Below the pieces are notes generated by a model. The model did not search any database, had not been told where the DNA came from, and was given only the letters and a program-made list of their open reading frames with translations. A program made the translations under genes and the position numbers. Shown in pieces: positions 1-64,000 of a stretch of 64,000 nt of DNA (the stretch's first letter is position 1; each line of letters starts with the position of its first letter). Source of the DNA: Verrucomicrobiia bacterium (GTDB taxonomy: Bacteria > Verrucomicrobiota > Verrucomicrobiia > Verrucomicrobiales > DEV007); NCBI GenBank assembly GCA_030425385.1, contig JAUIAH010000007.1:186001-250000 (forward strand), read 5' to 3'.

Positions 1-1134
1 CTTATTGAAGAGGCTCAAGCCGTCCGCTGAAACGCGAGACAAGAGTCCTCCAGGAACGCGTCGATGCAACTCTAAAATACAGGCGACATCGATAGCGACG
101 AGATCGGCACCACTGCGCGGATCGAAGTGAATGCGGCTTCCATTTCGCCCTGGCCGAGTGGTACTGATATAAGGCTCGAATCGTGTGCCAGGAAATCCAT
201 AGCGATTCATGGCGGCAGAGAATTCGTGAGGGTCCACCCCCTCACCGGCAGCAAATTCAAATGGGCGATTGGTGCCAATGCCGACATCGACGGGGGTGAG
301 GCCTCCTAACATGCCGGTCATGGCGTAGTAGAAAGGGGAAATCGATTTGGGGATATTGGGAGACGTGGCTCGCCAACGGAGTCCGGTGTGGTCCCAGAAC
401 ATGTTCCGAGTCCACCCTCGCATGCGAACCACGTGGAGTTGCGGTCGGCGACCGATCCAGCGCTCACCATTGGTCATCGCTGCGAGTTCGCCTGTCGTCA
501 TGCCGTGAACGTATGGGACGGGGATCTGACCGACGAAGGACTTGTATGCAGACTCTAACGGAGGGCCATAAACGCCGTGACCGCCCAACGGATTGGGGCG
601 ATCGAGGACGACAAAGGGAATGCCCCGAGCCGCACAGGCCTCCATGGCGAGAGCCATGGTGCTAATGTAAGTGTAACTCCGTGAGCCGATGTCCTGGAGG
701 TCGAAGACCATCATGTCAATCCCCGCCAACTGGGCAGGGCTGGGTTGGCGCGTGACGCCGTAGAGGGAGTAGACGGGTAGTCCAGTAACGCGATCACGTC
801 GAGAGGACACGTATTTCCCCGCCTTGATGTCTCCATCGATCCCGTGCTCTGGCGCATAAAGAGCCGTGAGTTGGACGCCGGGCGCCCGTTGCAGGACTTG
901 GCGCGTCATTTGTCCTCGCCCATTGTAACTCGTCTGATTGCAAATGAGACCGACCCGCCGTCCACGAAGGAGGGCGAAGCCTTGCGCTTCGAGGGCATCG
1001 ATCCCTAACAGGAACGGTCCGCCGGAAACCTGTCCGCTTTGCGCGGGACGAGTGGAGGCGCGCGGCACGCAGCCGCATAAACACGTTAGGAGAATCAGGA
1101 CGGATAAAAAGCTTTTGTAATTCACAAGGGTCAC
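1..1134 (-). CDS. namZ: Exo-beta-N-acetylmuramidase NamZ (DUF1343), lipoprotein, 3' end cut by window
   Basis: One minus-strand frame stays open from position 1134 to the window edge (378 codons), so the C-terminus lies outside. The N-terminus is a lipoprotein signal: a hydrophobic stretch ending LLTCLCGC, so the enzyme is probably membrane-anchored outside the cytoplasm. Family blocks visible are VGLICNQTSYN, YAPEHGIDGDIKAGKYV, FDLQDIGSRSYTYIS, LDRPNPLGGHGVYGPPLE and GIGTNRPFEF, all typical of DUF1343/NamZ. Known NamZ enzymes remove terminal MurNAc from peptidoglycan fragments. The start is GTG at 1134 (a GTG at 1125 is the alternative); no ATG and no clear Shine-Dalgarno is present. It is divergent from nagZ with only 19 bp between the two start codons. 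Confidence 0.9.
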   Translation of the reverse strand, partial: MTLVNYKSFLSVLILLTCLCGCVPRASTRPAQSGQVSGGPFLLGIDALEAQGFALLRGRRVGLICNQTSYNGRGQMTRQVLQRAPGVQLTALYAPEHGIDGDIKAGKYVSSRRDRVTGLPVYSLYGVTRQPSPAQLAGIDMMVFDLQDIGSRSYTYISTMALAMEACAARGIPFVVLDRPNPLGGHGVYGPPLESAYKSFVGQIPVPYVHGMTTGELAAMTNGERWIGRRPQLHVVRMRGWTRNMFWDHTGLRWRATSPNIPKSISPFYYAMTGMLGGLTPVDVGIGTNRPFEFAAGEGVDPHEFSAAMNRYGFPGTRFEPYISTTRPGRNGSRIHFDPRSGADLVAIDVACILELHRRVPGGLLSRVSADGLSLFNK

Positions 1135-1153
1135 TGCTAAGTAGCGCGACTTT

Positions 1154-2263
1154 ATGGAAGATCAGAATCTGGGTCAACTCCTCCTCATGGGAATCCCGGG
1201 CGCCGAGCTCGATGCGGACACTGCTAGGCGTCTCAAAGCCATTCAGCCTGGGGGCTTCATCATCTTTGGTCGAAATATCAAGGCACCGGAGCAATTGCGA
1301 AAGTTGATGGATGACTTGCGTGACCTCAGTGAAGTGGAGCCGATCCTAACGATTGACCAGGAGGGAGGGCGCGTTTCGCGTTTGCGCCTGATCGGTCAGG
1401 AGCCCCCTAACGCCCAAGACTTGCGTAAGAAGAATGACCTCAAGTTGATCAAGCGTCATGGGGAATTGACTGGAAAGATCTTGCGGCTCTTTGGGTTTAA
1501 TCTCGATCTCTGTCCAGTCTTGGACGTCTCTCATGACGACGAAGCGGATAATTCTCTTAAAGGGCGGTGTTATGGCACGTCTGTGAATGAAGTGATTGAG
1601 AAGGCGGCGACCTTCAATCATGCCATGCGGAAACAAGGGATCCTCAGCTGCGGGAAGCATTTCCCGGGTTACGCAAACGCGGATTGCGATGCCCATCATG
1701 AACTGCCGGTCATTTCACGGTCGATCGACGAGTTGGAAGCGGAGGAACTGGCTCCTTATCGAGCCATGATACCAGATTTAGATAGTGTGATGGTCTGTCA
1801 CTCGCACTATCCAGCTTATGATGCAGATCGTCCGCGTTGGCCTGCGTCGCTCTCCAAGAATATTATCACTCAAGTGCTGAGGAATCAGTTAGGGTATGAT
1901 CATGGACTGGTGATGACAGATGATTTGGACATGGGGGCGATTCTCAATGAGGTGGGATTTGAAGAGGTGATCAGAGAATCGATTCTGGCAGGGAATGACA
2001 TGGCGATGATCTGTCATCGCGTTGAGATGGTGGAGGATGCCAAGAAGGTGTTGGCGACCTTGCCCGAGCCCGAGCTGGATCAAGCCCTCAAGCGCATTCA
2101 GCGGCTGAAGAAACGCATGGTGGCCCCAACGCCTTTCAGCATGGAGGCCTTCGAGGCTGTCAATCAAGATATCTGGGATCTCCGTGTGGCGGTGTTAGGC
2201 GAGGAACGGGCAAAGATCCTCAGCGTGGAGGACGGCAAGCGTTCTCCCGTGGAGACGTATTGA
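1154..2263 (+). CDS. nagZ: Beta-N-acetylhexosaminidase, GH3 family (NagZ)
   Basis: This 369-residue protein has no signal peptide, so it is probably cytoplasmic, like classical NagZ. GH3 NagZ landmarks are present: the IDQEGGRVSRL block (residues 67-77), KHFPGYANADCDAHHELP (168-185) with the His-containing acid/base loop, and MTDDLDMGAI (254-263), whose aspartate is the expected nucleophile. NagZ cleaves terminal GlcNAc from muropeptides. Together with the divergent NamZ it can strip disaccharide units from cell-wall fragments, as the paired enzymes do in Bacillus. The ATG at 1154 fits the family N-terminus. Its promoter must lie inside the namZ coding sequence. Confidence 0.93.
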   Translation: MEDQNLGQLLLMGIPGAELDADTARRLKAIQPGGFIIFGRNIKAPEQLRKLMDDLRDLSEVEPILTIDQEGGRVSRLRLIGQEPPNAQDLRKKNDLKLIKRHGELTGKILRLFGFNLDLCPVLDVSHDDEADNSLKGRCYGTSVNEVIEKAATFNHAMRKQGILSCGKHFPGYANADCDAHHELPVISRSIDELEAEELAPYRAMIPDLDSVMVCHSHYPAYDADRPRWPASLSKNIITQVLRNQLGYDHGLVMTDDLDMGAILNEVGFEEVIRESILAGNDMAMICHRVEMVEDAKKVLATLPEPELDQALKRIQRLKKRMVAPTPFSMEAFEAVNQDIWDLRVAVLGEERAKILSVEDGKRSPVETY

Positions 2264-2306
2264 TTTCTTTCCCTCAAGGCCGCGCTAGGATAGATTCCTG
2301 GCGTCG

Positions 2307-5300
2307 ATGAGGAAACGAATCATTCTCTTCTGTCTCCTAGTCATCGCGCTCATGAGCGTGGGGCGTATGATTGTGGAGAAGTCCCTGCAACGTCAGCGGG
2401 AGACCCAGGTCGCGGGAAGAGACGTGCGCTTGCGGGATCGTGACACGTTGCCGACGCCCACCGAGCCTTCTTGGGTGACGCCCGAGCCCGAATCGCCTCC
2501 GCAGATTCAGAATCTCCCGGAGCCAGAAGAGGAACTGCCTCCCGGTGTGGACATCACGGCGGCGGATACTCCTGCACCGACGGATGAGCCTGAGATGCAA
2601 GAGTCGGCAATCGAGACGCTTCTAGCGGAATCACCCATGGATGATCCAGAGGAAGCGTCTGTGGAGGAGGAGGAAGCGCCTGGAGGTGGCTTGGTCATCA
2701 ATGAGATCATGTTTTACCCCATGCCGCGAGGGGGTGTCGAGCCAACGGAAGAAGAGTTTGTTGAATTGGTGAATGATAGTGAGGTACCGATTGCTCTCAG
2801 AGACTATCAATTCACCCGCGGTATTGCTTACACTTTCCCTGACATCACCATAGAACCTGGAGGCTATGTGATCGTTTCTCCCAATGCGACGGCTTTCGCC
2901 CAACGTTATCCTGATTGTAAGGCCCGAGTCATTGGCCCGTGGGAAGGGCGCCTGAGCAATGGCGGAGAAGAGCTTCGGTTGGAGAATGCCGACGGCGAAG
3001 TGGTCGATCGCGTGGCCTATGCCGATGAGGGAGACTGGGCAGTACGTGGCCTGACTGATCGCGTTCCGATGTCGCAGCGTTCCAGTTTCTCTGGGAATCG
3101 CCACTTCTCCAGAGGTGGAGTGGAGGGGTGGGTTTGGCTCAATGCTGCCGATGGGGAAGGGGCGTCGTTGGAGCTGATTTCCTCACAGATGTCAAACAAT
3201 CAGGGGCAGAACTGGGCCCCTAGTCCGAGCCTTGGAGGGTCGCCCGGTAGGGGCAACGAGCGCCACGCTGGAGACATCGCACCGCTCATTAGCGGAGTGA
3301 CGCACAAGCCTGCCGTGCCGAAGCCTAACCAGAAAGTATTGATCCTAGCAGAGATCGATGATGTTTCGCAGGAGGCGATAGAGGCTCAGGTTTACTGGCG
3401 AGTTTCCGGCTATCGCGACGGCGGTTTCCAATCCGTGGCCATGCAGCCACTCTCGCGCGACCGCTTTGCGGCGGTGCTCCCAGGGCATCCTGACAAAACG
3501 GTCGTTGAATTCTATATCCGTGCGACTGATGGCCAGCACGAAAGGGCGTGGCCAGCCAATGCCGACGCTCGCCGTCGCGCTAACGCGCTTTATCAGGTGG
3601 ATTCGGAGACGAATCGGACGGCAATGGCTTTCTATCGCTTGATCATGACAGAGCAAGAGGCCTCACGCTTTGGCGATAATCCTCACACCAACGCTGAACA
3701 GAACACGACCTTGATCGCGGATGATGGGAGTGGTCCCATCATTCGCTATCTCTGCGGGACCCGCGTCCGAGGTGCGGGGAGTCGCAACAACTATCCGCGG
3801 CCGATGCGTGTCAATCTTCCCAGTGACCGGCCCTGGAATGGGGCCACACGGATGAATTTGAATAGTGTGTATCCTTGGTTGCAGTTCATAGGCATGAAGA
3901 TCTTTCAACACGCGCGGCTGCCAGCGCCTAACATGTTGCCCGTGCAGGTGCGTCGCAATGGGCGCGATGAGACCCGCAAACGGATGAAAGATTACGGGGC
4001 TTTTGTGCATGCGCAGCCGCTCAATGGCCAGTTTCTCGACGAGCACTTGCCCCATGACGACGGCGGTAATCTTTACAAGAAGGTGCGCCCTGACAATAGT
4101 TGGTCCTGGCACAATGGCTACATACGCGGCTATCAGAACGACGGTTGGCTGAAGCGGTCGAATGCTTCGGACAATGACTGGAGCGATCTCGATCGCTTTC
4201 TGGGCGTGATGACCAACGCTCCAAGGGAGCGTGACTACCTGCAGCGCGTGGCTGAGGTCATGGACATTGATCAATGGCTTCGCTATCTCGCGGTCATGGC
4301 CCTGATGAACAACGGTGAGGGGGGCATTGCCAACGGCATAGATGACGACTACGCCATCTATCGCGGTGTCCAAGACACGCGCTTCATCGCCTTGCCGCAT
4401 GACCTCGACACCATCTTGGGGGTGGACGAGAGTCCCAGTGATCCCACGCACACGCTCTTTGACTTTGTCAGCCGAGGCAATGAATTGGAACCCTTGGTGC
4501 CGTTGTTCGCCCAGCCAGAGATCCAGAAGCGTTACTTTGAGATCATGGCAGAACTGATTCAGACCACCTTTTCCAATCAATCATTTGGAGCGTTGTTAGA
4601 TCAACATCTCGAAGGCTGGGTTCCGCAATCCATGATCGAGGAGATGAAAGACTTCATGCAACGGCGCATCGCCTATGCGGCGATGGAGATTCAAGACGCC
4701 ATCGAGCGGCCATCGCCCCTGCCGGCACCGACGACGCAGGGGACCTGGGAGAGCGCGATTGGCAAGGTGGTGCTGAATGAAGTGCTTGCGATGAATGTGA
4801 GAGCGCATGCGCATGGGGAGACGTATCCTGATCTCATTGAGCTGCGCAACACGACGACAAAGGCGCTTTCCTTGGGAGGCATGAGTCTGAGTGATGATCC
4901 CGAGAAACCAGGGAAGTTCATCTTCCCAGAGGAAACCTCCCTCAAGGGGAAGGGAACGTTGGTACTATACGCGGATCAACTGGAAATAGAAGGTGAGCTG
5001 CACACGGGATTTGCACTCAAACAGGAAGGGGAAACCCTCACCCTTTATGATCGTGCGGGCGCGGATGGGAGGCGTGCGATCCTTGATTCAGTCGTGTTTG
5101 GACCGCAAGTGGCCGATTATTCCATCAGTCGCAGTGCTAGCCAACCGGCCACCTGGACCCTCACAAAGCCCTCCATCGGAGAACCCAACGGCGCTTCCGT
5201 GCCTCTCGCGAGTCCCAGTCATCTACGCATCAACGAATGGTTAGGCGCTCCAGAGGCGCGGGCGCTTGATGATTTCGTGGAGATCTTCAACACGAGCAAG

Positions 5301-6128
5301 CAGGTGGTGGCTTTAGGAGGAATGGCAGTGACGAATCACTACATGGATGCGCCTGATGAACATCGCTTGCCTCCGCTGAGCTTCCTGGGCCCGGAAGGGC
5401 TTCTTCTTATGGAATCCCTTGGCAAAGCGAGTTCACAGCGGCATCCGTGTGACCTTCCGTTTCGGCTAGGCTCGCACCACGGCTGGATCCGTTTGGTAGC
5501 AGTCAATGATGTGGAGATTGATAAAGTGCACTATCATTGTCATCGGCCAGATGTGTCTCAGGGCCGCTTGCCCAATGGTAGTGGGAACATCGCCTACCTC
5601 ACGCTTCCGTCTCCTGGGAAGGCGAATATGTCTGCGCGCGACGTCTCGGCACATGTGCGAGGACTGGTGTTGGGGCTGCGTGTGTCGGAGATCATGTACC
5701 ACCCGAAGAATCCTGAATTGGAATTCATCGAGTTCACCAATGTTTACACAGAGGCGATCGATCTCGCGGGGGTTCGACTCACGAATGGAGTGACGTTTGC
5801 GTTTGAGGAGGGCATGTTAGAGCCAGGAGCCTTTCTTGTCTTGGTCAACAATCAAGAGGTCTTCAGGTCGCATTACGGTGAGGAGGTGCGCATCGGGGGG
5901 CAATTCGATGGCAAGCTTTCGAATGGCGGAGAGACCTTGGAAGTGCGCTTGCCCGATCCTTCCAAGGTGGCCATCCAGCGTTTCCAATACAATGACAACT
6001 GGTATGGCTCGACTGATGGACGCGGGCATTCGCTCACCGTGCTCGATGCGAGGGTTGACGTGAAACGCTGGGGCGACATCAGCAACTGGCGACCGAGCCC
6101 CGAAGAGGGGGGCTCTCCTGGGAAATAG
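2307..6128 (+). CDS. Exported LTD/CotH-domain protein, 1273 aa
   Basis: An N-terminal membrane segment or uncleaved signal (about residues 5-21) is followed by a Pro/Glu-rich linker (about 47-128). A first lamin-tail domain starts near residue 129 (LVINEIMFYP). A CotH-like kinase region follows, with ALPHDLDTILG near residue 694 matching the CotH D-x-D motif. Three more LTD-like domains start near residues 821 (VVLNEVLAMN), 973 (LRINEWLGAP) and 1124 (LRVSEIMYHP). It is probably a cell-surface or secreted protein. CotH proteins in spore coats phosphorylate partner proteins; whether this one is active is unknown. The gene starts 43 bp after nagZ. Its last ~230 bp are repeated without a mismatch at 30229-30459. 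Confidence 0.82.
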   Translation: MRKRIILFCLLVIALMSVGRMIVEKSLQRQRETQVAGRDVRLRDRDTLPTPTEPSWVTPEPESPPQIQNLPEPEEELPPGVDITAADTPAPTDEPEMQESAIETLLAESPMDDPEEASVEEEEAPGGGLVINEIMFYPMPRGGVEPTEEEFVELVNDSEVPIALRDYQFTRGIAYTFPDITIEPGGYVIVSPNATAFAQRYPDCKARVIGPWEGRLSNGGEELRLENADGEVVDRVAYADEGDWAVRGLTDRVPMSQRSSFSGNRHFSRGGVEGWVWLNAADGEGASLELISSQMSNNQGQNWAPSPSLGGSPGRGNERHAGDIAPLISGVTHKPAVPKPNQKVLILAEIDDVSQEAIEAQVYWRVSGYRDGGFQSVAMQPLSRDRFAAVLPGHPDKTVVEFYIRATDGQHERAWPANADARRRANALYQVDSETNRTAMAFYRLIMTEQEASRFGDNPHTNAEQNTTLIADDGSGPIIRYLCGTRVRGAGSRNNYPRPMRVNLPSDRPWNGATRMNLNSVYPWLQFIGMKIFQHARLPAPNMLPVQVRRNGRDETRKRMKDYGAFVHAQPLNGQFLDEHLPHDDGGNLYKKVRPDNSWSWHNGYIRGYQNDGWLKRSNASDNDWSDLDRFLGVMTNAPRERDYLQRVAEVMDIDQWLRYLAVMALMNNGEGGIANGIDDDYAIYRGVQDTRFIALPHDLDTILGVDESPSDPTHTLFDFVSRGNELEPLVPLFAQPEIQKRYFEIMAELIQTTFSNQSFGALLDQHLEGWVPQSMIEEMKDFMQRRIAYAAMEIQDAIERPSPLPAPTTQGTWESAIGKVVLNEVLAMNVRAHAHGETYPDLIELRNTTTKALSLGGMSLSDDPEKPGKFIFPEETSLKGKGTLVLYADQLEIEGELHTGFALKQEGETLTLYDRAGADGRRAILDSVVFGPQVADYSISRSASQPATWTLTKPSIGEPNGASVPLASPSHLRINEWLGAPEARALDDFVEIFNTSKQVVALGGMAVTNHYMDAPDEHRLPPLSFLGPEGLLLMESLGKASSQRHPCDLPFRLGSHHGWIRLVAVNDVEIDKVHYHCHRPDVSQGRLPNGSGNIAYLTLPSPGKANMSARDVSAHVRGLVLGLRVSEIMYHPKNPELEFIEFTNVYTEAIDLAGVRLTNGVTFAFEEGMLEPGAFLVLVNNQEVFRSHYGEEVRIGGQFDGKLSNGGETLEVRLPDPSKVAIQRFQYNDNWYGSTDGRGHSLTVLDARVDVKRWGDISNWRPSPEEGGSPGK

Positions 6129-6568
6129 CCTTGGGATCAAAGGTGGACGCAGGCATCGCCTAGCACTTCCGCCAGAGGATCGGCATCCCGAGCGCTCATC
6201 CCGAGGTGAAGATGTCGGCACCAGCCTTCTCCGTGTGCAAATCTGTTCGCAGTCAGACGAGCGATGCGACGCGATTCGTCATCCATGGCCGCGAGGTAGG
6301 AATCCATTCCCTGACTTTGATCGAGCCATTCCTTTTGAGAATGGTGTTCTGATAGTGCTTGACGCGCCGTATCGGAGGCATTCATAGAAACGCTCCCGCA
6401 ATTGCCGCTGGAGAGATCCAGCTTGCGCAGGGCGAATCCCTTTTCGCGCAAACGCAGCATGGTCCCGGTGGCGATCACCGCGCGTTCATCCATTTCATGC
6501 ACCTCCTGTTTCTGGACGATGGCGGTGACCAAGGTGATGGTCAATTTCCCGTCAAGGTGCTCGCGAAA
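5898..6568 (+). repeat. Direct repeat copy A (LTD gene 3' end + decayed PIG-L/EboD relic), left flank of putative element
   Basis: These 671 bp match 30229-31389 collinearly, except that two segments of copy B are absent: 30697-31077 (381 bp) and 31181-31289 (109 bp). 1161-381-109 = 671, so there are no other indels. Mismatches by eye rise from left to right: 0 in 5898-6154 (257 bp), 6 in the next 211 bp, 4 in the next 103 bp and 8 in the last 100 bp. The first deletion is flanked by a GACGC microhomology. The right end falls 18 bp before the coupling-protein start codon. Confidence 0.93.
6137..6568 (-). pseudogene. Relic: in-frame fusion of EboD-like C-terminus with a twice-deleted PIG-L deacetylase
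   Basis: Read on the minus strand, this begins with an EboD-like segment (HLDGKLTITLVTAIVQKQEVH, cf. 31290-31389). It runs directly into PIG-L residues (TMLRLREKGFALRKLDLSSG), skips the PIG-L middle and ends with the PIG-L C-terminus (GDACVHL). The PIG-L start region and HPDD metal motif are gone through a 109-bp deletion, and 127 codons of the core through a 381-bp deletion. The catalytic residues are therefore lost. The frame nevertheless stays open across both joints. Intact homologues are at 30468-31244 and 31237-32400. It probably does not make a working enzyme. Confidence 0.85.
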
Positions 6569-6586
6569 TAGCGCCCTATCGTTCCC

Positions 6587-8023
6587 ATGAAGGCCACTGT
6601 ATGTATCACAGGCCTGATCGTCGTTGGCTGTGCCTATGGGTGGCTTTCCTATCCATGGAACATCCTTGGGATGGCGATTGGGGCTGCGATGGCTAGCCTT
6701 GTGTGGTTTGGTGAGGATCGTGAGGTCGTTCTGCGGTTTGGTCGGCTGACCTGGACGATTCCAGAAGTGTGTCGGCACTTCCTGATCACGGGTGATACAG
6801 GAAGCGGGAAGACGACAAGTGGCATCCATCCGATCCTCGTGCAATTGACGCAGAATGTGCCGGACTGGGGCGGTCTGGTTCTCGGTGTGAAAGGTGATGA
6901 GCATGCGTTCATCACGAGACTCGCAGAAGCCCACGGGCGTTCGGGTGATGTCCTTCATCTGCAGGTGCGGCCAGTCGATGCGTCTACGAATTGGACTCCA
7001 CCTCATCGCTACAACCTGCTTTCGGATCGAGGCCTTCCATGGATGACTCATGCCAAGATGATTGTGGATGTCGCGGCGAGTGTGACGGATGGAAAGCAAT
7101 CGGCCTTCTTCCGTTCGATTGCTCAGCTGTCATTGAGCAATGCGTTCGAATTGCTTGATCAGCTGGACGTTCCGGTGACGCTCTCGCGTGCGCACCAACT
7201 TCTGACCTCGATGTCGACCATGAAGGCGGCCCTGGAGAAACTCGCGCAGCTTCCGCCAACGATCGAGCGAGCACGACTTGCGGAGTTTTTCGCGAGCACG
7301 TTCACGTCGGCGCAGGCGCATGAGCAGCGCGAGGGGATTGAGGGCACGATTAAGACCTATCTGGGCTTCTTTCTTCACCCTGACATTACAGCGGTATTTT
7401 CTAGCGACGAACCGAACACCTTTTCTCTGCCTGCTGTTGACGAAGGCGGCATCGTTTCGGTTACCATGCCTCAGCGATTTGCGACGGAGCGGCGCTACAT
7501 TCACACTTATCTCAAATGCCTCTTCTATTACCACGCGCTTCGTCGGTTCGATCGGCAGCCGGATAGACGCGAGGACAATCTCCTCTTGTTAGTAGCCGAT
7601 GAGTTCCTAGACATCGCGACATCGAGTGAAGATGGGATGAGTGATCACAAGATCGCGGATCGCGTGCGGGCGGCGAAGCTCGCGATCATCGCGGCGGTGC
7701 AATCTGAGGTCTCGCTGGATCCGGCTATCGGAAAGGAGAAGCGCAAGGTGTTCGCTCTCAACATGCGCAGCCGTCTCATCTTCCGAGGGGCCGATCTTGA
7801 GGGAGCGACGGCCAGTGCGGATCACATCGGGAAACGGACCGTTTGGAAGACTTCTCGCAGTGCGAAGGGCATGGAAACGGCGACATACACGAGACGCGAA
7901 CAGGAGGAGTACATTGTCAAGCCAGCGAAGCTGATGCGCCTCAAGGATCATGTAGGCGTGGTCGTTCACCCTTCAAAGCGTTGGATCAACAAACGCCTCT
8001 GCCCGATCTTCAGTCTCAAGTAA
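6587..8023 (+). CDS. Type IV secretion/conjugation coupling ATPase (VirD4/TraG-like)
   Basis: The 478-residue protein has two hydrophobic stretches in residues 1-42, then a P-loop FLITGDTGSGKT (Walker A at 69-76) and a Walker B-like LLLLVADEF near residue 330. This spacing fits VirD4/TraG-type coupling proteins, which sit at the inner membrane and hand DNA-protein substrates to a type IV secretion channel. No relaxase, VirB4 or VirB11 is encoded in the window. A truncated TrbI/VirB10 lies at the other end of the 24-kb interval. The homologous repeat ends 18 bp upstream of the start, so the native promoter was probably replaced. No good Shine-Dalgarno is visible before ATG 6587. Confidence 0.8.
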   Translation: MKATVCITGLIVVGCAYGWLSYPWNILGMAIGAAMASLVWFGEDREVVLRFGRLTWTIPEVCRHFLITGDTGSGKTTSGIHPILVQLTQNVPDWGGLVLGVKGDEHAFITRLAEAHGRSGDVLHLQVRPVDASTNWTPPHRYNLLSDRGLPWMTHAKMIVDVAASVTDGKQSAFFRSIAQLSLSNAFELLDQLDVPVTLSRAHQLLTSMSTMKAALEKLAQLPPTIERARLAEFFASTFTSAQAHEQREGIEGTIKTYLGFFLHPDITAVFSSDEPNTFSLPAVDEGGIVSVTMPQRFATERRYIHTYLKCLFYYHALRRFDRQPDRREDNLLLLVADEFLDIATSSEDGMSDHKIADRVRAAKLAIIAAVQSEVSLDPAIGKEKRKVFALNMRSRLIFRGADLEGATASADHIGKRTVWKTSRSAKGMETATYTRREQEEYIVKPAKLMRLKDHVGVVVHPSKRWINKRLCPIFSLK

Positions 8024-8103
8024 CGACGACGCTGTTTCGGGAGAGAACCGGAGAGAAGCCTCGCCAAGGAATCCATAGTACCTCCCTTGTCTGGGCCAAT
8101 GGC

Positions 8104-9948
8104 TCAGTTGCCACGCCCTAACACCACGCGAAATCCTCGATGGTCATACCGGTTCTCCGGCGCATCGCGATCACGGTGATACAGGCTCAGGCTCTCCGCC
8201 GTGGCGCTCATCCAACTCCCACCACGCAAGACCTTGTGGCGCACATCCGGCGCCCACCAATCCTCACACCATTCGCACACATTTCCTGACAAATCATGCA
8301 AGCCCATGGCGTTGGCAGGAAACGAACCCACTGGCGCGGTGCGGGCATAGCCATCTTCATAATCCTTCACCACCTCCCAGCCCGGCCAGCGATGCGACCG
8401 TGACTCGACACTCCCATAGTTCCCAAATCGCCCTTCCGGCGGCCATTCCTTCCCCCACGGAAACCGCAAGCCCGCCGCTGCGTTGAAACGTTCCTGAGGT
8501 GTTTCGCCCGATTCCTCACCCAGCCCTGCGGCCAGGCTCCACTCCGCATCCGTCGGCAGTCGATAGCGATGGAAGGCACGCAAGCGCCCCTCCTGCTTCT
8601 CACGCAACGTCAGCCATGCACAGAACCCCTTCGCATCATCCCAGCTCACCCCGCACACGGGATGCGCCTCCGTTTGCGGAAAGCCTGGATTCTCCCAGTT
8701 CTGATTCACCCCAGGCTTCCACCCCAACTCACCTAGCACATGCATCGGCACCGATTCGGTGGTTATGTCATGCCCGCTGCTCTCTGCAAACACGCGATAG
8801 TCGCCCACGCGCGTCGGATAAACCGCAATCAACACCTCCGTTCCTTGCAAAGGCACCAAAGGCATGTCCAGGCTGTTGAACCATGGATTGCTGGACGTCG
8901 CCTCCGCTGGATCACCCCAAGCGTCCACCGAACGTGCCCCATCTCCTTGCAACCCACTCCGCACCGTGGCCCAAAGGACTCCGCCAGCCGCCACGGCTGC
9001 CATCCCCAGCAGCGCCACCTTCTGCCATCGCGCCAGCCCCGTCCTGACAAACGCTCTTTCAATGACTTCCCACAGCGCAGCCACCGAGTCATAGCGATCT
9101 TCCGGGCGTTCCATCACCGCCTTGCGCAGAATTCGATCCCATCGGCGCGATACCCCAGGGCGTCGACTCGGCACCATCGCCGACCCTGGCGAAGGCACAT
9201 CACCAGTCAGTGTTTCGTGTAACAAGATCCCTAAGCTGAACACATCTGCCCGCGCATCTGTGGGGTCACCGCGCCGTTGTTCAGGTGCCACGTAGTAGGC
9301 GGTCCCCAGGCCACCCTCACGTTCCTCCAAACCCACCGCCGCCAACCCAAAGTCAATGATGCGCACCGCATCATCCTCACCAAACATCACATTCCCCGGC
9401 TTCAGATCCCGATGCAGAATCCCACGTCCGTGCGCATAGTTGAGTGCCTCACACAATTGCCTCGCTACTTGCAAGGTCTCTGCCTCCTCCAATGGTCCTT
9501 GCTGTTGTAGTCTCTCCGCGAGAGTGTCGCCCTCCACATACTCGGTCACCACATAGGCATTGCCACCCGAGGTTAGCCCACCGTGATAGAAATGCAGGAT
9601 GTTTGAATGATGCAAATCCGCTAGCGCCCGAGTCTCCGCACCCAAGCGATCTGCCATCGTCGCATCCAGTGACGAGCTATTACTGATCTTAAGAATCACC
9701 TGGCGCCCATAAGACGTCTCCACCGCCCGATAGACATTGCCCATCCCGCCTGCCCCGATCCACTCGATCTGAGAGAGTTCAGGAAAGGCCGATTCAATGC
9801 CGTCCCGCGTCATCGGCAGCCGCTCGGTCACGAGAGGCTCGATGTCCGTCACCACACCGCGCATGCACGTCGGTGTGCCCAGCAGAACGACCAAAGGTTC
9901 CTTGCAGCGCTCGCAGACAGCAGGCAAGTCAGGCGCGGCTTCACTCAT
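8104..9948 (-). CDS. Ser/Thr protein kinase fused to a formylglycine-generating-enzyme-like (FGE/SUMF1) domain
   Basis: With the start at 9948 (MSEAAPD) the protein has 614 residues. A short CERC/C29 Cys cluster comes first. The kinase domain follows: GAGGMGNVYRA (65-75), VILKIS with Lys87, HRDLKPGN (179-186), DFG (199-201) and APEQ (221-224). A membrane segment lies at about 310-328. The C-terminal ~255 residues are FGE-like (SWDDAKGFCAWL, RLPTDAEWSLAAG, DLSGNVCEWCEDWW, LRGGSW, HRGFRVV). The expected topology is kinase inside and FGE-like domain outside. Only 7 bp separate it from the sigma-factor gene upstream, so they are co-transcribed and probably one signalling unit. A longer frame opens upstream but overlaps the sigma gene. 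Confidence 0.88.
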   Translation of the reverse strand: MSEAAPDLPAVCERCKEPLVVLLGTPTCMRGVVTDIEPLVTERLPMTRDGIESAFPELSQIEWIGAGGMGNVYRAVETSYGRQVILKISNSSSLDATMADRLGAETRALADLHHSNILHFYHGGLTSGGNAYVVTEYVEGDTLAERLQQQGPLEEAETLQVARQLCEALNYAHGRGILHRDLKPGNVMFGEDDAVRIIDFGLAAVGLEEREGGLGTAYYVAPEQRRGDPTDARADVFSLGILLHETLTGDVPSPGSAMVPSRRPGVSRRWDRILRKAVMERPEDRYDSVAALWEVIERAFVRTGLARWQKVALLGMAAVAAGGVLWATVRSGLQGDGARSVDAWGDPAEATSSNPWFNSLDMPLVPLQGTEVLIAVYPTRVGDYRVFAESSGHDITTESVPMHVLGELGWKPGVNQNWENPGFPQTEAHPVCGVSWDDAKGFCAWLTLREKQEGRLRAFHRYRLPTDAEWSLAAGLGEESGETPQERFNAAAGLRFPWGKEWPPEGRFGNYGSVESRSHRWPGWEVVKDYEDGYARTAPVGSFPANAMGLHDLSGNVCEWCEDWWAPDVRHKVLRGGSWMSATAESLSLYHRDRDAPENRYDHRGFRVVLGRGN

Positions 9949-9955
9949 CGCAAGG

Positions 9956-10666
9956 CTATACGGAAGCCCGTTGGAATAGCTGCAGCAAATACGCCAATTC
10001 TGCCTTGGCTTCCTCCGGATCACGCACGGTGGACAACACTTCCTCACGCAGACATAGCGCGAAGTGCTGCCGCATTCTCGCCAACCACCCACGCACACTG
10101 GATTCCTTTGCCGAGAACTTGGCAGCGATTGCCGCCGAAGAAAGCGCCGCCGGGCTCTGCAGCATCCGCGCTTTCAGGATTTCGAAGCGCTCCGGATGAG
10201 AACGGAAATGGTCCCTTCGCAAGCGCTCCAGGGCCCGCTCGAACATCGTCATGGCCCACTCTCGGTCAAAGGCTTCGTCCGGCTGTAGACCATCACAGAT
10301 CAGATCGGCATCCTCCAGCAATGGGAGCGGTGGTTCACCGCCACCCCGCTTCTGAGCCTGGGCTGCTCGCCAATGATCCTTCATGTGATTCGCCGCCGCG
10401 GACTTCAAGAATGCGCGCAGGCTCCCTCTCTGAGGGCTTGCCTTCAGGAAACCGCCACTGTGGACAAATTTGGTCAGCACCTCGTGTGCCCGATCCTCAC
10501 AATCTTGGAGCGCAGCTCCCAAATGCCGCAAGTAGCCGATCAAGGGCTCTCGATACGCCAAGCAGATCTCTTCCAAGAACGCCTTCCGGCTCCGAGTCGT
10601 CGCCGCCTGAAGCCCCTCCATCATCGACCATCGCGTCTCCGGAAACTGTCCTCCCAAGCCACTCAT
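9956..10666 (-). CDS. ECF-type RNA polymerase sigma factor, kinase-associated
   Basis: This is a 236-residue protein if started at MSGLGGQFPETRW (10666); the frame also opens at 10750. A sigma-2-like region (AFLEEICLAYREPLIGYLRHLG, DCEDRAHEVLTKFV, GSLRAFLKSAAANHMKDHWR) is followed by a sigma-4-like helix-turn-helix (SSAAIAAKFSAKESSVRGWLARMRQHF). The pattern resembles the divergent sigma factors of Planctomycetes and Verrucomicrobia that sit beside Ser/Thr kinases. No separate anti-sigma gene is adjacent, so the downstream kinase is the likely regulator, possibly through phosphorylation. That is an inference from gene order. It is divergent from the NAGPA-type gene at 10819. Confidence 0.78.
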   Translation of the reverse strand: MSGLGGQFPETRWSMMEGLQAATTRSRKAFLEEICLAYREPLIGYLRHLGAALQDCEDRAHEVLTKFVHSGGFLKASPQRGSLRAFLKSAAANHMKDHWRAAQAQKRGGGEPPLPLLEDADLICDGLQPDEAFDREWAMTMFERALERLRRDHFRSHPERFEILKARMLQSPAALSSAAIAAKFSAKESSVRGWLARMRQHFALCLREEVLSTVRDPEEAKAELAYLLQLFQRASV

Positions 10667-10818
10667 CGTCACCGTCTTACTCGCTTCATCTCCAATGCCA
10701 TCATTCGGATTCTTGGGCCTCAGACAAGTAAATTCACGTCCTCCAAGCACGAATTCTTAGAAAAAGCGGACAATCTCGCAGCGCGGGAACCGATTTCTCG
10801 TATCGACTTGTAGATACC

Positions 10819-11886
10819 ATGCACTCTCCCGTCATCACTTTCGGAATCATCGCACTCGTCGGCCACCTGGCCCTTGGCGTCATCCACGCCCAGAGTGTGC
10901 ACCAGGGCATCACCCAGATCCAGGACGGTCGCATGACCATCCACAAGATCGACCTCAGCTCCGGCGCCGAACTTCGTCACCTCGTCGGCACCCCACAAGC
11001 CAGCCCAGGCACGCGGAGCTACTACGGCCCCAACAGTCGCGACACCGCCTACCCGAAGCGCAGCCAGACCAGCTTCATCAACGACCTCGCTGATGAACCG
11101 TGCAAAGCCGCCCTCATCAACGGCCAGTTCTTTGACCTAAGCAAGAACCCCACCTGTCTCGCCTTTCCGGTCTATAGCGATCGCCTGCGTTGGGTCAGTG
11201 GAGGTTGCGAAAGCCCGAACACCTGGCCCTACGAAGCCGACCGCCTCCTCTTAGAAATACACGACCGAGGAGCGACGCTCGGCCGCCTCTACAACGACGG
11301 CCTCGTCGGGAGCAGCGCCAAGTTCCGGCTCGCCGGATTGGTTGCGGGCAAGAACCTCAAGGGAAGTTGGTATCAGAACCAAACCATGATCGCCCTTGGC
11401 GACTATCACAGTCGCGATAGCCGCTACCGCACCCTTTACATCCTCAGCGGACGCTACGTCCGCGAACGCGACGCCATCAACACCTTGGTCCGCTATGGCG
11501 CCGCGCGAGACAAGATCATGCTCATGGACGGCGGTGGCTCCACCTTCCTCAGCACTTGGACACCCAGCGGTCAGCGAACAGACAACATCCGCACCAGCCG
11601 CCAGATCCCCCATGCCATCGCCGTCCTAGCAGCTCCCGAACCCACCCCCATCCTCACCGATACCCAGAAAGCCAAGCACGTCTTCCGCACCCTGGAACAA
11701 CGCTCTAGCGCTTTCCCCGCCAACCAACGCGGCACTTACACTGAAACCTCCGGCATCTTCCAACAACGCTACCACAACGGCACCGCCCTCTACATCGACC
11801 GCCAACGCATGCTCTGGTACTTCTTCAATCGCCGCTGGACGAACACCAACCGCAACCTCGACTGGTGGTATGCGTGGAGCAACTAA
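10819..11886 (+). CDS. Secreted phosphodiester glycosidase family protein (NAGPA/DUF2233-like)
   Basis: A 355-residue protein with a signal peptide (hydrophobic to about residue 24, ending VIHAQS). The NAGPA-type core shows INGQFFDLSKNP and IMLMDGGGSTFLS followed by RQIPHAIAVLA. These correspond to the NGGFF and DGGGSS motifs of the family. Relatives hydrolyse sugar-1-phosphodiesters, for example uncovering mannose-6-phosphate or trimming wall polymers. The substrate here is unknown. The C-terminal ~70 residues are a Trp/Tyr-rich extension (LWYFFNRRWTNTN). Codon use is strongly C-ending, unlike the AT-richer genes that follow. Confidence 0.8.
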   Translation: MHSPVITFGIIALVGHLALGVIHAQSVHQGITQIQDGRMTIHKIDLSSGAELRHLVGTPQASPGTRSYYGPNSRDTAYPKRSQTSFINDLADEPCKAALINGQFFDLSKNPTCLAFPVYSDRLRWVSGGCESPNTWPYEADRLLLEIHDRGATLGRLYNDGLVGSSAKFRLAGLVAGKNLKGSWYQNQTMIALGDYHSRDSRYRTLYILSGRYVRERDAINTLVRYGAARDKIMLMDGGGSTFLSTWTPSGQRTDNIRTSRQIPHAIAVLAAPEPTPILTDTQKAKHVFRTLEQRSSAFPANQRGTYTETSGIFQQRYHNGTALYIDRQRMLWYFFNRRWTNTNRNLDWWYAWSN

Positions 11887-11925
11887 CATCTTCTTGTAGC
11901 CGAATTCTTGTCAATTCATAGAAAT

Positions 11926-12714
11926 ATGGAAATTAGACGATCTCGTTTCACAAAAGCGCCTCCGAATGCTTGGGCATTGAGTCTCTCAAGGATTATCCTG
12001 ACCCTTCTGATTCTCTTTATTCCTACTGCCTGTACGGTATTGGAAACAAAGATCGAGGAGGTAAGTGCTCTTCAGGATGATCTCAAGCGGTTGCCTGAAG
12101 CAGCGAAAGGCACTGGCGACTTCTTAGGGGCTTTGCTTCGAGGCGATAGTAAACGCCTCACGCTTAGTTCGAAGGGGCTTAACAGCGACGGAGCCAACCG
12201 CTCTGAACCTGCCGAAAACAATAAGCCCACGCCATTGACGCCGGAGCAGGTTGCAGAAAGGAAACGGGTGCTGACGGAATTGCGAGATTGGCGTTCCCAT
12301 TTGGAAGTGGGCGACCATTTCAAACATTACCAATGGGGGATTCCTGTCACAGATGAGGTCATCGCAATTACTGGACAAATGGTGCACTATCGTTGGAAGA
12401 ACTTCATGGGCGTGAGCAAACAATCGGTTCATATGTCATATGTGTTCCCACCGAAATGGGGATTAGTGGGCAAGATTCGGACGGCGTGCAATGGGTTCAA
12501 TTTAAACCATACGGCTATAGGAACGACCTATTCCGTTCAGGTGGACACGAACAATCCGGATCTCTTCACCTCTTTAGACCGGCTGGAAAAAGTTAATCGC
12601 GAAGTCAGCGAACAAGAGCCGAGCGAAATGCGTGACGCGGCTCAATTTTGCGCAAGTTATCGCCATGCGCTTGAGCGTGCTAATGACAGGTTAAAGAAGC
12701 GCAACAAAGAATAG
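11926..12714 (+). CDS. Putative lipoprotein of unknown function
   Basis: This 262-residue protein starts at ATG 11926; a TTG at 11908 would add six residues. A positively charged N-terminus precedes a hydrophobic helix ending IPTAC, a plausible lipobox cysteine, so membrane anchoring is likely. The rest is hydrophilic. It has a Leu/Lys-rich segment, a Pro-Glu linker (TPLTPEQVAERKR) and a C-terminal part with EVGDHFKHYQWGI and VHMSYVFPPKWG. I do not recognise the family. The coding sequence is clearly AT-richer than the upstream gene and marks the start of the AT-rich block. It is followed by a gene-poor stretch with fragments. Confidence 0.6.
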   Translation: MEIRRSRFTKAPPNAWALSLSRIILTLLILFIPTACTVLETKIEEVSALQDDLKRLPEAAKGTGDFLGALLRGDSKRLTLSSKGLNSDGANRSEPAENNKPTPLTPEQVAERKRVLTELRDWRSHLEVGDHFKHYQWGIPVTDEVIAITGQMVHYRWKNFMGVSKQSVHMSYVFPPKWGLVGKIRTACNGFNLNHTAIGTTYSVQVDTNNPDLFTSLDRLEKVNREVSEQEPSEMRDAAQFCASYRHALERANDRLKKRNKE

Positions 12715-12742
12715 AGCCTCGGATCGCTAATAACACAATACC

Positions 12743-12913
12743 ATGACAGTAGTAGGAGACAGCAGCGGTGAGCGCTGCGACTGCAATAACATCGATAAAG
12801 CTGTGGAGTTTATCAACAAGCGCCCACACGAGCATTACGTGATCTACAACGCCACCGACGATCTGATCAAGGCCGTGCGCGAACGCGTGCGAGCGACGAT
12901 CAAGAAAGGATAG
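12743..12913 (+). CDS. Small ORF (56 aa), possible gene remnant
   Basis: This lies in the only gap longer than 300 bp (12715-13068). ATG 12743 opens a frame with protein-like composition (KAVEFINKRPHEHYVIYNAT, then a basic RERVRATIKKG end). Directly downstream another frame carries a further protein-like stretch, FRLFQDAVGASFAGSTGIE through VERAVRHSNPN, ending at TAA just before 13060. The two together look like the frameshifted tail of a longer gene, but the call rests on composition alone. No Shine-Dalgarno is evident and no family was recognised. Nothing else is visible in the gap. Confidence 0.35.
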   Translation: MTVVGDSSGERCDCNNIDKAVEFINKRPHEHYVIYNATDDLIKAVRERVRATIKKG

Positions 12914-13068
12914 TTTTAGATTATTCCAAGATGCGGTGGGCGCTAGCTTTGCAGGCTCTACAGGCATCGAGACGATCAAGAACAGCCATCTTGAGAGAGC
13001 AAATCGCGGAAACTGGGGCCAGCTTGTAGAGCGGGCGGTCCGTCACTCAAATCCCAATTAATTAAACC

Positions 13069-15396
13069 ATGTCTACCATGAAACGAATCAAGTCGCTCCG
13101 CTCTTGGATTCCTTTGTTGACCATCTTTATGATGGCCACCGTTTGGATTCTCAGCAAGCTTTCGGTGAAGGAGGCGACGCCTAATAGGCCTGCGCCAGCT
13201 ATTGCCGAAGGCGAAACGGTGCCAATCATCGAAACAGAAATCGGCTCGCCTCGAGACAAAGAGATTGCTGACGTGCCTGACGATCTGAAAACGGGCATGG
13301 TCGTACGAAACGAAGATGGAAGCATCAAAGAGCTTGAGCCATGGCATCCCTATATTGGGCGGGCGGCTGCCTATACGCTCAATGCTGAGAAGATCGACCA
13401 CGCTGTCAGTGAGTTGCGTCAGGGCAGAGAAAGCAGTGTGATGCTTGATCTATTTGAACATGGGACTTTTCGGTTAAACCTTGCTACGGAAGATCGCCTT
13501 GGAGAACGCATGGAGGGTTATTCGGTGAGAGGCAGTTTTCCGGGTTATCCGGGGAGTATAGGAGCGCTGGCGAAGTTTGGTGAGAGTATTGCATTAGTTG
13601 CCATCATTCCGAATCTCGGATATTTCAGATCTCGATATCACAATAATGGTGTCCATGGAGTGATTGAAGAAGTGAGCAGCATGGGGCTTTGTGGTTTATG
13701 TTCGAATGATCTTCATGGGGCAGCCAATGAAGGAGCAGGAATCTCCGTGGTAATTCCTGCCGGATACTCCATTGTATCAGACTTCGAGCGCGTCGATTCA
13801 ATTACTATCGACCTCTGTGTGGGGGTTACTCATAACGCTGCATTATGTGCGCAACAAGGTATTCAGTTGGACGATAGTCTCGGCAGGACCTCCGCGCTCA
13901 TTAAAAACACAACCCACTCCGTTCTGGCTGCTGCTATTGCCTTCGTGAACGCTGTTCACCTGCAGAGCGGATCGCCTGCTAAGTTTAGACTGGTGAGCAC
14001 TGCGCTGGATATTGATGAGCCGGAGGACAGTAGAACTCGCTCCGAACTAGATGAAATGAATCCATTTCACTCGTCGTATAACGACTCCAGGTTCTCGAGC
14101 CTTACCGAAATTGGGCGGAACACCGGAGCTGATTTGATAGTTCTGGTGCGGTCGGATGATGGGTCGGGCTTCTCAGGTAGTGGGTATATACCCTATATCA
14201 AAGAAAACGGTGAAGAGATTGTGGGTATAAAGGTGGGCTTTTCTGTAGCTGAAATCGCGGATCTGGAATTGGTGCTAGCGCACGAAATTGGTCACAACCT
14301 TGGTTGTCGGCATGATCGGGAAGAAGACGCTGAGAACCCATCTTTCAGACCTAGTGATCAGCCGTTTAAGCCAGCTAATTATGGCTGTTTGATAGATGTT
14401 GGGGAGCGCCAATATGGATCGATTATGAGTTATCCGAGAGGAGAGGGATTATTCGGGACTGGAGAACGCTTCTATTTGCCTTATTTTTCATCCACTCAGC
14501 TTAGACTCGTTAGTGCGACATCAATCCATTCCTTGTGGGGGCATGATGGCATGTCATGTAATAATGTGGATGTGATCGGGCATGTGTCACATTTGGTGCG
14601 AAACAATGGGGATGGTTACGTAATTGAGAGATCGGACGTGCCCAGCGTAAGGGATGCTCATTGGGCCAGCGAATATATTCAAGCATGTATTGATCTCGGG
14701 ATTATGAGCAATGGAGATGGGCAAGGTAATATTGATGATCGAGCGTGGATGAGTATGGAGCAATCTGCAACTCGAGGCGAGATGATACAGTTACTCACGA
14801 AGACGGCAGAATCTCTAGATCCAAACTTCTTCATTGAATATGCTGATCCTCCCGGCGATTATGATCCGTTCCCAATGGATGCCAAACTCAGAGAGGCTGC
14901 CGAAGGAGAGTTTTTTAAGAGCGTGCGCTTTCTGGCTTTTAATGGCGTGATCAATGCTTTGCGGGAAGATGGCTCGGTTAAGCCCTATTTTTATGTCAAT
15001 CGCCCTGCCACTCTTGGCGAGATGGTTCTTTTTGGTGCTAGAGTATTCGGATTCGGTGAAAGTGGTCAAGCTAGTGCAGAAGATATTTTCAATCATTGGC
15101 GGGACCAATTGCGTGACTGTAAATTCCAAGTTCCTGATGTGGGGGAGGGTGTGGGCTTTAAGAATAGTTATAGCACTGGTGCCGTTCTAAGTAGGAACTC
15201 GGTTAGCACTTGGCGAGATGAGGTCGGAATTGTGAATCTGGGATTCAATACCGGTGAAGGTAGATTGCACGACCAGGGCTATTCGGTGGCCGCTCGGCGA
15301 ACGGTTTTTGCGAAATTCATGATCAATATGTTGCACTACTTGATGACGCCGGAAGGGCACCGCAGCCCGCTCGGTGACCTTAGGGGATTGAAGTAA
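13069..15396 (+). CDS. Exported zinc metalloprotease (metzincin) with SLH-like C-terminal segment
   Basis: A 775-residue protein with an N-terminal hydrophobic helix (about 13-31), so it is exported or anchored. The catalytic core has HEIGHNLGCRH at 405-415, the metzincin zinc motif HExxHxxGxxH. The Met-turn follows in YGSIMSYP near residue 452. This resembles reprolysin/M12-like secreted proteases. Downstream, SVRDAHWASEYIQACIDLG followed by SATRGEMIQLL matches an S-layer-homology repeat (W-A-x-x-x-I ... TRxE), so it may bind the cell envelope. It is the first gene of a five-gene plus-strand series of secreted proteins; the next starts 21 bp later. Confidence 0.82.
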   Translation: MSTMKRIKSLRSWIPLLTIFMMATVWILSKLSVKEATPNRPAPAIAEGETVPIIETEIGSPRDKEIADVPDDLKTGMVVRNEDGSIKELEPWHPYIGRAAAYTLNAEKIDHAVSELRQGRESSVMLDLFEHGTFRLNLATEDRLGERMEGYSVRGSFPGYPGSIGALAKFGESIALVAIIPNLGYFRSRYHNNGVHGVIEEVSSMGLCGLCSNDLHGAANEGAGISVVIPAGYSIVSDFERVDSITIDLCVGVTHNAALCAQQGIQLDDSLGRTSALIKNTTHSVLAAAIAFVNAVHLQSGSPAKFRLVSTALDIDEPEDSRTRSELDEMNPFHSSYNDSRFSSLTEIGRNTGADLIVLVRSDDGSGFSGSGYIPYIKENGEEIVGIKVGFSVAEIADLELVLAHEIGHNLGCRHDREEDAENPSFRPSDQPFKPANYGCLIDVGERQYGSIMSYPRGEGLFGTGERFYLPYFSSTQLRLVSATSIHSLWGHDGMSCNNVDVIGHVSHLVRNNGDGYVIERSDVPSVRDAHWASEYIQACIDLGIMSNGDGQGNIDDRAWMSMEQSATRGEMIQLLTKTAESLDPNFFIEYADPPGDYDPFPMDAKLREAAEGEFFKSVRFLAFNGVINALREDGSVKPYFYVNRPATLGEMVLFGARVFGFGESGQASAEDIFNHWRDQLRDCKFQVPDVGEGVGFKNSYSTGAVLSRNSVSTWRDEVGIVNLGFNTGEGRLHDQGYSVAARRTVFAKFMINMLHYLMTPEGHRSPLGDLRGLK

Positions 15397-15417
15397 ACGT
15401 TTCTAAAACCAAGTCCT

Positions 15418-18400
15418 ATGATTTTTAATGTAAACGGTCGCTTGATCGGTCTATGGATTGCATTGCTGTTATCCTTTGGCTCGTTACTTTTGATTTCCGA
15501 CTCGGCAGAAGGCGCGGTTTTGGGCCGCAAGCTTGAGTATATCTCAGGGTCCATTGATTCTGCGTTGCCCCCTCCCATGACGGAGGTGCCTCTCTCGATT
15601 GAGTCCGGCGGTGTGATTCCGTTTGGGCCGGGGGAAACGCGCAGTTCCGATGGCAAGAAGCTAACTTACTATTGGTCGGCCCGCGTAGGAAGGCTGGAAT
15701 CGCTGGTGCCAGGGCATCACCAGATCCGGTATGTCGCTCCCCAAACGGGTGTGGCGGCCGAGGATTCTCTTTATCTTTGGATCGGTTCTGAGGGCGGCAA
15801 GACGCGGGAGTATCTCTTCAATATCACGATCACTCCGACCGCCGACTCAAGCTTGGGAATCGATCCCAGTGTGGGTGGTGATTTGACTGCGAGTTATGTC
15901 CCGGCATCGGGGACGTTTGATGTGTCGTATCGCTTGGGATCCGACGTAAGGAAGGCCTGGATTTCACGTTCTTTTGATGGACGGTTGTGGTCCAATGTCG
16001 ATATCATTGACCCGGTGACCGACTCGAATCGCCAAGGTGTGAGAAGTGTTACTGTCGAGGGGAGTGATAGCCGGAGCTTGGTTCATTTTCGTATTTATGC
16101 GGATATTGGTTTGCCTAAAGGAGTGGCTGGAACTCCGAAAGAGATTGCTTATGCGCCCGCGACCCCTGGGGGCAAGAATCTGGAATTGCCGACGGCTCCA
16201 ACACTTTCGATCAATGGCTACGAAACGCGTGCTCCACATGTGAGACTCGGTTGGTCACGGATCAATGATCGGAACAACGATGACAACGTTGTCTTCTATG
16301 AGGTTGAGTATGCGACCAACCGGAGCTTCGATAACTCAACACTGCTGAACATAGGGAATCCCGCTACTGGTGGGAATATGTATGAGCGATTGAGCTATAC
16401 GGTCACCGGCTTGGATGACGATCACACCTACTACTTTCGGGTGCGAGGGAGCAACCATGTGGGAGCAGGTTCATGGAGCAATGTTGACAACATTCGGATC
16501 AATATTCCGGACCTGCCGGTCTTCAGCCAATCGAACCCAATCGCTCCCGCCAACGGAGCGCAGAACGTGTCCAAGACACCCGAACTTCGCTTTAGTGTCT
16601 ACGATCCAGATGGCGATCCGCTCGATTTTGCCATCTACTGTGGCGAATCGCCGGGCCAGCTCTCAAAGATCCGAGGCTTTGGTGATTGGGGAGAGCAAGG
16701 CGGCATGCGGTTCTCGCCTTCAGAGTGGAGAGAGCCGCTTAAGCCCAACACGACCTACTATTGGCAAGTGCTGGCCCGCGAGGTGGGACATGGGATTGGC
16801 TACTATGATGGAACCTATCCAGCGTCGCCGACCTGGTCATTCACCACGGAGAACAGTGGATCGTCTCTACAGATCCAGCAGGTGACGTTGATCGCAGGGG
16901 AGGTGGCTCCAGAATCGACGCTGACGTATCGTGCAACGATCGCGAATCAAGGCAATGCGGCATCGGCGCCGAATACCTTGAAAGCGGCCTATCTCAAGAA
17001 CGGCAGTGAATGGCCCTTTCTCCACCTGGTGGGAGGCGATATCCCGGCATTGGATCCAGGGCAAAGCGCCGTGACGGAATTGTCTGTGCGCTTTCGAGAC
17101 ACCCTGTGGACATCACCCATGGGAACACTCTACGACAATGTTCTGGTCAGTGGGGCGTCGTCCATCCGGTTCTATCTGAGTCGGCGAGATGACCAGAACA
17201 CATCGACTCCCACGGCGACCGTTCCGGTCAGTTACGAGAGTGAGGGACCAGCGATTGAACACTTTCTTTTGAGAGGCTATAGCGGGTCCAATAGCACGCC
17301 TCGTGGGACTCGCCTACAAATCGATGCGGTGGTGCGCGATGACATTCGCACTTCAAGCGTGCGATTTGAGTATCGGACGTCTGCCAGTGGGGCGTGGACA
17401 TTCCTGGATGAATATACGGGTAACGTGCGACCCGTCATGGAATTTGCAGATGCCTCAAATGGTGGAGATACGGATGGCTCATCAGGATCCGTCAGGTGGT
17501 TTGTGCCCTACACTGTCCCAATTACCTCTGCCTTTGCCGTGCGGATGACTGCTTGGGATGACGAGGGACAACAGACGAGCGCTATTTCCCCAAATTTTTC
17601 CATCTATGACGGTAGTGTGACGGTGACTGTGGGGGCTACGGAGTTGGATACCTACAGGGTGGGCGATGTGGTTCGGTTCCCGGTGACCGCCGTTGTGCCG
17701 GGTCCCATCGTGTCCTACAAGATCGAACTCATTAGTTCAACTGGCCCCGAGAATCTGATCACTGAATCGGGATCGGTGGAGAATCCAATCGAGCTGCCCG
17801 AGGTGCTTAGTGTGGAGATCCCCCCTTACGATCGGTATGTTTTGAACGGCGCTTCGATTAGGGTGAGTGTGGAGGCGAGCCTGCCTTTTGGTCAAGTAGA
17901 TGGGAACGATGTCACCGATAATACCTTCAATCTTGTCGCCGCTGAGCCTCCTGCTCCATTTGATGAAACCATCGAGATGTATCCCCATCGGTATTCCTTC
18001 CCGTCAGGGTCCATTTGGAGAGAGGATCTGGTCGAACCCGTCACCCTAGCCTGGGAGAATGACGACCGTGTGCACACGGTCTATCGTCAGTGGCACTACT
18101 ACAACCTGAACAATACGGACCATTCGGGAGAGGCTGACTACCACGTTGTTTATGATAGGCTCCTGGATCAGGTAACCACCAAAGGATTGCCGAACAACTA
18201 TCAGGCTGTCGACTCGCATTGGTTTGGTGACCGGGCTTATATTCTTGCTGCCAACGGCCTCAATATTTATCTCTTCCAGGATCTTGGGAATAGCTTCACC
18301 GCGCCCCAGTATGTTGGGACTGTAGAGAGTGTGGAGCGGGCAGTGCCAAGGTTGTTTGAATATGGCGGGGAACTTTATTTTCAATATGTCGCGAACGCCA

Positions 18401-21400
18401 CGCAGTCTTCAGCAAACCGGAGAAATACTTTTCGGCGCGTGGCGCCATCGCTTGGTGCGCCTGTACAGCAAGCGCTGCAGTATCTTGGTCGGCGCGTACA
18501 TTATGGTCCTTACATTAGTAGTGACAGGGGTGTCTTCAATCGAAACAGCGATCTTACGGCAAGCTCGCTTTTGGTCGGCTTCAGCAGTAACCGATACGTT
18601 TTCGAGAATAGTGCAGGGAATCTCTCAGGTTTGCGCCAGGCCTACGAGAACTCGACTCATGTCGCCTACCTCTACAATCACAGCGGAGTAGCAACAACTA
18701 TTTGGAACCTCAATCTGAATGAAACCTACCATCGAGCATTTGATGACTATCTTTATGCGATTGGTAGGGGCAGTTCGGTAGTTCCAGGTGAAGATGGTAA
18801 GAACGTGATTGTTCGCCGAGATCGGCAGACGAATGAAGAACATCGCTATGCGATTGGTACTTACGACGGTCTTACCGATACTCTGGATCGAGCTGCGGTG
18901 TCTGATGGAAAGTGGGCTGCTTTGAGTTGGGGACGGTGGCTGACGGTTGCGAATCTGAGTGGGGACATTCAAGCGCCCGTAGTGGTCGCAAACGATATTC
19001 CAGAAACGTTCACGCCCAGCCACGCTACCTCTGTTCTCTGGTCCCAAGCGGACTCTGGTGGATCTGTTGTGCGTGAAAGCGTTGGCTACTGGAACAGCGG
19101 TAGTTTTGTCGTATTACATGAAACTTCAGGGCCGGATCTTAGCGGGAATCGTTCGGTGGATATTCAACTTCCCAATCTGCCTTCCGTACTTGTGAGAATC
19201 GAGTCTGAAGATGCCCATGGGAACACTGGAACTTACGAGCAAGTGATCAAGCGTGCTGCGCCCATCAGTATTACTGTTTCCGCTTCGCCATTGTCTGTGA
19301 ATGCTGGAGATCTCGTGACAGTACAATGGAGTGCATCACCGAATGATCCATTGCGGGTCTATACGGTGATGGTAAGGCGAAGTGGAGAAAGTGTGTGGGC
19401 TGTTGCTGGCCAGGCTATAGGAGATCACTACGCCCTGGATACTTCGGGATTCTCCGGGCAGTATGAGGTGAAAGTGGTTGCTGAAGGAGGGCAGGGCGTG
19501 CTTTCCGGGACTGTTGAGGTAACCGGTGACGATTTGGTATTCTATCCAGAAGAATTTGTCCCATCGGCGTCGACCTACTGGGTCGCAGCGGCGAATCCAA
19601 CGGCAGATTTGCGATGGTCAACGAATCAAGAGGTCTCAAGCGAACTTGCCTACGAAGTTCAGGTGCGTTGGGACCAAGCAGGTGACTTCCAGACAATCGC
19701 GACTACCCACGAGAAAGGGTACCGGATCGCCACAGATGGACACTCCTCGATAGAGTGGCGGGTGGGCGCAGTGTGGCGGGGCAGCGAGGTAATCTCTCCG
19801 AGTTTTGCCATGACTCTCGAGAGCGTGGGCAACGCGAACACACCAACGTTATCCCTTGAGAACGTAGAAACTGAGGATCCTTCAGTCCTCATCAGCTGGG
19901 AGGCTGATGGTGCAGACGAGGTGGTGCTCTATCGCTTGGATACGCAATCGGGTGACACGATCGAGTTGGCTCGTTTGTTAGGTGATACAGAAAGTTTTCG
20001 GGACGACACGGTTGTGCATGGAGGACAATATGACTATTCGATTGGCTTGGTCGTTCGTGGGGATGTCGGTGAGCAGGGGCCTAGCGCCGCAATTACGGTG
20101 AATACGCCGCTGCCTCTTGGCATTCAATTTGAGAATACGAACTACGAGACCGTGAATAACAACGAAATCACGGTGCGATGGAACCCCATTCTCCCTGCAG
20201 GAGAGACGGTTGTGTTTGCCGCTTATGAAGTGATCCTTCGCAGGGGTGGTGGCGCGATTGTGGAATCCGAAATCGCGCCTGCCGGAGGGGCTTTGCTGCG
20301 CGAGATGGCTTACGAAGGCTTGGCATATGGTCAAAGCTATGTCGTCGAGGTTTTCTCATTGGGCCCAGACGGTCGTCATTTTAATCAGACGCCAGTGCGG
20401 CATTACTTCTATACTGGACCAGACAATCGCCAGATCACTGAGCGCCCAGTCGTCCAAGCGATTCAGGATTCGGGTAGTATTCGCCTTCAGTGGAGTGCTC
20501 CTCCCAATGCTGATAGCTATGATGTATTCAGGATCAACGGGGAGGGAGCCCAAGAATGGCTTGCCAGGATCGAAGGAACCAGTTTCTCAGATCAGAGCTT
20601 CACTCAATCGGGGGCTTTCTCGTATATCATCCGTGCGCGAAATGAATTTAGTTTCTTGGATTCGCTGCCGACTTCGAGTTTCAATGTTGTACTTCCTCCC
20701 AGATGGATCTCGGAGCCACAAGACACCATCGTTCTCTATGGTCAGTCCGTGACTCTGATGGCGGAAGCTTCAGGGGGAGCTTCTTATCAATGGTTCCAGG
20801 GCGAAACCGGTGACGCATCAGTGCCGATAAACGAAGCCGTTTCCACTTCGTTTACAACGCCTCCGCTCACAGAGGACGCTTCTTATTGGGTGCGAGCTAT
20901 GAATTCAGATGGATCCATCGATAGCCGAACGGCTGAGATTACGGTCCAGAGGATGCCCGAGTTTGTTTCTCAGCCTCAAAGCACCATGGTGCTGCCTGGC
21001 AATTCAGCGACGTTGACTACGACTGTATTGGGAATCCCTTCTCCGATTGCGCAGTGGTATGAAGGGAGCGTGGGCGATACCTCCAACCCGATAGCGGGAG
21101 CAAACTCTTTCACTTACACGACGCCTTCTCTCGCCGCTGATACGAGCTACTGGGTCGCTGCGACAAACGTTGTCGGGACAGTGGCAAGCGATCAGGTAGT
21201 GGTCACGGTCGCTGAGTTGCCGACGATCACGGACGGCCCTGCAAGCTTCACGATCAGCCCTGGTGAATCGGTTTCCTTGCAAGTCGAGGCCTCTGGGATC
21301 CCTGCGCCGACGTATCAATGGTATGTCGGAGAGAGTGGTGATGTCTCCAATCCGATCGCGGGTGCGGCATCACACACATTTACCTCTCCAGCTCTATCGG

Positions 21401-23712
21401 AGTCCACGAACTACTGGGTTCGCGTGAGCAATATCGCTGGGATGGTAGATAGTATCACTAGCGCGGTGACTGTCCAAGAGGCTCCCTCTTTCGTGAGCCA
21501 CCCACAGAATCAAACCGTGAGTCTGGGAAGTTCGGTGATGCTTACCGCTGAGGTCAGAGGTCTTCCAGCGCCTACCTACCAATGGTATCGGGGAGTGAGC
21601 GGGGACCTTAGCCAGCCTCTCGTGGGAGAAGATTTAGCGGAGCTGAGCATTCCATCAGTCCAAGAAGATGCCGCCTATTGGGTGAGGGCGTCGAACTCGG
21701 CTGGCACTAGCAACAGTGATACGGCTACGATTACGGTAAGGCAGGCACCTGTGATCACCACTCAGCCGGTAAATACGACCATTCTCGTTGGGGAAACGGC
21801 AGGTTTTACAGTTGCTGCATCGGGAATCCCTGCGCCATCTTATCAATGGTTCTCTGGTATGCGTGGAGATACTTCGACTCCTGTGGTGGGCGCTACAGGC
21901 CCAACCCTAACAACACCGCCGCTTTCCGAGGACGGTCGCTACTGGGTTCGAGTGACCAATGTCGCGGGAACCGTTGATAGCCATGAGGCGCTCGCAACCG
22001 TCCACCAGTTGCCAGAGATTACCAGCCAACCCCAAGGAGGCACGATATTGCATGGGGATACGTTTACATTAAGCGTGAGTGCTTCTGGCATTCCTGCACC
22101 TACCTATCAGTGGTATCAGGGAATGGTCGGTGATCGCAGTAATCCGATTGGTGGAGCAAGCTCTTCCACCTATGAGACACCGCCACTGACCACTGACACG
22201 AATTACTGGGTTGAAGCGACCAATGTGGTGGGAGTAGTGGCAAGTAACCAGGTGGTAGTGATCGTCGAGGATGCAAATGCCGACGATGACAATGATGGTT
22301 TGCCGAATGATTGGGAGACCGAACATGGGCTTGATGTCTCAGACCCGGCCGATGCGGATTCCGACCTGGATGGGGATGGCTACTCGGCTCTTGTCGAGTG
22401 GGCGTTGTTGCAAGACCCCAACCGCATTGATGACAGTCCCATGGAACACGCCATGGAAGGGGGCGCGGAAATGCACCTCAGTCTAAGTATCCGCAAGGGT
22501 GCGTTGAAGTACCTTGGGTATTCCATTGAGTATTCAACCAACGAGTTCGAAACCTGGCAGGAATTGCAGGATTATGGGTGGAATCGGTCTATCGAAGTGG
22601 TGGACGGCCAGACGGAGCGCCATCAATGGCAAGATCCTGCTGATTTTTCTCCGGCAGAGCCGCTTACGGAGCAGACATTGGTCGCGGCCCAACCCGAGGA
22701 GAATGCATTATTCGGAGGTAGGGTCGATGCGACTGACGATCTCGTTGCTGTGGGGGCGTATGGATACGGAAACGCTGGCGTCATCGGTAAAGTCTCCGTT
22801 TTTTCGAATGAAGACAACCAGTGGGAATTGGAACAGACAATTGACGACCCATCTGGAGACACACAAGGCTATTTTGGAGACTCGTTGCACCTATACGGAG
22901 ACCGCCTGATGATCGGCAAACGAAGTGATGCCGTTTACCTCTACAAGCGCCAGTCAGGTATTTCGCCACCTTGGACGCTCGAGAGAACGTTCCAAATAGA
23001 AGGCGGCAATGGCCTTGGGTTGGATATGCTTGGGCAGTTATCCATTATTGGATCAACCGACCGCGTCGAGCTTTACAAGCATGATGGTGCCGATTGGATT
23101 CTATCGGATACCGTGAGCCAAACTAGTGAGGGCTTTGGTTTCTCGTGTGCGCTTGGAAATGGCTGGTTAGCAGTTGGGGCGTCAGCTTATGAGGGTTCCC
23201 AGCCTTTTGTTGGCCGGGTATACCTTTATAGAATCGATGACGAGGGAGCCGCAGATGAAAGATTAATCATTGAGAATCCGGAACCTCAAGCGCTTGCAGG
23301 TTTCGGAAAAAGAGTGGCTTCTGATGGTTCACACTTAGCAGTTGAATCAAAAGGAGGCGTTTATGTGTATAAGGTGAATCTATCGCAAACACCTCAATTT
23401 GAACTGATTTCGCAGCCTGGCTTGGCATCGTGGCATCGTCATTTACACAAAGGCTATTCCGGCTACCTATTGCTTCAATCGGGAGGCAATAGCATTGGTG
23501 TGACTGGTATGGATTCCGGATCTCCGTCATTTTTGCATTCCCCTGTTTCCCAATTCACTGCGGCATTGACCAATCGTTGGATGTTCATCGGTGAATACCT
23601 TGCTCAGGAGTCAGATCTAACCAGAGCCGGAAGAGTGCGGGTTGTTCCCCTAAGCAACCAGATTTCAGAAGTGGTGAGGCGATTCTATAGGGTCCGTTTT
23701 TGGAAACGGTAA
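15418..23712 (+). CDS. Giant secreted modular protein (2764 aa): Fn3, six Ig-like repeats, TSP3-like, FG-GAP-like
   Basis: A signal/anchor helix lies at about residues 8-30. An Fn3 domain follows (about 258-365), then a CARDB-like stretch and other beta-sandwich repeats. Six tandem Ig-like repeats of about 88 residues occupy 20692-22275, each with YQWYxGxxGD ... YWVxxxNxxGxxxS. A thrombospondin type 3-like calcium segment (DANADDDNDGLPNDWE, about 2286-2340) comes next, then an FG-GAP/propeller-like region (about 2415-2740) and a final FYRVRFWKR. The size and modules suggest an extracellular adhesin or matrix/predation factor. No catalytic domain is recognised. It lies between a metalloprotease gene and another secreted-protein gene, with 21- and 31-bp gaps. 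Confidence 0.85.
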   Translation: MIFNVNGRLIGLWIALLLSFGSLLLISDSAEGAVLGRKLEYISGSIDSALPPPMTEVPLSIESGGVIPFGPGETRSSDGKKLTYYWSARVGRLESLVPGHHQIRYVAPQTGVAAEDSLYLWIGSEGGKTREYLFNITITPTADSSLGIDPSVGGDLTASYVPASGTFDVSYRLGSDVRKAWISRSFDGRLWSNVDIIDPVTDSNRQGVRSVTVEGSDSRSLVHFRIYADIGLPKGVAGTPKEIAYAPATPGGKNLELPTAPTLSINGYETRAPHVRLGWSRINDRNNDDNVVFYEVEYATNRSFDNSTLLNIGNPATGGNMYERLSYTVTGLDDDHTYYFRVRGSNHVGAGSWSNVDNIRINIPDLPVFSQSNPIAPANGAQNVSKTPELRFSVYDPDGDPLDFAIYCGESPGQLSKIRGFGDWGEQGGMRFSPSEWREPLKPNTTYYWQVLAREVGHGIGYYDGTYPASPTWSFTTENSGSSLQIQQVTLIAGEVAPESTLTYRATIANQGNAASAPNTLKAAYLKNGSEWPFLHLVGGDIPALDPGQSAVTELSVRFRDTLWTSPMGTLYDNVLVSGASSIRFYLSRRDDQNTSTPTATVPVSYESEGPAIEHFLLRGYSGSNSTPRGTRLQIDAVVRDDIRTSSVRFEYRTSASGAWTFLDEYTGNVRPVMEFADASNGGDTDGSSGSVRWFVPYTVPITSAFAVRMTAWDDEGQQTSAISPNFSIYDGSVTVTVGATELDTYRVGDVVRFPVTAVVPGPIVSYKIELISSTGPENLITESGSVENPIELPEVLSVEIPPYDRYVLNGASIRVSVEASLPFGQVDGNDVTDNTFNLVAAEPPAPFDETIEMYPHRYSFPSGSIWREDLVEPVTLAWENDDRVHTVYRQWHYYNLNNTDHSGEADYHVVYDRLLDQVTTKGLPNNYQAVDSHWFGDRAYILAANGLNIYLFQDLGNSFTAPQYVGTVESVERAVPRLFEYGGELYFQYVANATQSSANRRNTFRRVAPSLGAPVQQALQYLGRRVHYGPYISSDRGVFNRNSDLTASSLLVGFSSNRYVFENSAGNLSGLRQAYENSTHVAYLYNHSGVATTIWNLNLNETYHRAFDDYLYAIGRGSSVVPGEDGKNVIVRRDRQTNEEHRYAIGTYDGLTDTLDRAAVSDGKWAALSWGRWLTVANLSGDIQAPVVVANDIPETFTPSHATSVLWSQADSGGSVVRESVGYWNSGSFVVLHETSGPDLSGNRSVDIQLPNLPSVLVRIESEDAHGNTGTYEQVIKRAAPISITVSASPLSVNAGDLVTVQWSASPNDPLRVYTVMVRRSGESVWAVAGQAIGDHYALDTSGFSGQYEVKVVAEGGQGVLSGTVEVTGDDLVFYPEEFVPSASTYWVAAANPTADLRWSTNQEVSSELAYEVQVRWDQAGDFQTIATTHEKGYRIATDGHSSIEWRVGAVWRGSEVISPSFAMTLESVGNANTPTLSLENVETEDPSVLISWEADGADEVVLYRLDTQSGDTIELARLLGDTESFRDDTVVHGGQYDYSIGLVVRGDVGEQGPSAAITVNTPLPLGIQFENTNYETVNNNEITVRWNPILPAGETVVFAAYEVILRRGGGAIVESEIAPAGGALLREMAYEGLAYGQSYVVEVFSLGPDGRHFNQTPVRHYFYTGPDNRQITERPVVQAIQDSGSIRLQWSAPPNADSYDVFRINGEGAQEWLARIEGTSFSDQSFTQSGAFSYIIRARNEFSFLDSLPTSSFNVVLPPRWISEPQDTIVLYGQSVTLMAEASGGASYQWFQGETGDASVPINEAVSTSFTTPPLTEDASYWVRAMNSDGSIDSRTAEITVQRMPEFVSQPQSTMVLPGNSATLTTTVLGIPSPIAQWYEGSVGDTSNPIAGANSFTYTTPSLAADTSYWVAATNVVGTVASDQVVVTVAELPTITDGPASFTISPGESVSLQVEASGIPAPTYQWYVGESGDVSNPIAGAASHTFTSPALSESTNYWVRVSNIAGMVDSITSAVTVQEAPSFVSHPQNQTVSLGSSVMLTAEVRGLPAPTYQWYRGVSGDLSQPLVGEDLAELSIPSVQEDAAYWVRASNSAGTSNSDTATITVRQAPVITTQPVNTTILVGETAGFTVAASGIPAPSYQWFSGMRGDTSTPVVGATGPTLTTPPLSEDGRYWVRVTNVAGTVDSHEALATVHQLPEITSQPQGGTILHGDTFTLSVSASGIPAPTYQWYQGMVGDRSNPIGGASSSTYETPPLTTDTNYWVEATNVVGVVASNQVVVIVEDANADDDNDGLPNDWETEHGLDVSDPADADSDLDGDGYSALVEWALLQDPNRIDDSPMEHAMEGGAEMHLSLSIRKGALKYLGYSIEYSTNEFETWQELQDYGWNRSIEVVDGQTERHQWQDPADFSPAEPLTEQTLVAAQPEENALFGGRVDATDDLVAVGAYGYGNAGVIGKVSVFSNEDNQWELEQTIDDPSGDTQGYFGDSLHLYGDRLMIGKRSDAVYLYKRQSGISPPWTLERTFQIEGGNGLGLDMLGQLSIIGSTDRVELYKHDGADWILSDTVSQTSEGFGFSCALGNGWLAVGASAYEGSQPFVGRVYLYRIDDEGAADERLIIENPEPQALAGFGKRVASDGSHLAVESKGGVYVYKVNLSQTPQFELISQPGLASWHRHLHKGYSGYLLLQSGGNSIGVTGMDSGSPSFLHSPVSQFTAALTNRWMFIGEYLAQESDLTRAGRVRVVPLSNQISEVVRRFYRVRFWKR
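20692..22275 (+). repeat. Six tandem Ig-like coding repeats of 264 bp
   Basis: Units start at about 20692, 20956, 21220, 21484, 21748 and 22012. Units 2 to 6 keep an exact 264-bp (88-codon) spacing; unit 1 is aligned by extrapolation and is slightly divergent. Each unit encodes P-x-[IFV] ... GIPAPTYQW[YF]xGxxGDxSxPIxGA ... YWVRxxNxxGTxxS. The sequences have diverged at DNA level, so this is an old tandem duplication rather than a recent expansion. Confidence 0.9.
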
Positions 23713-23743
23713 TGGATTTCAAAGCAACAAGTCTATATCGGTC

Positions 23744-25624
23744 ATGAAGATCTCACGTATTGCCACTCCTTGGATGATTGCTTGTATTGCAGTTCCAACT
23801 GTGCCTTTGCCTGCCCAGACCTCAAGTCAAGTCTGCCACGGTGCCGAATCAAGTTTGATCACGGTCGACACGCGGAAGCAAGGGCTATTGGTGACGCCAA
23901 TTGCCGAGAGTAAGCCTGCGGCGGATGGTTCTGGCTTGGTGTATGAGCGGGCGCTTCCTGTCAACGGTGTGGAATTGGATTCTGTAGTGGATGACGTCGA
24001 GGCGCGAGCGGAGGGCTCGGGTTTTGACATGGTGCTTGGGGTTCCTTCGCCAGGACAATGCGTGGAAATCTTTTCAACGTCGACTCTTGGAGATCCGGCA
24101 AGCTGGGAGAAGGAAGCCACTATCGTGACCCCGTCAGGCCGTGTTGGAATCTCGGATTCGACTGCAGACTCGGAAACCCGCAAATTCTATCAGGCAAGAG
24201 CGTTCTCATTCCCTGCTGGCGAAACCGGGTTTATTGACGATTTCTGTGACTCTTCGACTGAAGTGAATCAGGATTCTGATAACTACTATCTTCGGGAGAA
24301 TAACGACCATTTGGGCCTAGAGATTTGGTATCAATTGCCAACGGAGCTGATTTCAGTTGGTCCCGTAACGCGAGTAGAGTTCACGGTTTTAGAAGGAGGA
24401 ATTGAACCTGTCGAGCTGGATGAGTCATTGTTAGGCCCAGTCGATCTTGGGCAACCTTTGAGAGTGGTATGGGACGCTCCTCCCAGCCCGACAACCGATG
24501 CGGGATTCTATGTGATCCGAATGGACGTCTATGTGAACTTTCAGCTGGAGTGGAGTTCTCCGGTGGGCGATGCCGATGGGGATTCCTCTAACGGATGGCA
24601 ATGCCCTCAGGGTGCGCTGGTCGTATGGGATCCTCTCTGGCGGCACCGGCCAATACTCCATCTGGGTGCGGCAAGCGGAGGCCATGAGTGTCCTATCGAC
24701 CCACTTGCTTTCTTGGATGTGACGGAACTGTGGGTGAAGTCAGGAGAAGAGGATATTCTCGTAACCGAGGATCCATCAGTAGATGATCTTTGGAATCATA
24801 ACACGAAAGAGCATTTTCTCAACATTCCCGATGGGTTACGAATAGGTCAAAACTGGAAAATTGACATTGGCATCATTGAAGATGCGCAACCTGCGATTAT
24901 GTACACGACTTCGAATCATCAAGGAGCCAATAACAACTTTCTGTTTCTTCAATATTGGATGTTCTATGAATTCAGCAACAGCGCCTTTGATGCTGCTGCT
25001 GATCCTCATCACGAAGGTGACGTTGAATATGTGCAAATGGCGATTCGCCTAAGTGCACCTGCTTTACCTGAGTATAAAGCCCTTTGGATGTCTCCATATG
25101 CGGTGACGGCTTCCCAACATTATTACGCTCAAACAATCGCGTGGATACCAGAAAGCGGCCCACCGGGAAACCCTAGAATTCTCAACCGGGTTGAGCATGT
25201 GGACAATGGTAGGTTTGCGATATTTGTTGCTGAAGGAACTCATGCGACGTATTTGGCTGCTGGCACCTATCCTGCCAGCCGTGATCTACTTTACCCAGGA
25301 TGCGATGGCGTTCCCTTTCTTGGTTCAGGGCTACCTTGGAATGATCCGTTTGGACACTACCAAGAGTCCGCGCAACGTGGGGAACACGCCTACAGCCTTA
25401 TTCCCATGCCAAACATCTTCCGTAACTGGAAAGGACGTTGGGGCTACAAAGAAACGGAGGAAGGTGGCGGCTTTTGTGCAACTGATCGGAATGGTCCCCC
25501 GGGTCCCTTTAGCCGAGCAGCGTACAGGTCGCCTGATGACCCCGTTTATTTGTTGTCGAACCCAGTTGAATTGCATAACGGGGGCCTTCGCAACGGTGAA
25601 GCCTCGCCGCTGTTTCTCCGATAG
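23744..25624 (+). CDS. Secreted Vps62-like domain protein
   Basis: A 626-residue protein with a signal peptide ending PLPAQT (about residue 27). An early segment carries the recurrent module seen in this window (VEIFSTSTLGDPASWEKE ... RKFYQAR, about 24026-24220). The C-terminal half resembles the Vps62 family: FLQYWMFYEFSN, then HHEGDVEYVQ, a YYAQTIAW segment, and FAIFVAEGTHATYLAAGTY. These correspond to the HxGDWE ... SQH ... GSHASY pattern of that family. The biochemical role of the family is not established. The gene is 31 bp after the giant protein gene and 15 bp before the next, so it is probably in the same operon. Confidence 0.65.
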   Translation: MKISRIATPWMIACIAVPTVPLPAQTSSQVCHGAESSLITVDTRKQGLLVTPIAESKPAADGSGLVYERALPVNGVELDSVVDDVEARAEGSGFDMVLGVPSPGQCVEIFSTSTLGDPASWEKEATIVTPSGRVGISDSTADSETRKFYQARAFSFPAGETGFIDDFCDSSTEVNQDSDNYYLRENNDHLGLEIWYQLPTELISVGPVTRVEFTVLEGGIEPVELDESLLGPVDLGQPLRVVWDAPPSPTTDAGFYVIRMDVYVNFQLEWSSPVGDADGDSSNGWQCPQGALVVWDPLWRHRPILHLGAASGGHECPIDPLAFLDVTELWVKSGEEDILVTEDPSVDDLWNHNTKEHFLNIPDGLRIGQNWKIDIGIIEDAQPAIMYTTSNHQGANNNFLFLQYWMFYEFSNSAFDAAADPHHEGDVEYVQMAIRLSAPALPEYKALWMSPYAVTASQHYYAQTIAWIPESGPPGNPRILNRVEHVDNGRFAIFVAEGTHATYLAAGTYPASRDLLYPGCDGVPFLGSGLPWNDPFGHYQESAQRGEHAYSLIPMPNIFRNWKGRWGYKETEEGGGFCATDRNGPPGPFSRAAYRSPDDPVYLLSNPVELHNGGLRNGEASPLFLR

Positions 25625-25639
25625 CCTCCACTTAGAGAC

Positions 25640-26947
25640 ATGAGATTCATTGAATTCATGAACTTTCAGGTTCTTCTCTATACTACGTCACCAACGCTCG
25701 TTGCACTTTTGAAGACGGTAATGATAATGGTGTGTGTGAGTGTTGCCAATGGGCAAGATTTCACTGCGTCTCCTTCAGTAGGCAATGAGGTGCGCAGAGG
25801 ATCAGGGTATCGGCTGAGCTGTGTATCTGTGAGCAACACGACAAGATCGGCTGTTCTTCGAGTAAAGCCTGCAAATGGAACAGCATTTCATTCGGCAGGC
25901 ACGGTGGAGATCCATCAGGACGCCACCGATCAATCTGGGGCACTGCATCGGGGAATGGTCTTGGCAACGCGTCGCTACGAAGCGGGTGAAGCAGGCCCCT
26001 TTGATTTTACAATTCCTTTGGCATTCTCAACCGGCAGCAAATTATACTACGCTGTGCGAAGGAGCCCGTCGTTAGGCACTTTGGATACGAACCAGTGGGA
26101 TGGTCCAATTGCAATCACGCAGACCGCTGCGGCATCACCCCCGGTGGTATCCAGGGTGAGAGCATCGCAACAGCCCGGGAACCAGTTGGTTGAGATTCTC
26201 TATGACCTTGCGGATGGGAACACGGCTGTCGTGAATGTCTCGCTTGAGGTCTCGTCCGATGGCGGGGCAAGTTATGGCGTTGCTGCGGCTAGTGTGAGTG
26301 GGGATATCGGGTTAGTGGCTCCTGGAAGTGGAAAGAAGATCATCTGGAATGCTGGCAAAGACTGGAGCGATCAAGTGAGCAACCAGATGCGCTTTAAAGT
26401 GACGGCTTGTGAAACGGTAGCACCCACCGTTGGGCACCGTTTTTTTGGAAACATCACCATTACTAACGTGAGCGGTTCCAATACGGTGGTGATCACTGAC
26501 GCGGCTGGGCAGCCGCTTCCTGGAGGGATGCAAGTCCGAGTGGGCGCGTTTTCGAAAGAACGTGGAGAGATTCTTTCCGCGGTGGAGACACGGTCGCTAC
26601 AAGATTTGGAGAATAGCTTCCATGAAGTAGCTTCACTTTCTATAGGGTTTAATCAGTTGCCCGGTCTATATCTAGCAGATGTTTCGGGATGGCTTCCGTC
26701 GAATCTGGAAGGCGCTCCCGTTCACGTGGTGATCTCCGATCATGGGAATAATATGGGTAATGCCAGTGAACTGCTTATTTTTGAGCATTCTGCGACCTTT
26801 CAGCTTGCGCCAGCTTTTACTCTTCCAGATGCGCTTTCATTTGAGAATGGGGTGTTAATCACAGGGACCTGGAACGGAGCAGGATCGGTGACTACTGGCA
26901 ATTTCACGACAACGAATACTGCCAACATGATCTCCGTATCGCCGTGA
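25640..26947 (+). CDS. Secreted protein of unknown function
   Basis: A 435-residue protein with an N-terminal hydrophobic segment ending VSVANGQDF, so it is probably secreted. The middle contains a beta-rich unit of about 80 residues (QLVEILYDLADG ... SLEVSSDGGASYGV ... APGSGKKIIWNAGKDW). I know this unit from exported PVC proteins, often beside FGE-like domains, but cannot name it. The remainder is beta-rich without motifs. The stop codon overlaps the next gene's GTG start (GTGA at 26944-26947), indicating translational coupling with the downstream secreted protein. Confidence 0.6.
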   Translation: MRFIEFMNFQVLLYTTSPTLVALLKTVMIMVCVSVANGQDFTASPSVGNEVRRGSGYRLSCVSVSNTTRSAVLRVKPANGTAFHSAGTVEIHQDATDQSGALHRGMVLATRRYEAGEAGPFDFTIPLAFSTGSKLYYAVRRSPSLGTLDTNQWDGPIAITQTAAASPPVVSRVRASQQPGNQLVEILYDLADGNTAVVNVSLEVSSDGGASYGVAAASVSGDIGLVAPGSGKKIIWNAGKDWSDQVSNQMRFKVTACETVAPTVGHRFFGNITITNVSGSNTVVITDAAGQPLPGGMQVRVGAFSKERGEILSAVETRSLQDLENSFHEVASLSIGFNQLPGLYLADVSGWLPSNLEGAPVHVVISDHGNNMGNASELLIFEHSATFQLAPAFTLPDALSFENGVLITGTWNGAGSVTTGNFTTTNTANMISVSP

Positions 26948-28179
26948 CTCGGGGACTACTTGTTTTCCTAGCGGGGTCGATCTCCATATCGTTTTTCGTA
27001 GAGGCTGAGCCGCCGCCGAATGATGACTTTGAGGATGCCATTGATTTGCCGAGTGAGGCGTTCTTCGATGTGGAGATGCGATTGCACGAGGCGACGTTTC
27101 AAGCGCGGCAAGGAGAAGAAGATGAGCCACTCTGTGGGCACACGGCTTGGTATCGTTACACGCCACCGGCATCTGGCGTGCTCCAGTTTACGCGGGGCAC
27201 TTTAGGGAAGGCGCCTATTAGTGATCGACTGCGTCTGGAGATCTATCGTGGTGATCGCTTGCGGGACTTGGCGAAGATTGAGGCGACGAATTCGAGTCTT
27301 TTTGTCCTGAAGAAGGAGCGGATTCCGGTTCAGGAAGGGGTTCCAATCATGATTCGAGTGGCCTATGGTGGTTGTCTGTCGACACCTGACTATGGCCACT
27401 ATTATTTGCAGGGCGAACTGGAGGAGCGCCCGTTTCGTAGCCTGTCGTTTGTGGAGCCGTCAGGGCATTGGAACGATTTCTTTGAAGATCGCTGGAAACT
27501 GGGGGATGCTACCGAGGTAGCGATCCTCGGAACGAGTGCGTTCGCGACGAGGGAGCTGTTTGAGCCGGAATCTTCGGGGGCGCGGACGGTTTGGTATGAA
27601 TGGGAGGCTAAGCACTCGGGTAAAGTGGTGGCTTATTTCGACTATGCCGATCACTTTGCGTATGGCTTGCACGAGATCAACTCGATGGCGGTGTATCGCG
27701 GGAAGGCATTGCAGGAGCTTGCGTTGGTGGTGGAGGACAAACGCTTCACGGGATTCGGGTTGTTGGGTGCTCTAGCGAAAGCCCTTCAGGTGGAACCGAT
27801 GCGAGAGGTGGTCTTTGATGCGGTGGCCGGGGAAACGTATCAGTTCGCGGTCGGCCAAACCTCGACTGGTGGTGGCTGGCATGGAGGCCCGCATCTGTTG
27901 ATGCTCTTCGCGGAGGGCGACCAGACGACGGCTGAGGGAGCAATGGGAACGCTTACGGTTGAACGCGAAGGTGCCGGTCGTCTCCGCCTGGAATGGGACC
28001 TTGGGGATCTTCTTCCGACGAACCCTGAGCTTTGGTTACTCGAATCCAGCGATCTGCGTTCTTGGGATCCCGTGATTCCGGTCCGCGAAGCGGTGGGCTC
28101 GCATTTGGAACCGGGAAAAGGAGATGGGAATCAGGCGGATGACAGGCAGCGTTTTTATGTGATCGGGCTTGAACGCTGA
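26944..28179 (+). CDS. Secreted protein with PPC-like domains
   Basis: A 411-residue protein started by GTG within the GTGA overlap; the signal helix ends about residue 22 (SFFVEAEPPP). The first half is a pre-peptidase C-terminal (PPC)-like beta-sandwich (PPPNDDFEDAIDL, GHTAWYRYTPPASG), repeated in the second half (ARTVWYEWEAKHSGKVVAYF). The end carries the recurrent module: LWLLESSDLRSWDP followed by RQRFYVIGLER. PPC domains are usually accessory domains on secreted enzymes, but no enzyme domain is present here. It is the last gene of the plus-strand secreted series and converges on the AAA gene at 28211. Confidence 0.7.
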   Translation: MTRGLLVFLAGSISISFFVEAEPPPNDDFEDAIDLPSEAFFDVEMRLHEATFQARQGEEDEPLCGHTAWYRYTPPASGVLQFTRGTLGKAPISDRLRLEIYRGDRLRDLAKIEATNSSLFVLKKERIPVQEGVPIMIRVAYGGCLSTPDYGHYYLQGELEERPFRSLSFVEPSGHWNDFFEDRWKLGDATEVAILGTSAFATRELFEPESSGARTVWYEWEAKHSGKVVAYFDYADHFAYGLHEINSMAVYRGKALQELALVVEDKRFTGFGLLGALAKALQVEPMREVVFDAVAGETYQFAVGQTSTGGGWHGGPHLLMLFAEGDQTTAEGAMGTLTVEREGAGRLRLEWDLGDLLPTNPELWLLESSDLRSWDPVIPVREAVGSHLEPGKGDGNQADDRQRFYVIGLER

Positions 28180-28210
28180 TTGAGTAAGTAAGGCCTCCTC
28201 CTTTCAGTTC

Positions 28211-29173
28211 TCAGTTCTGGAGTTGAGCGGCATTCACAATTTTGATTTCACGTCCAACGACCGACACCACACCTCTATTTCGCCCTTCGCTGAGAATGGT
28301 GCTGACAACGGCGGAGCGCAGATGGTTTTCGATCGTGTGCCGCAAAGGACGAGCGCCGAGGTGGCGGTCGGCTCCTTGTGAGAGCAGAAAGGGATAGACA
28401 TCCGGCGTCACGGTCAGGGCGATACCCTGCTCCTGATAACGGGCGATCTCCCCATCGGTCATGAGTTTGGTGATGGTGAGCAAGGAATCTTGATCCAAGG
28501 GATCGAAGGTGAGGAAGTGGGCGATGCGGCCTACGATTTCGGGGCGGAGGGTGCGTTCGGCTTCGGCTTTGATGAAGCGGTCGCGGGCGGATGTGGGAAG
28601 GTTTGAGATTTCTGTTAGGGCGTGGCTGGCGAGGTTGGTGGTCATGAAGATGTGCCAGTGGCTGAAATCTAAGGTGTCCCCGTTGGCGAGGGTGATGCGG
28701 GCGGCGTCTAGCATTTGAAGAAGGAGATCCAGGATCTTAGGGTGGGCTTTCTCGATTTCGTCGAGGAGGAGGATGCCGTGGCCGTGGCTGTCGGTGACTG
28801 CTTCGGTCATGCGGGAGGCGAGGAGGCCTGGGTCTGATTTGCTTTCGCCGATGAGTCGGTTGAGCGCGTCTTGGAGTTGGAACTCGCTCATGTCGAGCCG
28901 GACGAGAGGGATGTCCAAGTAGTGGGCGAGAACGCGGACGATCTCGGTTTTGCCGACACCGGTGGGACCGAGGAACAGGTAGGTGCCCAGGGGACGGCCA
29001 GGGGTGTTGAGGCCGAGGGCGGCTGCTTGGATGGCTGGGACGAGTTGCTCGATGACCTTGTCTTGGCCGATGATCTTCGAGAGAAGGTGTGCGCGTAGTT
29101 CTCGCAAATGCTCAAGCAATTCTGAGCTATGCCAGGGTTGCTTATGCGGAGGGTTTGGCTGGGGCGGCGTCAT
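28211..29173 (-). CDS. ClpB/ClpA-like single-ring AAA+ ATPase (short)
   Basis: The 320-residue protein corresponds to the second AAA+ domain of Clp/Hsp100 proteins. It has IIGQDKVIEQLVPAI (34-48), Walker A GPTGVGKT (69-76), Walker B ILLLDEIEKAHP (134-145), a sensor-like MTTNLAS, and the small C-terminal domain with GADRHLGARPLRHTI. The first AAA ring, the N-domain and the ClpB middle coiled coil are absent, so it is not ordinary ClpB. It follows a lipoprotein gene (32-bp overlap) and a TrbI/VirB10 fragment on the same strand. It may therefore once have served a type IV secretion system; that is inference from context. Confidence 0.8.
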   Translation of the reverse strand: MTPPQPNPPHKQPWHSSELLEHLRELRAHLLSKIIGQDKVIEQLVPAIQAAALGLNTPGRPLGTYLFLGPTGVGKTEIVRVLAHYLDIPLVRLDMSEFQLQDALNRLIGESKSDPGLLASRMTEAVTDSHGHGILLLDEIEKAHPKILDLLLQMLDAARITLANGDTLDFSHWHIFMTTNLASHALTEISNLPTSARDRFIKAEAERTLRPEIVGRIAHFLTFDPLDQDSLLTITKLMTDGEIARYQEQGIALTVTPDVYPFLLSQGADRHLGARPLRHTIENHLRSAVVSTILSEGRNRGVVSVVGREIKIVNAAQLQN

Positions 29174-29699
29174 TGCGTGTGGGTAGCGGTGGTTCCGTGA
29201 CCGTTGGTGAGGCGAGTTTGGCGCGTTGGGTCTCGAGGAGATCTTTGAGTTCGGTTCGCCACTGGTTCATTTCGGTTTCCATGGATTCGAGGCGTTTGGT
29301 GACTTCTTGCTGGTGACGTTTCTCGGCTTCGATCTCTTGGTCGTTGATGGGTGCGTGTGTGAGGCTGTTGTCTGGTGAAGGGTTGGGGTTGTCGGTGAGG
29401 TTCCATTGGCCGGATTCGTCGATCCGATAGACGGGGTGCGCCTCGTGCATGGCCTGATGGTCGGGAGAGAGGGTGCGGCCTTGGTGGTAAGTGGTGATTC
29501 GCTCAGGGACTCGTATGCCTTTGGGCGGTGCGCTGGTGCGTTTGGGCGATTGCTTGGGGGCGGGTTCGGGTGCGACGTAGACATGAGGTGCGAGACGTTC
29601 GCGGAAGGTGGTTGTTGCCTGCCATGGTTGGGGGCGATTGGTGCAACTGATGCACAGTTGCGCGATGGCGAAGAAGGTGATGGTCGAGATGCGTTTCAT
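29142..29699 (-). CDS. Putative lipoprotein in TrbI/VirB10 neighbourhood
   Basis: A 185-residue protein if started at ATG 29699 (MKRISTITFF), giving a signal ending QLCISC with a lipobox cysteine; upstream in-frame extension would run into the trbI fragment. The mature part is Pro/Lys-rich (APEPAPKQSPKR). It has a YRIDESGQWNLTDNP segment and a C-terminal coiled coil (EIEAEKRHQQEVTKRLESME). The position, 19 bp after the trbI fragment and overlapping the AAA gene, suggests an accessory lipoprotein of the conjugation apparatus (VirB7/TrbH-like role possible). I do not recognise a family. Confidence 0.6.
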   Translation of the reverse strand: MKRISTITFFAIAQLCISCTNRPQPWQATTTFRERLAPHVYVAPEPAPKQSPKRTSAPPKGIRVPERITTYHQGRTLSPDHQAMHEAHPVYRIDESGQWNLTDNPNPSPDNSLTHAPINDQEIEAEKRHQQEVTKRLESMETEMNQWRTELKDLLETQRAKLASPTVTEPPLPTRNDAAPAKPSA

Positions 29700-29718
29700 G
29701 TTTGCGCTTGGTGGGATG

Positions 29719-30229
29719 TTAGTTGTTAGGCCGGGAGTTGGATGGTTGGATGAGGAGGTAGAAGCGGGTGCCTGCAGGAACGGTGACAACTTTGCCGTCG
29801 CCTTCGATTTGGGATTCGAGGCGGCGGAGGTAGCGGTCGGAGACGGCGTCGACTCCATCTCTCGCAAGGTTGCCAAGGCTTTGGGTGCGTTGGTTTCCGA
29901 AGAGGTTGCGTGTGGTGTCTTGAGTGGCGCGAGACGCGGCTGACATGGCGGCTGCTGCGATTTCTTTGTAGGCTCGGAGATCATCGGTTTCTGTGAGGGT
30001 GCCTTTGATGCCTGGGGTCATGTCTTGGGTGCCGTAGGCGCGGGTGAGACGATCCTGATCGTGATGGAGGGCGGTGGCCGGGAAGTTCTGCTTCCTGCCT
30101 CCGGGGAAGGTGGCGAGCCATTGGCCGGTGGCCTGGATGCGGTCTTTCGTGCGCGCTGCTTGTGCCGATCCGAGCAGCTCGGTGCCTCTGGGGAAGCGCG
30201 AGCACGCCTTGCGCGGTCACGACGTCGTG
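29719..30229 (-). pseudogene. TrbI/VirB10 C-terminal fragment, 5' end truncated at repeat boundary
   Basis: The minus-strand frame reads VTAQGVLALPRGTELLGSA, then DRIQATGQWLATFPGGRK, GTQDMTPGIKGTLTETDD, and ends EGDGKVVTVPAGTRFYLLI before TAA at 29719. This is the C-terminal part of TrbI/VirB10, the protein that spans the envelope in type IV secretion channels. About 170 residues remain of a family usually 400 or more. The homology stops where the duplicated host sequence begins (about 30229), so the N-terminal transmembrane and proline-rich parts are lost and the gene should be non-functional. Confidence 0.8.
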
Positions 30230-31389
30230 GGCAATTCGATGGCAAGCTTTCGAATGGCGGAGAGACCTTGGAAGTGCGCTTGCCCGATCCTTCCAAGGTG
30301 GCCATCCAGCGTTTCCAATACAATGACAACTGGTATGGCTCGACTGATGGACGCGGGCATTCGCTCACCGTGCTCGATGCGAGGGTTGACGTGAAACGCT
30401 GGGGCGACATCAGCAACTGGCGACCGAGCCCCGAAGAGGGGGGCTCTCCTGGGAAATAGCCTTGGGATCAAAGGTGGACGCAGGCGTCGCCTAGCACTTC
30501 CGCCAGAGGATCGGTATCCCGAGCGCTCATCCCGAGGTGAAGATGTCGGCACCAGCCTTCGCCGTGTGCAAATCTGTTCGCAGTCAGACGAGCGATGCGA
30601 CGCGATTCGTCATCCATGGCCGCGAGGTAGGAATCCATGCCCTGACTTTGATCGAGCCATTCCTTTTGAGAACGGTGTTCTGCTAGTGCTTGACGCTTCT
30701 GCGCATGCACCGAGGCGGTGTCCACAATGAGGTCAGGCTTAACGGGATTCCGCAGCGGATCGGTGAGACCGTGAGGCATCGCGTGATAAAGGGTGACGTC
30801 ACCGGGCACCGCGTCGTGAGGAGGTTCGGTACCAAAGTTAGGAATACCTTTGGCAAAGGTCGCGGTGACGGAAAGGCGAGCTGTGATCATGTGGTCTTCC
30901 ATGTAGTCCTGCAACGCGTGTGTGAGGACAATGGTAGGATTCACTTCCCGCACGGTAGCGGCGACCTGACGGAGCAAGGTGGTATCGTAGAGAATCTCCA
31001 GATCATGGGCAATGCTAGGATGCCACGCTGCTCCGAGTACTTGAGCAGAGGCTTGAGCTTCTCCTGCGCGGACGCGCGCCGTATCGGAGGCATTCATAGA
31101 AACGCTCCCGCAATTGCCGCTGGAGAGATTCAGCATGTGCAGGGCGAATCCCTTCTCGCGCAAACGCAGCATGGTCCCGGCGGCCCGAAACTCCAGGTCG
31201 TCTGGGTGCGCGAAGATAGCGAGGACCGTGCCTGTGCTAGCCATCTTCTTGCGTCGTGGAGGCGTGTCGCTCGCGCAAGCGTTGTAGGGTGGCGATCACG
31301 GCGGGCTCATCCATTTCATGCACCTCCAGTTTCTGGCCGATGGCAGAGACCAAGGTGATGGTCAATTTCCCGCCAAGGTGCTCGCGAAA
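30229..31389 (+). repeat. Direct repeat copy B (truncated LTD gene end + intact PIG-L and EboD C-terminus), right flank of putative element
   Basis: This is the partner of 5898-6568. The left 231 bp (30229-30459) are the LTD gene end including its TAG, without its promoter or 5' part, fused to the trbI fragment. The remainder lies in the intact PIG-L gene and the last part of the EboD-like gene. The offset to copy A is 24,331 bp in the left part. It contains the 381- and 109-bp segments missing from copy A and is therefore the ancestral-like version. Confidence 0.93.
30468..31244 (-). CDS. PIG-L/LmbE-family N-deacetylase
   Basis: A 258-residue protein with the family zinc motif AHPDDLE (residues 12-18) and the downstream metal/active-site block LTHALQDYMEDHMITARL near residue 107. 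It ends in a His-rich segment (RFAHGEGWCRHLHLGMSA). Relatives deacetylate GlcNAc-linked metabolites (MshB, BshB, GlcNAc-PI deacetylase). The start codon overlaps the EboD-like gene by 8 bp, giving translational coupling. It converges on the truncated LTD gene copy with an 8-bp gap. An inactive relic of it lies at 6137-6568. The natural substrate is unknown. Confidence 0.88.
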   Translation of the reverse strand: MASTGTVLAIFAHPDDLEFRAAGTMLRLREKGFALHMLNLSSGNCGSVSMNASDTARVRAGEAQASAQVLGAAWHPSIAHDLEILYDTTLLRQVAATVREVNPTIVLTHALQDYMEDHMITARLSVTATFAKGIPNFGTEPPHDAVPGDVTLYHAMPHGLTDPLRNPVKPDLIVDTASVHAQKRQALAEHRSQKEWLDQSQGMDSYLAAMDDESRRIARLTANRFAHGEGWCRHLHLGMSARDTDPLAEVLGDACVHL

Positions 31390-32400
31390 CTCTTCCAGCC
31401 CTCTCAGAATGGCCAAGCGCCCGTCGTCATCACGCGATTCGAGTAGTGGGCTATAGAGGTCAAACCCTAAGGTTGTCATCAAGATGAGCACACGTTCGGC
31501 CGCGGCCTCATCAAGCAAGCCGCGATCCACCGCATAGAGCAAATCGATCGCCATGCCGATGGCGACCGCTTCTCCATGGGAAATGGCGAAGTCGGAGAGG
31601 GGCTCCAATTTGTGCGCGGCCCAATGACCGAAGTCGAGAGGGCGAGCGGATCCGAGCTCGAATGGATCGCCTCCACTAGCAATGTGGTCCACGTGATGGT
31701 GAGCGCTCTTCTCCACAGCCTCTTCGACGGCGGCGGGTTCGAGCCGCCCGAGCGCGTCTCCGATGACTTCCAGACGCTCAAAGAAGGCCGCGTCTCGAAT
31801 GAGGGCGACCTTCACAGCTTCGATCAAACCGGCGCGTGCCTCCCGCGGGGGGAGCGATCGGAGCATGGTGAGATCGTTGACGACTGCGTGCGGGATGGCA
31901 AAGGTGCCGACCCAGTTCTTCTTTCCGAAATGATTGACGCCGTTCTTGACGCCGACGCCGCCATCTCCCTGGCTGAGGGTGGTGGTAGGCATGCGCACGT
32001 GGCGGATACCACGATGAGCGGTGGTGGCGGCGAATCCAACGAGGTCGAGAATGGCACCGCCTCCGATTGCCACCATGTAAGAGTGACGGCAGAGTTGATG
32101 CTGCTCGGCGGCCGCCCAGATGTGCTCGACCAAGCTCCAGTCATTCTTGGCGGCTTCTCCTCCGGGAAGAGCGACAGGGGCCGTCACGAGATCGAAGGTC
32201 TGTCGCGAGGCGAAATAGCTTTCGATCTGACCCTCGAGAGGAAGTTGATCATCAACAAAGACCAACACTTTCACCACGTCATCGTCCGCGTGGCCGATTC
32301 GTAGCGTGTTTGCTAGCGTCTCATTGTCAGGATCGAATGCGTCTCGTGTGAAGAGGATTCGGTGAGACCAAGTGAGGGTGATATCTCGCTGAATCTCCAT
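31237..32400 (-). CDS. 3-dehydroquinate-synthase-like sugar phosphate cyclase (EboD-type)
   Basis: A 387-residue protein of the DHQ synthase fold. Visible blocks are PGGEAAKND, RHSYMVAIGGGAILDLVGFAA (NAD-binding glycine loop), RMPTTTLSQGDGGVGVKNGVN, GLIEAVKVALI, RPLDFGHWAAHKLE and SHGEAVAIGMAIDL (the Glu and two His are the expected metal ligands), and EEFREHLGGKLTITL. These match EboD-type cyclases more closely than housekeeping AroB. EboD is linked to the cyanobacterial/bacterial ebo cluster and its product is unsettled. The other ebo genes are not in the window. It shares one base with the upstream HAD stop (TAATG) and overlaps the PIG-L gene by 8 bp. Confidence 0.78.
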   Translation of the reverse strand: MEIQRDITLTWSHRILFTRDAFDPDNETLANTLRIGHADDDVVKVLVFVDDQLPLEGQIESYFASRQTFDLVTAPVALPGGEAAKNDWSLVEHIWAAAEQHQLCRHSYMVAIGGGAILDLVGFAATTAHRGIRHVRMPTTTLSQGDGGVGVKNGVNHFGKKNWVGTFAIPHAVVNDLTMLRSLPPREARAGLIEAVKVALIRDAAFFERLEVIGDALGRLEPAAVEEAVEKSAHHHVDHIASGGDPFELGSARPLDFGHWAAHKLEPLSDFAISHGEAVAIGMAIDLLYAVDRGLLDEAAAERVLILMTTLGFDLYSPLLESRDDDGRLAILRGLEEFREHLGGKLTITLVSAIGQKLEVHEMDEPAVIATLQRLRERHASTTQEDG

Positions 32401-33008
32401 TAGGCCTCCATCAACCCCAGATCGCGTAGTTTCGTCTCGGCAGCGGGATGATTGTTCGGATCGTAATGCACGCAGTGAAAGCCAAAGCGCTCTCCCGTGG
32501 CGATGTTGTCGGGCAGATCATCAATGTAGGCAGTCTTGGTGGGATCAAGGGAAAAGCGATCGATCGCCATTTCATAGATAGCTTCTCCAGGCTTCATCGC
32601 TTGGGCATCATGTGAGAAGATGATGTCGTCAAAGATGGGAAGGATATCGTAAGTGTCCCAGATATGCCGGACGTGCATGTCGTTGGAGTTGGAAAGGAGA
32701 AAGCAGGGCGTCCCCTTTGCCTTGAGATCACTGAGGAAGCGAATCATGGGGGTGTTCTCATCGAAGATCTCTTGCCAACTTCTCTCGAAATGGTCGGCCG
32801 ATCCCTGGTAACCTGAGAGCGCGCCCGCTTGCGCAATCATCTCAGGAGTGGAAAGACGCCCCGTTTCATACGCGATCTTGAGGGCCTCCATGGCGTCACT
32901 TTCCAAAGCCGCCACGTCGGCGCCATGGTCGGCCATGGCGAGGTAGCCGCGGCGGAAATCAAACCGTAGCAAGACGTTGCCCAAGTCAAAGAGGACCTTC
33001 TCGATCAT
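32400..33008 (-). CDS. HAD superfamily (subfamily IA) phosphatase-like hydrolase
   Basis: A 202-residue protein from ATG 33008; the frame opens 11 codons earlier without support. HAD motifs: I VLFDLGNVLLRFD near the N-terminus, II LLSNSND, III the lysine in MKPGEAIYEMAI, and IV YIDDLPDN. The cap is helical, as in subfamily IA. This is a cytoplasmic small-molecule phosphatase with unknown substrate. It is the first gene of the HAD - EboD-like - PIG-L operon (TAATG overlap), which suggests it removes the phosphate from the cyclase product; that is inference. Confidence 0.85.
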   Translation of the reverse strand: MIEKVLFDLGNVLLRFDFRRGYLAMADHGADVAALESDAMEALKIAYETGRLSTPEMIAQAGALSGYQGSADHFERSWQEIFDENTPMIRFLSDLKAKGTPCFLLSNSNDMHVRHIWDTYDILPIFDDIIFSHDAQAMKPGEAIYEMAIDRFSLDPTKTAYIDDLPDNIATGERFGFHCVHYDPNNHPAAETKLRDLGLMEA

Positions 33009-33081
33009 GGTCCACCATGATCCCATCCCTTGCCCATGCAACCATGGTCTCGTGCTTCTCTAGAGGTCTTCGCAACGCTGT

Positions 33082-33115
33082 GAGGGGCGCGCCGGATGGC
33101 CAGGGCGCGCCCCTC
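33082..33115 (-). terminator. Strong GC hairpin, likely transcript end of the 33158-33853 gene
   Basis: A perfect 12-bp inverted repeat (GAGGGGCGCGCC and its complement) encloses a 10-nt loop, placed between a minus-strand gene ending at 33158 and the HAD start at 33008. There is no T-run on either side, so it may act as an mRNA-end stabiliser or a Rho-independent-like terminator without a U-tract. Confidence 0.5.
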
Positions 33116-33157
33116 CAGCCGTCATCTTCCAACCAAGGAGACGAATGAAATGGGCGA

Positions 33158-33853
33158 TCAATCGGACGCCTCGCGGACGCGGTAGAACTGCCAGCGTCGT
33201 TGCGTGTCGCGCGTGATCCAGACGTGCTGCGCGGCCTCTTGCGCTCGCACCGGACGCTTCGAAGGAGCGGCATCTTGGGGCGAACGCACGTCGATGATTT
33301 CCCAATGCACCATGTCCGCGCTCGCCTCGACAACATACGAAGAAGGCCCTGTCGGAGAGGCGGGCGGGAGTTGGAGAATGACGCGATCCGGCTCAAGGGT
33401 GATTCCAAATGAGGTGGGCAATCGCGTCGTCGGAGGCGGAGCCTCACAGGTCGGCAGAGACACGGTCACGTCGTGGCGACAGGGAGCGCAGAGATGACCG
33501 TCGCGAAGACAGTGCGCCATCAAGGTGAAGGTGTGGGATTCTCCAGGCAATGGGCCCCGCAAGGTGGTTTCAACTGTGACGCGCTGACCGGTCGTAAGGG
33601 GTTTGGAAAGATGGTGAATGTGTGGGGAGAATGCGTGGGTGGAGTGTAAGGTGATCCAAGGCACCGCACAGTTCTGCAGGCTGGTGACTTCTAACACCAT
33701 TTCATAAGTGGCGGCCGGTGAGAGGCGTGTGCAAGCGATTGCGGTGATGCGCACGTCCACACATTGCGCCCAAGTGATCATGGGGAGCGCCCAGAGGAAG
33801 ACCCCCGCCGCCAGGAGAAGGCGGCGGGGGCGATGGAGAAACGAAATGCTCAT
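33158..33853 (-). CDS. Small secreted Cys-rich protein with terminal VExSxDxxxW module
   Basis: A 231-residue protein with a signal peptide (RRLLLAAGVFLWALPMITWA). It then has a Cys-rich beta unit (QCVDVRITAIAC ... CAVPW ... CLRDGHLCAPC ... LPTC). The C-terminal module SSYVVEASADMVHWEIID ends in RRWQFYRVREASD. The Cys-rich unit follows the same pattern as the repeated unit of the 999-residue protein directly upstream on the same strand (33891-36890), so it looks like a single-unit paralogue. The function is unknown; it is probably extracellular. The gap to the upstream gene is 37 bp. Confidence 0.65.
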   Translation of the reverse strand: MSISFLHRPRRLLLAAGVFLWALPMITWAQCVDVRITAIACTRLSPAATYEMVLEVTSLQNCAVPWITLHSTHAFSPHIHHLSKPLTTGQRVTVETTLRGPLPGESHTFTLMAHCLRDGHLCAPCRHDVTVSLPTCEAPPPTTRLPTSFGITLEPDRVILQLPPASPTGPSSYVVEASADMVHWEIIDVRSPQDAAPSKRPVRAQEAAQHVWITRDTQRRWQFYRVREASD

Positions 33854-33890
33854 GTGCTGAACGGTTGGGGGCCCGGGAATGAGCCGTTTC

Positions 33891-36890
33891 TCAATCGAGG
33901 CTGAGGTCTCGGATGCGAAAGAACATGAGTCCTTCTCCGGCGCCGCACGGCACGCGACAGGTCACGTTTCCGCCTGTGCCGAGGAAGACACCATCGGCTC
34001 CAGTGACCACGTCCTGTACGGTGCAGGTCGAGACCTGCCAGTCGCCGTCCATGCCGGGGGATTGTTCCACGCGATAGCGATGACCGCTAGTCGTGAGAAC
34101 CTGCATGACGACTTGGGGTTGGGGGGATGCCTCAATGGCGATGGCGCTCACTTGCAGCGCGCCGACTGCGGTTCTGGGGGTGCTCAGGGGGATAGGAATC
34201 AGGATTCTGTCAGTCGCTGTTGCCACATTGTGAAGCCCATCAGCCCCGATGAAGAGCGCGAGCAAGGCGATGTCGGCACCCACATCCTCTGGCAAACGCA
34301 CATTCGCCACGACATCGGTGGCTTCTCCGGGAGCCAATCGGATCTGTTGAGTCATGCCATCACCTTTCCCTTCACCCAGGAGTAGGTAGCCGTCCTCCGA
34401 AGCGATGAAGAGAGCCGTGCGGATGGCAGCGTCTCCGGGATTGGAGATTTCCAAGTGCACACGGGCAGGATCCCCAATGAGCGGAGTGGGGAGTTCTTTC
34501 ACTTTCACCACGGGCACGTCTGGACGAGGGCGATAGACGGTGGTGGCGCAACAGAGGGGTGGTGCGGTGGGATGATGCTGGAAACAGAGCTCAACCCTAG
34601 CGCAATCGCCGAAGTCAAAGTTGCGGCAACGCACCTTGAGGGTGCCCGTCAGGCACGCGCCGGGTGCGATCGGGCCAAGGGTGCCTGTAGAGGGGGAGAA
34701 ATCCGCAGGCCCAAGGGTCTTGGTGCACGCGGCGGACACGAGTCCAGTCGCTGTCCATGTGTAGGTGCGGGGCACACTCGCGTGGTTGCAGATGGTAAAG
34801 GGGATCTCCGCGATTCCGTCTGGGGGACAACAAGCGACACGGCTTGGAATGGCGCAAGTGTCAGGCTTCGCGTCGCCACATGGCGGCAGCTTCAGGCACA
34901 GGTCAATCGCACAACACGATTCAAATTCAGGGTCATGCAGCGCGAGATTGAAGCAAACCGTTCCTGGAGTGCCGAAGTAGCACGTTTTGAAAGTCCCTGT
35001 CGCGCCGGGCACAATGGGATCCGGCGTTGGGCTGAGGAGAGATGGTGAGAAACCAGCTGGTGGCAGGATGGTCGCATAGCCAAAGGGGTAGGGCGCGCCA
35101 CTGGCTCCTGTGAGATTCCGGATCGCCATGACGATGGTGTATTTCACAGTGCCATCCGCCTGGAGTTCGCAGTCGATCTTGTGATCGACCAGTTCCGCGC
35201 ATCCGCAGTCTGGCAAACGCACACAAGTCTTCTCGGTGCAGCACTCTTCGCCCGCACGCGTGAGCAGGGTGACTTGGAAGCAGAAGACCGGACCCGCGTT
35301 GCTGGGGATCTGAATCCCAATGGTCGTGGTGTCACCGGTCGCGAGAGCCATCGGCAAGGTGATCACGCCCGTGGGGCGTGGCTGCCCCGTCGTTGCTGTG
35401 CTAGGAAGCGATGCCGGAGGGCAGGGCGTGAGAACGGCGTAGGCCGCCGTATTTGAAGAAAGATTGGTGAGGGTCAGCGTGGTCGTGTAGGGCGCCCCTG
35501 GGCGATCAGGGCAGGAGACCTGACCCACCACGAGCTTGGCGCAGCGTTCCTCGCGTAGGATCTCGACATCACCGCCACTTCCTTTCACGTCATAGACGTA
35601 GGCGTCCACATAGGAGGGATCGTAGGGCACTTTCCAGGATTGGGGAGCATGACCGGAAACGGGAAAGTCTGCCGTGCGTACGCCGTAGAGGCCATGAGGT
35701 CCCCAGCCCGTGCGCATGTCCGCTGACGTCGTCCAGATCACCCCTTCGGGATCTCCAGCATCATCTCCAAACGCCACGCCACCATAGCCTTCACCTTGAG
35801 AGGCATTGCAACCCGTGGCCATGGTCTTCGTCACACTCCACGTGCCTCCTGACAAAGTGGCGAGGTGCGTGCCGCTGCGATGATTGTAAGAGTACGTGTC
35901 GAGACGCATGGTACGTTCGCCCAGGACCATGGTTTGGCCGTCCCGTGAGAAGGTGAGATCAGCAACGGGAATGCTCGAGTAGTAGTGCGATTTGCCTGGG
36001 ACAGTGAGCACTTCTGTATCACTGATAGGATCGAAAGCCCCGCCAGGAAGAAGAGAGACGCGCCGGATCTTCACGGGATCCGCTGGCGTCCCGCTATTCC
36101 ATACCGAATAGTAGACAGCTCCTCGATGCACTTCCACGGCCCAAAGACGCTCCCGTTTGGGGGGCATGCCTGCCGCCCCATTGTCAGGGCCCATGGGATC
36201 GAAGGAACCGACCACACTCCCGCTGCTGTCCACTCGGTAGATCTTGCCATCTTCCAAGCTCGTCACGAAGAACTGGGCGTGGACCGCATCGTAGCTGAGG
36301 TTTCCCAGACCCGGTCCTGACATGAGCCCACCACTGAGTGCCATCACCTGTTGTCCTGGGATCACGGCGAAGACGGTTACGACTCCCGTGAGGTGATCAA
36401 TCTTGTAGACCGTGCCAGCGGCGTTCAGATCTGTAGGGCCGCCTCCGATATCGCCGTAGCGATGATGAAACGGGCGGTAGGCACCGTAGAGTCCGTGCGC
36501 TGCAACGTACATGTTGCCGCGGGCATCGAGAGTGATGCCAAACACGTTGCCTAACTCTTGTGCATTCCAGCTCGGATGGTGGTACATCGGCGCATGCCAC
36601 AGGGGCGCCGTCGGAACACAGCCGCCGTAGGTGGTGGAGGCCGGGCCACGCACATCCATGAGGCCGAAGGTATACCCAGCGCTGGCAGGAATAGGGGTTC
36701 CGCTTGGATCAACGGAAGGCGCGGCGCAGGTCGCCGCCGCCACGCCAGGCGGTGTGAGCGGTGATCCCCACGGAGCTTGGGCCAGGGAAGAAAGGGTGAA
36801 GAGGAATAGTGAACTCAGAAGCACGGCCCATCGATGACGGGCGGCTCCTGACCGATTGGGGGGTGATATGGGGGTGTACATAACCAACAC
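33891..36890 (-). CDS. Large secreted protein: propeller-like N-terminus and Cys-rich repeats (999 aa)
   Basis: The signal helix ends SSLAQAPWG (about residue 38). Residues ~90-440 look like a beta-propeller (VFGITLDARGNMYVAAHG, GTVYKIDHLTGVVTVFA, GKIYRVDSSGSVVGSFD). Cys-rich units follow, each roughly CxxL-V ... C ... Y-x-x-x-L-x-x-x-N-L ... CC ... V/L-x-L-P-x-C. The C-terminus has the recurrent module (HRYRVEQSPGMDGDWQV ... MFFRIRDLSLD). It is probably secreted and structural or adhesive. No catalytic motif was recognised. It is followed by its small paralogue at 33158. Confidence 0.72.
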   Translation of the reverse strand: MLVMYTPISPPNRSGAARHRWAVLLSSLFLFTLSSLAQAPWGSPLTPPGVAAATCAAPSVDPSGTPIPASAGYTFGLMDVRGPASTTYGGCVPTAPLWHAPMYHHPSWNAQELGNVFGITLDARGNMYVAAHGLYGAYRPFHHRYGDIGGGPTDLNAAGTVYKIDHLTGVVTVFAVIPGQQVMALSGGLMSGPGLGNLSYDAVHAQFFVTSLEDGKIYRVDSSGSVVGSFDPMGPDNGAAGMPPKRERLWAVEVHRGAVYYSVWNSGTPADPVKIRRVSLLPGGAFDPISDTEVLTVPGKSHYYSSIPVADLTFSRDGQTMVLGERTMRLDTYSYNHRSGTHLATLSGGTWSVTKTMATGCNASQGEGYGGVAFGDDAGDPEGVIWTTSADMRTGWGPHGLYGVRTADFPVSGHAPQSWKVPYDPSYVDAYVYDVKGSGGDVEILREERCAKLVVGQVSCPDRPGAPYTTTLTLTNLSSNTAAYAVLTPCPPASLPSTATTGQPRPTGVITLPMALATGDTTTIGIQIPSNAGPVFCFQVTLLTRAGEECCTEKTCVRLPDCGCAELVDHKIDCELQADGTVKYTIVMAIRNLTGASGAPYPFGYATILPPAGFSPSLLSPTPDPIVPGATGTFKTCYFGTPGTVCFNLALHDPEFESCCAIDLCLKLPPCGDAKPDTCAIPSRVACCPPDGIAEIPFTICNHASVPRTYTWTATGLVSAACTKTLGPADFSPSTGTLGPIAPGACLTGTLKVRCRNFDFGDCARVELCFQHHPTAPPLCCATTVYRPRPDVPVVKVKELPTPLIGDPARVHLEISNPGDAAIRTALFIASEDGYLLLGEGKGDGMTQQIRLAPGEATDVVANVRLPEDVGADIALLALFIGADGLHNVATATDRILIPIPLSTPRTAVGALQVSAIAIEASPQPQVVMQVLTTSGHRYRVEQSPGMDGDWQVSTCTVQDVVTGADGVFLGTGGNVTCRVPCGAGEGLMFFRIRDLSLD

Positions 36891-36944
36891 CCCTGGAAAT
36901 GCGAACCGTCCTTGGAAGGTACGGAATTCTTTAAAAAGAAATGT

Positions 36945-38549
36945 CTACGGCTGCTCACCCAATCTCACGATGAACCGATAGAATCCCTCTGGTTGCGTGG
37001 CGAAACGAAGGCGTTCAGCGGTGAGAATCGGCAGGCCAGCGGTTTCCCATGACGCCAGATCATCCGAGCGCTCGACATGCCAAGTGAGGTCACTGGGTGC
37101 AGGAGAACGACGCACGTTGAGCCCATCTCTCTGGATCTCCCACGGCAGAGGTTCCCGGTCTCGCTCGCGCGGATCAGAACCATAGGCATACTCTTCTAAG
37201 TTGGATCTCCCATCACGGTCAGGGTCCTCTTCTGGTTCGGAGAGTCCACTCAATGCCTGCTCAAACGCGGAGAAGTGCCTGTCTTTCCATGAGTGATATG
37301 TTAGTCCGGGGTCAGGCGCATCTATACCAAAGTAGCCGATCAAGGCTTCGGCCATTTTGCGACCCAGTTCGCGGTAGTCGCTTCCAGTGATCCATGCGCG
37401 ATCGGTTACCCGTCGATAATAATGCCCTTCGTGGGTCAAGGCCATGACGTCTTCACCCCATCCATTCCAAAAGTAGGACTCGATAAAGCGGCATTCGGCG
37501 AGTTGGCTCGTGCCGGGCGAGCGATTCTCGAACAGAGGCGTCGCCGCATCGAACGCATCAATGTAGCGTTGTTGGATGGCTTCGAAAGCGGGAGTCACAC
37601 TTGGTGCCACGTGTTTGAAGAAGAAGGTATCGGCATACTCACCTTGCGTTGAATGCAGATTCAAGGCCACTTCAATCGGGTGATCCGAAGCCATGAGGGC
37701 ATCGACCCGGTCCTTGATGAGCTGCACAGGCTGACTGCGGATGGCACACCATTCACTTTCTGGATCGCGTCCTTCGCCATCCCATCGCGTGAGTCCTTGC
37801 GCCGTGCCATCGACATTGAGAATCGGGACCACATGAACGATCAGCCGTTCACGCAGTCGGCGCCCCAAGGAAGAGTCTTCTAACATCTGTTCCAGAAAGC
37901 CTAACATGGAGTGCGAACTGGTGACTTCTCCTGCGTGGGCACGACTGTGCAGCCACACGCGACGCTTCTGGGCATTGGGACCATCCGGGTCCGTGACCAT
38001 GATTTCCCACACGTCACGTCCTTCCTCACTTTGACCGAGCACCTGCCGAGTGGCGACGCCGGGCCAACGATCGACCAGTGCCTGGACGGCGAGATGCGTT
38101 TCTGCCAGTCCCAAGGGTTCGAAGAAAGCCACCTCGGCCAGGGTCTCGTCGTTCCCAAAGTTCAGCGAGAGGGTGTTGATGTCAGGAGCTTCCTCCGACG
38201 TCATTCGTCGCCAAGGACCGTCGCCCAAACGTAGGAACGGACGAGGATTTCGCGCATGGTCCAGGGTGAGGTGTAGCTTTCTTCCAGCTATCCCACTCAT
38301 GCGAAAGCGAAACCAATATCGGCGCTCGCCTAACTCCCCGTCCTCGGTGAACAGGCTGGCTTGGAATTCACCGGGAGCCCGCAACGCAATGCTTCCGAGA
38401 CTGCCATTGTCATAATCGGAATCAAAGGTCACCCCATCCAAGGTCGTACGCAACTTGTTCTCCTGCGCCACGGTAAGCGCCAAACTGAAGGCCAGAGCGA
38501 CGACAATGAGAGGGCTTGAAGATGACGGAAGGCGCATGAGAGAAACCAA
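36945..38549 (-). CDS. Secreted M14 (cytosolic-carboxypeptidase-like) metallopeptidase
   Basis: A 534-residue protein with a signal peptide (ends LTVAQE). A CCP-type N-terminal beta domain precedes the catalytic domain. Zinc ligands are H205-A-G-E208 in HSRAHAGEVTS and H299 in ALNLHSTQGE. A catalytic-Glu candidate sits in ALTHEGHYYR. Where M14 enzymes have an Asn-Arg pair (D-x-N-R-x-W) that binds the substrate carboxylate, this one reads RDPESEW (residues 261-267). A calcium-type DPDRDGRSNLEEYA linker and the recurrent terminal module (WHVERSDDLASWE ... GFYRFIV) follow. A catalytic role is likely, but substrate recognition is probably changed. Confidence 0.83.
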   Translation of the reverse strand: MVSLMRLPSSSSPLIVVALAFSLALTVAQENKLRTTLDGVTFDSDYDNGSLGSIALRAPGEFQASLFTEDGELGERRYWFRFRMSGIAGRKLHLTLDHARNPRPFLRLGDGPWRRMTSEEAPDINTLSLNFGNDETLAEVAFFEPLGLAETHLAVQALVDRWPGVATRQVLGQSEEGRDVWEIMVTDPDGPNAQKRRVWLHSRAHAGEVTSSHSMLGFLEQMLEDSSLGRRLRERLIVHVVPILNVDGTAQGLTRWDGEGRDPESEWCAIRSQPVQLIKDRVDALMASDHPIEVALNLHSTQGEYADTFFFKHVAPSVTPAFEAIQQRYIDAFDAATPLFENRSPGTSQLAECRFIESYFWNGWGEDVMALTHEGHYYRRVTDRAWITGSDYRELGRKMAEALIGYFGIDAPDPGLTYHSWKDRHFSAFEQALSGLSEPEEDPDRDGRSNLEEYAYGSDPRERDREPLPWEIQRDGLNVRRSPAPSDLTWHVERSDDLASWETAGLPILTAERLRFATQPEGFYRFIVRLGEQP

Positions 38550-38614
38550 GCCGAGGGTTCGTGACGATTTCGTGACGGTTTTCGGATTAAGTTGGCTGGA
38601 GCGACTCGGTAAAC

Positions 38615-40762
38615 GTGAGGATGCCTGATTTCTACCTGATCGCTGTGGGGTTGCTCTTCACGCTTGCGATTGTTGATTTGGTCGTGGGCGTCAGCAATGA
38701 TGCGGTCAATTTCCTCAATTCTGCCATTGGGGCCAAAGCCGCCCCTCGCTGGGGAATCATGGTGGTAGCCAGTTGCGGGATCTTCCTCGGGGCCTCGTTT
38801 TCGAGTGGCATGATGGAGGTGGCTCGTAAAGGCGTGTTTGACCCACAAATGCTCAGTTTTGCCGATGTCATGGCGATCTTCCTGGCAGTGATGCTGACAG
38901 ATATCATCCTCTTAGATCTCTTCAATACATGGGGGATGCCGACGTCCACGACGGTCTCCATCGTCTTTGAATTGTTAGGCGGGACAGTGGTGGTGAGCAT
39001 GATCAAACTTGCGGCGGCGGAGACGGGAACCCTAGCAGACTACGTGAATTCGGCCAACGCTTTGAGGATCATTTCCGGAATCTTCCTGGCTGTGGGAATT
39101 GCCTTCACCATTGGCACCGTGGTGCAGTTCCTTTCGCGCCTCTTCTTCACCTTTCGAGAACCAGCGACCAAGCGTTGGGTCGCTATAGGATGGTCGACCG
39201 TGGCGCTTACGGCCATGATCCTCTTCCTGCTCGTGAAAGGGCTGCGAGGGGCCTCGTTTCTGTCTGAAGGGGGGGCACTGGCCACCTGGTACCACGATTG
39301 GTGGCAGGCGCGCCCTCTGGTCACCGGCGGGCTCGTAGCCGTTGGAGTCTTTGTTCTAACAGTCATTCTCGATTTCTTACGAGTGAACGTCTTGCGGTTG
39401 ACGGTCCTTGTGGGAACCTTTGCTTTAGCCATGGCCTTTGCTGGAAATGATCTGGTGAATTTCATTGGGGTTCCGATTGCCGGCTATCAATCATACAAGG
39501 CTTGGTCCGTCGCGGAAACGGCACCAGAGGATTTCAGTGTTAGATTTCTTTCCGAGCGTGTGGCAACCGAACCTCTACTGCTCTTTCTCGCTGGGGGGAT
39601 CATGGTGGTTACCTTGTGGGTGTCGAAGAAGGCACGTTCGGTCACGGAGACGGAAGTGAACCTGGGACGGCAATCTTCAGGAGCAGAGCGTTTCCAGCCC
39701 AATGCCCTTTCGCGAGCGATCACAGGTGCAGCTCTCTGGATGGGGCGGGTCTTACACATCACAGTGCCGATGAAAGTGCAAGGGTGGATCGAGCGCCAGT
39801 TTGCCCAGGTGGGAGACTATCACATGGACATTGATTTGAAAGAAGCGCCTGCTTTTGACCTGGTGCGTGCATCGGTCAATCTCACCGTGGCGAGTGTGCT
39901 CATTGCCCTGGCAACTTCCTATAAGATGCCACTTTCCACCACTTACGTGTCCTTCATGGTTGCGATGGGGACCTCACTAGCGGACAGGGCCTGGGGGCGG
40001 GAAAGTGCCGTTTATCGCGTGAGTGGCGTGTTGCATGTGATCGGTGGGTGGTTTCTCACCGCGATCATCGCGTTCACCGTTGCGGGTTTCTTTGCGTGGA
40101 TCATCTTCCATACGCATGTTTTCGGAGTCGCTGCGATCACTGCGTTGGCGGCTTGGGCGATCTATCATTCTTTCCATGCCCACGGGAGACGGAGCAAAGA
40201 AGCGGCCGCCTCAAGGAGTAGCCAATGGTTATCATCAATGGATCAGATTGATTTCTGGCAGCATCGTCGCGATGATGTGGTAGCACGTTGTTGCTCGGCA
40301 GTGGAAGAGGCGGTCATTGGCGTGGCTAATGGCAAGGAACGCCAGACGCGAGAGGCGGTTCGATCGATGCGGTTGTTGGAATTGGATCACCGACAAGTGG
40401 GAGGCGATTTGATCACATGGTTTGGGCGTGCCCAAGAGGATCCAAGAAAGCAGGTCTACCTGGATGCCTATTCCGGAGAGGCGGAGGTGGTGGAGGAGGC
40501 GGTAGCGCTGAGTGGTTTCTGTCACGACTATCTCGTCAATTTCCAGCCGCCGGTGACATCACCCATTCTTGAGTTGTTACGGAGTTCGGTAGAGCGAGTC
40601 TTGGGAGAGCGTGATGGTGAATGGGAAAGCGCTCGATTGCCCGAATTATCCAAGGATCCCGTGGGGTCTCGCGCGCAAATACGCTTGATGTTAGAAGTTG
40701 ATCGCCGCTTGCGGTCCTTGCGGGAGTCAGTGAAGCGTCTTCGTGAGCACGCGCTCACTTGA
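38615..40762 (+). CDS. PiT-family inorganic phosphate transporter with C-terminal helical domain
   Basis: A 715-residue membrane protein. The two PiT signatures are DLVVGVSNDAVNFLNSAIGA near the N-terminus and MAFAGNDLVNFIGVPIAGY in the second half. Multiple hydrophobic helices surround each. After the last helix (ITALAAWAIYHSFHAHG) a soluble C-terminal region of about 185 residues is predicted helical (QIDFWQHRRDDVVARCCSAV ...), PhoU-like in character. PiT proteins cotransport phosphate with H+ or Na+. The long extension may regulate transport, as PhoU-like partners do; that is inference. The gene is divergent from the M14 gene and convergent with the CNNM gene. Confidence 0.85.
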   Translation: MRMPDFYLIAVGLLFTLAIVDLVVGVSNDAVNFLNSAIGAKAAPRWGIMVVASCGIFLGASFSSGMMEVARKGVFDPQMLSFADVMAIFLAVMLTDIILLDLFNTWGMPTSTTVSIVFELLGGTVVVSMIKLAAAETGTLADYVNSANALRIISGIFLAVGIAFTIGTVVQFLSRLFFTFREPATKRWVAIGWSTVALTAMILFLLVKGLRGASFLSEGGALATWYHDWWQARPLVTGGLVAVGVFVLTVILDFLRVNVLRLTVLVGTFALAMAFAGNDLVNFIGVPIAGYQSYKAWSVAETAPEDFSVRFLSERVATEPLLLFLAGGIMVVTLWVSKKARSVTETEVNLGRQSSGAERFQPNALSRAITGAALWMGRVLHITVPMKVQGWIERQFAQVGDYHMDIDLKEAPAFDLVRASVNLTVASVLIALATSYKMPLSTTYVSFMVAMGTSLADRAWGRESAVYRVSGVLHVIGGWFLTAIIAFTVAGFFAWIIFHTHVFGVAAITALAAWAIYHSFHAHGRRSKEAAASRSSQWLSSMDQIDFWQHRRDDVVARCCSAVEEAVIGVANGKERQTREAVRSMRLLELDHRQVGGDLITWFGRAQEDPRKQVYLDAYSGEAEVVEEAVALSGFCHDYLVNFQPPVTSPILELLRSSVERVLGERDGEWESARLPELSKDPVGSRAQIRLMLEVDRRLRSLRESVKRLREHALT

Positions 40763-40781
40763 TGAACCCACCGATTGATCC

Positions 40782-41936
40782 CTAACTTTCCGCGACCACT
40801 TCTTCTTCTACTTCCTTCTTGGCGACCACGGGCTTCGTGCGCTTCTTGGCTGCCGTGCCGTCCGTCGAAGGCAGGCTTTCTGATTCCTCTGTGATCGTTT
40901 GTTGCACGATGCCTTTCAACAGGCGGCCGAGAATATCGGCCCCGGTGATGATGCGTTTCTCATGCTCACTCCAGAAGAGAATGACGTCGTCATCCACCAC
41001 GAGATCATCACGGTGTTCCGCTTCCACTTCCAATTCGGCCAAGACCTGATCGAGTGTCACTTCTCGATCTTTCACAACCACCGGCCGGTGACAGTGGTCG
41101 TAGATGTCGAGGTCGGCCTCTTCCGAGAAGATGGAATAGACGTAAGCTTCCGCCTCTAACACGAGCAAAGGGTTGTCAGTATCTTCGTCGACGATGATCC
41201 GCCATTTCTTATCATTCTTCTTAAGCTCATCAATGAAGGCATCCGAGCCCTCTTCACCGTACTGCGGGAGGATGGGTAGATCTAAGCGAACGGGGAATGT
41301 GTGAATGGTTTGCGGGTCGATGCGTTGGCCCTCCGCGACCACTTTGCGATCATCGAGATCGAGGAAGTTGAGCGCACCTTTGCCTTCCGTTTCCCCAATC
41401 TCGCTATCTTCTTCAGAGATATGCTTGTGCAAGATGATCTCAATGTCCCGCTCGCGCATGTAGTTGGGACCCTCGGGACCAATCCAGGCATCGAGGATCA
41501 TAGCGCTCAGGCGTGCGACCGGATAGAGGATCCACTGATAAAGGCGAATGACCGGGGCGAGGTGTGAGGCCACGCTCAAGGCATGGCGCGAGAAATACGC
41601 TTGCGGGATGATCTCGCCAAAGAAGGTGATTCCGAATGTGGAGATGACAAAGGCAAGGACGACGCCTGACCCGGTCTCGCCAATGAGCTGATTGAGCAGG
41701 AGCGTGAGACCGGCATTTGCGGCGACATTCCCCCACAGGATCGTGCAGAGGAGGAAGTTGGAATCGCGACGCAGCGAGAGGATACGTTTCGCTCCCTCAT
41801 TGCCTTGCTCGGCGATGGCTTCAAGACGGAGGCGACCAAGTGAGAAGAAAGCCAGGTTCAGCCCAGAGAACATGGCTGATTGACTCAGGCACAAGACGAC
41901 CCCCGTCCAAGCGAGGACATGTTGCCAAGGTTCCAT
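40782..41936 (-). CDS. CNNM/CorC-family membrane protein (DUF21 + degenerate CBS pair)
   Basis: A 384-residue protein. The N-terminal DUF21 domain has three to four membrane helices (GVVLCLSQSAMFSGLNLAFF, SFLVxx-type cores, FGITFFGEIIPQAYFSRHAL). The last of these is the conserved FGEIIPK-like block. A cytoplasmic CBS-like region (RIDPQTIHTFPVRLDLPILP ... VVVKDREVTLDQVLAELE) and a Lys/Glu-rich tail follow. Relatives are implicated in Mg2+/Co2+ homeostasis. No C-terminal CorC_HlyC domain is present. It is convergent with the phosphate transporter (19-bp gap). Confidence 0.83.
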   Translation of the reverse strand: MEPWQHVLAWTGVVLCLSQSAMFSGLNLAFFSLGRLRLEAIAEQGNEGAKRILSLRRDSNFLLCTILWGNVAANAGLTLLLNQLIGETGSGVVLAFVISTFGITFFGEIIPQAYFSRHALSVASHLAPVIRLYQWILYPVARLSAMILDAWIGPEGPNYMRERDIEIILHKHISEEDSEIGETEGKGALNFLDLDDRKVVAEGQRIDPQTIHTFPVRLDLPILPQYGEEGSDAFIDELKKNDKKWRIIVDEDTDNPLLVLEAEAYVYSIFSEEADLDIYDHCHRPVVVKDREVTLDQVLAELEVEAEHRDDLVVDDDVILFWSEHEKRIITGADILGRLLKGIVQQTITEESESLPSTDGTAAKKRTKPVVAKKEVEEEVVAES

Positions 41937-42170
41937 CCGTTAAGGGCGCGTCCGAAGGTCTGCGCTCATCTGATCACCGTCCTTGGGACAAAGGCATTCT
42001 CACAATTCATGCGGGCGTAGGGTCGCATGAATGCGGCCAAACCACAACGAAACATCCTTAAAACAACTCAATTTCTGCCAGGAAGGGCTCAAACTCGTTA
42101 ATGATAAGCAAGTTATAGAATGTGAAGCATTTGTTGAAGACTTTCCTTTCGGCGCCGTCTAAGCTAATCT

Positions 42171-43211
42171 ATGCGTTGGATTCTTGGCATCGCTGGATGG
42201 TTGGCCGCACCACTGCTTGTGGCGACTGCGGTGCCGGGAATGGAGGTGGTGGCGCCGGAGAACGTCCAAGTGGCTCTGCAGTCTCCTGTCCGTCTGCGGA
42301 TGGACTATCAGCAACGGCCGATCTTTCAGGGGCCGACCACGCGGCTCTTTCCAAGTTATTTCCTTGAGACATCAGACGATGGCGGTGCCCAGTGGACGCG
42401 GGGAATGCGCCCAATCGAGGGCTATCGATTCGAGCCAGTGACCGCGACTGAGGTGGCGAAACGTTCGGCTTTCGCCGTTCTCGACGCGGGCAGACCCCAT
42501 CGCCTCTATCGCATCCGAGCCGTGCTCGATCCCGCTACCAGCTTTCGTGGCGCCGACTTCTCTGGGAGAGACTTGGAGGGGATCGATCTCTCTGGCTATG
42601 ATCTCACCGAGGCCAATTTCACCGAGGCCAATCTGACCAAGGCCAGCCTCGTTGGGGCCACCATTACGGATGCGGTCTTCGTGCGCGCCACCCTCGACTT
42701 CGCCAATCTCACGGAGGCGGACGGTCATCGGGCTAACTTCGACGAAAGTGTGGGGGAACTGACCATCTTCGCCTTGGCTAGCCTCTATGAAGCGCGATTC
42801 TCTAAGGCGAGCTATGAGAAGCCGGATTTCTATCGAGCGCAGTTAGACAAGCTCTTTGCTCAGGACGCTACGCTTCGTGCTGGGCGCTTTACGCTCGCCG
42901 ACATCGATGAAGCTCGCTTCGAGCGTGCCAAACTTGCATGGTCCAACTTCGAACGATGTAACCTCCGGCGAACAGATTTCGAAGACGCGGACCTCCGCTA
43001 TGCTGACATGGATCGTGTGGCTGCTGGACTCGCAGATTTCGAAAGTGCCGACATGGATCATGTGGACATGCGCGGCGCGGACCTACGCGGTGCTGACTTT
43101 GAGCGTGCAGATTTGGACGATGCCGACCTTTCTAGATCCGAACAGCATGGAGCGAACTTTCGCGGAGCGGACATTGACGACGCTGAGGGGATCGATTCAG
43201 GTAACTCCTAA
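42171..43211 (+). CDS. Exported pentapeptide-repeat protein
   Basis: A 346-residue protein with an N-terminal signal (IAGWLAAPLLVATAVPG). Residues ~58-118 carry the recurrent verrucomicrobial-type module (YFLETSDDGGAQWTRG ... HRLYRIRAVLD). From about residue 122 to the end runs a pentapeptide-repeat region with A(D/N)(L/F)xx units: GADFSGRDLEGIDLSGYDLT, TEANFTEANLTKA, RGADLRGADFERADLDDADL. This forms a right-handed quadrilateral helix. It is probably periplasmic or extracellular with no catalytic role. It is preceded by a 234-bp divergent intergenic region. Confidence 0.83.
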   Translation: MRWILGIAGWLAAPLLVATAVPGMEVVAPENVQVALQSPVRLRMDYQQRPIFQGPTTRLFPSYFLETSDDGGAQWTRGMRPIEGYRFEPVTATEVAKRSAFAVLDAGRPHRLYRIRAVLDPATSFRGADFSGRDLEGIDLSGYDLTEANFTEANLTKASLVGATITDAVFVRATLDFANLTEADGHRANFDESVGELTIFALASLYEARFSKASYEKPDFYRAQLDKLFAQDATLRAGRFTLADIDEARFERAKLAWSNFERCNLRRTDFEDADLRYADMDRVAAGLADFESADMDHVDMRGADLRGADFERADLDDADLSRSEQHGANFRGADIDDAEGIDSGNS

Positions 43212-43238
43212 CAAGTGCCTACATTCCTAGCGGAAAGG

Positions 43239-44177
43239 TTATGAACGCCGTTGGGCAAAGAGCCATTCGTGGACTTTCGGATCCTGATAGACTTGTCCAC
43301 CGATCCCGTGGTCCCCGTCGGGAAGCTCTGTGTAGGTCACCTCGGCGCGGGCTTTCTTCATCGCGTCTACCATCTGGCGGCTCTGCTCCACATCAACAAT
43401 GTCATCCTTCGCACCATGGAAAACCCAGACGGGCACCTTTCGATGTCCGCGGACTTTGGATGGGTTGCCACCTCCAGCAATGGGAACGGCGGCAGCAAAG
43501 AACTTGGGCTCCGTTGCCAGAAGATGGAAGGTGCCATAGGCGCCCATGGAGTAACCGGTGAGATAGATCCGATCGGGATCGATCGGCAGATGCTTAAGCA
43601 TGGCTTCCGCGATCTCAATGACGGCTTTCCCATTCGCACCACTCCACGTCTCATTCTCTTTCGGAGCCTGAGGGGCCAGGATAAAACACGGGCGCTCGCG
43701 GTAATTCTCTGATCGAGCAAAGGAATGAGGCGACCAGGGCTTCTCAGGTGTCATCACATCGCCATTCCGCCCATGGAGATCGATGACTAACGGATACAGA
43801 GTGTCCTTGGAAGCAAAGAGTCTTCCCTCGGCAAAGAAGCGAAAGCGCAGGCCCTTCTCCTCATGACGTGTCCACTCCCCGTTGATAAGCTCTTTGTAAG
43901 GATTATCGCTCGCATTCAAGGCCGCCTCGGCCGCGCGTTCGAGGGCGGACGCTCCATCCTCGATCAGCCACTTCCTGTCGGCTTCTGAAAGTTTATCGAG
44001 GGGAAGCGTGAATGCGCGCCCATCGGATTCACGCTTGATCGTGACTTGCTTGGAATCGAAAGCAATCAACTCCGCTTTCAACGTCTTGCCCTCCGCTGAA
44101 GTCCATTCTCGTATTTCAGCAGAAAGCAGGAAAGCTCCCTCGAAAGAGCACAACAGGGTAAGAAAGAACGCCTTCAT
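43239..44177 (-). CDS. Secreted alpha/beta-hydrolase (esterase) with SHD1 domain
   Basis: A 312-residue protein from ATG 44177, with signal peptide (LTLLCSFEGAFLLSAEI). An SHD1-like domain is typical of PVC secreted proteins (REWTSAEGKTLKAELIAFD ... LPLDKLSEADRKWL). The hydrolase domain has LVIDLHGRNGD, the nucleophile elbow GYSMGAYG, FHGAKDDIVDV with the catalytic Asp, and PDGDHGIGG with the His. This pattern matches PHB-depolymerase/feruloyl-esterase-like enzymes, so an ester of a polymer is the likely target. It lies 74 bp after the epimerase gene and may be the last gene of that operon. Confidence 0.83.
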   Translation of the reverse strand: MKAFFLTLLCSFEGAFLLSAEIREWTSAEGKTLKAELIAFDSKQVTIKRESDGRAFTLPLDKLSEADRKWLIEDGASALERAAEAALNASDNPYKELINGEWTRHEEKGLRFRFFAEGRLFASKDTLYPLVIDLHGRNGDVMTPEKPWSPHSFARSENYRERPCFILAPQAPKENETWSGANGKAVIEIAEAMLKHLPIDPDRIYLTGYSMGAYGTFHLLATEPKFFAAAVPIAGGGNPSKVRGHRKVPVWVFHGAKDDIVDVEQSRQMVDAMKKARAEVTYTELPDGDHGIGGQVYQDPKVHEWLFAQRRS

Positions 44178-44251
44178 GACACTTGAAGATATGGTGGAAG
44201 GCACCAAGCGCCAAGTCTGGAGTGTCTGCAGCTAGGATGCGTGCGTGTCCG

Positions 44252-45277
44252 TCAGAAATTTCCGGCGCGATTGCCGTAGTGCGTCGGTTTGCCGTGAGTG
44301 GGGTGATCGTCGGCGATCCAGCGCACTACCGGTAGTGCCCATTCTTCAAATGGCGTTTCTGTGAGGGGAATCCAATCGTAAAGCCTCTGGGCATCGCTGA
44401 GGAGGGCATCGGTGGCTTCCTCTCCCTCAAATTGCGGTGCGCGCTGGAGCCATTCGCCGATCGTCGTAGCGATGGTGCGTACTTGGAGAGGCTGCGAACC
44501 CGCGACGTTAAGAACGTCAGGGGGAGATGTCGTGCGCGCCATAGCCGCGGCGATGGCGGCGTTGGCATCGCCTTGCCAGATCAGATTCACCCAGCCCATG
44601 GAGAGATCAATGGGCTTGTCAGTTAGGATCTTGCGAGCGATATCGACGACGATACCATAGCGCGGTTCATTCGCGTAGTTCAGTCGAATCACGCTCATGG
44701 GCGTGCCATCAGTGGTGGAGAAATGGGTGGCGAGCCGTTCGCGTGCGAGGCAGCTATTCGCATACTCTCCAATGGGGTGGAGAGCATCGTCTTCGTGTGC
44801 TCCCTTTCCTGGGGCTTGTGTGAGTCCGTAAACGTTTCCTGTGGAGAGGATCACCAACCGGCTGGACGCGAAACGGCGGCAGACCATGGCTGGAAGCCAG
44901 GCGTTCATGGCCCACGTCAGGGGTTCATTGCCAGTGGCTCCAAATTTCATCCCAGCGAGATAGTAGACGTTGGGAAACGCGGGTAAGCTCTCAAGAAAGG
45001 TTTCGTCTAACAAGTCCCCAGCAAGGATCTCGACGCCCCTTTCCTGGAGACGCTCGACAACGCCAGGGGTGCCAAAGCGGCTGACGGCAACGACGCGCCG
45101 GTCCGGGAGGGCGCGTTTTAGCATCATGGCAAGGGTGGGGCCGAGTTTGCCGCCTGCGCCAAGGATGAGAATGTCCCCCGGTAAGGATGCAAAGGCATCG
45201 AGCACCAAGGCTGGAGGCCGACTGAGCGCCTCCTCTAAATCAGTGATAGAGGCGAAAGGCTGGAGATGTGTGTCCAT
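44252..45277 (-). CDS. NAD(P)-dependent epimerase/dehydratase family protein
   Basis: A 341-residue protein from ATG 45277 (MDTHLQPFAS). The Rossmann entry is DILILGAGGKLGPTLAMML, with VVAVSRFG next. STGNVYGL corresponds to the extended-SDR catalytic Ser/Thr region. The usual YxxxK is weak: GEYANSCLARERLA occupies that position, so it may be a divergent or non-catalytic member. The cytoplasmic substrate is unknown, probably a nucleotide sugar. It starts 16 bp after the moxR stop and appears to be the operon's last or penultimate gene. Confidence 0.75.
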   Translation of the reverse strand: MDTHLQPFASITDLEEALSRPPALVLDAFASLPGDILILGAGGKLGPTLAMMLKRALPDRRVVAVSRFGTPGVVERLQERGVEILAGDLLDETFLESLPAFPNVYYLAGMKFGATGNEPLTWAMNAWLPAMVCRRFASSRLVILSTGNVYGLTQAPGKGAHEDDALHPIGEYANSCLARERLATHFSTTDGTPMSVIRLNYANEPRYGIVVDIARKILTDKPIDLSMGWVNLIWQGDANAAIAAAMARTTSPPDVLNVAGSQPLQVRTIATTIGEWLQRAPQFEGEEATDALLSDAQRLYDWIPLTETPFEEWALPVVRWIADDHPTHGKPTHYGNRAGNF

Positions 45278-45293
45278 GAAAGACGAGCCAGTG

Positions 45294-46259
45294 TTAGGCA
45301 GGGACGTCGACCGTGGTGACGACTTCGTCCACAATCTGGCGGGCGGTGAGCCCCGAGAATTTCGCTTGAGGATCGAGGACGAGACGATGCGCGATCACAT
45401 CGGGAGCCAACTCTTGCACATCGTCTGGTGACACAAAGGCGCGTCCCTCGAACAAAGCGAGCGCGCGCGCGGCTTTCATCAAGGCAAGGGCAGCTCGTGG
45501 ACTGGCGGCGAGTTGCACCTCGGGCACTTCGCGGGTGGCCCCGACGAGATCGACAATGTAGCCCATGATCTCTTCGCTCACGCGAATGTCTTCGGTGGCT
45601 TGGATCAAGGATTCGATGTCTGATAGAGTGGCGCAGGGCTTCAGCGCATCGACAGGATGATCGCCCTGCTGCGCGGAAAGAATCGCAATCTCATCGCGCC
45701 GATCCACGTAGCCGAGGGCCAGTTGCATGCCGAAACGATCCATCTGGGCTTCCGGAAGAGGATAGGTGCCTCGAAACTCGACGGGATTCTGGGTAGCGAT
45801 GACGAAGAATGGATGGGCAAGCCGGTGCTGTTTGCCTTCCACCGTCACCTGTTGTTCCCCCATGGCTTCTAACAAAGCGGACTGGGTGCGGGGTGAGGCG
45901 CGATTGATTTCATCGGCGAGGAGCACGTGAGTAAAGACGGGCCCCGGGTGGAAATGAAACTCCTGATTTCGTGGGTCGAAGATGGAGACGCCGAGGATGT
46001 CTGACGGAAGCAGATCTGGAGTGAACTGCATCCGCTTGAAATCCATTCCCGTGATGGAACCGGCTATCGCTTTTGCCAAGGTGGTTTTGCCAGTGCCTGG
46101 GTAGTCTTCCAGGAGCACATGTCCACCGCTGACAAGCGAAGCGAGGAGTTTCCTAACAATATCGTCCTGGCCATGAATCACCTGCGAGACATTCTCGCGG
46201 ATCCGCTCGTAAAGTTGTTGAGCAGAGGGAACCGCGTGGCTCGCAGGTAGCTGGGACAT
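45294..46259 (-). CDS. MoxR-family AAA+ ATPase
   Basis: A 321-residue protein. Landmarks are VIHGQDDIVRKLLASLVSGG, Walker A DYPGTGKTTLAKAI, LPSDILGVSIFDP, Walker B/sensor VLLADEINRASPRTQSALLEAMGE, FVIATQNPVEFRGTYPLPEAQMDRF, and the C-terminal lid (QLAASPRAALALMKAARA). MoxR ATPases act as chaperones for metal or cofactor insertion, normally beside DUF58/VWA genes. None is adjacent here; it sits directly after the pyruvate dehydrogenase genes (11-bp gap). A role in maturing that complex is possible but unproven. Confidence 0.92.
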   Translation of the reverse strand: MSQLPASHAVPSAQQLYERIRENVSQVIHGQDDIVRKLLASLVSGGHVLLEDYPGTGKTTLAKAIAGSITGMDFKRMQFTPDLLPSDILGVSIFDPRNQEFHFHPGPVFTHVLLADEINRASPRTQSALLEAMGEQQVTVEGKQHRLAHPFFVIATQNPVEFRGTYPLPEAQMDRFGMQLALGYVDRRDEIAILSAQQGDHPVDALKPCATLSDIESLIQATEDIRVSEEIMGYIVDLVGATREVPEVQLAASPRAALALMKAARALALFEGRAFVSPDDVQELAPDVIAHRLVLDPQAKFSGLTARQIVDEVVTTVDVPA

Positions 46260-46270
46260 TGCTCCCTGCT

Positions 46271-47650
46271 TTAGTTAGGAATGTGAATCGCGTGGCCGTA
46301 GGCTTGCCCAGTGGCCTCGTGCACAGCTTCCGCCAGGGTGGGATGGGCGTGGATGGTGGCTTCCAGGTCGTCCTTGGTCGCTTCCAGCGTGATGGCGAGG
46401 CCTAACTCCGCGATGATTTCCGTGGCATCAGGCCCGATGATATGGGCTCCGATCACCTCGCCATATTTCTCGCCGAAGAGGAGCTTCACAAAGCCCTCGG
46501 AATCGCCAACAGCTTGGGCTTTGCCACTGGCTTGGAAAGGAAACTTGCCCACTTTGTAGGCGATGCCTTGCTCTTTAGCGGCTTCTTCCGTCAGGCCAAC
46601 ACTGGCCACTTGCGGATGGCAATACGTGCAGCCGGGAAAGACGTCGACCTTCTTGGGCGCGTGGTCATTGTAGAGGCCGTCGACACATTGGATGGCTTCC
46701 CAACTAGCGACATGGGCGAGCCAGGGAGGTCCGATGATATCGCCGACCGCGTAGACGCCCTTTTGAGAGGTTTGATAGCGATCATCCGTCACGAGGTAAC
46801 CGCGGTCTGTTTTGAGATCGAGGCCCGCAGGCAGGACGGGTTGCACGCCAATGGCGATCAACGCCGCATCGGCTTTCAGCGTCTGGCTCTCGGCTCCTTC
46901 GACGGTGATCTTCACTCCGGTGCCGGTATCCTTGGTGCCCGTGACTTTGGTGTTTGTCAGGACGTTGATCCCTTGCTTCTTAAAGCTCTTCTCCAAGGTC
47001 TGGCTCACCTCGTCATCTTCCACCGGCAAGATGTGCGGCATCATTTCCACGATCGTGACCTTGGTTCCAAAGGCGTTGAAGAAGTAGGCGAACTCAACGC
47101 CGATGGCGCCCGCGCCAATGATGATGAGCTCCTTGGGTTGCTCTGCTAACACCATGGCCTCTTTGCTGCCAATGACCGTCTTGCCATTAAAAGGGAAGTC
47201 GGGAAACGGGCGAGACACGCAGCCTGTGGCAATGAGGACATCTTTGGCTTCGTGGGTCTGTGAGGATCCATCGGCAGCCTTGACGGTGACTTTGCCAGGG
47301 GCATCCACAGACCCTTCTCCGCGGAGGTAGTCTACCCCATTCTTCTTGAAGAGGAACTCGATGCCGCCAGCGAGGCGATCGGAGACCTTGCGGCTGCGCC
47401 CGATGACTTTCTCCCAGTCGTAGGAGAGTCCTTTGATCTTGAGGCCGAATTCCTCCGCCTGATGTGTGAGCAAATGATAGATCTCGGCGTTCTTTAAGAG
47501 GGATTTGGTGGGGATGCAGCCCCAATTCAGGCACGTCCCCCCTGCGCGATCCATTTCGACGCAAGCGACTTTCTTTCCGAGCTGAGCCGCGCGGATGGCA
47601 CCGACGTATCCCGCAGGACCGCCACCGATAACGATGAGATCGTAAGCCAT
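46271..47650 (-). CDS. lpdA: Dihydrolipoyl dehydrogenase (E3)
   Basis: A 459-residue protein from ATG 47650 (MAYDLIVIGGG); a longer frame upstream overlaps the E2 gene and is rejected. The FAD motif is IGGGPAGYVGAIRAA, the redox-active disulfide GGTCLNWGCIPTKS, and the NAD site IIIGAGAIGVEFAYFF. The C-terminal His-Glu pair is in HAHPTLAEAVHEA. It reoxidises dihydrolipoamide on E2 using NAD+. It is fourth of four pyruvate dehydrogenase genes in order, 19 bp after E2. Confidence 0.97.
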   Translation of the reverse strand: MAYDLIVIGGGPAGYVGAIRAAQLGKKVACVEMDRAGGTCLNWGCIPTKSLLKNAEIYHLLTHQAEEFGLKIKGLSYDWEKVIGRSRKVSDRLAGGIEFLFKKNGVDYLRGEGSVDAPGKVTVKAADGSSQTHEAKDVLIATGCVSRPFPDFPFNGKTVIGSKEAMVLAEQPKELIIIGAGAIGVEFAYFFNAFGTKVTIVEMMPHILPVEDDEVSQTLEKSFKKQGINVLTNTKVTGTKDTGTGVKITVEGAESQTLKADAALIAIGVQPVLPAGLDLKTDRGYLVTDDRYQTSQKGVYAVGDIIGPPWLAHVASWEAIQCVDGLYNDHAPKKVDVFPGCTYCHPQVASVGLTEEAAKEQGIAYKVGKFPFQASGKAQAVGDSEGFVKLLFGEKYGEVIGAHIIGPDATEIIAELGLAITLEATKDDLEATIHAHPTLAEAVHEATGQAYGHAIHIPN

Positions 47651-47669
47651 GATGTAATGAAGAAGGTTG

Positions 47670-48941
47670 TTAGAGGAGCATGAGTGCGGGGTTCTCAAGG
47701 AGACGCCGCAATTCGCCAAGGTATTGCGCGCCGACGGCACCGTCGATGACACGGTGATCGCCGCTCATGCCAATATTCATCCGCTGTCCGGGAACGATTT
47801 GCCCCTCGGCGTTCACGACGGGCACTTGCCGGATAGAACTGATGGCGAGGATGAGTGCTTGAGGAGGATTGATGATTGCGTCGAAGCTATCGATGCCGAA
47901 AGCGCCGAGGTTGGAGACCGTGAGGGTTCCTCCCGCGAACTCATCTGGAGACAGCTTCTTGTTACGAGCGCGCGTGGCGAGGTCCTTCACAGCGACGCTG
48001 ATCTCGGACAAAGACTTATCTTGGGCATCGCGGATCACCGGAGTGACCAGGCCATCGTCGATGGAAACGGCCACGCTGATATGAACGGAACCGAACCGCA
48101 CAATGGCATCGCCATCAAAGGAAGCATTCACCGCAGGGACGGCGACGGCACTATCGGCCACGGCTTTGAGGATGAAATCATTGATGGTAAACTTGTTAGC
48201 CCCTTCGCTGGTAGCCGCCTGTTCGTTGATCTGCTTGCGGAAGGTCAGGAGGTTAGCAGCATCGACTTCGATGGTGAGATAGAAGTGAGGAATCTGCGTC
48301 TTACTTGCCAGGAGACGTTCGGCGATGACGGCTCGCATGCCTGTGAGGGGGATGCGTTCGTCGCCCTCACTCATCGTCGGACGAATGGCGGGTGCGGCGG
48401 GGACTTGTGGCGCGGACGCGGATGATGCGGCAGCGGTGCCCGTGGGGGCGTCCTCGACATCTTTCCGCACGATGCGTCCTCCGGGGCCCGTGCCCTGGAT
48501 CTGGCTGAGATCCACACCGCGATCCGCAGCCACGCGCCGGGCGAGGGGAGAGGCTTTGATCCGTCCGCCATTAGAGGTCTTGGGAGCGGGAGGGGCCGAT
48601 TGCGAAGGGGCTGTGGCTGATGAGGAAGCCTCGTTGGCAGGTTGGTCCGATTCGGCGGGCGATGAGGAGGTAATCTCTTCCCCCGGTTCTGGAGGATCTT
48701 CTCCTTCTTCTAACAGAAGAGCAAGCTTCCCTCCAAGTGGGGCCTTCTCACCTTCCTTGACATAGATTTCATGGAGAATGCCGTCATCGAAGGCCTCCAT
48801 ACTCATGGTCGCCTTGTCTGTCTCGATCTCGGCAATCTCGTCACCCACTTCGATGGTATCGCCTGCATTCTTCAGCCAGCGTACCAACGTGCCCTCCGTC
48901 ATGGTGTCACTCAGTTTGGGCATTTCAATGATCGTTGCCAT
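47670..48941 (-). CDS. pdhC: Pyruvate dehydrogenase E2, dihydrolipoamide acetyltransferase
   Basis: A 423-residue protein. One N-terminal lipoyl domain carries the lipoyl Lys43 in EIETDKATMSME. A Pro/Ala/Glu-rich linker is followed by the peripheral subunit-binding domain (RIKASPLARRVAADRGVDL ... TGPGGRIVRKDVE, about 128-165). A second Ala/Pro linker leads to the catalytic domain with the active-site HRVIDGAVGAQYL near the C-terminus. It transfers the acetyl group to CoA and forms the complex core. It starts 33 bp after the E1 beta stop. Confidence 0.96.
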   Translation of the reverse strand: MATIIEMPKLSDTMTEGTLVRWLKNAGDTIEVGDEIAEIETDKATMSMEAFDDGILHEIYVKEGEKAPLGGKLALLLEEGEDPPEPGEEITSSSPAESDQPANEASSSATAPSQSAPPAPKTSNGGRIKASPLARRVAADRGVDLSQIQGTGPGGRIVRKDVEDAPTGTAAASSASAPQVPAAPAIRPTMSEGDERIPLTGMRAVIAERLLASKTQIPHFYLTIEVDAANLLTFRKQINEQAATSEGANKFTINDFILKAVADSAVAVPAVNASFDGDAIVRFGSVHISVAVSIDDGLVTPVIRDAQDKSLSEISVAVKDLATRARNKKLSPDEFAGGTLTVSNLGAFGIDSFDAIINPPQALILAISSIRQVPVVNAEGQIVPGQRMNIGMSGDHRVIDGAVGAQYLGELRRLLENPALMLL

Positions 48942-48974
48942 CGGGATTGCGCTTGGTTGGATGTAAAGGTTGTG

Positions 48975-49952
48975 TTAGGAGCAAACGTGCAGAGCCTTCT
49001 TCACCACGGCGTCCACGTTAGGCAATTGAATCTTCTCGAGGGGAGGACTGTAGATGGCGGGAGCATCGAGTGCATTGAGCCGGGCAATGGGTGCGTCCAG
49101 GTAGTCGAAGGCTTTCTCTTGAATGACGGCAGCAATGTGAGAGCTCACTGCACAGAAGGGCTTGTTCTCATCCACGAGCAGCGCCCGGTTCGTCTTGCGC
49201 ACGGAGGAAAGGATCGTCTCCTCATCAAGTGGCCGGACAGAACGAAGATCGACGACTTCCACGGAGAGCTGATGCTCCTTCTCCAAGACTTCCGCTGCCT
49301 GCAGCGCCGTGATGACCGCTCTGCCGTGACCGATGATGGAAAGATCACTCCCTTCCCGTTTCACGTCGGCGACTCCTAGCGGAATGGTGTATTCCTCATC
49401 GGGAACGTCGCCACTTTCGCCATAAAGAAGCGTGTTCTCCATCACGTAGACGGGATCGTTGTCCCGGATCGCCGTCTTCATGAGTCCCTTGGCATCGTAG
49501 GGGGTCGCTGGACAGACCACTTTGAGACCTGGCGTGTTGGCGATGAAATTCTCCGGTGTGTGGGAGTGGGTAGCCCCAACGTTGGTGCCACCGTTGGCAG
49601 GACCACGGACCACGATCGGGCAGTGGATCAATCCTCCAGACATGTAACGGACACAGCCGGCATTATTGATCATTTGGTCAAACGCCACGTAAGCGAAGCT
49701 CCAGAACATCAGTTCCATGACGGGGCGAACCCCTAGCATTGAGGCGCCGATTCCCATGCCGATGAACCCAGCTTCACTGATCGGTGTGTCGACCACGCGT
49801 TTGGGACCGAACCGGTCTAACAAGCCTTCCGTAACTTTGTAGGCGCCGTTATACTCGGCGACTTCTTCTCCCATGATGACGACATTCTCGTCGCGGGTGA
49901 GCTCTTCGGCGAGTGCCTCATTCAAGGCTTGGCGGTAAGTAATGGTGCGCAT
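48975..49952 (-). CDS. pdhB: Pyruvate dehydrogenase E1 component, beta subunit
   Basis: A 325-residue protein of the transketolase-like beta family: YRQALNEALAEELTRDENVVIMGEEVAEYNGAYKVTEGL, DTPISEAGFIGMGIGASMLG, and a C-terminal swivel domain (VEVVDLRSVRPLDEETI, LLVDENKP). With E1 alpha it decarboxylates pyruvate using thiamine diphosphate. It starts 9 bp after the E1 alpha stop. Ile/Leu-branched 2-oxoacid dehydrogenase E1 is a related alternative, but the complete gene set and sequence favour pyruvate. Confidence 0.95.
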   Translation of the reverse strand: MRTITYRQALNEALAEELTRDENVVIMGEEVAEYNGAYKVTEGLLDRFGPKRVVDTPISEAGFIGMGIGASMLGVRPVMELMFWSFAYVAFDQMINNAGCVRYMSGGLIHCPIVVRGPANGGTNVGATHSHTPENFIANTPGLKVVCPATPYDAKGLMKTAIRDNDPVYVMENTLLYGESGDVPDEEYTIPLGVADVKREGSDLSIIGHGRAVITALQAAEVLEKEHQLSVEVVDLRSVRPLDEETILSSVRKTNRALLVDENKPFCAVSSHIAAVIQEKAFDYLDAPIARLNALDAPAIYSPPLEKIQLPNVDAVVKKALHVCS

Positions 49953-49961
49953 GCGTTTCTG

Positions 49962-51059
49962 CTAGTCGTTGAAGAAGTGGCGCCCCGTTTGGCCTGCCTC
50001 GCTATCAGTATCGACCTCGTAGTAGACGTCTTCAAGGATCGCCTCAGGTTCGGGAAAGGCGCTATCTTCTGCAAATTGGACGGAGGCCTTGGCTTCCTCT
50101 TTCGCTGCGAGATCAATCTCCTTTGCCTTGTCCGTATCGATCACGCCCTCGTCGATAAGGCGCTGTTGCCAGAGGTTGACGGGATCATGGTGCTGCTTGT
50201 AGCGATCAATCTCCTCAGGGGAGCGGTATTTCTTTGAGTTCGCATCGGCGACCGAGTGCCCGTAATAGCGATAGGTATCGATTTCTAAGACACTCGGGCG
50301 GCTCTCCTCGTGGGCGCGTTCGATCGCCACCTGCGCCTTGGCGCGCACCTCGTAGAGATCCTCGCCATTCGCCTGATCCCAGACAATGTTGTAGCCGTCG
50401 GCGCGCTCGGCCAGACAGGATTTGAATGCGGAGGATCGTTGTTGGCTCGTGCCCATGGAATAGCCGTTGTTCTCGATCACATAGATCACGGGGAGATCAA
50501 AGAGGGCGGCGAGATTGAGAGATTCATGGTAGGCACCTTGATTGATGGCACCATCTCCAAGGTAGCACAGGCATGACCCCGTGATGCCTTGGTACTTCAG
50601 GCCATAAGCCAAGCCTGCACCGAGGGGTGTTTGACCGGCAACAATTCCGTGCCCGCCCCAGTAGCGCTTGTCGGGCGCGAAGAAGTGCATGGAACCGCCT
50701 TTGCCCTTCGAGCATCCAGTGGCTTTGCCATACAGTTCCGCCATGCATTCATTCATGGACATGCCCACAGCGAGGGCGTGCCCATGGTCGCGGTAGGCGG
50801 TGATGATGTGGTCATTGTCGCCTGCAAGGGAAACGGTGCCAACGGCGACCGATTCCTGGCCGATGTAAAGGTGGAGGAAGCCCCCCATCTTACCCTGTTG
50901 GTATTGCTTCAGCGAGGCTTGCTCGAAGCGCCGAATCCGCATCATTTCTCGTAGGAAACTGATCTTCTCCTCGGCGGAGAGCTGCTGGTTGATGGGAGCT
51001 TCGGCGTAGTCTTTGGTAGCGTTCACAAGAGAGGGGACAGCGGGGCTACTAGATGGCAC
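49962..51059 (-). CDS. pdhA: Pyruvate dehydrogenase E1 component, alpha subunit
   Basis: A 365-residue protein. MMRIRRFEQASLKQYQQGKM leads into the alpha-subunit core, with YRDHGHALAVG, GKGGSMHFF and the thiamine-diphosphate motif LGDGAINQGAYHESLNLAALF, followed by VIENNGYSMGTS. A regulatory phosphorylation-loop-like stretch (YRYYGHSVADANSKKYR) is also seen. It decarboxylates pyruvate together with PdhB. Its start overlaps the upstream DUF6580 gene by 11 bp. Confidence 0.96.
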   Translation of the reverse strand: MPSSSPAVPSLVNATKDYAEAPINQQLSAEEKISFLREMMRIRRFEQASLKQYQQGKMGGFLHLYIGQESVAVGTVSLAGDNDHIITAYRDHGHALAVGMSMNECMAELYGKATGCSKGKGGSMHFFAPDKRYWGGHGIVAGQTPLGAGLAYGLKYQGITGSCLCYLGDGAINQGAYHESLNLAALFDLPVIYVIENNGYSMGTSQQRSSAFKSCLAERADGYNIVWDQANGEDLYEVRAKAQVAIERAHEESRPSVLEIDTYRYYGHSVADANSKKYRSPEEIDRYKQHHDPVNLWQQRLIDEGVIDTDKAKEIDLAAKEEAKASVQFAEDSAFPEPEAILEDVYYEVDTDSEAGQTGRHFFND

Positions 51060-51639
51060 AATTGGAAGCCTTCAAGGAGGAATCAACTTTCCTGGCGGGC
51101 AACCAGACGATCAACGCCACAAAGAGAAAAGTGAAGACGAGGTCACCGACGACAGCGTTGCGGAGAAAGACCCAACTCGGAGGAGCGCCAGGAATGGGCA
51201 GGCCAACTGTCTGGCTTTGCCACCATCCAGCCAGTGACTTCGCATAGGCATAAGGAGGCGTGGATACGGCCCAGGCGATGGTGTTGGTGAGTCCGTAGAA
51301 CACCACCGATCCGAGAGGGGCGAGAGCCAGGGCCAACGGAGCCGACCTCCGAGACTGCCATGCGGTACCCAGAAGATAGAGGCTCGCGAAGAACCCATAA
51401 CGAAGGAGCATGGCAGGGGACAAAAGTCCCTCGACCTTGGAGATGGCGAGATCCGTGAGAATCAAGCCTGCGAAGACGGCCGCGAAGGTCCACCACGATC
51501 GACGGGCAAAGAGTCCGAAGCAGAGGGCCACCGATGCGAGTGGAGTCATATTCACAAAGGTAGGATCCCAATGGGAAGCAAGCCGCAGCGCCAAGAAGGC
51601 GATGAAGAGCGAAAGAATGGCGAGAACCTTGGCGTTCAT
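51049..51639 (-). CDS. DUF6580-family integral membrane protein
   Basis: A 196-residue protein from ATG 51639. About five hydrophobic helices (VLAILSLFIAFLALRLAS, TPLASVALCFGLFARR, FGAVFAGLIL-like and others) with charged ends; WDPTFVNMTPLASVALCFG and WSVSTPPYAYAKSLAGWW-like stretches resemble DUF6580 proteins. Function is unknown; a small-molecule transport role has been guessed for relatives. It overlaps pdhA by 11 bp, so it is the first gene of the pyruvate dehydrogenase operon. Longer starts to 51714 lack support. Confidence 0.72.
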   Translation of the reverse strand: MNAKVLAILSLFIAFLALRLASHWDPTFVNMTPLASVALCFGLFARRSWWTFAAVFAGLILTDLAISKVEGLLSPAMLLRYGFFASLYLLGTAWQSRRSAPLALALAPLGSVVFYGLTNTIAWAVSTPPYAYAKSLAGWWQSQTVGLPIPGAPPSWVFLRNAVVGDLVFTFLFVALIVWLPARKVDSSLKASNCAI

Positions 51640-51802
51640 ATACCGAAGGCTCTCCCGGATACGCCGAAACTCAAGTAGAGTGGCTCTCTTTCTCCAGACG
51701 TGAACATACTGCATGCCTCGTAAAACGCCTTTCGATTTCTTAGAATTTCGATTTGCCAGAATTACTGATTTCCTCCTAGGTTATCGGATCCCCCCTCTCG
51801 AA

Positions 51803-52306
51803 ATGTCTTTCGACTCCACTACCCTCGAGCCGCTCGGACTCTCGGCTCTACGCTCTGCTCAAGGTTACTATGAGCTAGGCATGCTCGTCGAGTGCGAGGC
51901 ATCACTGCAAGAACTCACCTTAGACGAGCGCCAGCGCCCCGAGTCCGCCGAGCTCCAAATTCTGGTTGGACTTGATCGCAAGGATTACAGGCAAGCCTTG
52001 GCGTCCTGTGACCAAGCGATACGAGACTTCCCCGATGCTCCGTTCGGTCATGTGAACAAGGCTTATGCTCTCCATGAGATGGGGCGGACGGCAGAGGCGT
52101 TGGAAGTGTTGGAGAATGCACACCTGGTGGTATCGGTGGAGGCGGTGGCTATCTACAATCGCGGATGCTATCTGGCCTGTCTGGAACGGAAGAGTGAGGC
52201 TGTGTTCTGGGTCAAGAAAGCCATCCGTCTGGAGCCCGATCTGGAGGCGCAGGCCTTGAATGATCCCGATCTGAGTGCCATCCACGACCTGTTAGAGGAC
52301 CGCTAA
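51803..52306 (+). CDS. TPR-repeat protein
   Basis: A 167-residue protein if started at ATG 51803 (MSFDSTTLEPLG). An upstream ATG at 51713 adds 30 aromatic/basic residues of unconvincing composition. Helical TPR-like pairs are visible: SAQGYYELGMLVECEASLQE, LDRKDYRQALASCDQAIRDF, HVNKAYALHEMGRTAEALEV and YNRGCYLACLERKSEAVFWV. No signal peptide is present, so it is a cytoplasmic interaction scaffold. The partner is unknown. Confidence 0.78.
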   Translation: MSFDSTTLEPLGLSALRSAQGYYELGMLVECEASLQELTLDERQRPESAELQILVGLDRKDYRQALASCDQAIRDFPDAPFGHVNKAYALHEMGRTAEALEVLENAHLVVSVEAVAIYNRGCYLACLERKSEAVFWVKKAIRLEPDLEAQALNDPDLSAIHDLLEDR

Positions 52307-52378
52307 GCGCCGCTTCTCAACTCCGAGATCCCGCTGCATTTGCCTTGCTCCTCAGTGGCGGGGAGCGTATCAAACGCT

Positions 52379-53353
52379 GTGAGTCGTTGGTTCCAACAAG
52401 AGTGGTTCAAGATCACAGCCTACCTGGTGGTCACCATCGTTCTGGGTGCCCTCCTCGCACCGTGGCTCTACATCGGTTGCAAAGAGGTCGTTCGCCAAGG
52501 GTGGATTGCCACAGGGCCTCTTGAGCCTCTCCATAGCGCGCTCGAGCGCAGTCCCTTCTCGCGCTATTTCAATCGGGCAGTGATGATTGTTGCTGCCTTG
52601 GGACTGATTCCGCTCATCCGGTCCCTGAAATTTCAAGGCTGGGCGGATCTACGCCTCTTTCGAAATCCCTGCCGCTGGATGGATGTGACCGCTGGCGGAT
52701 TGCTTGCGGCTGGCTTTCTCCTCTTCATGGGGGCGGGATTCCTTTACTGGGGCCTCTTCATCCCAGAGGCGGAGACTGATTGGGGCGTCATTCCCAAGGT
52801 GATGGCCACGGCGATTGCCGTTGGGATCATCGAAGAGGTCTTCTTCCGTGGAGCGATGTTAGGGGTCTGCCTGCGCAAGATGCAAGCTCTTTGGGCGGTG
52901 CTCCTGACTTCTGGCATCTACGCCTTCATCCACTACGCCAAACCGCCTCGGGTGCGTATCCCCGTGGAAGAGATCCGCTGGACGAGCGGTTTCGAGATTC
53001 TGGGAAAGATCCGCGATCAGTTCACGGTGTGGCAAGATGTCGCGGGAGGGTTTCTCACCTTGCTCGTCATTGGGATTGTCCTCGCCATCATGCGATTGCG
53101 GACAGCATCCCTCTGGTTACCTATCGGGCTTCATGCGGGTTGGGTCTTTGGCTATCAATTATACAATAAGAACACGGATGACACGCCTCTGATTGAGCAA
53201 TATGTGCCTTTGGTAGGGGAAGATCTCAAGATAGGATTGATCCCACTCATTGTCATCGTTATCACGGGAGCCTTGGCTAGTCTTTGGATTGATCTCAGCC
53301 GGAAACCGACCGTCGATCCGCAGTCGGCTCAGCCAGAGAAGCCTTCGGCGTGA
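52379..53353 (+). CDS. CPBP-family intramembrane glutamic endopeptidase
   Basis: About 324 residues if started at GTG 52379; TTG 52340 and GTG 52355 are alternatives and no ATG is nearby. Several membrane helices are present. The Abi/CPBP motifs are GIIEEVFFRGAMLG (the EExxxR motif), YAFIHYAKPP (second motif His) and LPIGLHAGWVFGYQLYN (third motif His). These predict a CAAX-like intramembrane protease. Its TGA overlaps the priA GTG start (GTGA), so the two are translationally coupled. The substrate is unknown. Confidence 0.85.
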   Translation: MSRWFQQEWFKITAYLVVTIVLGALLAPWLYIGCKEVVRQGWIATGPLEPLHSALERSPFSRYFNRAVMIVAALGLIPLIRSLKFQGWADLRLFRNPCRWMDVTAGGLLAAGFLLFMGAGFLYWGLFIPEAETDWGVIPKVMATAIAVGIIEEVFFRGAMLGVCLRKMQALWAVLLTSGIYAFIHYAKPPRVRIPVEEIRWTSGFEILGKIRDQFTVWQDVAGGFLTLLVIGIVLAIMRLRTASLWLPIGLHAGWVFGYQLYNKNTDDTPLIEQYVPLVGEDLKIGLIPLIVIVITGALASLWIDLSRKPTVDPQSAQPEKPSA

Positions 53354-55560
53354 CTCCGTGCGCACGTGTCGCCATTGATGGCTCCTCCGATCTCGAATTC
53401 GACTATCGGATTCCCGAAGAATTGCGCGAAGCGTTGGCGATTGGCTCGCGGGTAAAGGTCCCTCTCCGCCAGCGAAATGCGAAGGGAACGGTGTTGGATC
53501 TCATCGATCATGAAGAGCCGCCTAAGGGCCTGCGAGATATCGAGGGATTGATTCATGATCGCCCTATCATCACGCCAAATTTGATCAAGTTGGCCAATTG
53601 GATGGCGAACTACTATTGCACCACACGCGAGCACGTGCTGCGGGCCATGCTCCCGGAGCCGGTGCGTGCGGAGGAACCTCCTTTCCGTGTCCGCAAGTCG
53701 ATCCGCATCGTGGCGCATCCCTCAGAGGAAGATCTGGCAGCCTTGCGTAAACGTGCGCCCAGGCAGGCAGATGTGTTAGAGCAGTTGCAATTGCTGAAAG
53801 AGCCTCTGCTGCTTTCCAAGGTGGGGAATCTCGCGGCAGCAAAGGCCTTGGTGAAGAAGGGCTGGGCGCGTATCGAGGAGCAGCGGGTGGAGCGTGATCC
53901 TCACGAAGAAGATGAATTCATCGCCTCGGAGCCCCTGGCATTGATGCCCCAACAAGAAGCTTGTCTGAAGACGATCCTCACGTTCATGGAGGAGCCGGAT
54001 CGGCCGCCGTTGTTGCTTCATGGCGTCACTGGGAGCGGGAAAACAGAGGTGTATCTCCAGGCGGCGGCCAAGGCGTTGGACAATGGGCAAACCGTCCTCG
54101 TGCTCGTGCCCGAGATCTCGTTGACCCCGCAGACGGTGGAGCGTTTCAAATCGCGTTTCGCCGATCGTCAGCGTGAGATTGCGGTGTTGCATAGTCATCT
54201 CTCGCAAGGGGAGCGCTTCGACGAGTGGCACAAGATTCACCGGCACGAAGCACGCATCGTCATCGGCGCGCGCAGCGCCATCTTTGCCCCCTTGGACAAT
54301 CTGGGACTGATCATCGTGGATGAGGAACACGAAAGCTCGTACAAGCAAGAGTCAACGCCGCGCTACCATGGGCGGGATGTGGCAGTGCTACGGTCGCGGA
54401 TGGAGAATTGTGCTATCGTGTTAGGAAGTGCCACGCCTTCATTGGAGTCCTATCAGAATGTGAAACGAGGGAAGTACAGCTTGCTTGAGTTGACCGAGCG
54501 CGTCGATGATCGTTCTTTGCCCCTGATTCGTGTTGTGGACATGCGACAAGAGAGTCGGAAACACAAGGGGCCTGCCATTCTGTCAGAACGCTTGCGACAG
54601 GAGATCGAGAAACGCCTTACGGATCACGAGCAGATCATTCTCTTTCTCAATCGCCGCGGGTATTCCAATTCGATGCAATGTGTGGAGTGTGGGCATGTGT
54701 GTGGTTGTGCGCATTGCAGCACCTCGCTTACCTATCATTTGCATGAGCAGCGTCTCATCTGTCACATCTGCGGATACAAGCAGATCGCCCCGCGACGTTG
54801 TCCAAACTGCAAATCACCCTCCGTCGTCTACGGCGGGTTTGGGACGGAGCGCGCTGAGGAGGTACTCAAGAAAGTCTTTCCTCAAGCCCGTATGGCCCGC
54901 TTGGATGCCGACGTTCTTCAGCGAAAGCATCGGCTTAAGGATACCTTGCGGGCCTTCAAGGCGCGCAAGCTGGACCTTCTCATCGGTACTCAAATGATCG
55001 CCAAAGGATTACACTTTCCTAATGTGACTTTGGTAGGCATTCTCAATGCTGATCTGGGGCTGCACTTGCCAGACTTCCGCGCGGGCGAGAGAACTTTCCA
55101 GCTGCTGACCCAAGTAGCCGGACGGGCCGGGCGCGGGCATCTCGAAGGTGAAGTGGTGGTACAGACATTCACACCGCATAGTCCGTCCATCCAGTTTGCC
55201 AGGCACCACGATTTCGAAGGCTACGCGGCCCAGGAAATGGAGGCGCGGTCGCAGTTTGAGTTGCCTCCGTTCACCCACGCCTGCTTGCTGCACGTGCGCT
55301 CGCGGCATGATCGCCTGGCAGAGTTCACCTTGGAGAATCTGTGTAAGCGTCTCAAGCAAGGGTTGCCCGCTGGGGTCCTCATGAGCCAACCTAATCCTTC
55401 ACCGTTGGAACGCGCTCAAGGCATGTTCCGTTATCAGGTGATGTTTCGGAGCACGCACTCAGCAACCATGACCCGCCATCTGAAGAGCGTGCTCCGCGGA
55501 ATGACCTTTCCGGAGGAGGTCTTCGTCATCGTTGACGTCGATCCCTATCAGTTATGTTAA
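53350..55560 (+). CDS. priA: Primosomal replication-restart helicase PriA
   Basis: A 736-residue protein started by GTG within the GTGA overlap. The N-terminal DNA-3'-end-binding domain comes first. The helicase has Walker A LHGVTGSGKTEVYLQAAAKAL (near residue 226), the DEEHESSYKQE box (about 324) and SATPSLESY. A zinc-binding insertion shows eight Cys (CVECGHVCGCAHC ... CHICGYKQIAPRRCPNC). Motif VI is QVAGRAGRG. PriA reloads the replisome at stalled forks. Its end overlaps the convergent Fpg/MutM gene by 9 bp. Confidence 0.97.
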   Translation: MTPCARVAIDGSSDLEFDYRIPEELREALAIGSRVKVPLRQRNAKGTVLDLIDHEEPPKGLRDIEGLIHDRPIITPNLIKLANWMANYYCTTREHVLRAMLPEPVRAEEPPFRVRKSIRIVAHPSEEDLAALRKRAPRQADVLEQLQLLKEPLLLSKVGNLAAAKALVKKGWARIEEQRVERDPHEEDEFIASEPLALMPQQEACLKTILTFMEEPDRPPLLLHGVTGSGKTEVYLQAAAKALDNGQTVLVLVPEISLTPQTVERFKSRFADRQREIAVLHSHLSQGERFDEWHKIHRHEARIVIGARSAIFAPLDNLGLIIVDEEHESSYKQESTPRYHGRDVAVLRSRMENCAIVLGSATPSLESYQNVKRGKYSLLELTERVDDRSLPLIRVVDMRQESRKHKGPAILSERLRQEIEKRLTDHEQIILFLNRRGYSNSMQCVECGHVCGCAHCSTSLTYHLHEQRLICHICGYKQIAPRRCPNCKSPSVVYGGFGTERAEEVLKKVFPQARMARLDADVLQRKHRLKDTLRAFKARKLDLLIGTQMIAKGLHFPNVTLVGILNADLGLHLPDFRAGERTFQLLTQVAGRAGRGHLEGEVVVQTFTPHSPSIQFARHHDFEGYAAQEMEARSQFELPPFTHACLLHVRSRHDRLAEFTLENLCKRLKQGLPAGVLMSQPNPSPLERAQGMFRYQVMFRSTHSATMTRHLKSVLRGMTFPEEVFVIVDVDPYQLC

Positions 55561-56370
55561 CCCATCCGTCTCGGTCGTCGCCGGCTGGCAGCGCGGACAC
55601 CAGCAGGTGGTGCGTCCCCCGACGCTGGCGCGGCGCAGAGGCGTGCCGCAGGGGCACTGGCCCCCATCTTTCCATCGATGATTGAATAACCAAGAGTTGG
55701 GTGGCGTGCTCCAATCCGTCCCAATGACGCGGAGGGCTTGCCGCGCCACGAGTCGGCATTTCTGCCAAAGCAGCCCTGACTCCTTTGGAGAAAGCGAGCC
55801 GGCTTGTCGGTTGGGGTGGAGTCCACTGCGCCAGAGGATCTCATCCGCCATCCAGTTGCCAATGCCCGGAAATCTTTCCTGCTGTAACAAGAGGGCTTTG
55901 AGTGGGGTGCGTGCGCGGCGTTTGAGGAAATCGTTGAGAAGCCCTTTGGTGAACGCGTCCGAAAGGATGGGGGGAGCGAGGCCTGCCTCATGCGTGGCCC
56001 AGGCGGATGCGGAGAGCCAGCGCCAGGCGCCAAACATGCGTGGGTCAGTGACTACTAACGCGTGTCGAGTCAGGTGGATGACCAGGTGGTCATGCTTTTC
56101 CGGCACGTGATCGCGTTCCGCCATCCAAAGCTTGCCGGTCATCCCAAGATGCCCCCAGAGCCAACCTTTCCCGAATCGAAACGCCATCTGCTTACCGTGC
56201 GTCCATCGTTCTTCATAGCGCCTCCCAGCTAGAAGATCTGTCCATTCCGCAAGGTTGTCGGCCTGGCGAAAGATGCGTGCCTCGGGATGAAGCTGCACCT
56301 TGGTCACGTGCTGCCCTATCCCGGCATCCCACTGCTTGGCATAGTAGGCGACCTCCGCGAGTTCTGGCAT
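55552..56370 (-). CDS. mutM: Formamidopyrimidine-DNA glycosylase family protein (Fpg/MutM or Nei-like)
   Basis: A 272-residue protein beginning MPELAEV: after Met removal, the catalytic Pro1 and Glu2, with Ala instead of the usual Pro at position 5. The catalytic-lysine loop HLGMTGKL is present. The helix-two-turn-helix reads FPGIGNWMADEILWRSGLHPNRQ. The C-terminal zinc finger (CPCG ... RTTCWCPRCQP) has four Cys. It excises oxidised bases such as 8-oxoguanine. It ends an operon with ftsK, an HTH gene and a flavoprotein (gap 4 bp). Confidence 0.92.
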   Translation of the reverse strand: MPELAEVAYYAKQWDAGIGQHVTKVQLHPEARIFRQADNLAEWTDLLAGRRYEERWTHGKQMAFRFGKGWLWGHLGMTGKLWMAERDHVPEKHDHLVIHLTRHALVVTDPRMFGAWRWLSASAWATHEAGLAPPILSDAFTKGLLNDFLKRRARTPLKALLLQQERFPGIGNWMADEILWRSGLHPNRQAGSLSPKESGLLWQKCRLVARQALRVIGTDWSTPPNSWLFNHRWKDGGQCPCGTPLRRASVGGRTTCWCPRCQPATTETDGLT

Positions 56371-56374
56371 GACG

Positions 56375-57643
56375 TTAACGAATCGCCATGGTTTCGGCTG
56401 GGGGCACTCCCCAAATCAGGTGTTTCGAGGCAAAGCGGATCAGACGACGGCTGTAATGTCGCGTCGTCCAGGCGCCAGCAGTCATGCAGGCGATGTGGCT
56501 GTGAAGATGCTTTTGAAGCATCCTTGGGACAGGATTGCGTCGGGTGACTTGGAGAATTCGTTCGCCGGCCGCTTGGAGGGAGAAGATGCGTCCACTATAA
56601 AAGAGATCGATCAATTCCGTCCACGCCCTCAGCCAATCATCGAGTTGGTCGAAATAGCGTCGCAAAGCCTGTGCGTTGGGACCTTGGGGCTGTTCGAGAA
56701 ATAGATCTGCCAGGGCATCCGCCGAGTGCATGGCCATGAAAAGTCCCGGAGAGAGCATCGGGTCGACGAATCCGTAGGCATCCCCCAACTGAATCCATCC
56801 CGGTCCGAACCCCTGTTTGGAGGTCAGTTGATAGTTGGCATACGATTTCACCGCAGTCACGCGGGTGGCTGTCGCCACGGCGGGGGCAAGGTAGGGATCC
56901 GCATGGATCGCGGCATGGAGGCGATCTTCTGGAGTGTCGCCAAGGGCACGCGCTGCCTCGCGGTCGAGCACTACCCCGATGGAAAGCCGATCAGAAGGGA
57001 GTGGGATCCGCCAACTCCAACCAGCCTCTAAACGAGTGATGATCACTTGCCCGGGAGCTTTCGGGTGATGATAGCCCTGGAAATGCGCAAAGTAGGCAAC
57101 GTCCTGGCGCGGCCCTTTGCGGGCGGGGATCTTGAGGGCGCGCGCGAAAAGGCGCTGCCTGCCCGAGGCATCAATGAGCCAATCCGGCTGCTTCCCCCCG
57201 AGCAAAGGGGCAGCGGCCAAGGATTCCGGCGTCAATCGAACGCCGCCGTTGCCGTCAGGCTCCACCTGCGCCCGATGCCGGATAGCGGAAACGCCCAGCT
57301 CCTCAGCGCGGGTCGCCAAGAGATGGTCGAACGCCGGGCGCGGCACGTTGTAGGCGTAGGTCGGCAGGACCCCTTCCACGGAATCGAAAGTGAAGTCCAT
57401 GTCCTGAGCGGCCTTCGGATGGACAAAAGAAACCCCCGGCTTGGGCGTTGCCATCCCGGCCACGCGTTCATCGATCCCCAAGCGCCGAAGAATGGGCACC
57501 ACTGCGGGGATAAGTGATTCTCCAACAAGGAGTTCGGGAGCCTTCCCGTCGGCGAACAAGACCGGTCTGATCCCACTTTGGGCCAAACGGGCCGCCAGCG
57601 TAGCGCCTGCAGGTCCTCCGCCGAGAATCGCGACCGTCTTCAT
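56375..57643 (-). CDS. FAD-dependent oxidoreductase of the halogenase/geranylgeranyl-reductase group
   Basis: A 422-residue protein: FAD-binding ILGGGPAGATLAARLAQSG (6-24), VGESLIPAVVPILRRLG, and the GD-motif region (GDAYGFVDPMLSPGLFMAMHSA). Near residue 207 is GWSWRIPL, matching the W-x-W-x-I-P motif of flavin-dependent halogenases. The lysine characteristic of tryptophan halogenases was not identified with confidence, so an oxidase or reductase on a lipid or phenol is also possible. It is probably soluble. It lies between the RodZ-like and Fpg genes with gaps of 27 and 4 bp, in the ftsK operon. Confidence 0.72.
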   Translation of the reverse strand: MKTVAILGGGPAGATLAARLAQSGIRPVLFADGKAPELLVGESLIPAVVPILRRLGIDERVAGMATPKPGVSFVHPKAAQDMDFTFDSVEGVLPTYAYNVPRPAFDHLLATRAEELGVSAIRHRAQVEPDGNGGVRLTPESLAAAPLLGGKQPDWLIDASGRQRLFARALKIPARKGPRQDVAYFAHFQGYHHPKAPGQVIITRLEAGWSWRIPLPSDRLSIGVVLDREAARALGDTPEDRLHAAIHADPYLAPAVATATRVTAVKSYANYQLTSKQGFGPGWIQLGDAYGFVDPMLSPGLFMAMHSADALADLFLEQPQGPNAQALRRYFDQLDDWLRAWTELIDLFYSGRIFSLQAAGERILQVTRRNPVPRMLQKHLHSHIACMTAGAWTTRHYSRRLIRFASKHLIWGVPPAETMAIR

Positions 57644-57670
57644 CAGGCCACCGCAATCTTGGGGAAGGTT

Positions 57671-58318
57671 CTAGGGAAGCACTTGTACAGAGTCCGACTT
57701 GGAAACCCTGAGATAGACGGTGTCCGTGGAGCCGAATTCATCGAGAAACACCCCTCGCTCCGCTTCTGGAATGTCCTCCGTATCAGAGACATTCGCAGGA
57801 ACCAGAAGATCGGTGGGGAGCTCTTTCTCGGAGATGTCCTTCTTCTCCTCGGTCGTGGAAATTCCCGCTGCCGCGGGTTTCGGCTCCGCAGCGACGTTAT
57901 CCGCCTTGGGGCCAAAGGGAAGGGAACCGCCCGTGATCAAACTGAACAAGGAGAAGCAAACGAATCCAAAGATGAGAACGAGTACAGGAGCCAGAATGAG
58001 TGGGCTGCGAGAACTCTTGGTAGCATCGGGCCGTGCGGTGTCTTCTAATTGCTCCCGGTTGGGCTTGAAGATCTGCTCCTCATCGCTGGCTCCGAACTGT
58101 TCGAACTTTGCTAAGGCTTCTGAAATATCGACACCCAAGTAGCGACTGTAAGTTTTGAGGAAGCTCTTGGCGTAAACGGGACTATCAAAGCCCGTATAAT
58201 CATCCGCCTCCAAAGCGCGGATCGTGTTGATGGAAATACACGTCTCTATGGCGACCTCCTCTTCAGTGAGTCCGTGATGATTTCGAATGTCGCGCAAATT
58301 CTGTCCGAGACTTTGCAT
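57671..58318 (-). CDS. RodZ-like helix-turn-helix membrane protein
   Basis: A 215-residue protein. The N-terminal HTH_25-type domain reads LGQNLRDIRNHHGLTEEEVA ... YAKSFLKTYSRYLGVD, as in RodZ. One membrane helix lies at about 112-130 (LILAPVLVLIFGFVCFSLFS), then an acidic extracellular tail. It is shorter than E. coli RodZ and lacks the usual C-terminal beta domain. RodZ links MreB to the wall-synthesis machinery. The position after ftsK (37-bp gap) fits a cell-morphology role; whether it is true RodZ is uncertain. Confidence 0.78.
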   Translation of the reverse strand: MQSLGQNLRDIRNHHGLTEEEVAIETCISINTIRALEADDYTGFDSPVYAKSFLKTYSRYLGVDISEALAKFEQFGASDEEQIFKPNREQLEDTARPDATKSSRSPLILAPVLVLIFGFVCFSLFSLITGGSLPFGPKADNVAAEPKPAAAGISTTEEKKDISEKELPTDLLVPANVSDTEDIPEAERGVFLDEFGSTDTVYLRVSKSDSVQVLP

Positions 58319-58355
58319 AAGTCGTTTTGTGTTGGTTAGAGGTTAACCATCCAAC

Positions 58356-61244
58356 CTAATACTGTGTGTCGTCCACGAGGTTGTCCATTAAAATTTCACG
58401 AGGTTTCGCACCCTCTCCGGGACCCACGTAACCACGCTCTTCTAGGATGTCCATCATGCGCGCAGCCCTCGTGTATCCTAGGCCCAAACGTCTTTGCATG
58501 AGGGACGTGGATGCCCGCTTCTCTTGCCGTATCACCTCTAAGCACTTTGCTAGGATTTCTTCGTCCTCTGGAGACACCTGACTCTCGGATTGATGCTTGC
58601 CTTCAAGCGTGTCTTGAACTTCTTGTTCATAAACCGGTTCACCTTGTTTCCGACAATACTCGACCAAATCTTGAATCTCATCATCTGAGATAAGGGCTCC
58701 TTGTGATCGTACTAATTGTGAGGTTCCTGGAGGCAAATAAAGCATATCACCTTTGCCAACCAAACGGTCCGCACCTTTGGCATCAAGAATGACCCGACTA
58801 TCAATACCAGAAGCCACTTGGAAAGCGATCCGGCAGGGGATGTTTGCCTTGATGGTTCCCGTGATCACATCAGCGCGTGGAGTCTGGGTGGCGACGATGA
58901 GGTGGATGCCAGCGGCCCGTGCCATTTGCGTGATCCGTCCAATGGCCAGTTCCACGTCTGCCGGCGCGGTCTGCATGAGATCCGCCAACTCATCGATGAT
59001 CACGACGATATAAGGCAGCGTGTCGGGAATCTCAGGCTCTTCAGGGGTGGCAAACTCGTGGGGAGGGAGGTCGTCGTCCTCCATCTCGTCTTCCATCTCG
59101 GCAGCCGCTTCTTCGGCATCACGGTCGGCTTGTGCGAGTTCCTCCGCTAGGTCGTTGTCTTCGCCGCCCATACTGACAGGATGCACAAAGAAGGGGGGAG
59201 TCTCGTCATCACCATCATCGGCACTGGCACCTACCCCAATGACCTCCTCCACGTCAGCAATGACCTCTTGCGCTTGGCTTACCACATCCTCGGTTTCCGG
59301 ATGGGTGGGAGCCACAGAGTTGTTAGGCGACAACGTCTCTTCCGTCACACTTGTTTCATCCGTGACTACGGTCTCCTTGTCGCCGGTGACAGGAGGTGAA
59401 GAGGCCTTCTTGCGTGAAGGAGCTCTAGCAGGTTTCTTGGGAGTCTTGTCGCGGTCGCGCGAGTTGAAGGCGTCGAAGTTGCGCTTCCCTACGTCTGCGA
59501 AAAGTTTGTAGCGACGTTCCATCTCTTTCACCACCCATCGTAGTGCTAGGATGACTTTCTTCGGATCCGTGACTACCGGAACCACCAGGTGAGGCAAGTC
59601 GTTGTAGATCTGCATCTCGACCACCTTGGGGTCGATCATGATGAATCGCAGCTGCTCGGGGGAGAACTGGAACAGAAGACTAGCGATGATCGAATTGATG
59701 CACACACTCTTACCGCTCCCCGTTGCGCCAGCCACGAGGAGGTGAGGCATGGAGGCGAGATCGGCCAGGACCGCATTGCCATAGACATCTTTCCCAAGTG
59801 CTAACGGAATCTTGTATTCGGTGTCTCTAAATGCCTCATCATCAAGGAGTTCGCGAAGTGGAACGGGAACTTTGTCTTTGTTAGCGATCTCAATGCCAAC
59901 GGTGTCTTTGCCAGGAATTGGAGCAATGATATTAATGCGCTCGGCTTTTGTCGCACGCGCAATGTCAGGCTCGAGCGTCACAATGCGGCTCACGCGAAGG
60001 CCCTTGGACGGATAGATTTCATATCGGGTGATGGAGGGGCCTCGTGTGATATCGCCAGGGTACACCTCCAGGCCGAAAGTGCCGAGCGTCTCCACGATGA
60101 TGTTCTGATTCCGAATGAGGAAACTTTGGTCGGTGGGCACTTCCTCGGTGACCTCTTCAAAGTTGAGCAAGTCGAGTGGCGGCAATTCATACCCTTCGAA
60201 GGACACGCCTTGGAAGCTGGCGCGCACTGGCAGAGTGGCGTCAGCTGGCGTCGCGCTTGGCCGCTTCGGACGGCGTGCGGAACCATCGATGATCTTGGGT
60301 GCTGGAGGTTCCTCTTCGAGGACTTCTTCTTTGCTAGATTCCTCGTCGCTTGGCTCGTCGGCACTAGCAGACTTCTTGCTCCGCTTCTTCTTGGGCTTGC
60401 CTTCGAAGACTGCTTCCTCTGGAGCGGGATTCTCTGCCACCACTTCCCAATCGTCGTCTTCTTCCTCTTCGTCTGCTTCAACTTCCTCCTTGATCGGTTT
60501 GCTCTTCCGGCGCTTCTTCTTAGTTACCTTCACGGCCTTCTCAGCCTCGCGCTCTTGCATAGCCAAACGCTCAAGGTCATCGGCTTCTTCCCAACGAGCT
60601 TGCTTTCGCCGTTCCTTGATGGTTTCGACATCTTGAAGGAATCTTTTGGCGAAAGTGATGGGGTGGAAGCCGGTCAACAACACGAGTCCAAGTAGGTAGG
60701 CGGGGAGGAGGAGGACCTGCGCACCGAAGCCCCCCAGGTACTTGCGGAGTCCGCCACCGAGCAGTTCTCCAATCGTGCCTCCTGGACCGATGTTGTAGAC
60801 ATCCTGCCATTGTTTGAAGAAGAAGGGTTGGAGATGAGCCAAACTCGCACCCGCAAATACAAATAATGCTAGTCCTCCTATGGTACGCTGATTGAGCGGT
60901 ATCTTGGCGACGAAGCGAGACAGGCCAAACCAACAAAGCCCAGCGGCAATCAAGTAGCTTCCAGCCCCAAAGAGAAAGTAATGGTAGCCGGCAACAATGG
61001 CGCCTAACACTCCAATGAAATTCTGGATCGGCTCATCGTCTTGCGAGTCATAGGAAAAGGGAACCCACGAAGGAACGTCTTTCGGCGTGTAGGACACCAG
61101 CGCGAGAAAGAGAAGGATCCCCGCCCACAGAAGGGCGAAGGTGATGATGGCACCGATGGGCGTCTCCATGGGGGAGACCGAGCGTGGGCGGACGGACGCG
61201 GCACGCTTCCGGGGAGCCGCTTTCTTGCGGGAACTACTTGGCAT
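58356..61244 (-). CDS. ftsK: DNA translocase FtsK/SpoIIIE
   Basis: A 962-residue protein with four to five N-terminal membrane helices (about 30-220), an acidic/basic linker (about 230-340), then the alpha/beta motor. Walker A VAGATGSGKSVCINSIIAS sits near residue 500, EMERRYKLFADVGKRNFDAF near 580, Walker B PYIVVIIDELADLM near 745, and the gamma winged helix (SLMQRRLGLGYTRAARMMD) at the end. Between the RNFDAFN block and Walker B is an acidic insertion of about 145 residues (59026-59457); ordinary FtsK proteins have only ~35 residues there. It segregates and pumps chromosomal DNA at the septum. Confidence 0.95.
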   Translation of the reverse strand: MPSSSRKKAAPRKRAASVRPRSVSPMETPIGAIITFALLWAGILLFLALVSYTPKDVPSWVPFSYDSQDDEPIQNFIGVLGAIVAGYHYFLFGAGSYLIAAGLCWFGLSRFVAKIPLNQRTIGGLALFVFAGASLAHLQPFFFKQWQDVYNIGPGGTIGELLGGGLRKYLGGFGAQVLLLPAYLLGLVLLTGFHPITFAKRFLQDVETIKERRKQARWEEADDLERLAMQEREAEKAVKVTKKKRRKSKPIKEEVEADEEEEDDDWEVVAENPAPEEAVFEGKPKKKRSKKSASADEPSDEESSKEEVLEEEPPAPKIIDGSARRPKRPSATPADATLPVRASFQGVSFEGYELPPLDLLNFEEVTEEVPTDQSFLIRNQNIIVETLGTFGLEVYPGDITRGPSITRYEIYPSKGLRVSRIVTLEPDIARATKAERINIIAPIPGKDTVGIEIANKDKVPVPLRELLDDEAFRDTEYKIPLALGKDVYGNAVLADLASMPHLLVAGATGSGKSVCINSIIASLLFQFSPEQLRFIMIDPKVVEMQIYNDLPHLVVPVVTDPKKVILALRWVVKEMERRYKLFADVGKRNFDAFNSRDRDKTPKKPARAPSRKKASSPPVTGDKETVVTDETSVTEETLSPNNSVAPTHPETEDVVSQAQEVIADVEEVIGVGASADDGDDETPPFFVHPVSMGGEDNDLAEELAQADRDAEEAAAEMEDEMEDDDLPPHEFATPEEPEIPDTLPYIVVIIDELADLMQTAPADVELAIGRITQMARAAGIHLIVATQTPRADVITGTIKANIPCRIAFQVASGIDSRVILDAKGADRLVGKGDMLYLPPGTSQLVRSQGALISDDEIQDLVEYCRKQGEPVYEQEVQDTLEGKHQSESQVSPEDEEILAKCLEVIRQEKRASTSLMQRRLGLGYTRAARMMDILEERGYVGPGEGAKPREILMDNLVDDTQY

Positions 61245-61307
61245 GGGCAGACTATTTAACGAACTTAACTATTAGAAAACCCTTTATTTCCCGGCATTTC
61301 CTCAGGC

Positions 61308-61952
61308 ATGAACCCCGTCATCGTCGTCTTTCTCAAGTGGCCGGAACCCGGAAAAGTCAAGACACGCCTGGCTCAGACCGTGGGCCAGGCGGAGGCCGTG
61401 AGGATCTATCGGGGACTGGTAGCGGCGGTTGGGCGCCTCCTGGAGACATGTTCAGGCGTGGACATCGCCGTCTGCTTCGACCCTCCAGCGCGAGAAGCAG
61501 CCGTCCGCGACTGGCTGCAGACGGGGCCGTTTCGCCAGTTGCGGATCGCCCATTGGTGGCCCCAGCAACCCACCGATCTCGGAGGGCGCCAAGTTGCTGC
61601 CGTGGAAACGGCCCTCCAAACCGGGTACCGCAAGGTCGCGCTCATCGGCACAGACTGTGTCGATTGGAATGCAGCCATGATACGCAAAGTGTGGGAGGCG
61701 CTTGATGTCGCCGACTGGGTCTTTGGTCCTGCATTGGATGGGGGCTACTACCTTGGAGCGCTCCGAGCCAGCGCGCCTTCCGCTTCTGAAGTGTTTGCGA
61801 AGGTGCGCTGGAGCAGTGCCCACACCTTGGAGGATTGCCTCGCGCACTTAAACGCGCGAGGAGGTGTTCCGGCATTTATTGAGAAATTGAAGGATGTTGA
61901 TGATTATGAGGACTGGATTTCTGTGCGCGATCGCGTTACCCTCGATCCATGA
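61308..61952 (+). CDS. TIGR04282-family (DUF2064) glycosyltransferase-like protein
   Basis: A 214-residue protein. The start VIVVFLKWPEPGKVKTRLAQTVG is the DUF2064/TIGR04282 signature, resembling a nucleotidyl/glycosyltransferase-A fold. ALIGTDCVDW and FGPALDGGYYLGAL are further family blocks. Members are often tied to arsenosugar biosynthesis, but no arsenic gene is nearby. The stop overlaps the manA start (ATGA at 61949-61952), which suggests sugar metabolism. It is divergent from ftsK over a 63-bp gap. Confidence 0.82.
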   Translation: MNPVIVVFLKWPEPGKVKTRLAQTVGQAEAVRIYRGLVAAVGRLLETCSGVDIAVCFDPPAREAAVRDWLQTGPFRQLRIAHWWPQQPTDLGGRQVAAVETALQTGYRKVALIGTDCVDWNAAMIRKVWEALDVADWVFGPALDGGYYLGALRASAPSASEVFAKVRWSSAHTLEDCLAHLNARGGVPAFIEKLKDVDDYEDWISVRDRVTLDP

Positions 61953-62929
61953 TCTGGAAGGCTCCCATCGTCTTTGCACCCCTTTATAAAGAGAAGGTCT
62001 GGGGAGGGCGTCGATTCGAGTCCGTGTATGGCCGCGCCTTGCCCAACGGGGCCAATTACGGGGAATCCTGGGAATTGGTGGATCGCGAGGATGCTCAGGC
62101 GGCCGTGGCGAAGGGCCCGCTGGCTGGCCAGACGCTCCATGATCTCTGGATCAAGGAGCGGACCTCTCTCTTTGGGCCGGGACATGCGAACCATCCGGCC
62201 TCACGTTTCCCGCTTCTGGTGAAGATCCTTGATGCGAGCGATGACCTATCCATCCAAGTGCATCCCCCGGCAGAAGTGGCTCCGCGGTTGCAGGGCGAGC
62301 CCAAGACGGAGATGTGGTATGTGGCCCACGCCGAACCAGGGGCGAAGCTCTATGTTGGCCTCCGCCGTGGCGTCACCCGCGAGCAGTTTGAACAAGGGAT
62401 CCGCGAAGGCCGGACCCAAGAGCAGGTCCATTGTCTGACACCACGCGCCGGGGAATTCATCTTCATTCCGAGTGGGCGCCTGCACGCGATCGGTTCTGGG
62501 TTGCTCATCTACGAGATCCAACAGAATAGCGACACCACCTATCGTGTCTTTGACTGGAATCGGCCGGGGATCGATGGCAACCCACGTGATCTCCATGTGG
62601 AAGAGTCGCTCGCCTGCATCGACTTTGATGATGTCGAGCCCAGCATGAGTGCCCCTGTTGAGGGCGATCTGTTAGTAGACTGCGAATACTTCCAGGTACG
62701 CCAACGCCAGTGGAGTTCTCCCAATACGCTCCCGGTCGCTTCAGAGGGAGACGCTGCCGTGGTCACGGTCATCCGGGGAGAGGTGCACTGTGGTCCCGAA
62801 TTGTTCCGCCCAGGAGACTTCTTCCTCGTCCCCGCGCAGGCTGAAGACGATGTCCGGAATCTGCGGTCCGGCACCGATTGCAGTGAAGTGTTGCTCACGA
62901 CCATTCCCGCGATCGAACAGGAATGTTAG
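61949..62929 (+). CDS. manA: Mannose-6-phosphate isomerase, class I
   Basis: A 326-residue cupin-type protein: KEKVWGGRRFESVYGRALP, IGESWELVDRE-like region, LDASDDLSIQVHPPAEVA (metal-binding Gln/His), KTEMWYVAHAEPGAKLYVGL (Glu) and IPSGRLHAIGSGLLIYEIQQNSDTTYRVFDW (His and catalytic loop). It interconverts fructose-6-phosphate and mannose-6-phosphate for polysaccharide synthesis. It is translationally coupled to the TIGR04282 gene. Confidence 0.93.
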   Translation: MIWKAPIVFAPLYKEKVWGGRRFESVYGRALPNGANYGESWELVDREDAQAAVAKGPLAGQTLHDLWIKERTSLFGPGHANHPASRFPLLVKILDASDDLSIQVHPPAEVAPRLQGEPKTEMWYVAHAEPGAKLYVGLRRGVTREQFEQGIREGRTQEQVHCLTPRAGEFIFIPSGRLHAIGSGLLIYEIQQNSDTTYRVFDWNRPGIDGNPRDLHVEESLACIDFDDVEPSMSAPVEGDLLVDCEYFQVRQRQWSSPNTLPVASEGDAAVVTVIRGEVHCGPELFRPGDFFLVPAQAEDDVRNLRSGTDCSEVLLTTIPAIEQEC

Positions 62930-63128
62930 CGTCCGCCATGAAGAGATTCTTCATCCTTGATTGAGGAGGCTTTTATTGGGAGATATAAACATATAAATTA
63001 ATGTGAGAGTTTTCTCCTTCTGCGGAGAGTGACGTGGCCGAATGCCTCATGCTTTTGTACGCAAGCAGCCGCTAATATTTGGCAAGAGAAACGGAGCACA
63101 CTCGGCGAATCTGTGAACTGTTCAAAGC
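62930..63128. other. Non-coding gap with weak hairpin and A/T-rich tract
   Basis: A small inverted repeat (ATGAAG-AGATT-CTTCAT, 62938-62954) lies just after manA and is a weak terminator candidate. An A/T-rich stretch (62981-63001, with TATAAA-like sequence) could be a promoter for the next gene. No ORF is supported here. Confidence 0.3.
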
Positions 63129-63851
63129 ATGAGATTTCCTTGGACTTCGCCACGGAGTGATCGGCGTCGGAAGTGCTCCGATTGTCCTTTGCCAGGCTTT
63201 TGTGGGGTAAAGAAGTGTTTGGCCGATCAGTTGTCCTGCAGCCCTCATGAACTGGCAACGATTCTGCGGTCGATGGGGTCGGCATTCGTAGCCCTTCAGA
63301 ATTCGCGGGCAACTTTAGGGGCCCGAGTCGATTGGTGTGATTCTGGAGATGGAAACCTTGCGATGCTGGATGGTGGTCAACTGTGGCTCGATATGGATCG
63401 CTTGGTGGCAGCGTGTCATTCAATCACTGTGTCCGCCGATCACCCACTTTTGGAGTTTGAGTGTGCCTCTGGTTGTGAGCGCTTTCTCGTCTATCCAGAT
63501 GCCCAAAGGAGGCAAACCGCCGTGAATGAGATCCTCACACAGATTCAAGGCGCTGAAGAGCATGTGCAAGTTACTGAAGCGGCGAGGTGGCTCGATGATC
63601 TGCCTGGTAATCGCTCGAATGATCCCGTGGTGGGTGAATGGGAGGATGATTCAGAATGCTCTCCCTATCCAACTGGCACGACATTGCGAGCGCGCATGAG
63701 CACGGCTTTCGCGGAGTGGAAACGGCATCTCTGTGTGTCCTCAGTCGATTTCGTGGGAAATCTGATGATCATTCGTGATCGCGATTGTGTCGCTTATTGC
63801 CCGCGGATTTCGGATCCCGGAGATGGCTATTTCTCCCTTGCTCCCGGGTGA
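63129..63851 (+). CDS. Hypothetical protein with N-terminal Cys cluster
   Basis: A 240-residue protein. A basic start (MRFPWTSPRSDRRRK) leads to a dense Cys cluster CSDCPLPGFCGVKKC, with spacing like an iron-sulfur or zinc site. A globular region follows (VDWCDSGDGNLAMLDGGQLW, HPLLEFECASGCERFLV), and the end is acidic. No signal peptide is obvious. No family was recognised. Its stop overlaps the convergent DUF6174-like gene by 25 bp. Confidence 0.55.
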   Translation: MRFPWTSPRSDRRRKCSDCPLPGFCGVKKCLADQLSCSPHELATILRSMGSAFVALQNSRATLGARVDWCDSGDGNLAMLDGGQLWLDMDRLVAACHSITVSADHPLLEFECASGCERFLVYPDAQRRQTAVNEILTQIQGAEEHVQVTEAARWLDDLPGNRSNDPVVGEWEDDSECSPYPTGTTLRARMSTAFAEWKRHLCVSSVDFVGNLMIIRDRDCVAYCPRISDPGDGYFSLAPG

Positions 63852-64000
63852 TTGGCCGGAATTTCAAACGACCATTCTTCATCAGCGATTCGTTCATCGA
63901 AGTCAATAAAACCACTTTCGGGATAGCCGAGGGTCGGATGATAGTGAATGACCACTCGATGGGGTTGGGAGGCGAGCGCTGTGGCAATGCGTTCAAAGAT
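63827..64000 (-). CDS. DUF6174-like protein, partial at window edge
   Basis: The last 57 codons of a minus-strand gene run off the window end; the stop is the TAG read on the minus strand at 63827-63829. The tail reads RVVIHYHPTLGYPESGFIDF then DERIADEEWSFEI, matching the DUF6174 pattern (Y-D-x-x-x-G-Y-P ... D-D-E). DUF6174 proteins are short, secreted or lipoprotein, of unknown function. The N-terminus is outside, so localisation cannot be seen. Confidence 0.6.
   Translation of the reverse strand: MFERIATALASQPHRVVIHYHPTLGYPESGFIDFDERIADEEWSFEIPANHPGAREK

Follow-up and report, generated by a model that had tools for sequence, protein, structure and literature searches.

A metzincin and giant Fn3/Ig protein gene pair among the exported-protein cargo of an apparent T4SS-derived insert in a Verrucomicrobiia genome

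Results

Layout of the locus

The 64,000-nucleotide stretch of DNA analysed here (hereafter, the window) contains five large ORFs on the plus strand at 13069-28179, denoted P1 to P5, which encode proteins of 775, 2764, 626, 435 and 411 amino acids (aa). P1 and P2, P2 and P3, and P3 and P4 are separated by 21, 31 and 15 bp, respectively, and P4 and P5 share a 4-bp GTGA overlap; the coordinates, gaps and overlap given in a preliminary description of this DNA were all reproduced. The export signals attributed there to all five products were recovered as well, in the form of a hydrophobic N-terminal stretch in each of the five proteins, as judged by a simple hydropathy test rather than by a signal-peptide predictor. 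The five genes do not form a sharply delimited block because two more exported-like genes precede P1 on the same strand, one GC-rich (10819-11886; GC3 0.786) and one AT-rich (11908-12714; GC3 0.515). The product of the first resembles phosphodiester glycosidases (NAGPA) by eye only, with no Pfam match and no relative among 142 genomes, and that of the second is putatively a lipoprotein or an exported protein. In the 354-bp gap upstream of P1, a short ORF (12743-12913, plus strand; about 56 codons) was read by eye and may be a gene remnant. There are no tRNA genes in the window.

Genes of the type IV secretion system (T4SS) lie on both sides of this array. On the left is an intact gene for a VirD4/TraG-like coupling ATPase (T4CP; 6587-8023, plus strand; TrwB_AAD_bind, 2.5e-13), followed by a convergent gene for a Ser/Thr kinase with a C-terminal FGE-sulfatase domain (8104-9948, minus strand, with the start set at 9948 by inspection; Pkinase, 5.9e-46; FGE-sulfatase, 1.9e-37) and by a gene for an ECF sigma factor (9956-10750, minus strand; Sigma70_r2, 1.8e-4, and Sigma70_ECF, 5.3e-4, both just under the curated cut-offs). 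On the right, all on the minus strand, are genes for an AAA+ ATPase resembling the second ATPase domain of ClpA/ClpB (28211-29173; AAA_2, 1e-32; ClpB_D2-small, 4.2e-13), for a small lipoprotein in the VirB7 position (29142-29699, with the start assigned by inspection to the lipobox signal) and for the C-terminal remnant of VirB10 (29719-30216).

An apparent T4SS-derived insert flanked by duplicated host DNA

All these genes are confined to a 23.66-kb segment (6569-30228) that is flanked by direct repeats. The left copy (5898-6568) comprises the 3' end of a CotH gene and the decayed 3' ends of a PIG-L gene and a dehydroquinate-synthase-like gene, and the right copy (30229-31389; 1161 bp) comprises intact PIG-L and synthase ends and a truncated CotH 3' end. 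The two copies are identical at 462 of 468, 105 of 110 and 94 of 102 positions across three blocks, with two internal deletions in the left copy; this decay argues against a simple assembly fault. Because the left copy continues from the intact CotH gene, and the PIG-L and synthase ends are intact in the right copy, the segment appears to have interrupted the CotH-PIG-L junction, with 1161 bp of host DNA duplicated. Inspection of same-genus genomes did not reveal an empty site; a contig of one of them (G003) was found to contain the HAD, synthase and PIG-L genes, with no CotH match.

The T4CP gene begins 18 bp inside the left junction, and the VirB10 remnant is cut off at the right one. Insert ends located inside VirB10 and immediately ahead of the T4CP gene are what a random fragment would give, which could point to fragment capture during the repair of a broken chromosome, by sister-copy end joining. 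Single crossover with a circle carrying a host fragment, with 1.16 kb of homology, would yield an identical layout, and the data do not separate the two; we regard fragment capture as a possible but somewhat doubtful route. The choice between the two concerns the route of insertion only.

The closest T4SS counterpart is a locus on contig C566 of G003, where the T4CP gene, its product 73-74% identical to that of the window, is followed by convergent genes for the AAA+ ATPase, a lipoprotein, VirB10 (TrbI, 1.3e-10), a VirB9-like protein (CagX, weak) and a VirB4-like ATPase; the VirB8 and VirB6 positions are occupied by proteins without a Pfam match that were assigned by place and appearance. T4CP, AAA+, lipoprotein and VirB10 thus appear in matching order and orientation in the two loci. 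The window lipoprotein is 48% identical over 107 aa to the protein encoded between the VirB10 and AAA+ genes of G003, and the VirB10 remnant is 42% identical over 197 aa to residues 185-381 of G003 VirB10. The AAA+ gene is T4SS-associated in this order, adjoining T4SS genes in G003, in G080 and on contigs C39 and C48 of the window's own genome, and related T4CP copies are present in three further places in that genome. Unlike the window, the G003 locus has further VirB genes and no kinase or ECF gene beside the T4CP. The insert includes the coupling protein (VirD4/TraG) typical of conjugative T4SS and, from the set VirB4, VirB6, VirB8, VirB9 and VirB10, the C-terminal remnant of VirB10 only, with fuller sets in relatives; no relaxase or integrase was detected in a scan restricted to the larger ORFs of the insert.

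The two loci also differ in the spacing between the T4CP and AAA+ genes, which is 0.4 kb in G003 and about 20 kb in the window. This difference, together with the location of P1-P5 between the T4CP gene and the AAA+, lipoprotein and VirB10 genes of an insert flanked by duplicated host DNA, supports the earlier proposal that these genes are the cargo of an element.

The kinase and the ECF sigma factor

The kinase may belong to the backbone of the element rather than to its cargo because convergent T4CP-Ser/Thr kinase pairs recur in five other loci: G000:C39 (59602-66971), G000:C48 (about 74785-82160) and G000:C8 in the window's own genome, G011:C113 (L040) and G006:C157 (L042). An ECF gene is also present at some of these loci; in C39, C48, C8 and G011:C113, an exported-like protein of 622-702 aa, of one family, is encoded beside the kinase. 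A second kinase/ECF pair beside T4SS genes is found in G000:C39 (90873-96862), together with a gene for a VirB4-like ATPase (P-loop_TraG). The C39 and C48 T4SS loci are related, being 91-94% identical in rearranged blocks that are separated by differing DNA.

Hanks-type kinases activate ECF sigma factors in Xanthomonas and Vibrio (PMC13147305, PMC8999054), and in the PknS-EcfK and PknT-EcfP systems, as in the window, the kinase gene adjoins the ECF gene. Unlike members of ECF43, which lack the DAED motif in region 2.2 (PMC8999054), the window ECF retains, by inspection, a DCED motif and so falls outside that group; because this motif is kept, phosphorylation need not be required. The window ECF matches 34 other places in its own genome, all about equally distant, and was accordingly rejected as a specific link.

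P1, a predicted reprolysin-like metzincin

P1 (13069-15396) is a putative signal-anchored protease that scores above the cut-offs for Reprolysin_3 and Reprolysin_5 (37.2 bits for Reprolysin_3, cut-off 22.4). The sequence bears HEIGHNLGCRHD and a Met-turn; specifically, AHEIGHNLGCRHD conforms to the metzincin zinc motif HExxHxxGxxH/D, and the Met-turn reads GSIMSYP. By motif and profile, P1 is a reprolysin-like metzincin, with predicted proteolytic activity. Thus, the metzincin assignment of the preliminary description holds, whereas the SLH-like segment that it noted falls short of the curated cut-off of 20.8 bits (15.7 bits for the whole protein and 19.2 for the C-terminal part). Searches of P1 against solved structures yielded nothing useful.

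The nearest named metzincin by model is Mep72, a biofilm-associated protease of Pseudomonas aeruginosa. The NCBIfam model NF052434 matches the metzincin domain of P1 with E 2.9e-10, at 39.4 bits against a cut-off of 645, which places P1 far outside the Mep72 family. Both Mep72 and P1 are exported proteases fused to non-catalytic C-terminal domains (PMC4334185); instead of the carbohydrate-binding domains and the BamI partner of Mep72 (PMC4334185), P1 has SLH-like repeats and is paired with a giant Ig/Fn3 protein.

The P1-P2 pair in a second genus

P2 (15418-23712) is a giant exported protein of 2764 aa in which Pfam recognizes one Fn3 domain, one FG-GAP repeat and about six Ig domains, in line with its earlier description as an Ig/Fn3 protein. 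A single full-length relative of P1 (3e-49, 31% identity) was identified among 142 relatives, in the Verrucomicrobiia bacterium isolate HKST-UBA34 (G034; JAGRPC010000020.1), and the gene adjoining it encodes a protein that is 38-39% identical to residues 12-1761 of P2. The two G034 genes are on the same strand, about 6 bp apart, so that the adjacency of P1 and P2 is kept in two genera. The P1 relative retains the HExxHxxGxxH motif and aligns with P1 across the AHWA..YI and TRGE/LGE motifs, with no SLH match at E 0.1. Its GC3, 0.503, is the lowest among the listed ORFs of the contig, most of which are at 0.6-0.8. An alignment search for P1 in 387 genomes across the phylum, a draw for which the inclusion of G034 is not stated, returned only the window's own genome. 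For P2, a genome-contig scan based on short peptide patterns, which distant relatives can escape, detected no relative besides that in G034, and viral contigs gave just two weak partial matches (28-29%).

The G034 locus resembles the window in that the metzincin and giant Fn3 protein genes are co-oriented and an ECF sigma gene diverges from P1. It differs in that there is no P3-P5, and the P2 relative is shorter (1918 aa) and lacks the Ig repeats. The kinase was rejected as a module common to the two loci: that of G034 is of the WD40 type, with WD40 repeats and no FGE domain, whereas that of the window is of the FGE type. The pair is apparently not tied to the window element because no T4SS match was detected on the 44-kb G034 contig.

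These observations bear on the possibility that P1-P5 serve the conjugation element itself, in mating-pair contact or the exclusion of rivals, rather than the lifestyle of the host. The location of these genes between the T4CP and AAA+ genes would fit such a role, as would the exported-like proteins adjoining the kinase beside the T4CP in other T4SS loci; however, the latter are unrelated to P1-P5, and in G034 the P1-P2 pair is found away from any T4SS gene, so that we consider a function in the element quite improbable.

P3, P4 and P5

P3 (23744-25624; 626 aa) is an exported-like orphan, with no relative in 142 genomes, in plasmids or in the genome-contig scan and no Pfam match in an hmmscan search. 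It had been described as Vps62-like, an assignment that found no support: a search of the genome with the PF06101 model at E 10 returned nothing, and the family was not reported by hmmscan of P3 either. Single-sequence AlphaFold modelling gave a mean pLDDT of 30.5, and searches against solved structures yielded nothing useful. P4 (25640-26947) is an exported-like mosaic of two regions that occur separately in relatives: residues about 159-281 are represented in many genomes, and residues 270-412 recur, within single ORFs, in all three genomes of the same genus. P5 (26944-28179) is exported-like, and its relatives throughout the order are repeat domains within large proteins, with P5-like domains in 28 of 142 genomes, including its own. 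Neither P4 nor P5 belongs to a Pfam family.

Base composition and the extent of the putatively acquired block

The host reference, with a mean GC3 of 0.653 (sd 0.049), consisted of 130 ORFs of at least 300 aa from sampled contigs and from the parts of the window beyond the insert. The GC3 of P1 (0.479; z -3.5), P2 (0.546; z -2.2), P3 (0.487; z -3.4) and P4 (0.506; z -3.0) is within or below the lowest 2% of these ORFs. The exported-like host proteins have a mean GC3 of 0.645, and large exported host proteins are not generally as low as P1-P4. In contrast, P5 is ordinary (0.608; z -0.9), with 20 of the 130 host ORFs at or below this value, and the kinase and ECF genes are also of ordinary composition. 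The AT-richness ascribed to the whole operon in the preliminary description is therefore real for P1-P4 and does not extend to P5, and its boundaries do not fit a five-gene block. Given the ordinary composition of P5, the kinase and the ECF, and the GC-rich gene at 10819, the cargo is not a single import. Nor is the suggestion that the five genes moved as a unit supported: only the P1-P2 pair recurs, in G034, P3 was found nowhere else, and relatives have segments of P4 and P5 singly, in scattered places. Single scattering among relatives, which the preliminary description named as evidence against its proposal, is thus observed for P4 and P5 but not for P1-P2. A C-terminal pattern of the ExSxDLxxW...FYR type, within about 10 residues of the end, was observed in 6 of 194 sampled host ORFs, including some exported-like proteins, and in two window ORFs (33158-38549, minus strand); it could be a sorting tail.

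Could P1-P5 be an ordinary host operon of exported proteins, as is common in Verrucomicrobiota, with an accidental T4SS neighbourhood? The genome contains nine metzincin-domain matches, seven of them over the cut-off, parts of P4 and P5 are widespread in the order, and the composition of P5 is host-like, all of which is compatible with this explanation. It is countered by the low GC3 of P1-P4, by the lack of relatives of P1 and P3 in the three same-genus genomes and by the enclosure of P1-P5 in an insert whose two ends carry T4SS genes, and we give it little credence. One of the nine metzincin-domain matches, a strong match to Reprolysin_3 (G000:C59:179826-180215), falls in an open frame of 1504 aa that precedes the window by about 6 kb.

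Discussion

The explanation we consider the best, with somewhat better than even confidence, is that a piece of a T4SS element was inserted together with cargo whose core is the pair of a protease and a giant surface protein, P1 and P2. Under this scenario, a piece of a Verrucomicrobiota conjugation element would have entered the chromosome between the CotH and PIG-L genes; a 1.16-kb stretch of host DNA would have been duplicated, with one copy on either side, and most VirB genes of the element would have been lost. The cargo, about 20 kb located between the T4CP and AAA+/VirB10 genes, would be a mosaic of compositionally differing genes, in which the metzincin and the giant Fn3/Ig protein are encoded together. 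In the likeliest working model, P2 would be secreted and form an adhesive or matrix fibre, and P1, held in the envelope by its N-terminal anchor and the SLH-like repeats, would trim or shed P2 or digest P2-bound material, with P3-P5 as accessory exported proteins. Expression of the operon may be turned on, in response to an envelope signal, by the adjacent ECF sigma factor and membrane kinase. A role in attachment and degradation, as proposed in the preliminary description, is plausible from the domains, prey or polymer as the target being speculative, and judging from the sequences, the P1-P2 pair probably functions in adhesion or matrix building.

A broader generalization is that T4SS elements of this order carry exchangeable, kinase/ECF-controlled exported cargo beside the T4CP gene and are regular vehicles of giant surface proteins, with P1-P2 being an undescribed kind of protease-adhesin pair; we consider this rather unlikely. 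The locus illustrates well the horizontal acquisition of surface proteins and is not a wholly new type of system.

Giant exported proteins are plentiful in Verrucomicrobiota and mostly unexplained. The locus described here connects one set of such proteins with a conjugation element; it is also an instance of a large T4SS-derived insert bordered by long duplications of host DNA. The parts of greatest interest are the T4SS cargo site and the P1-P2 pair: the metzincin and the Fn3 protein are encoded next to each other in two genera, which makes the functional link between them directly testable.
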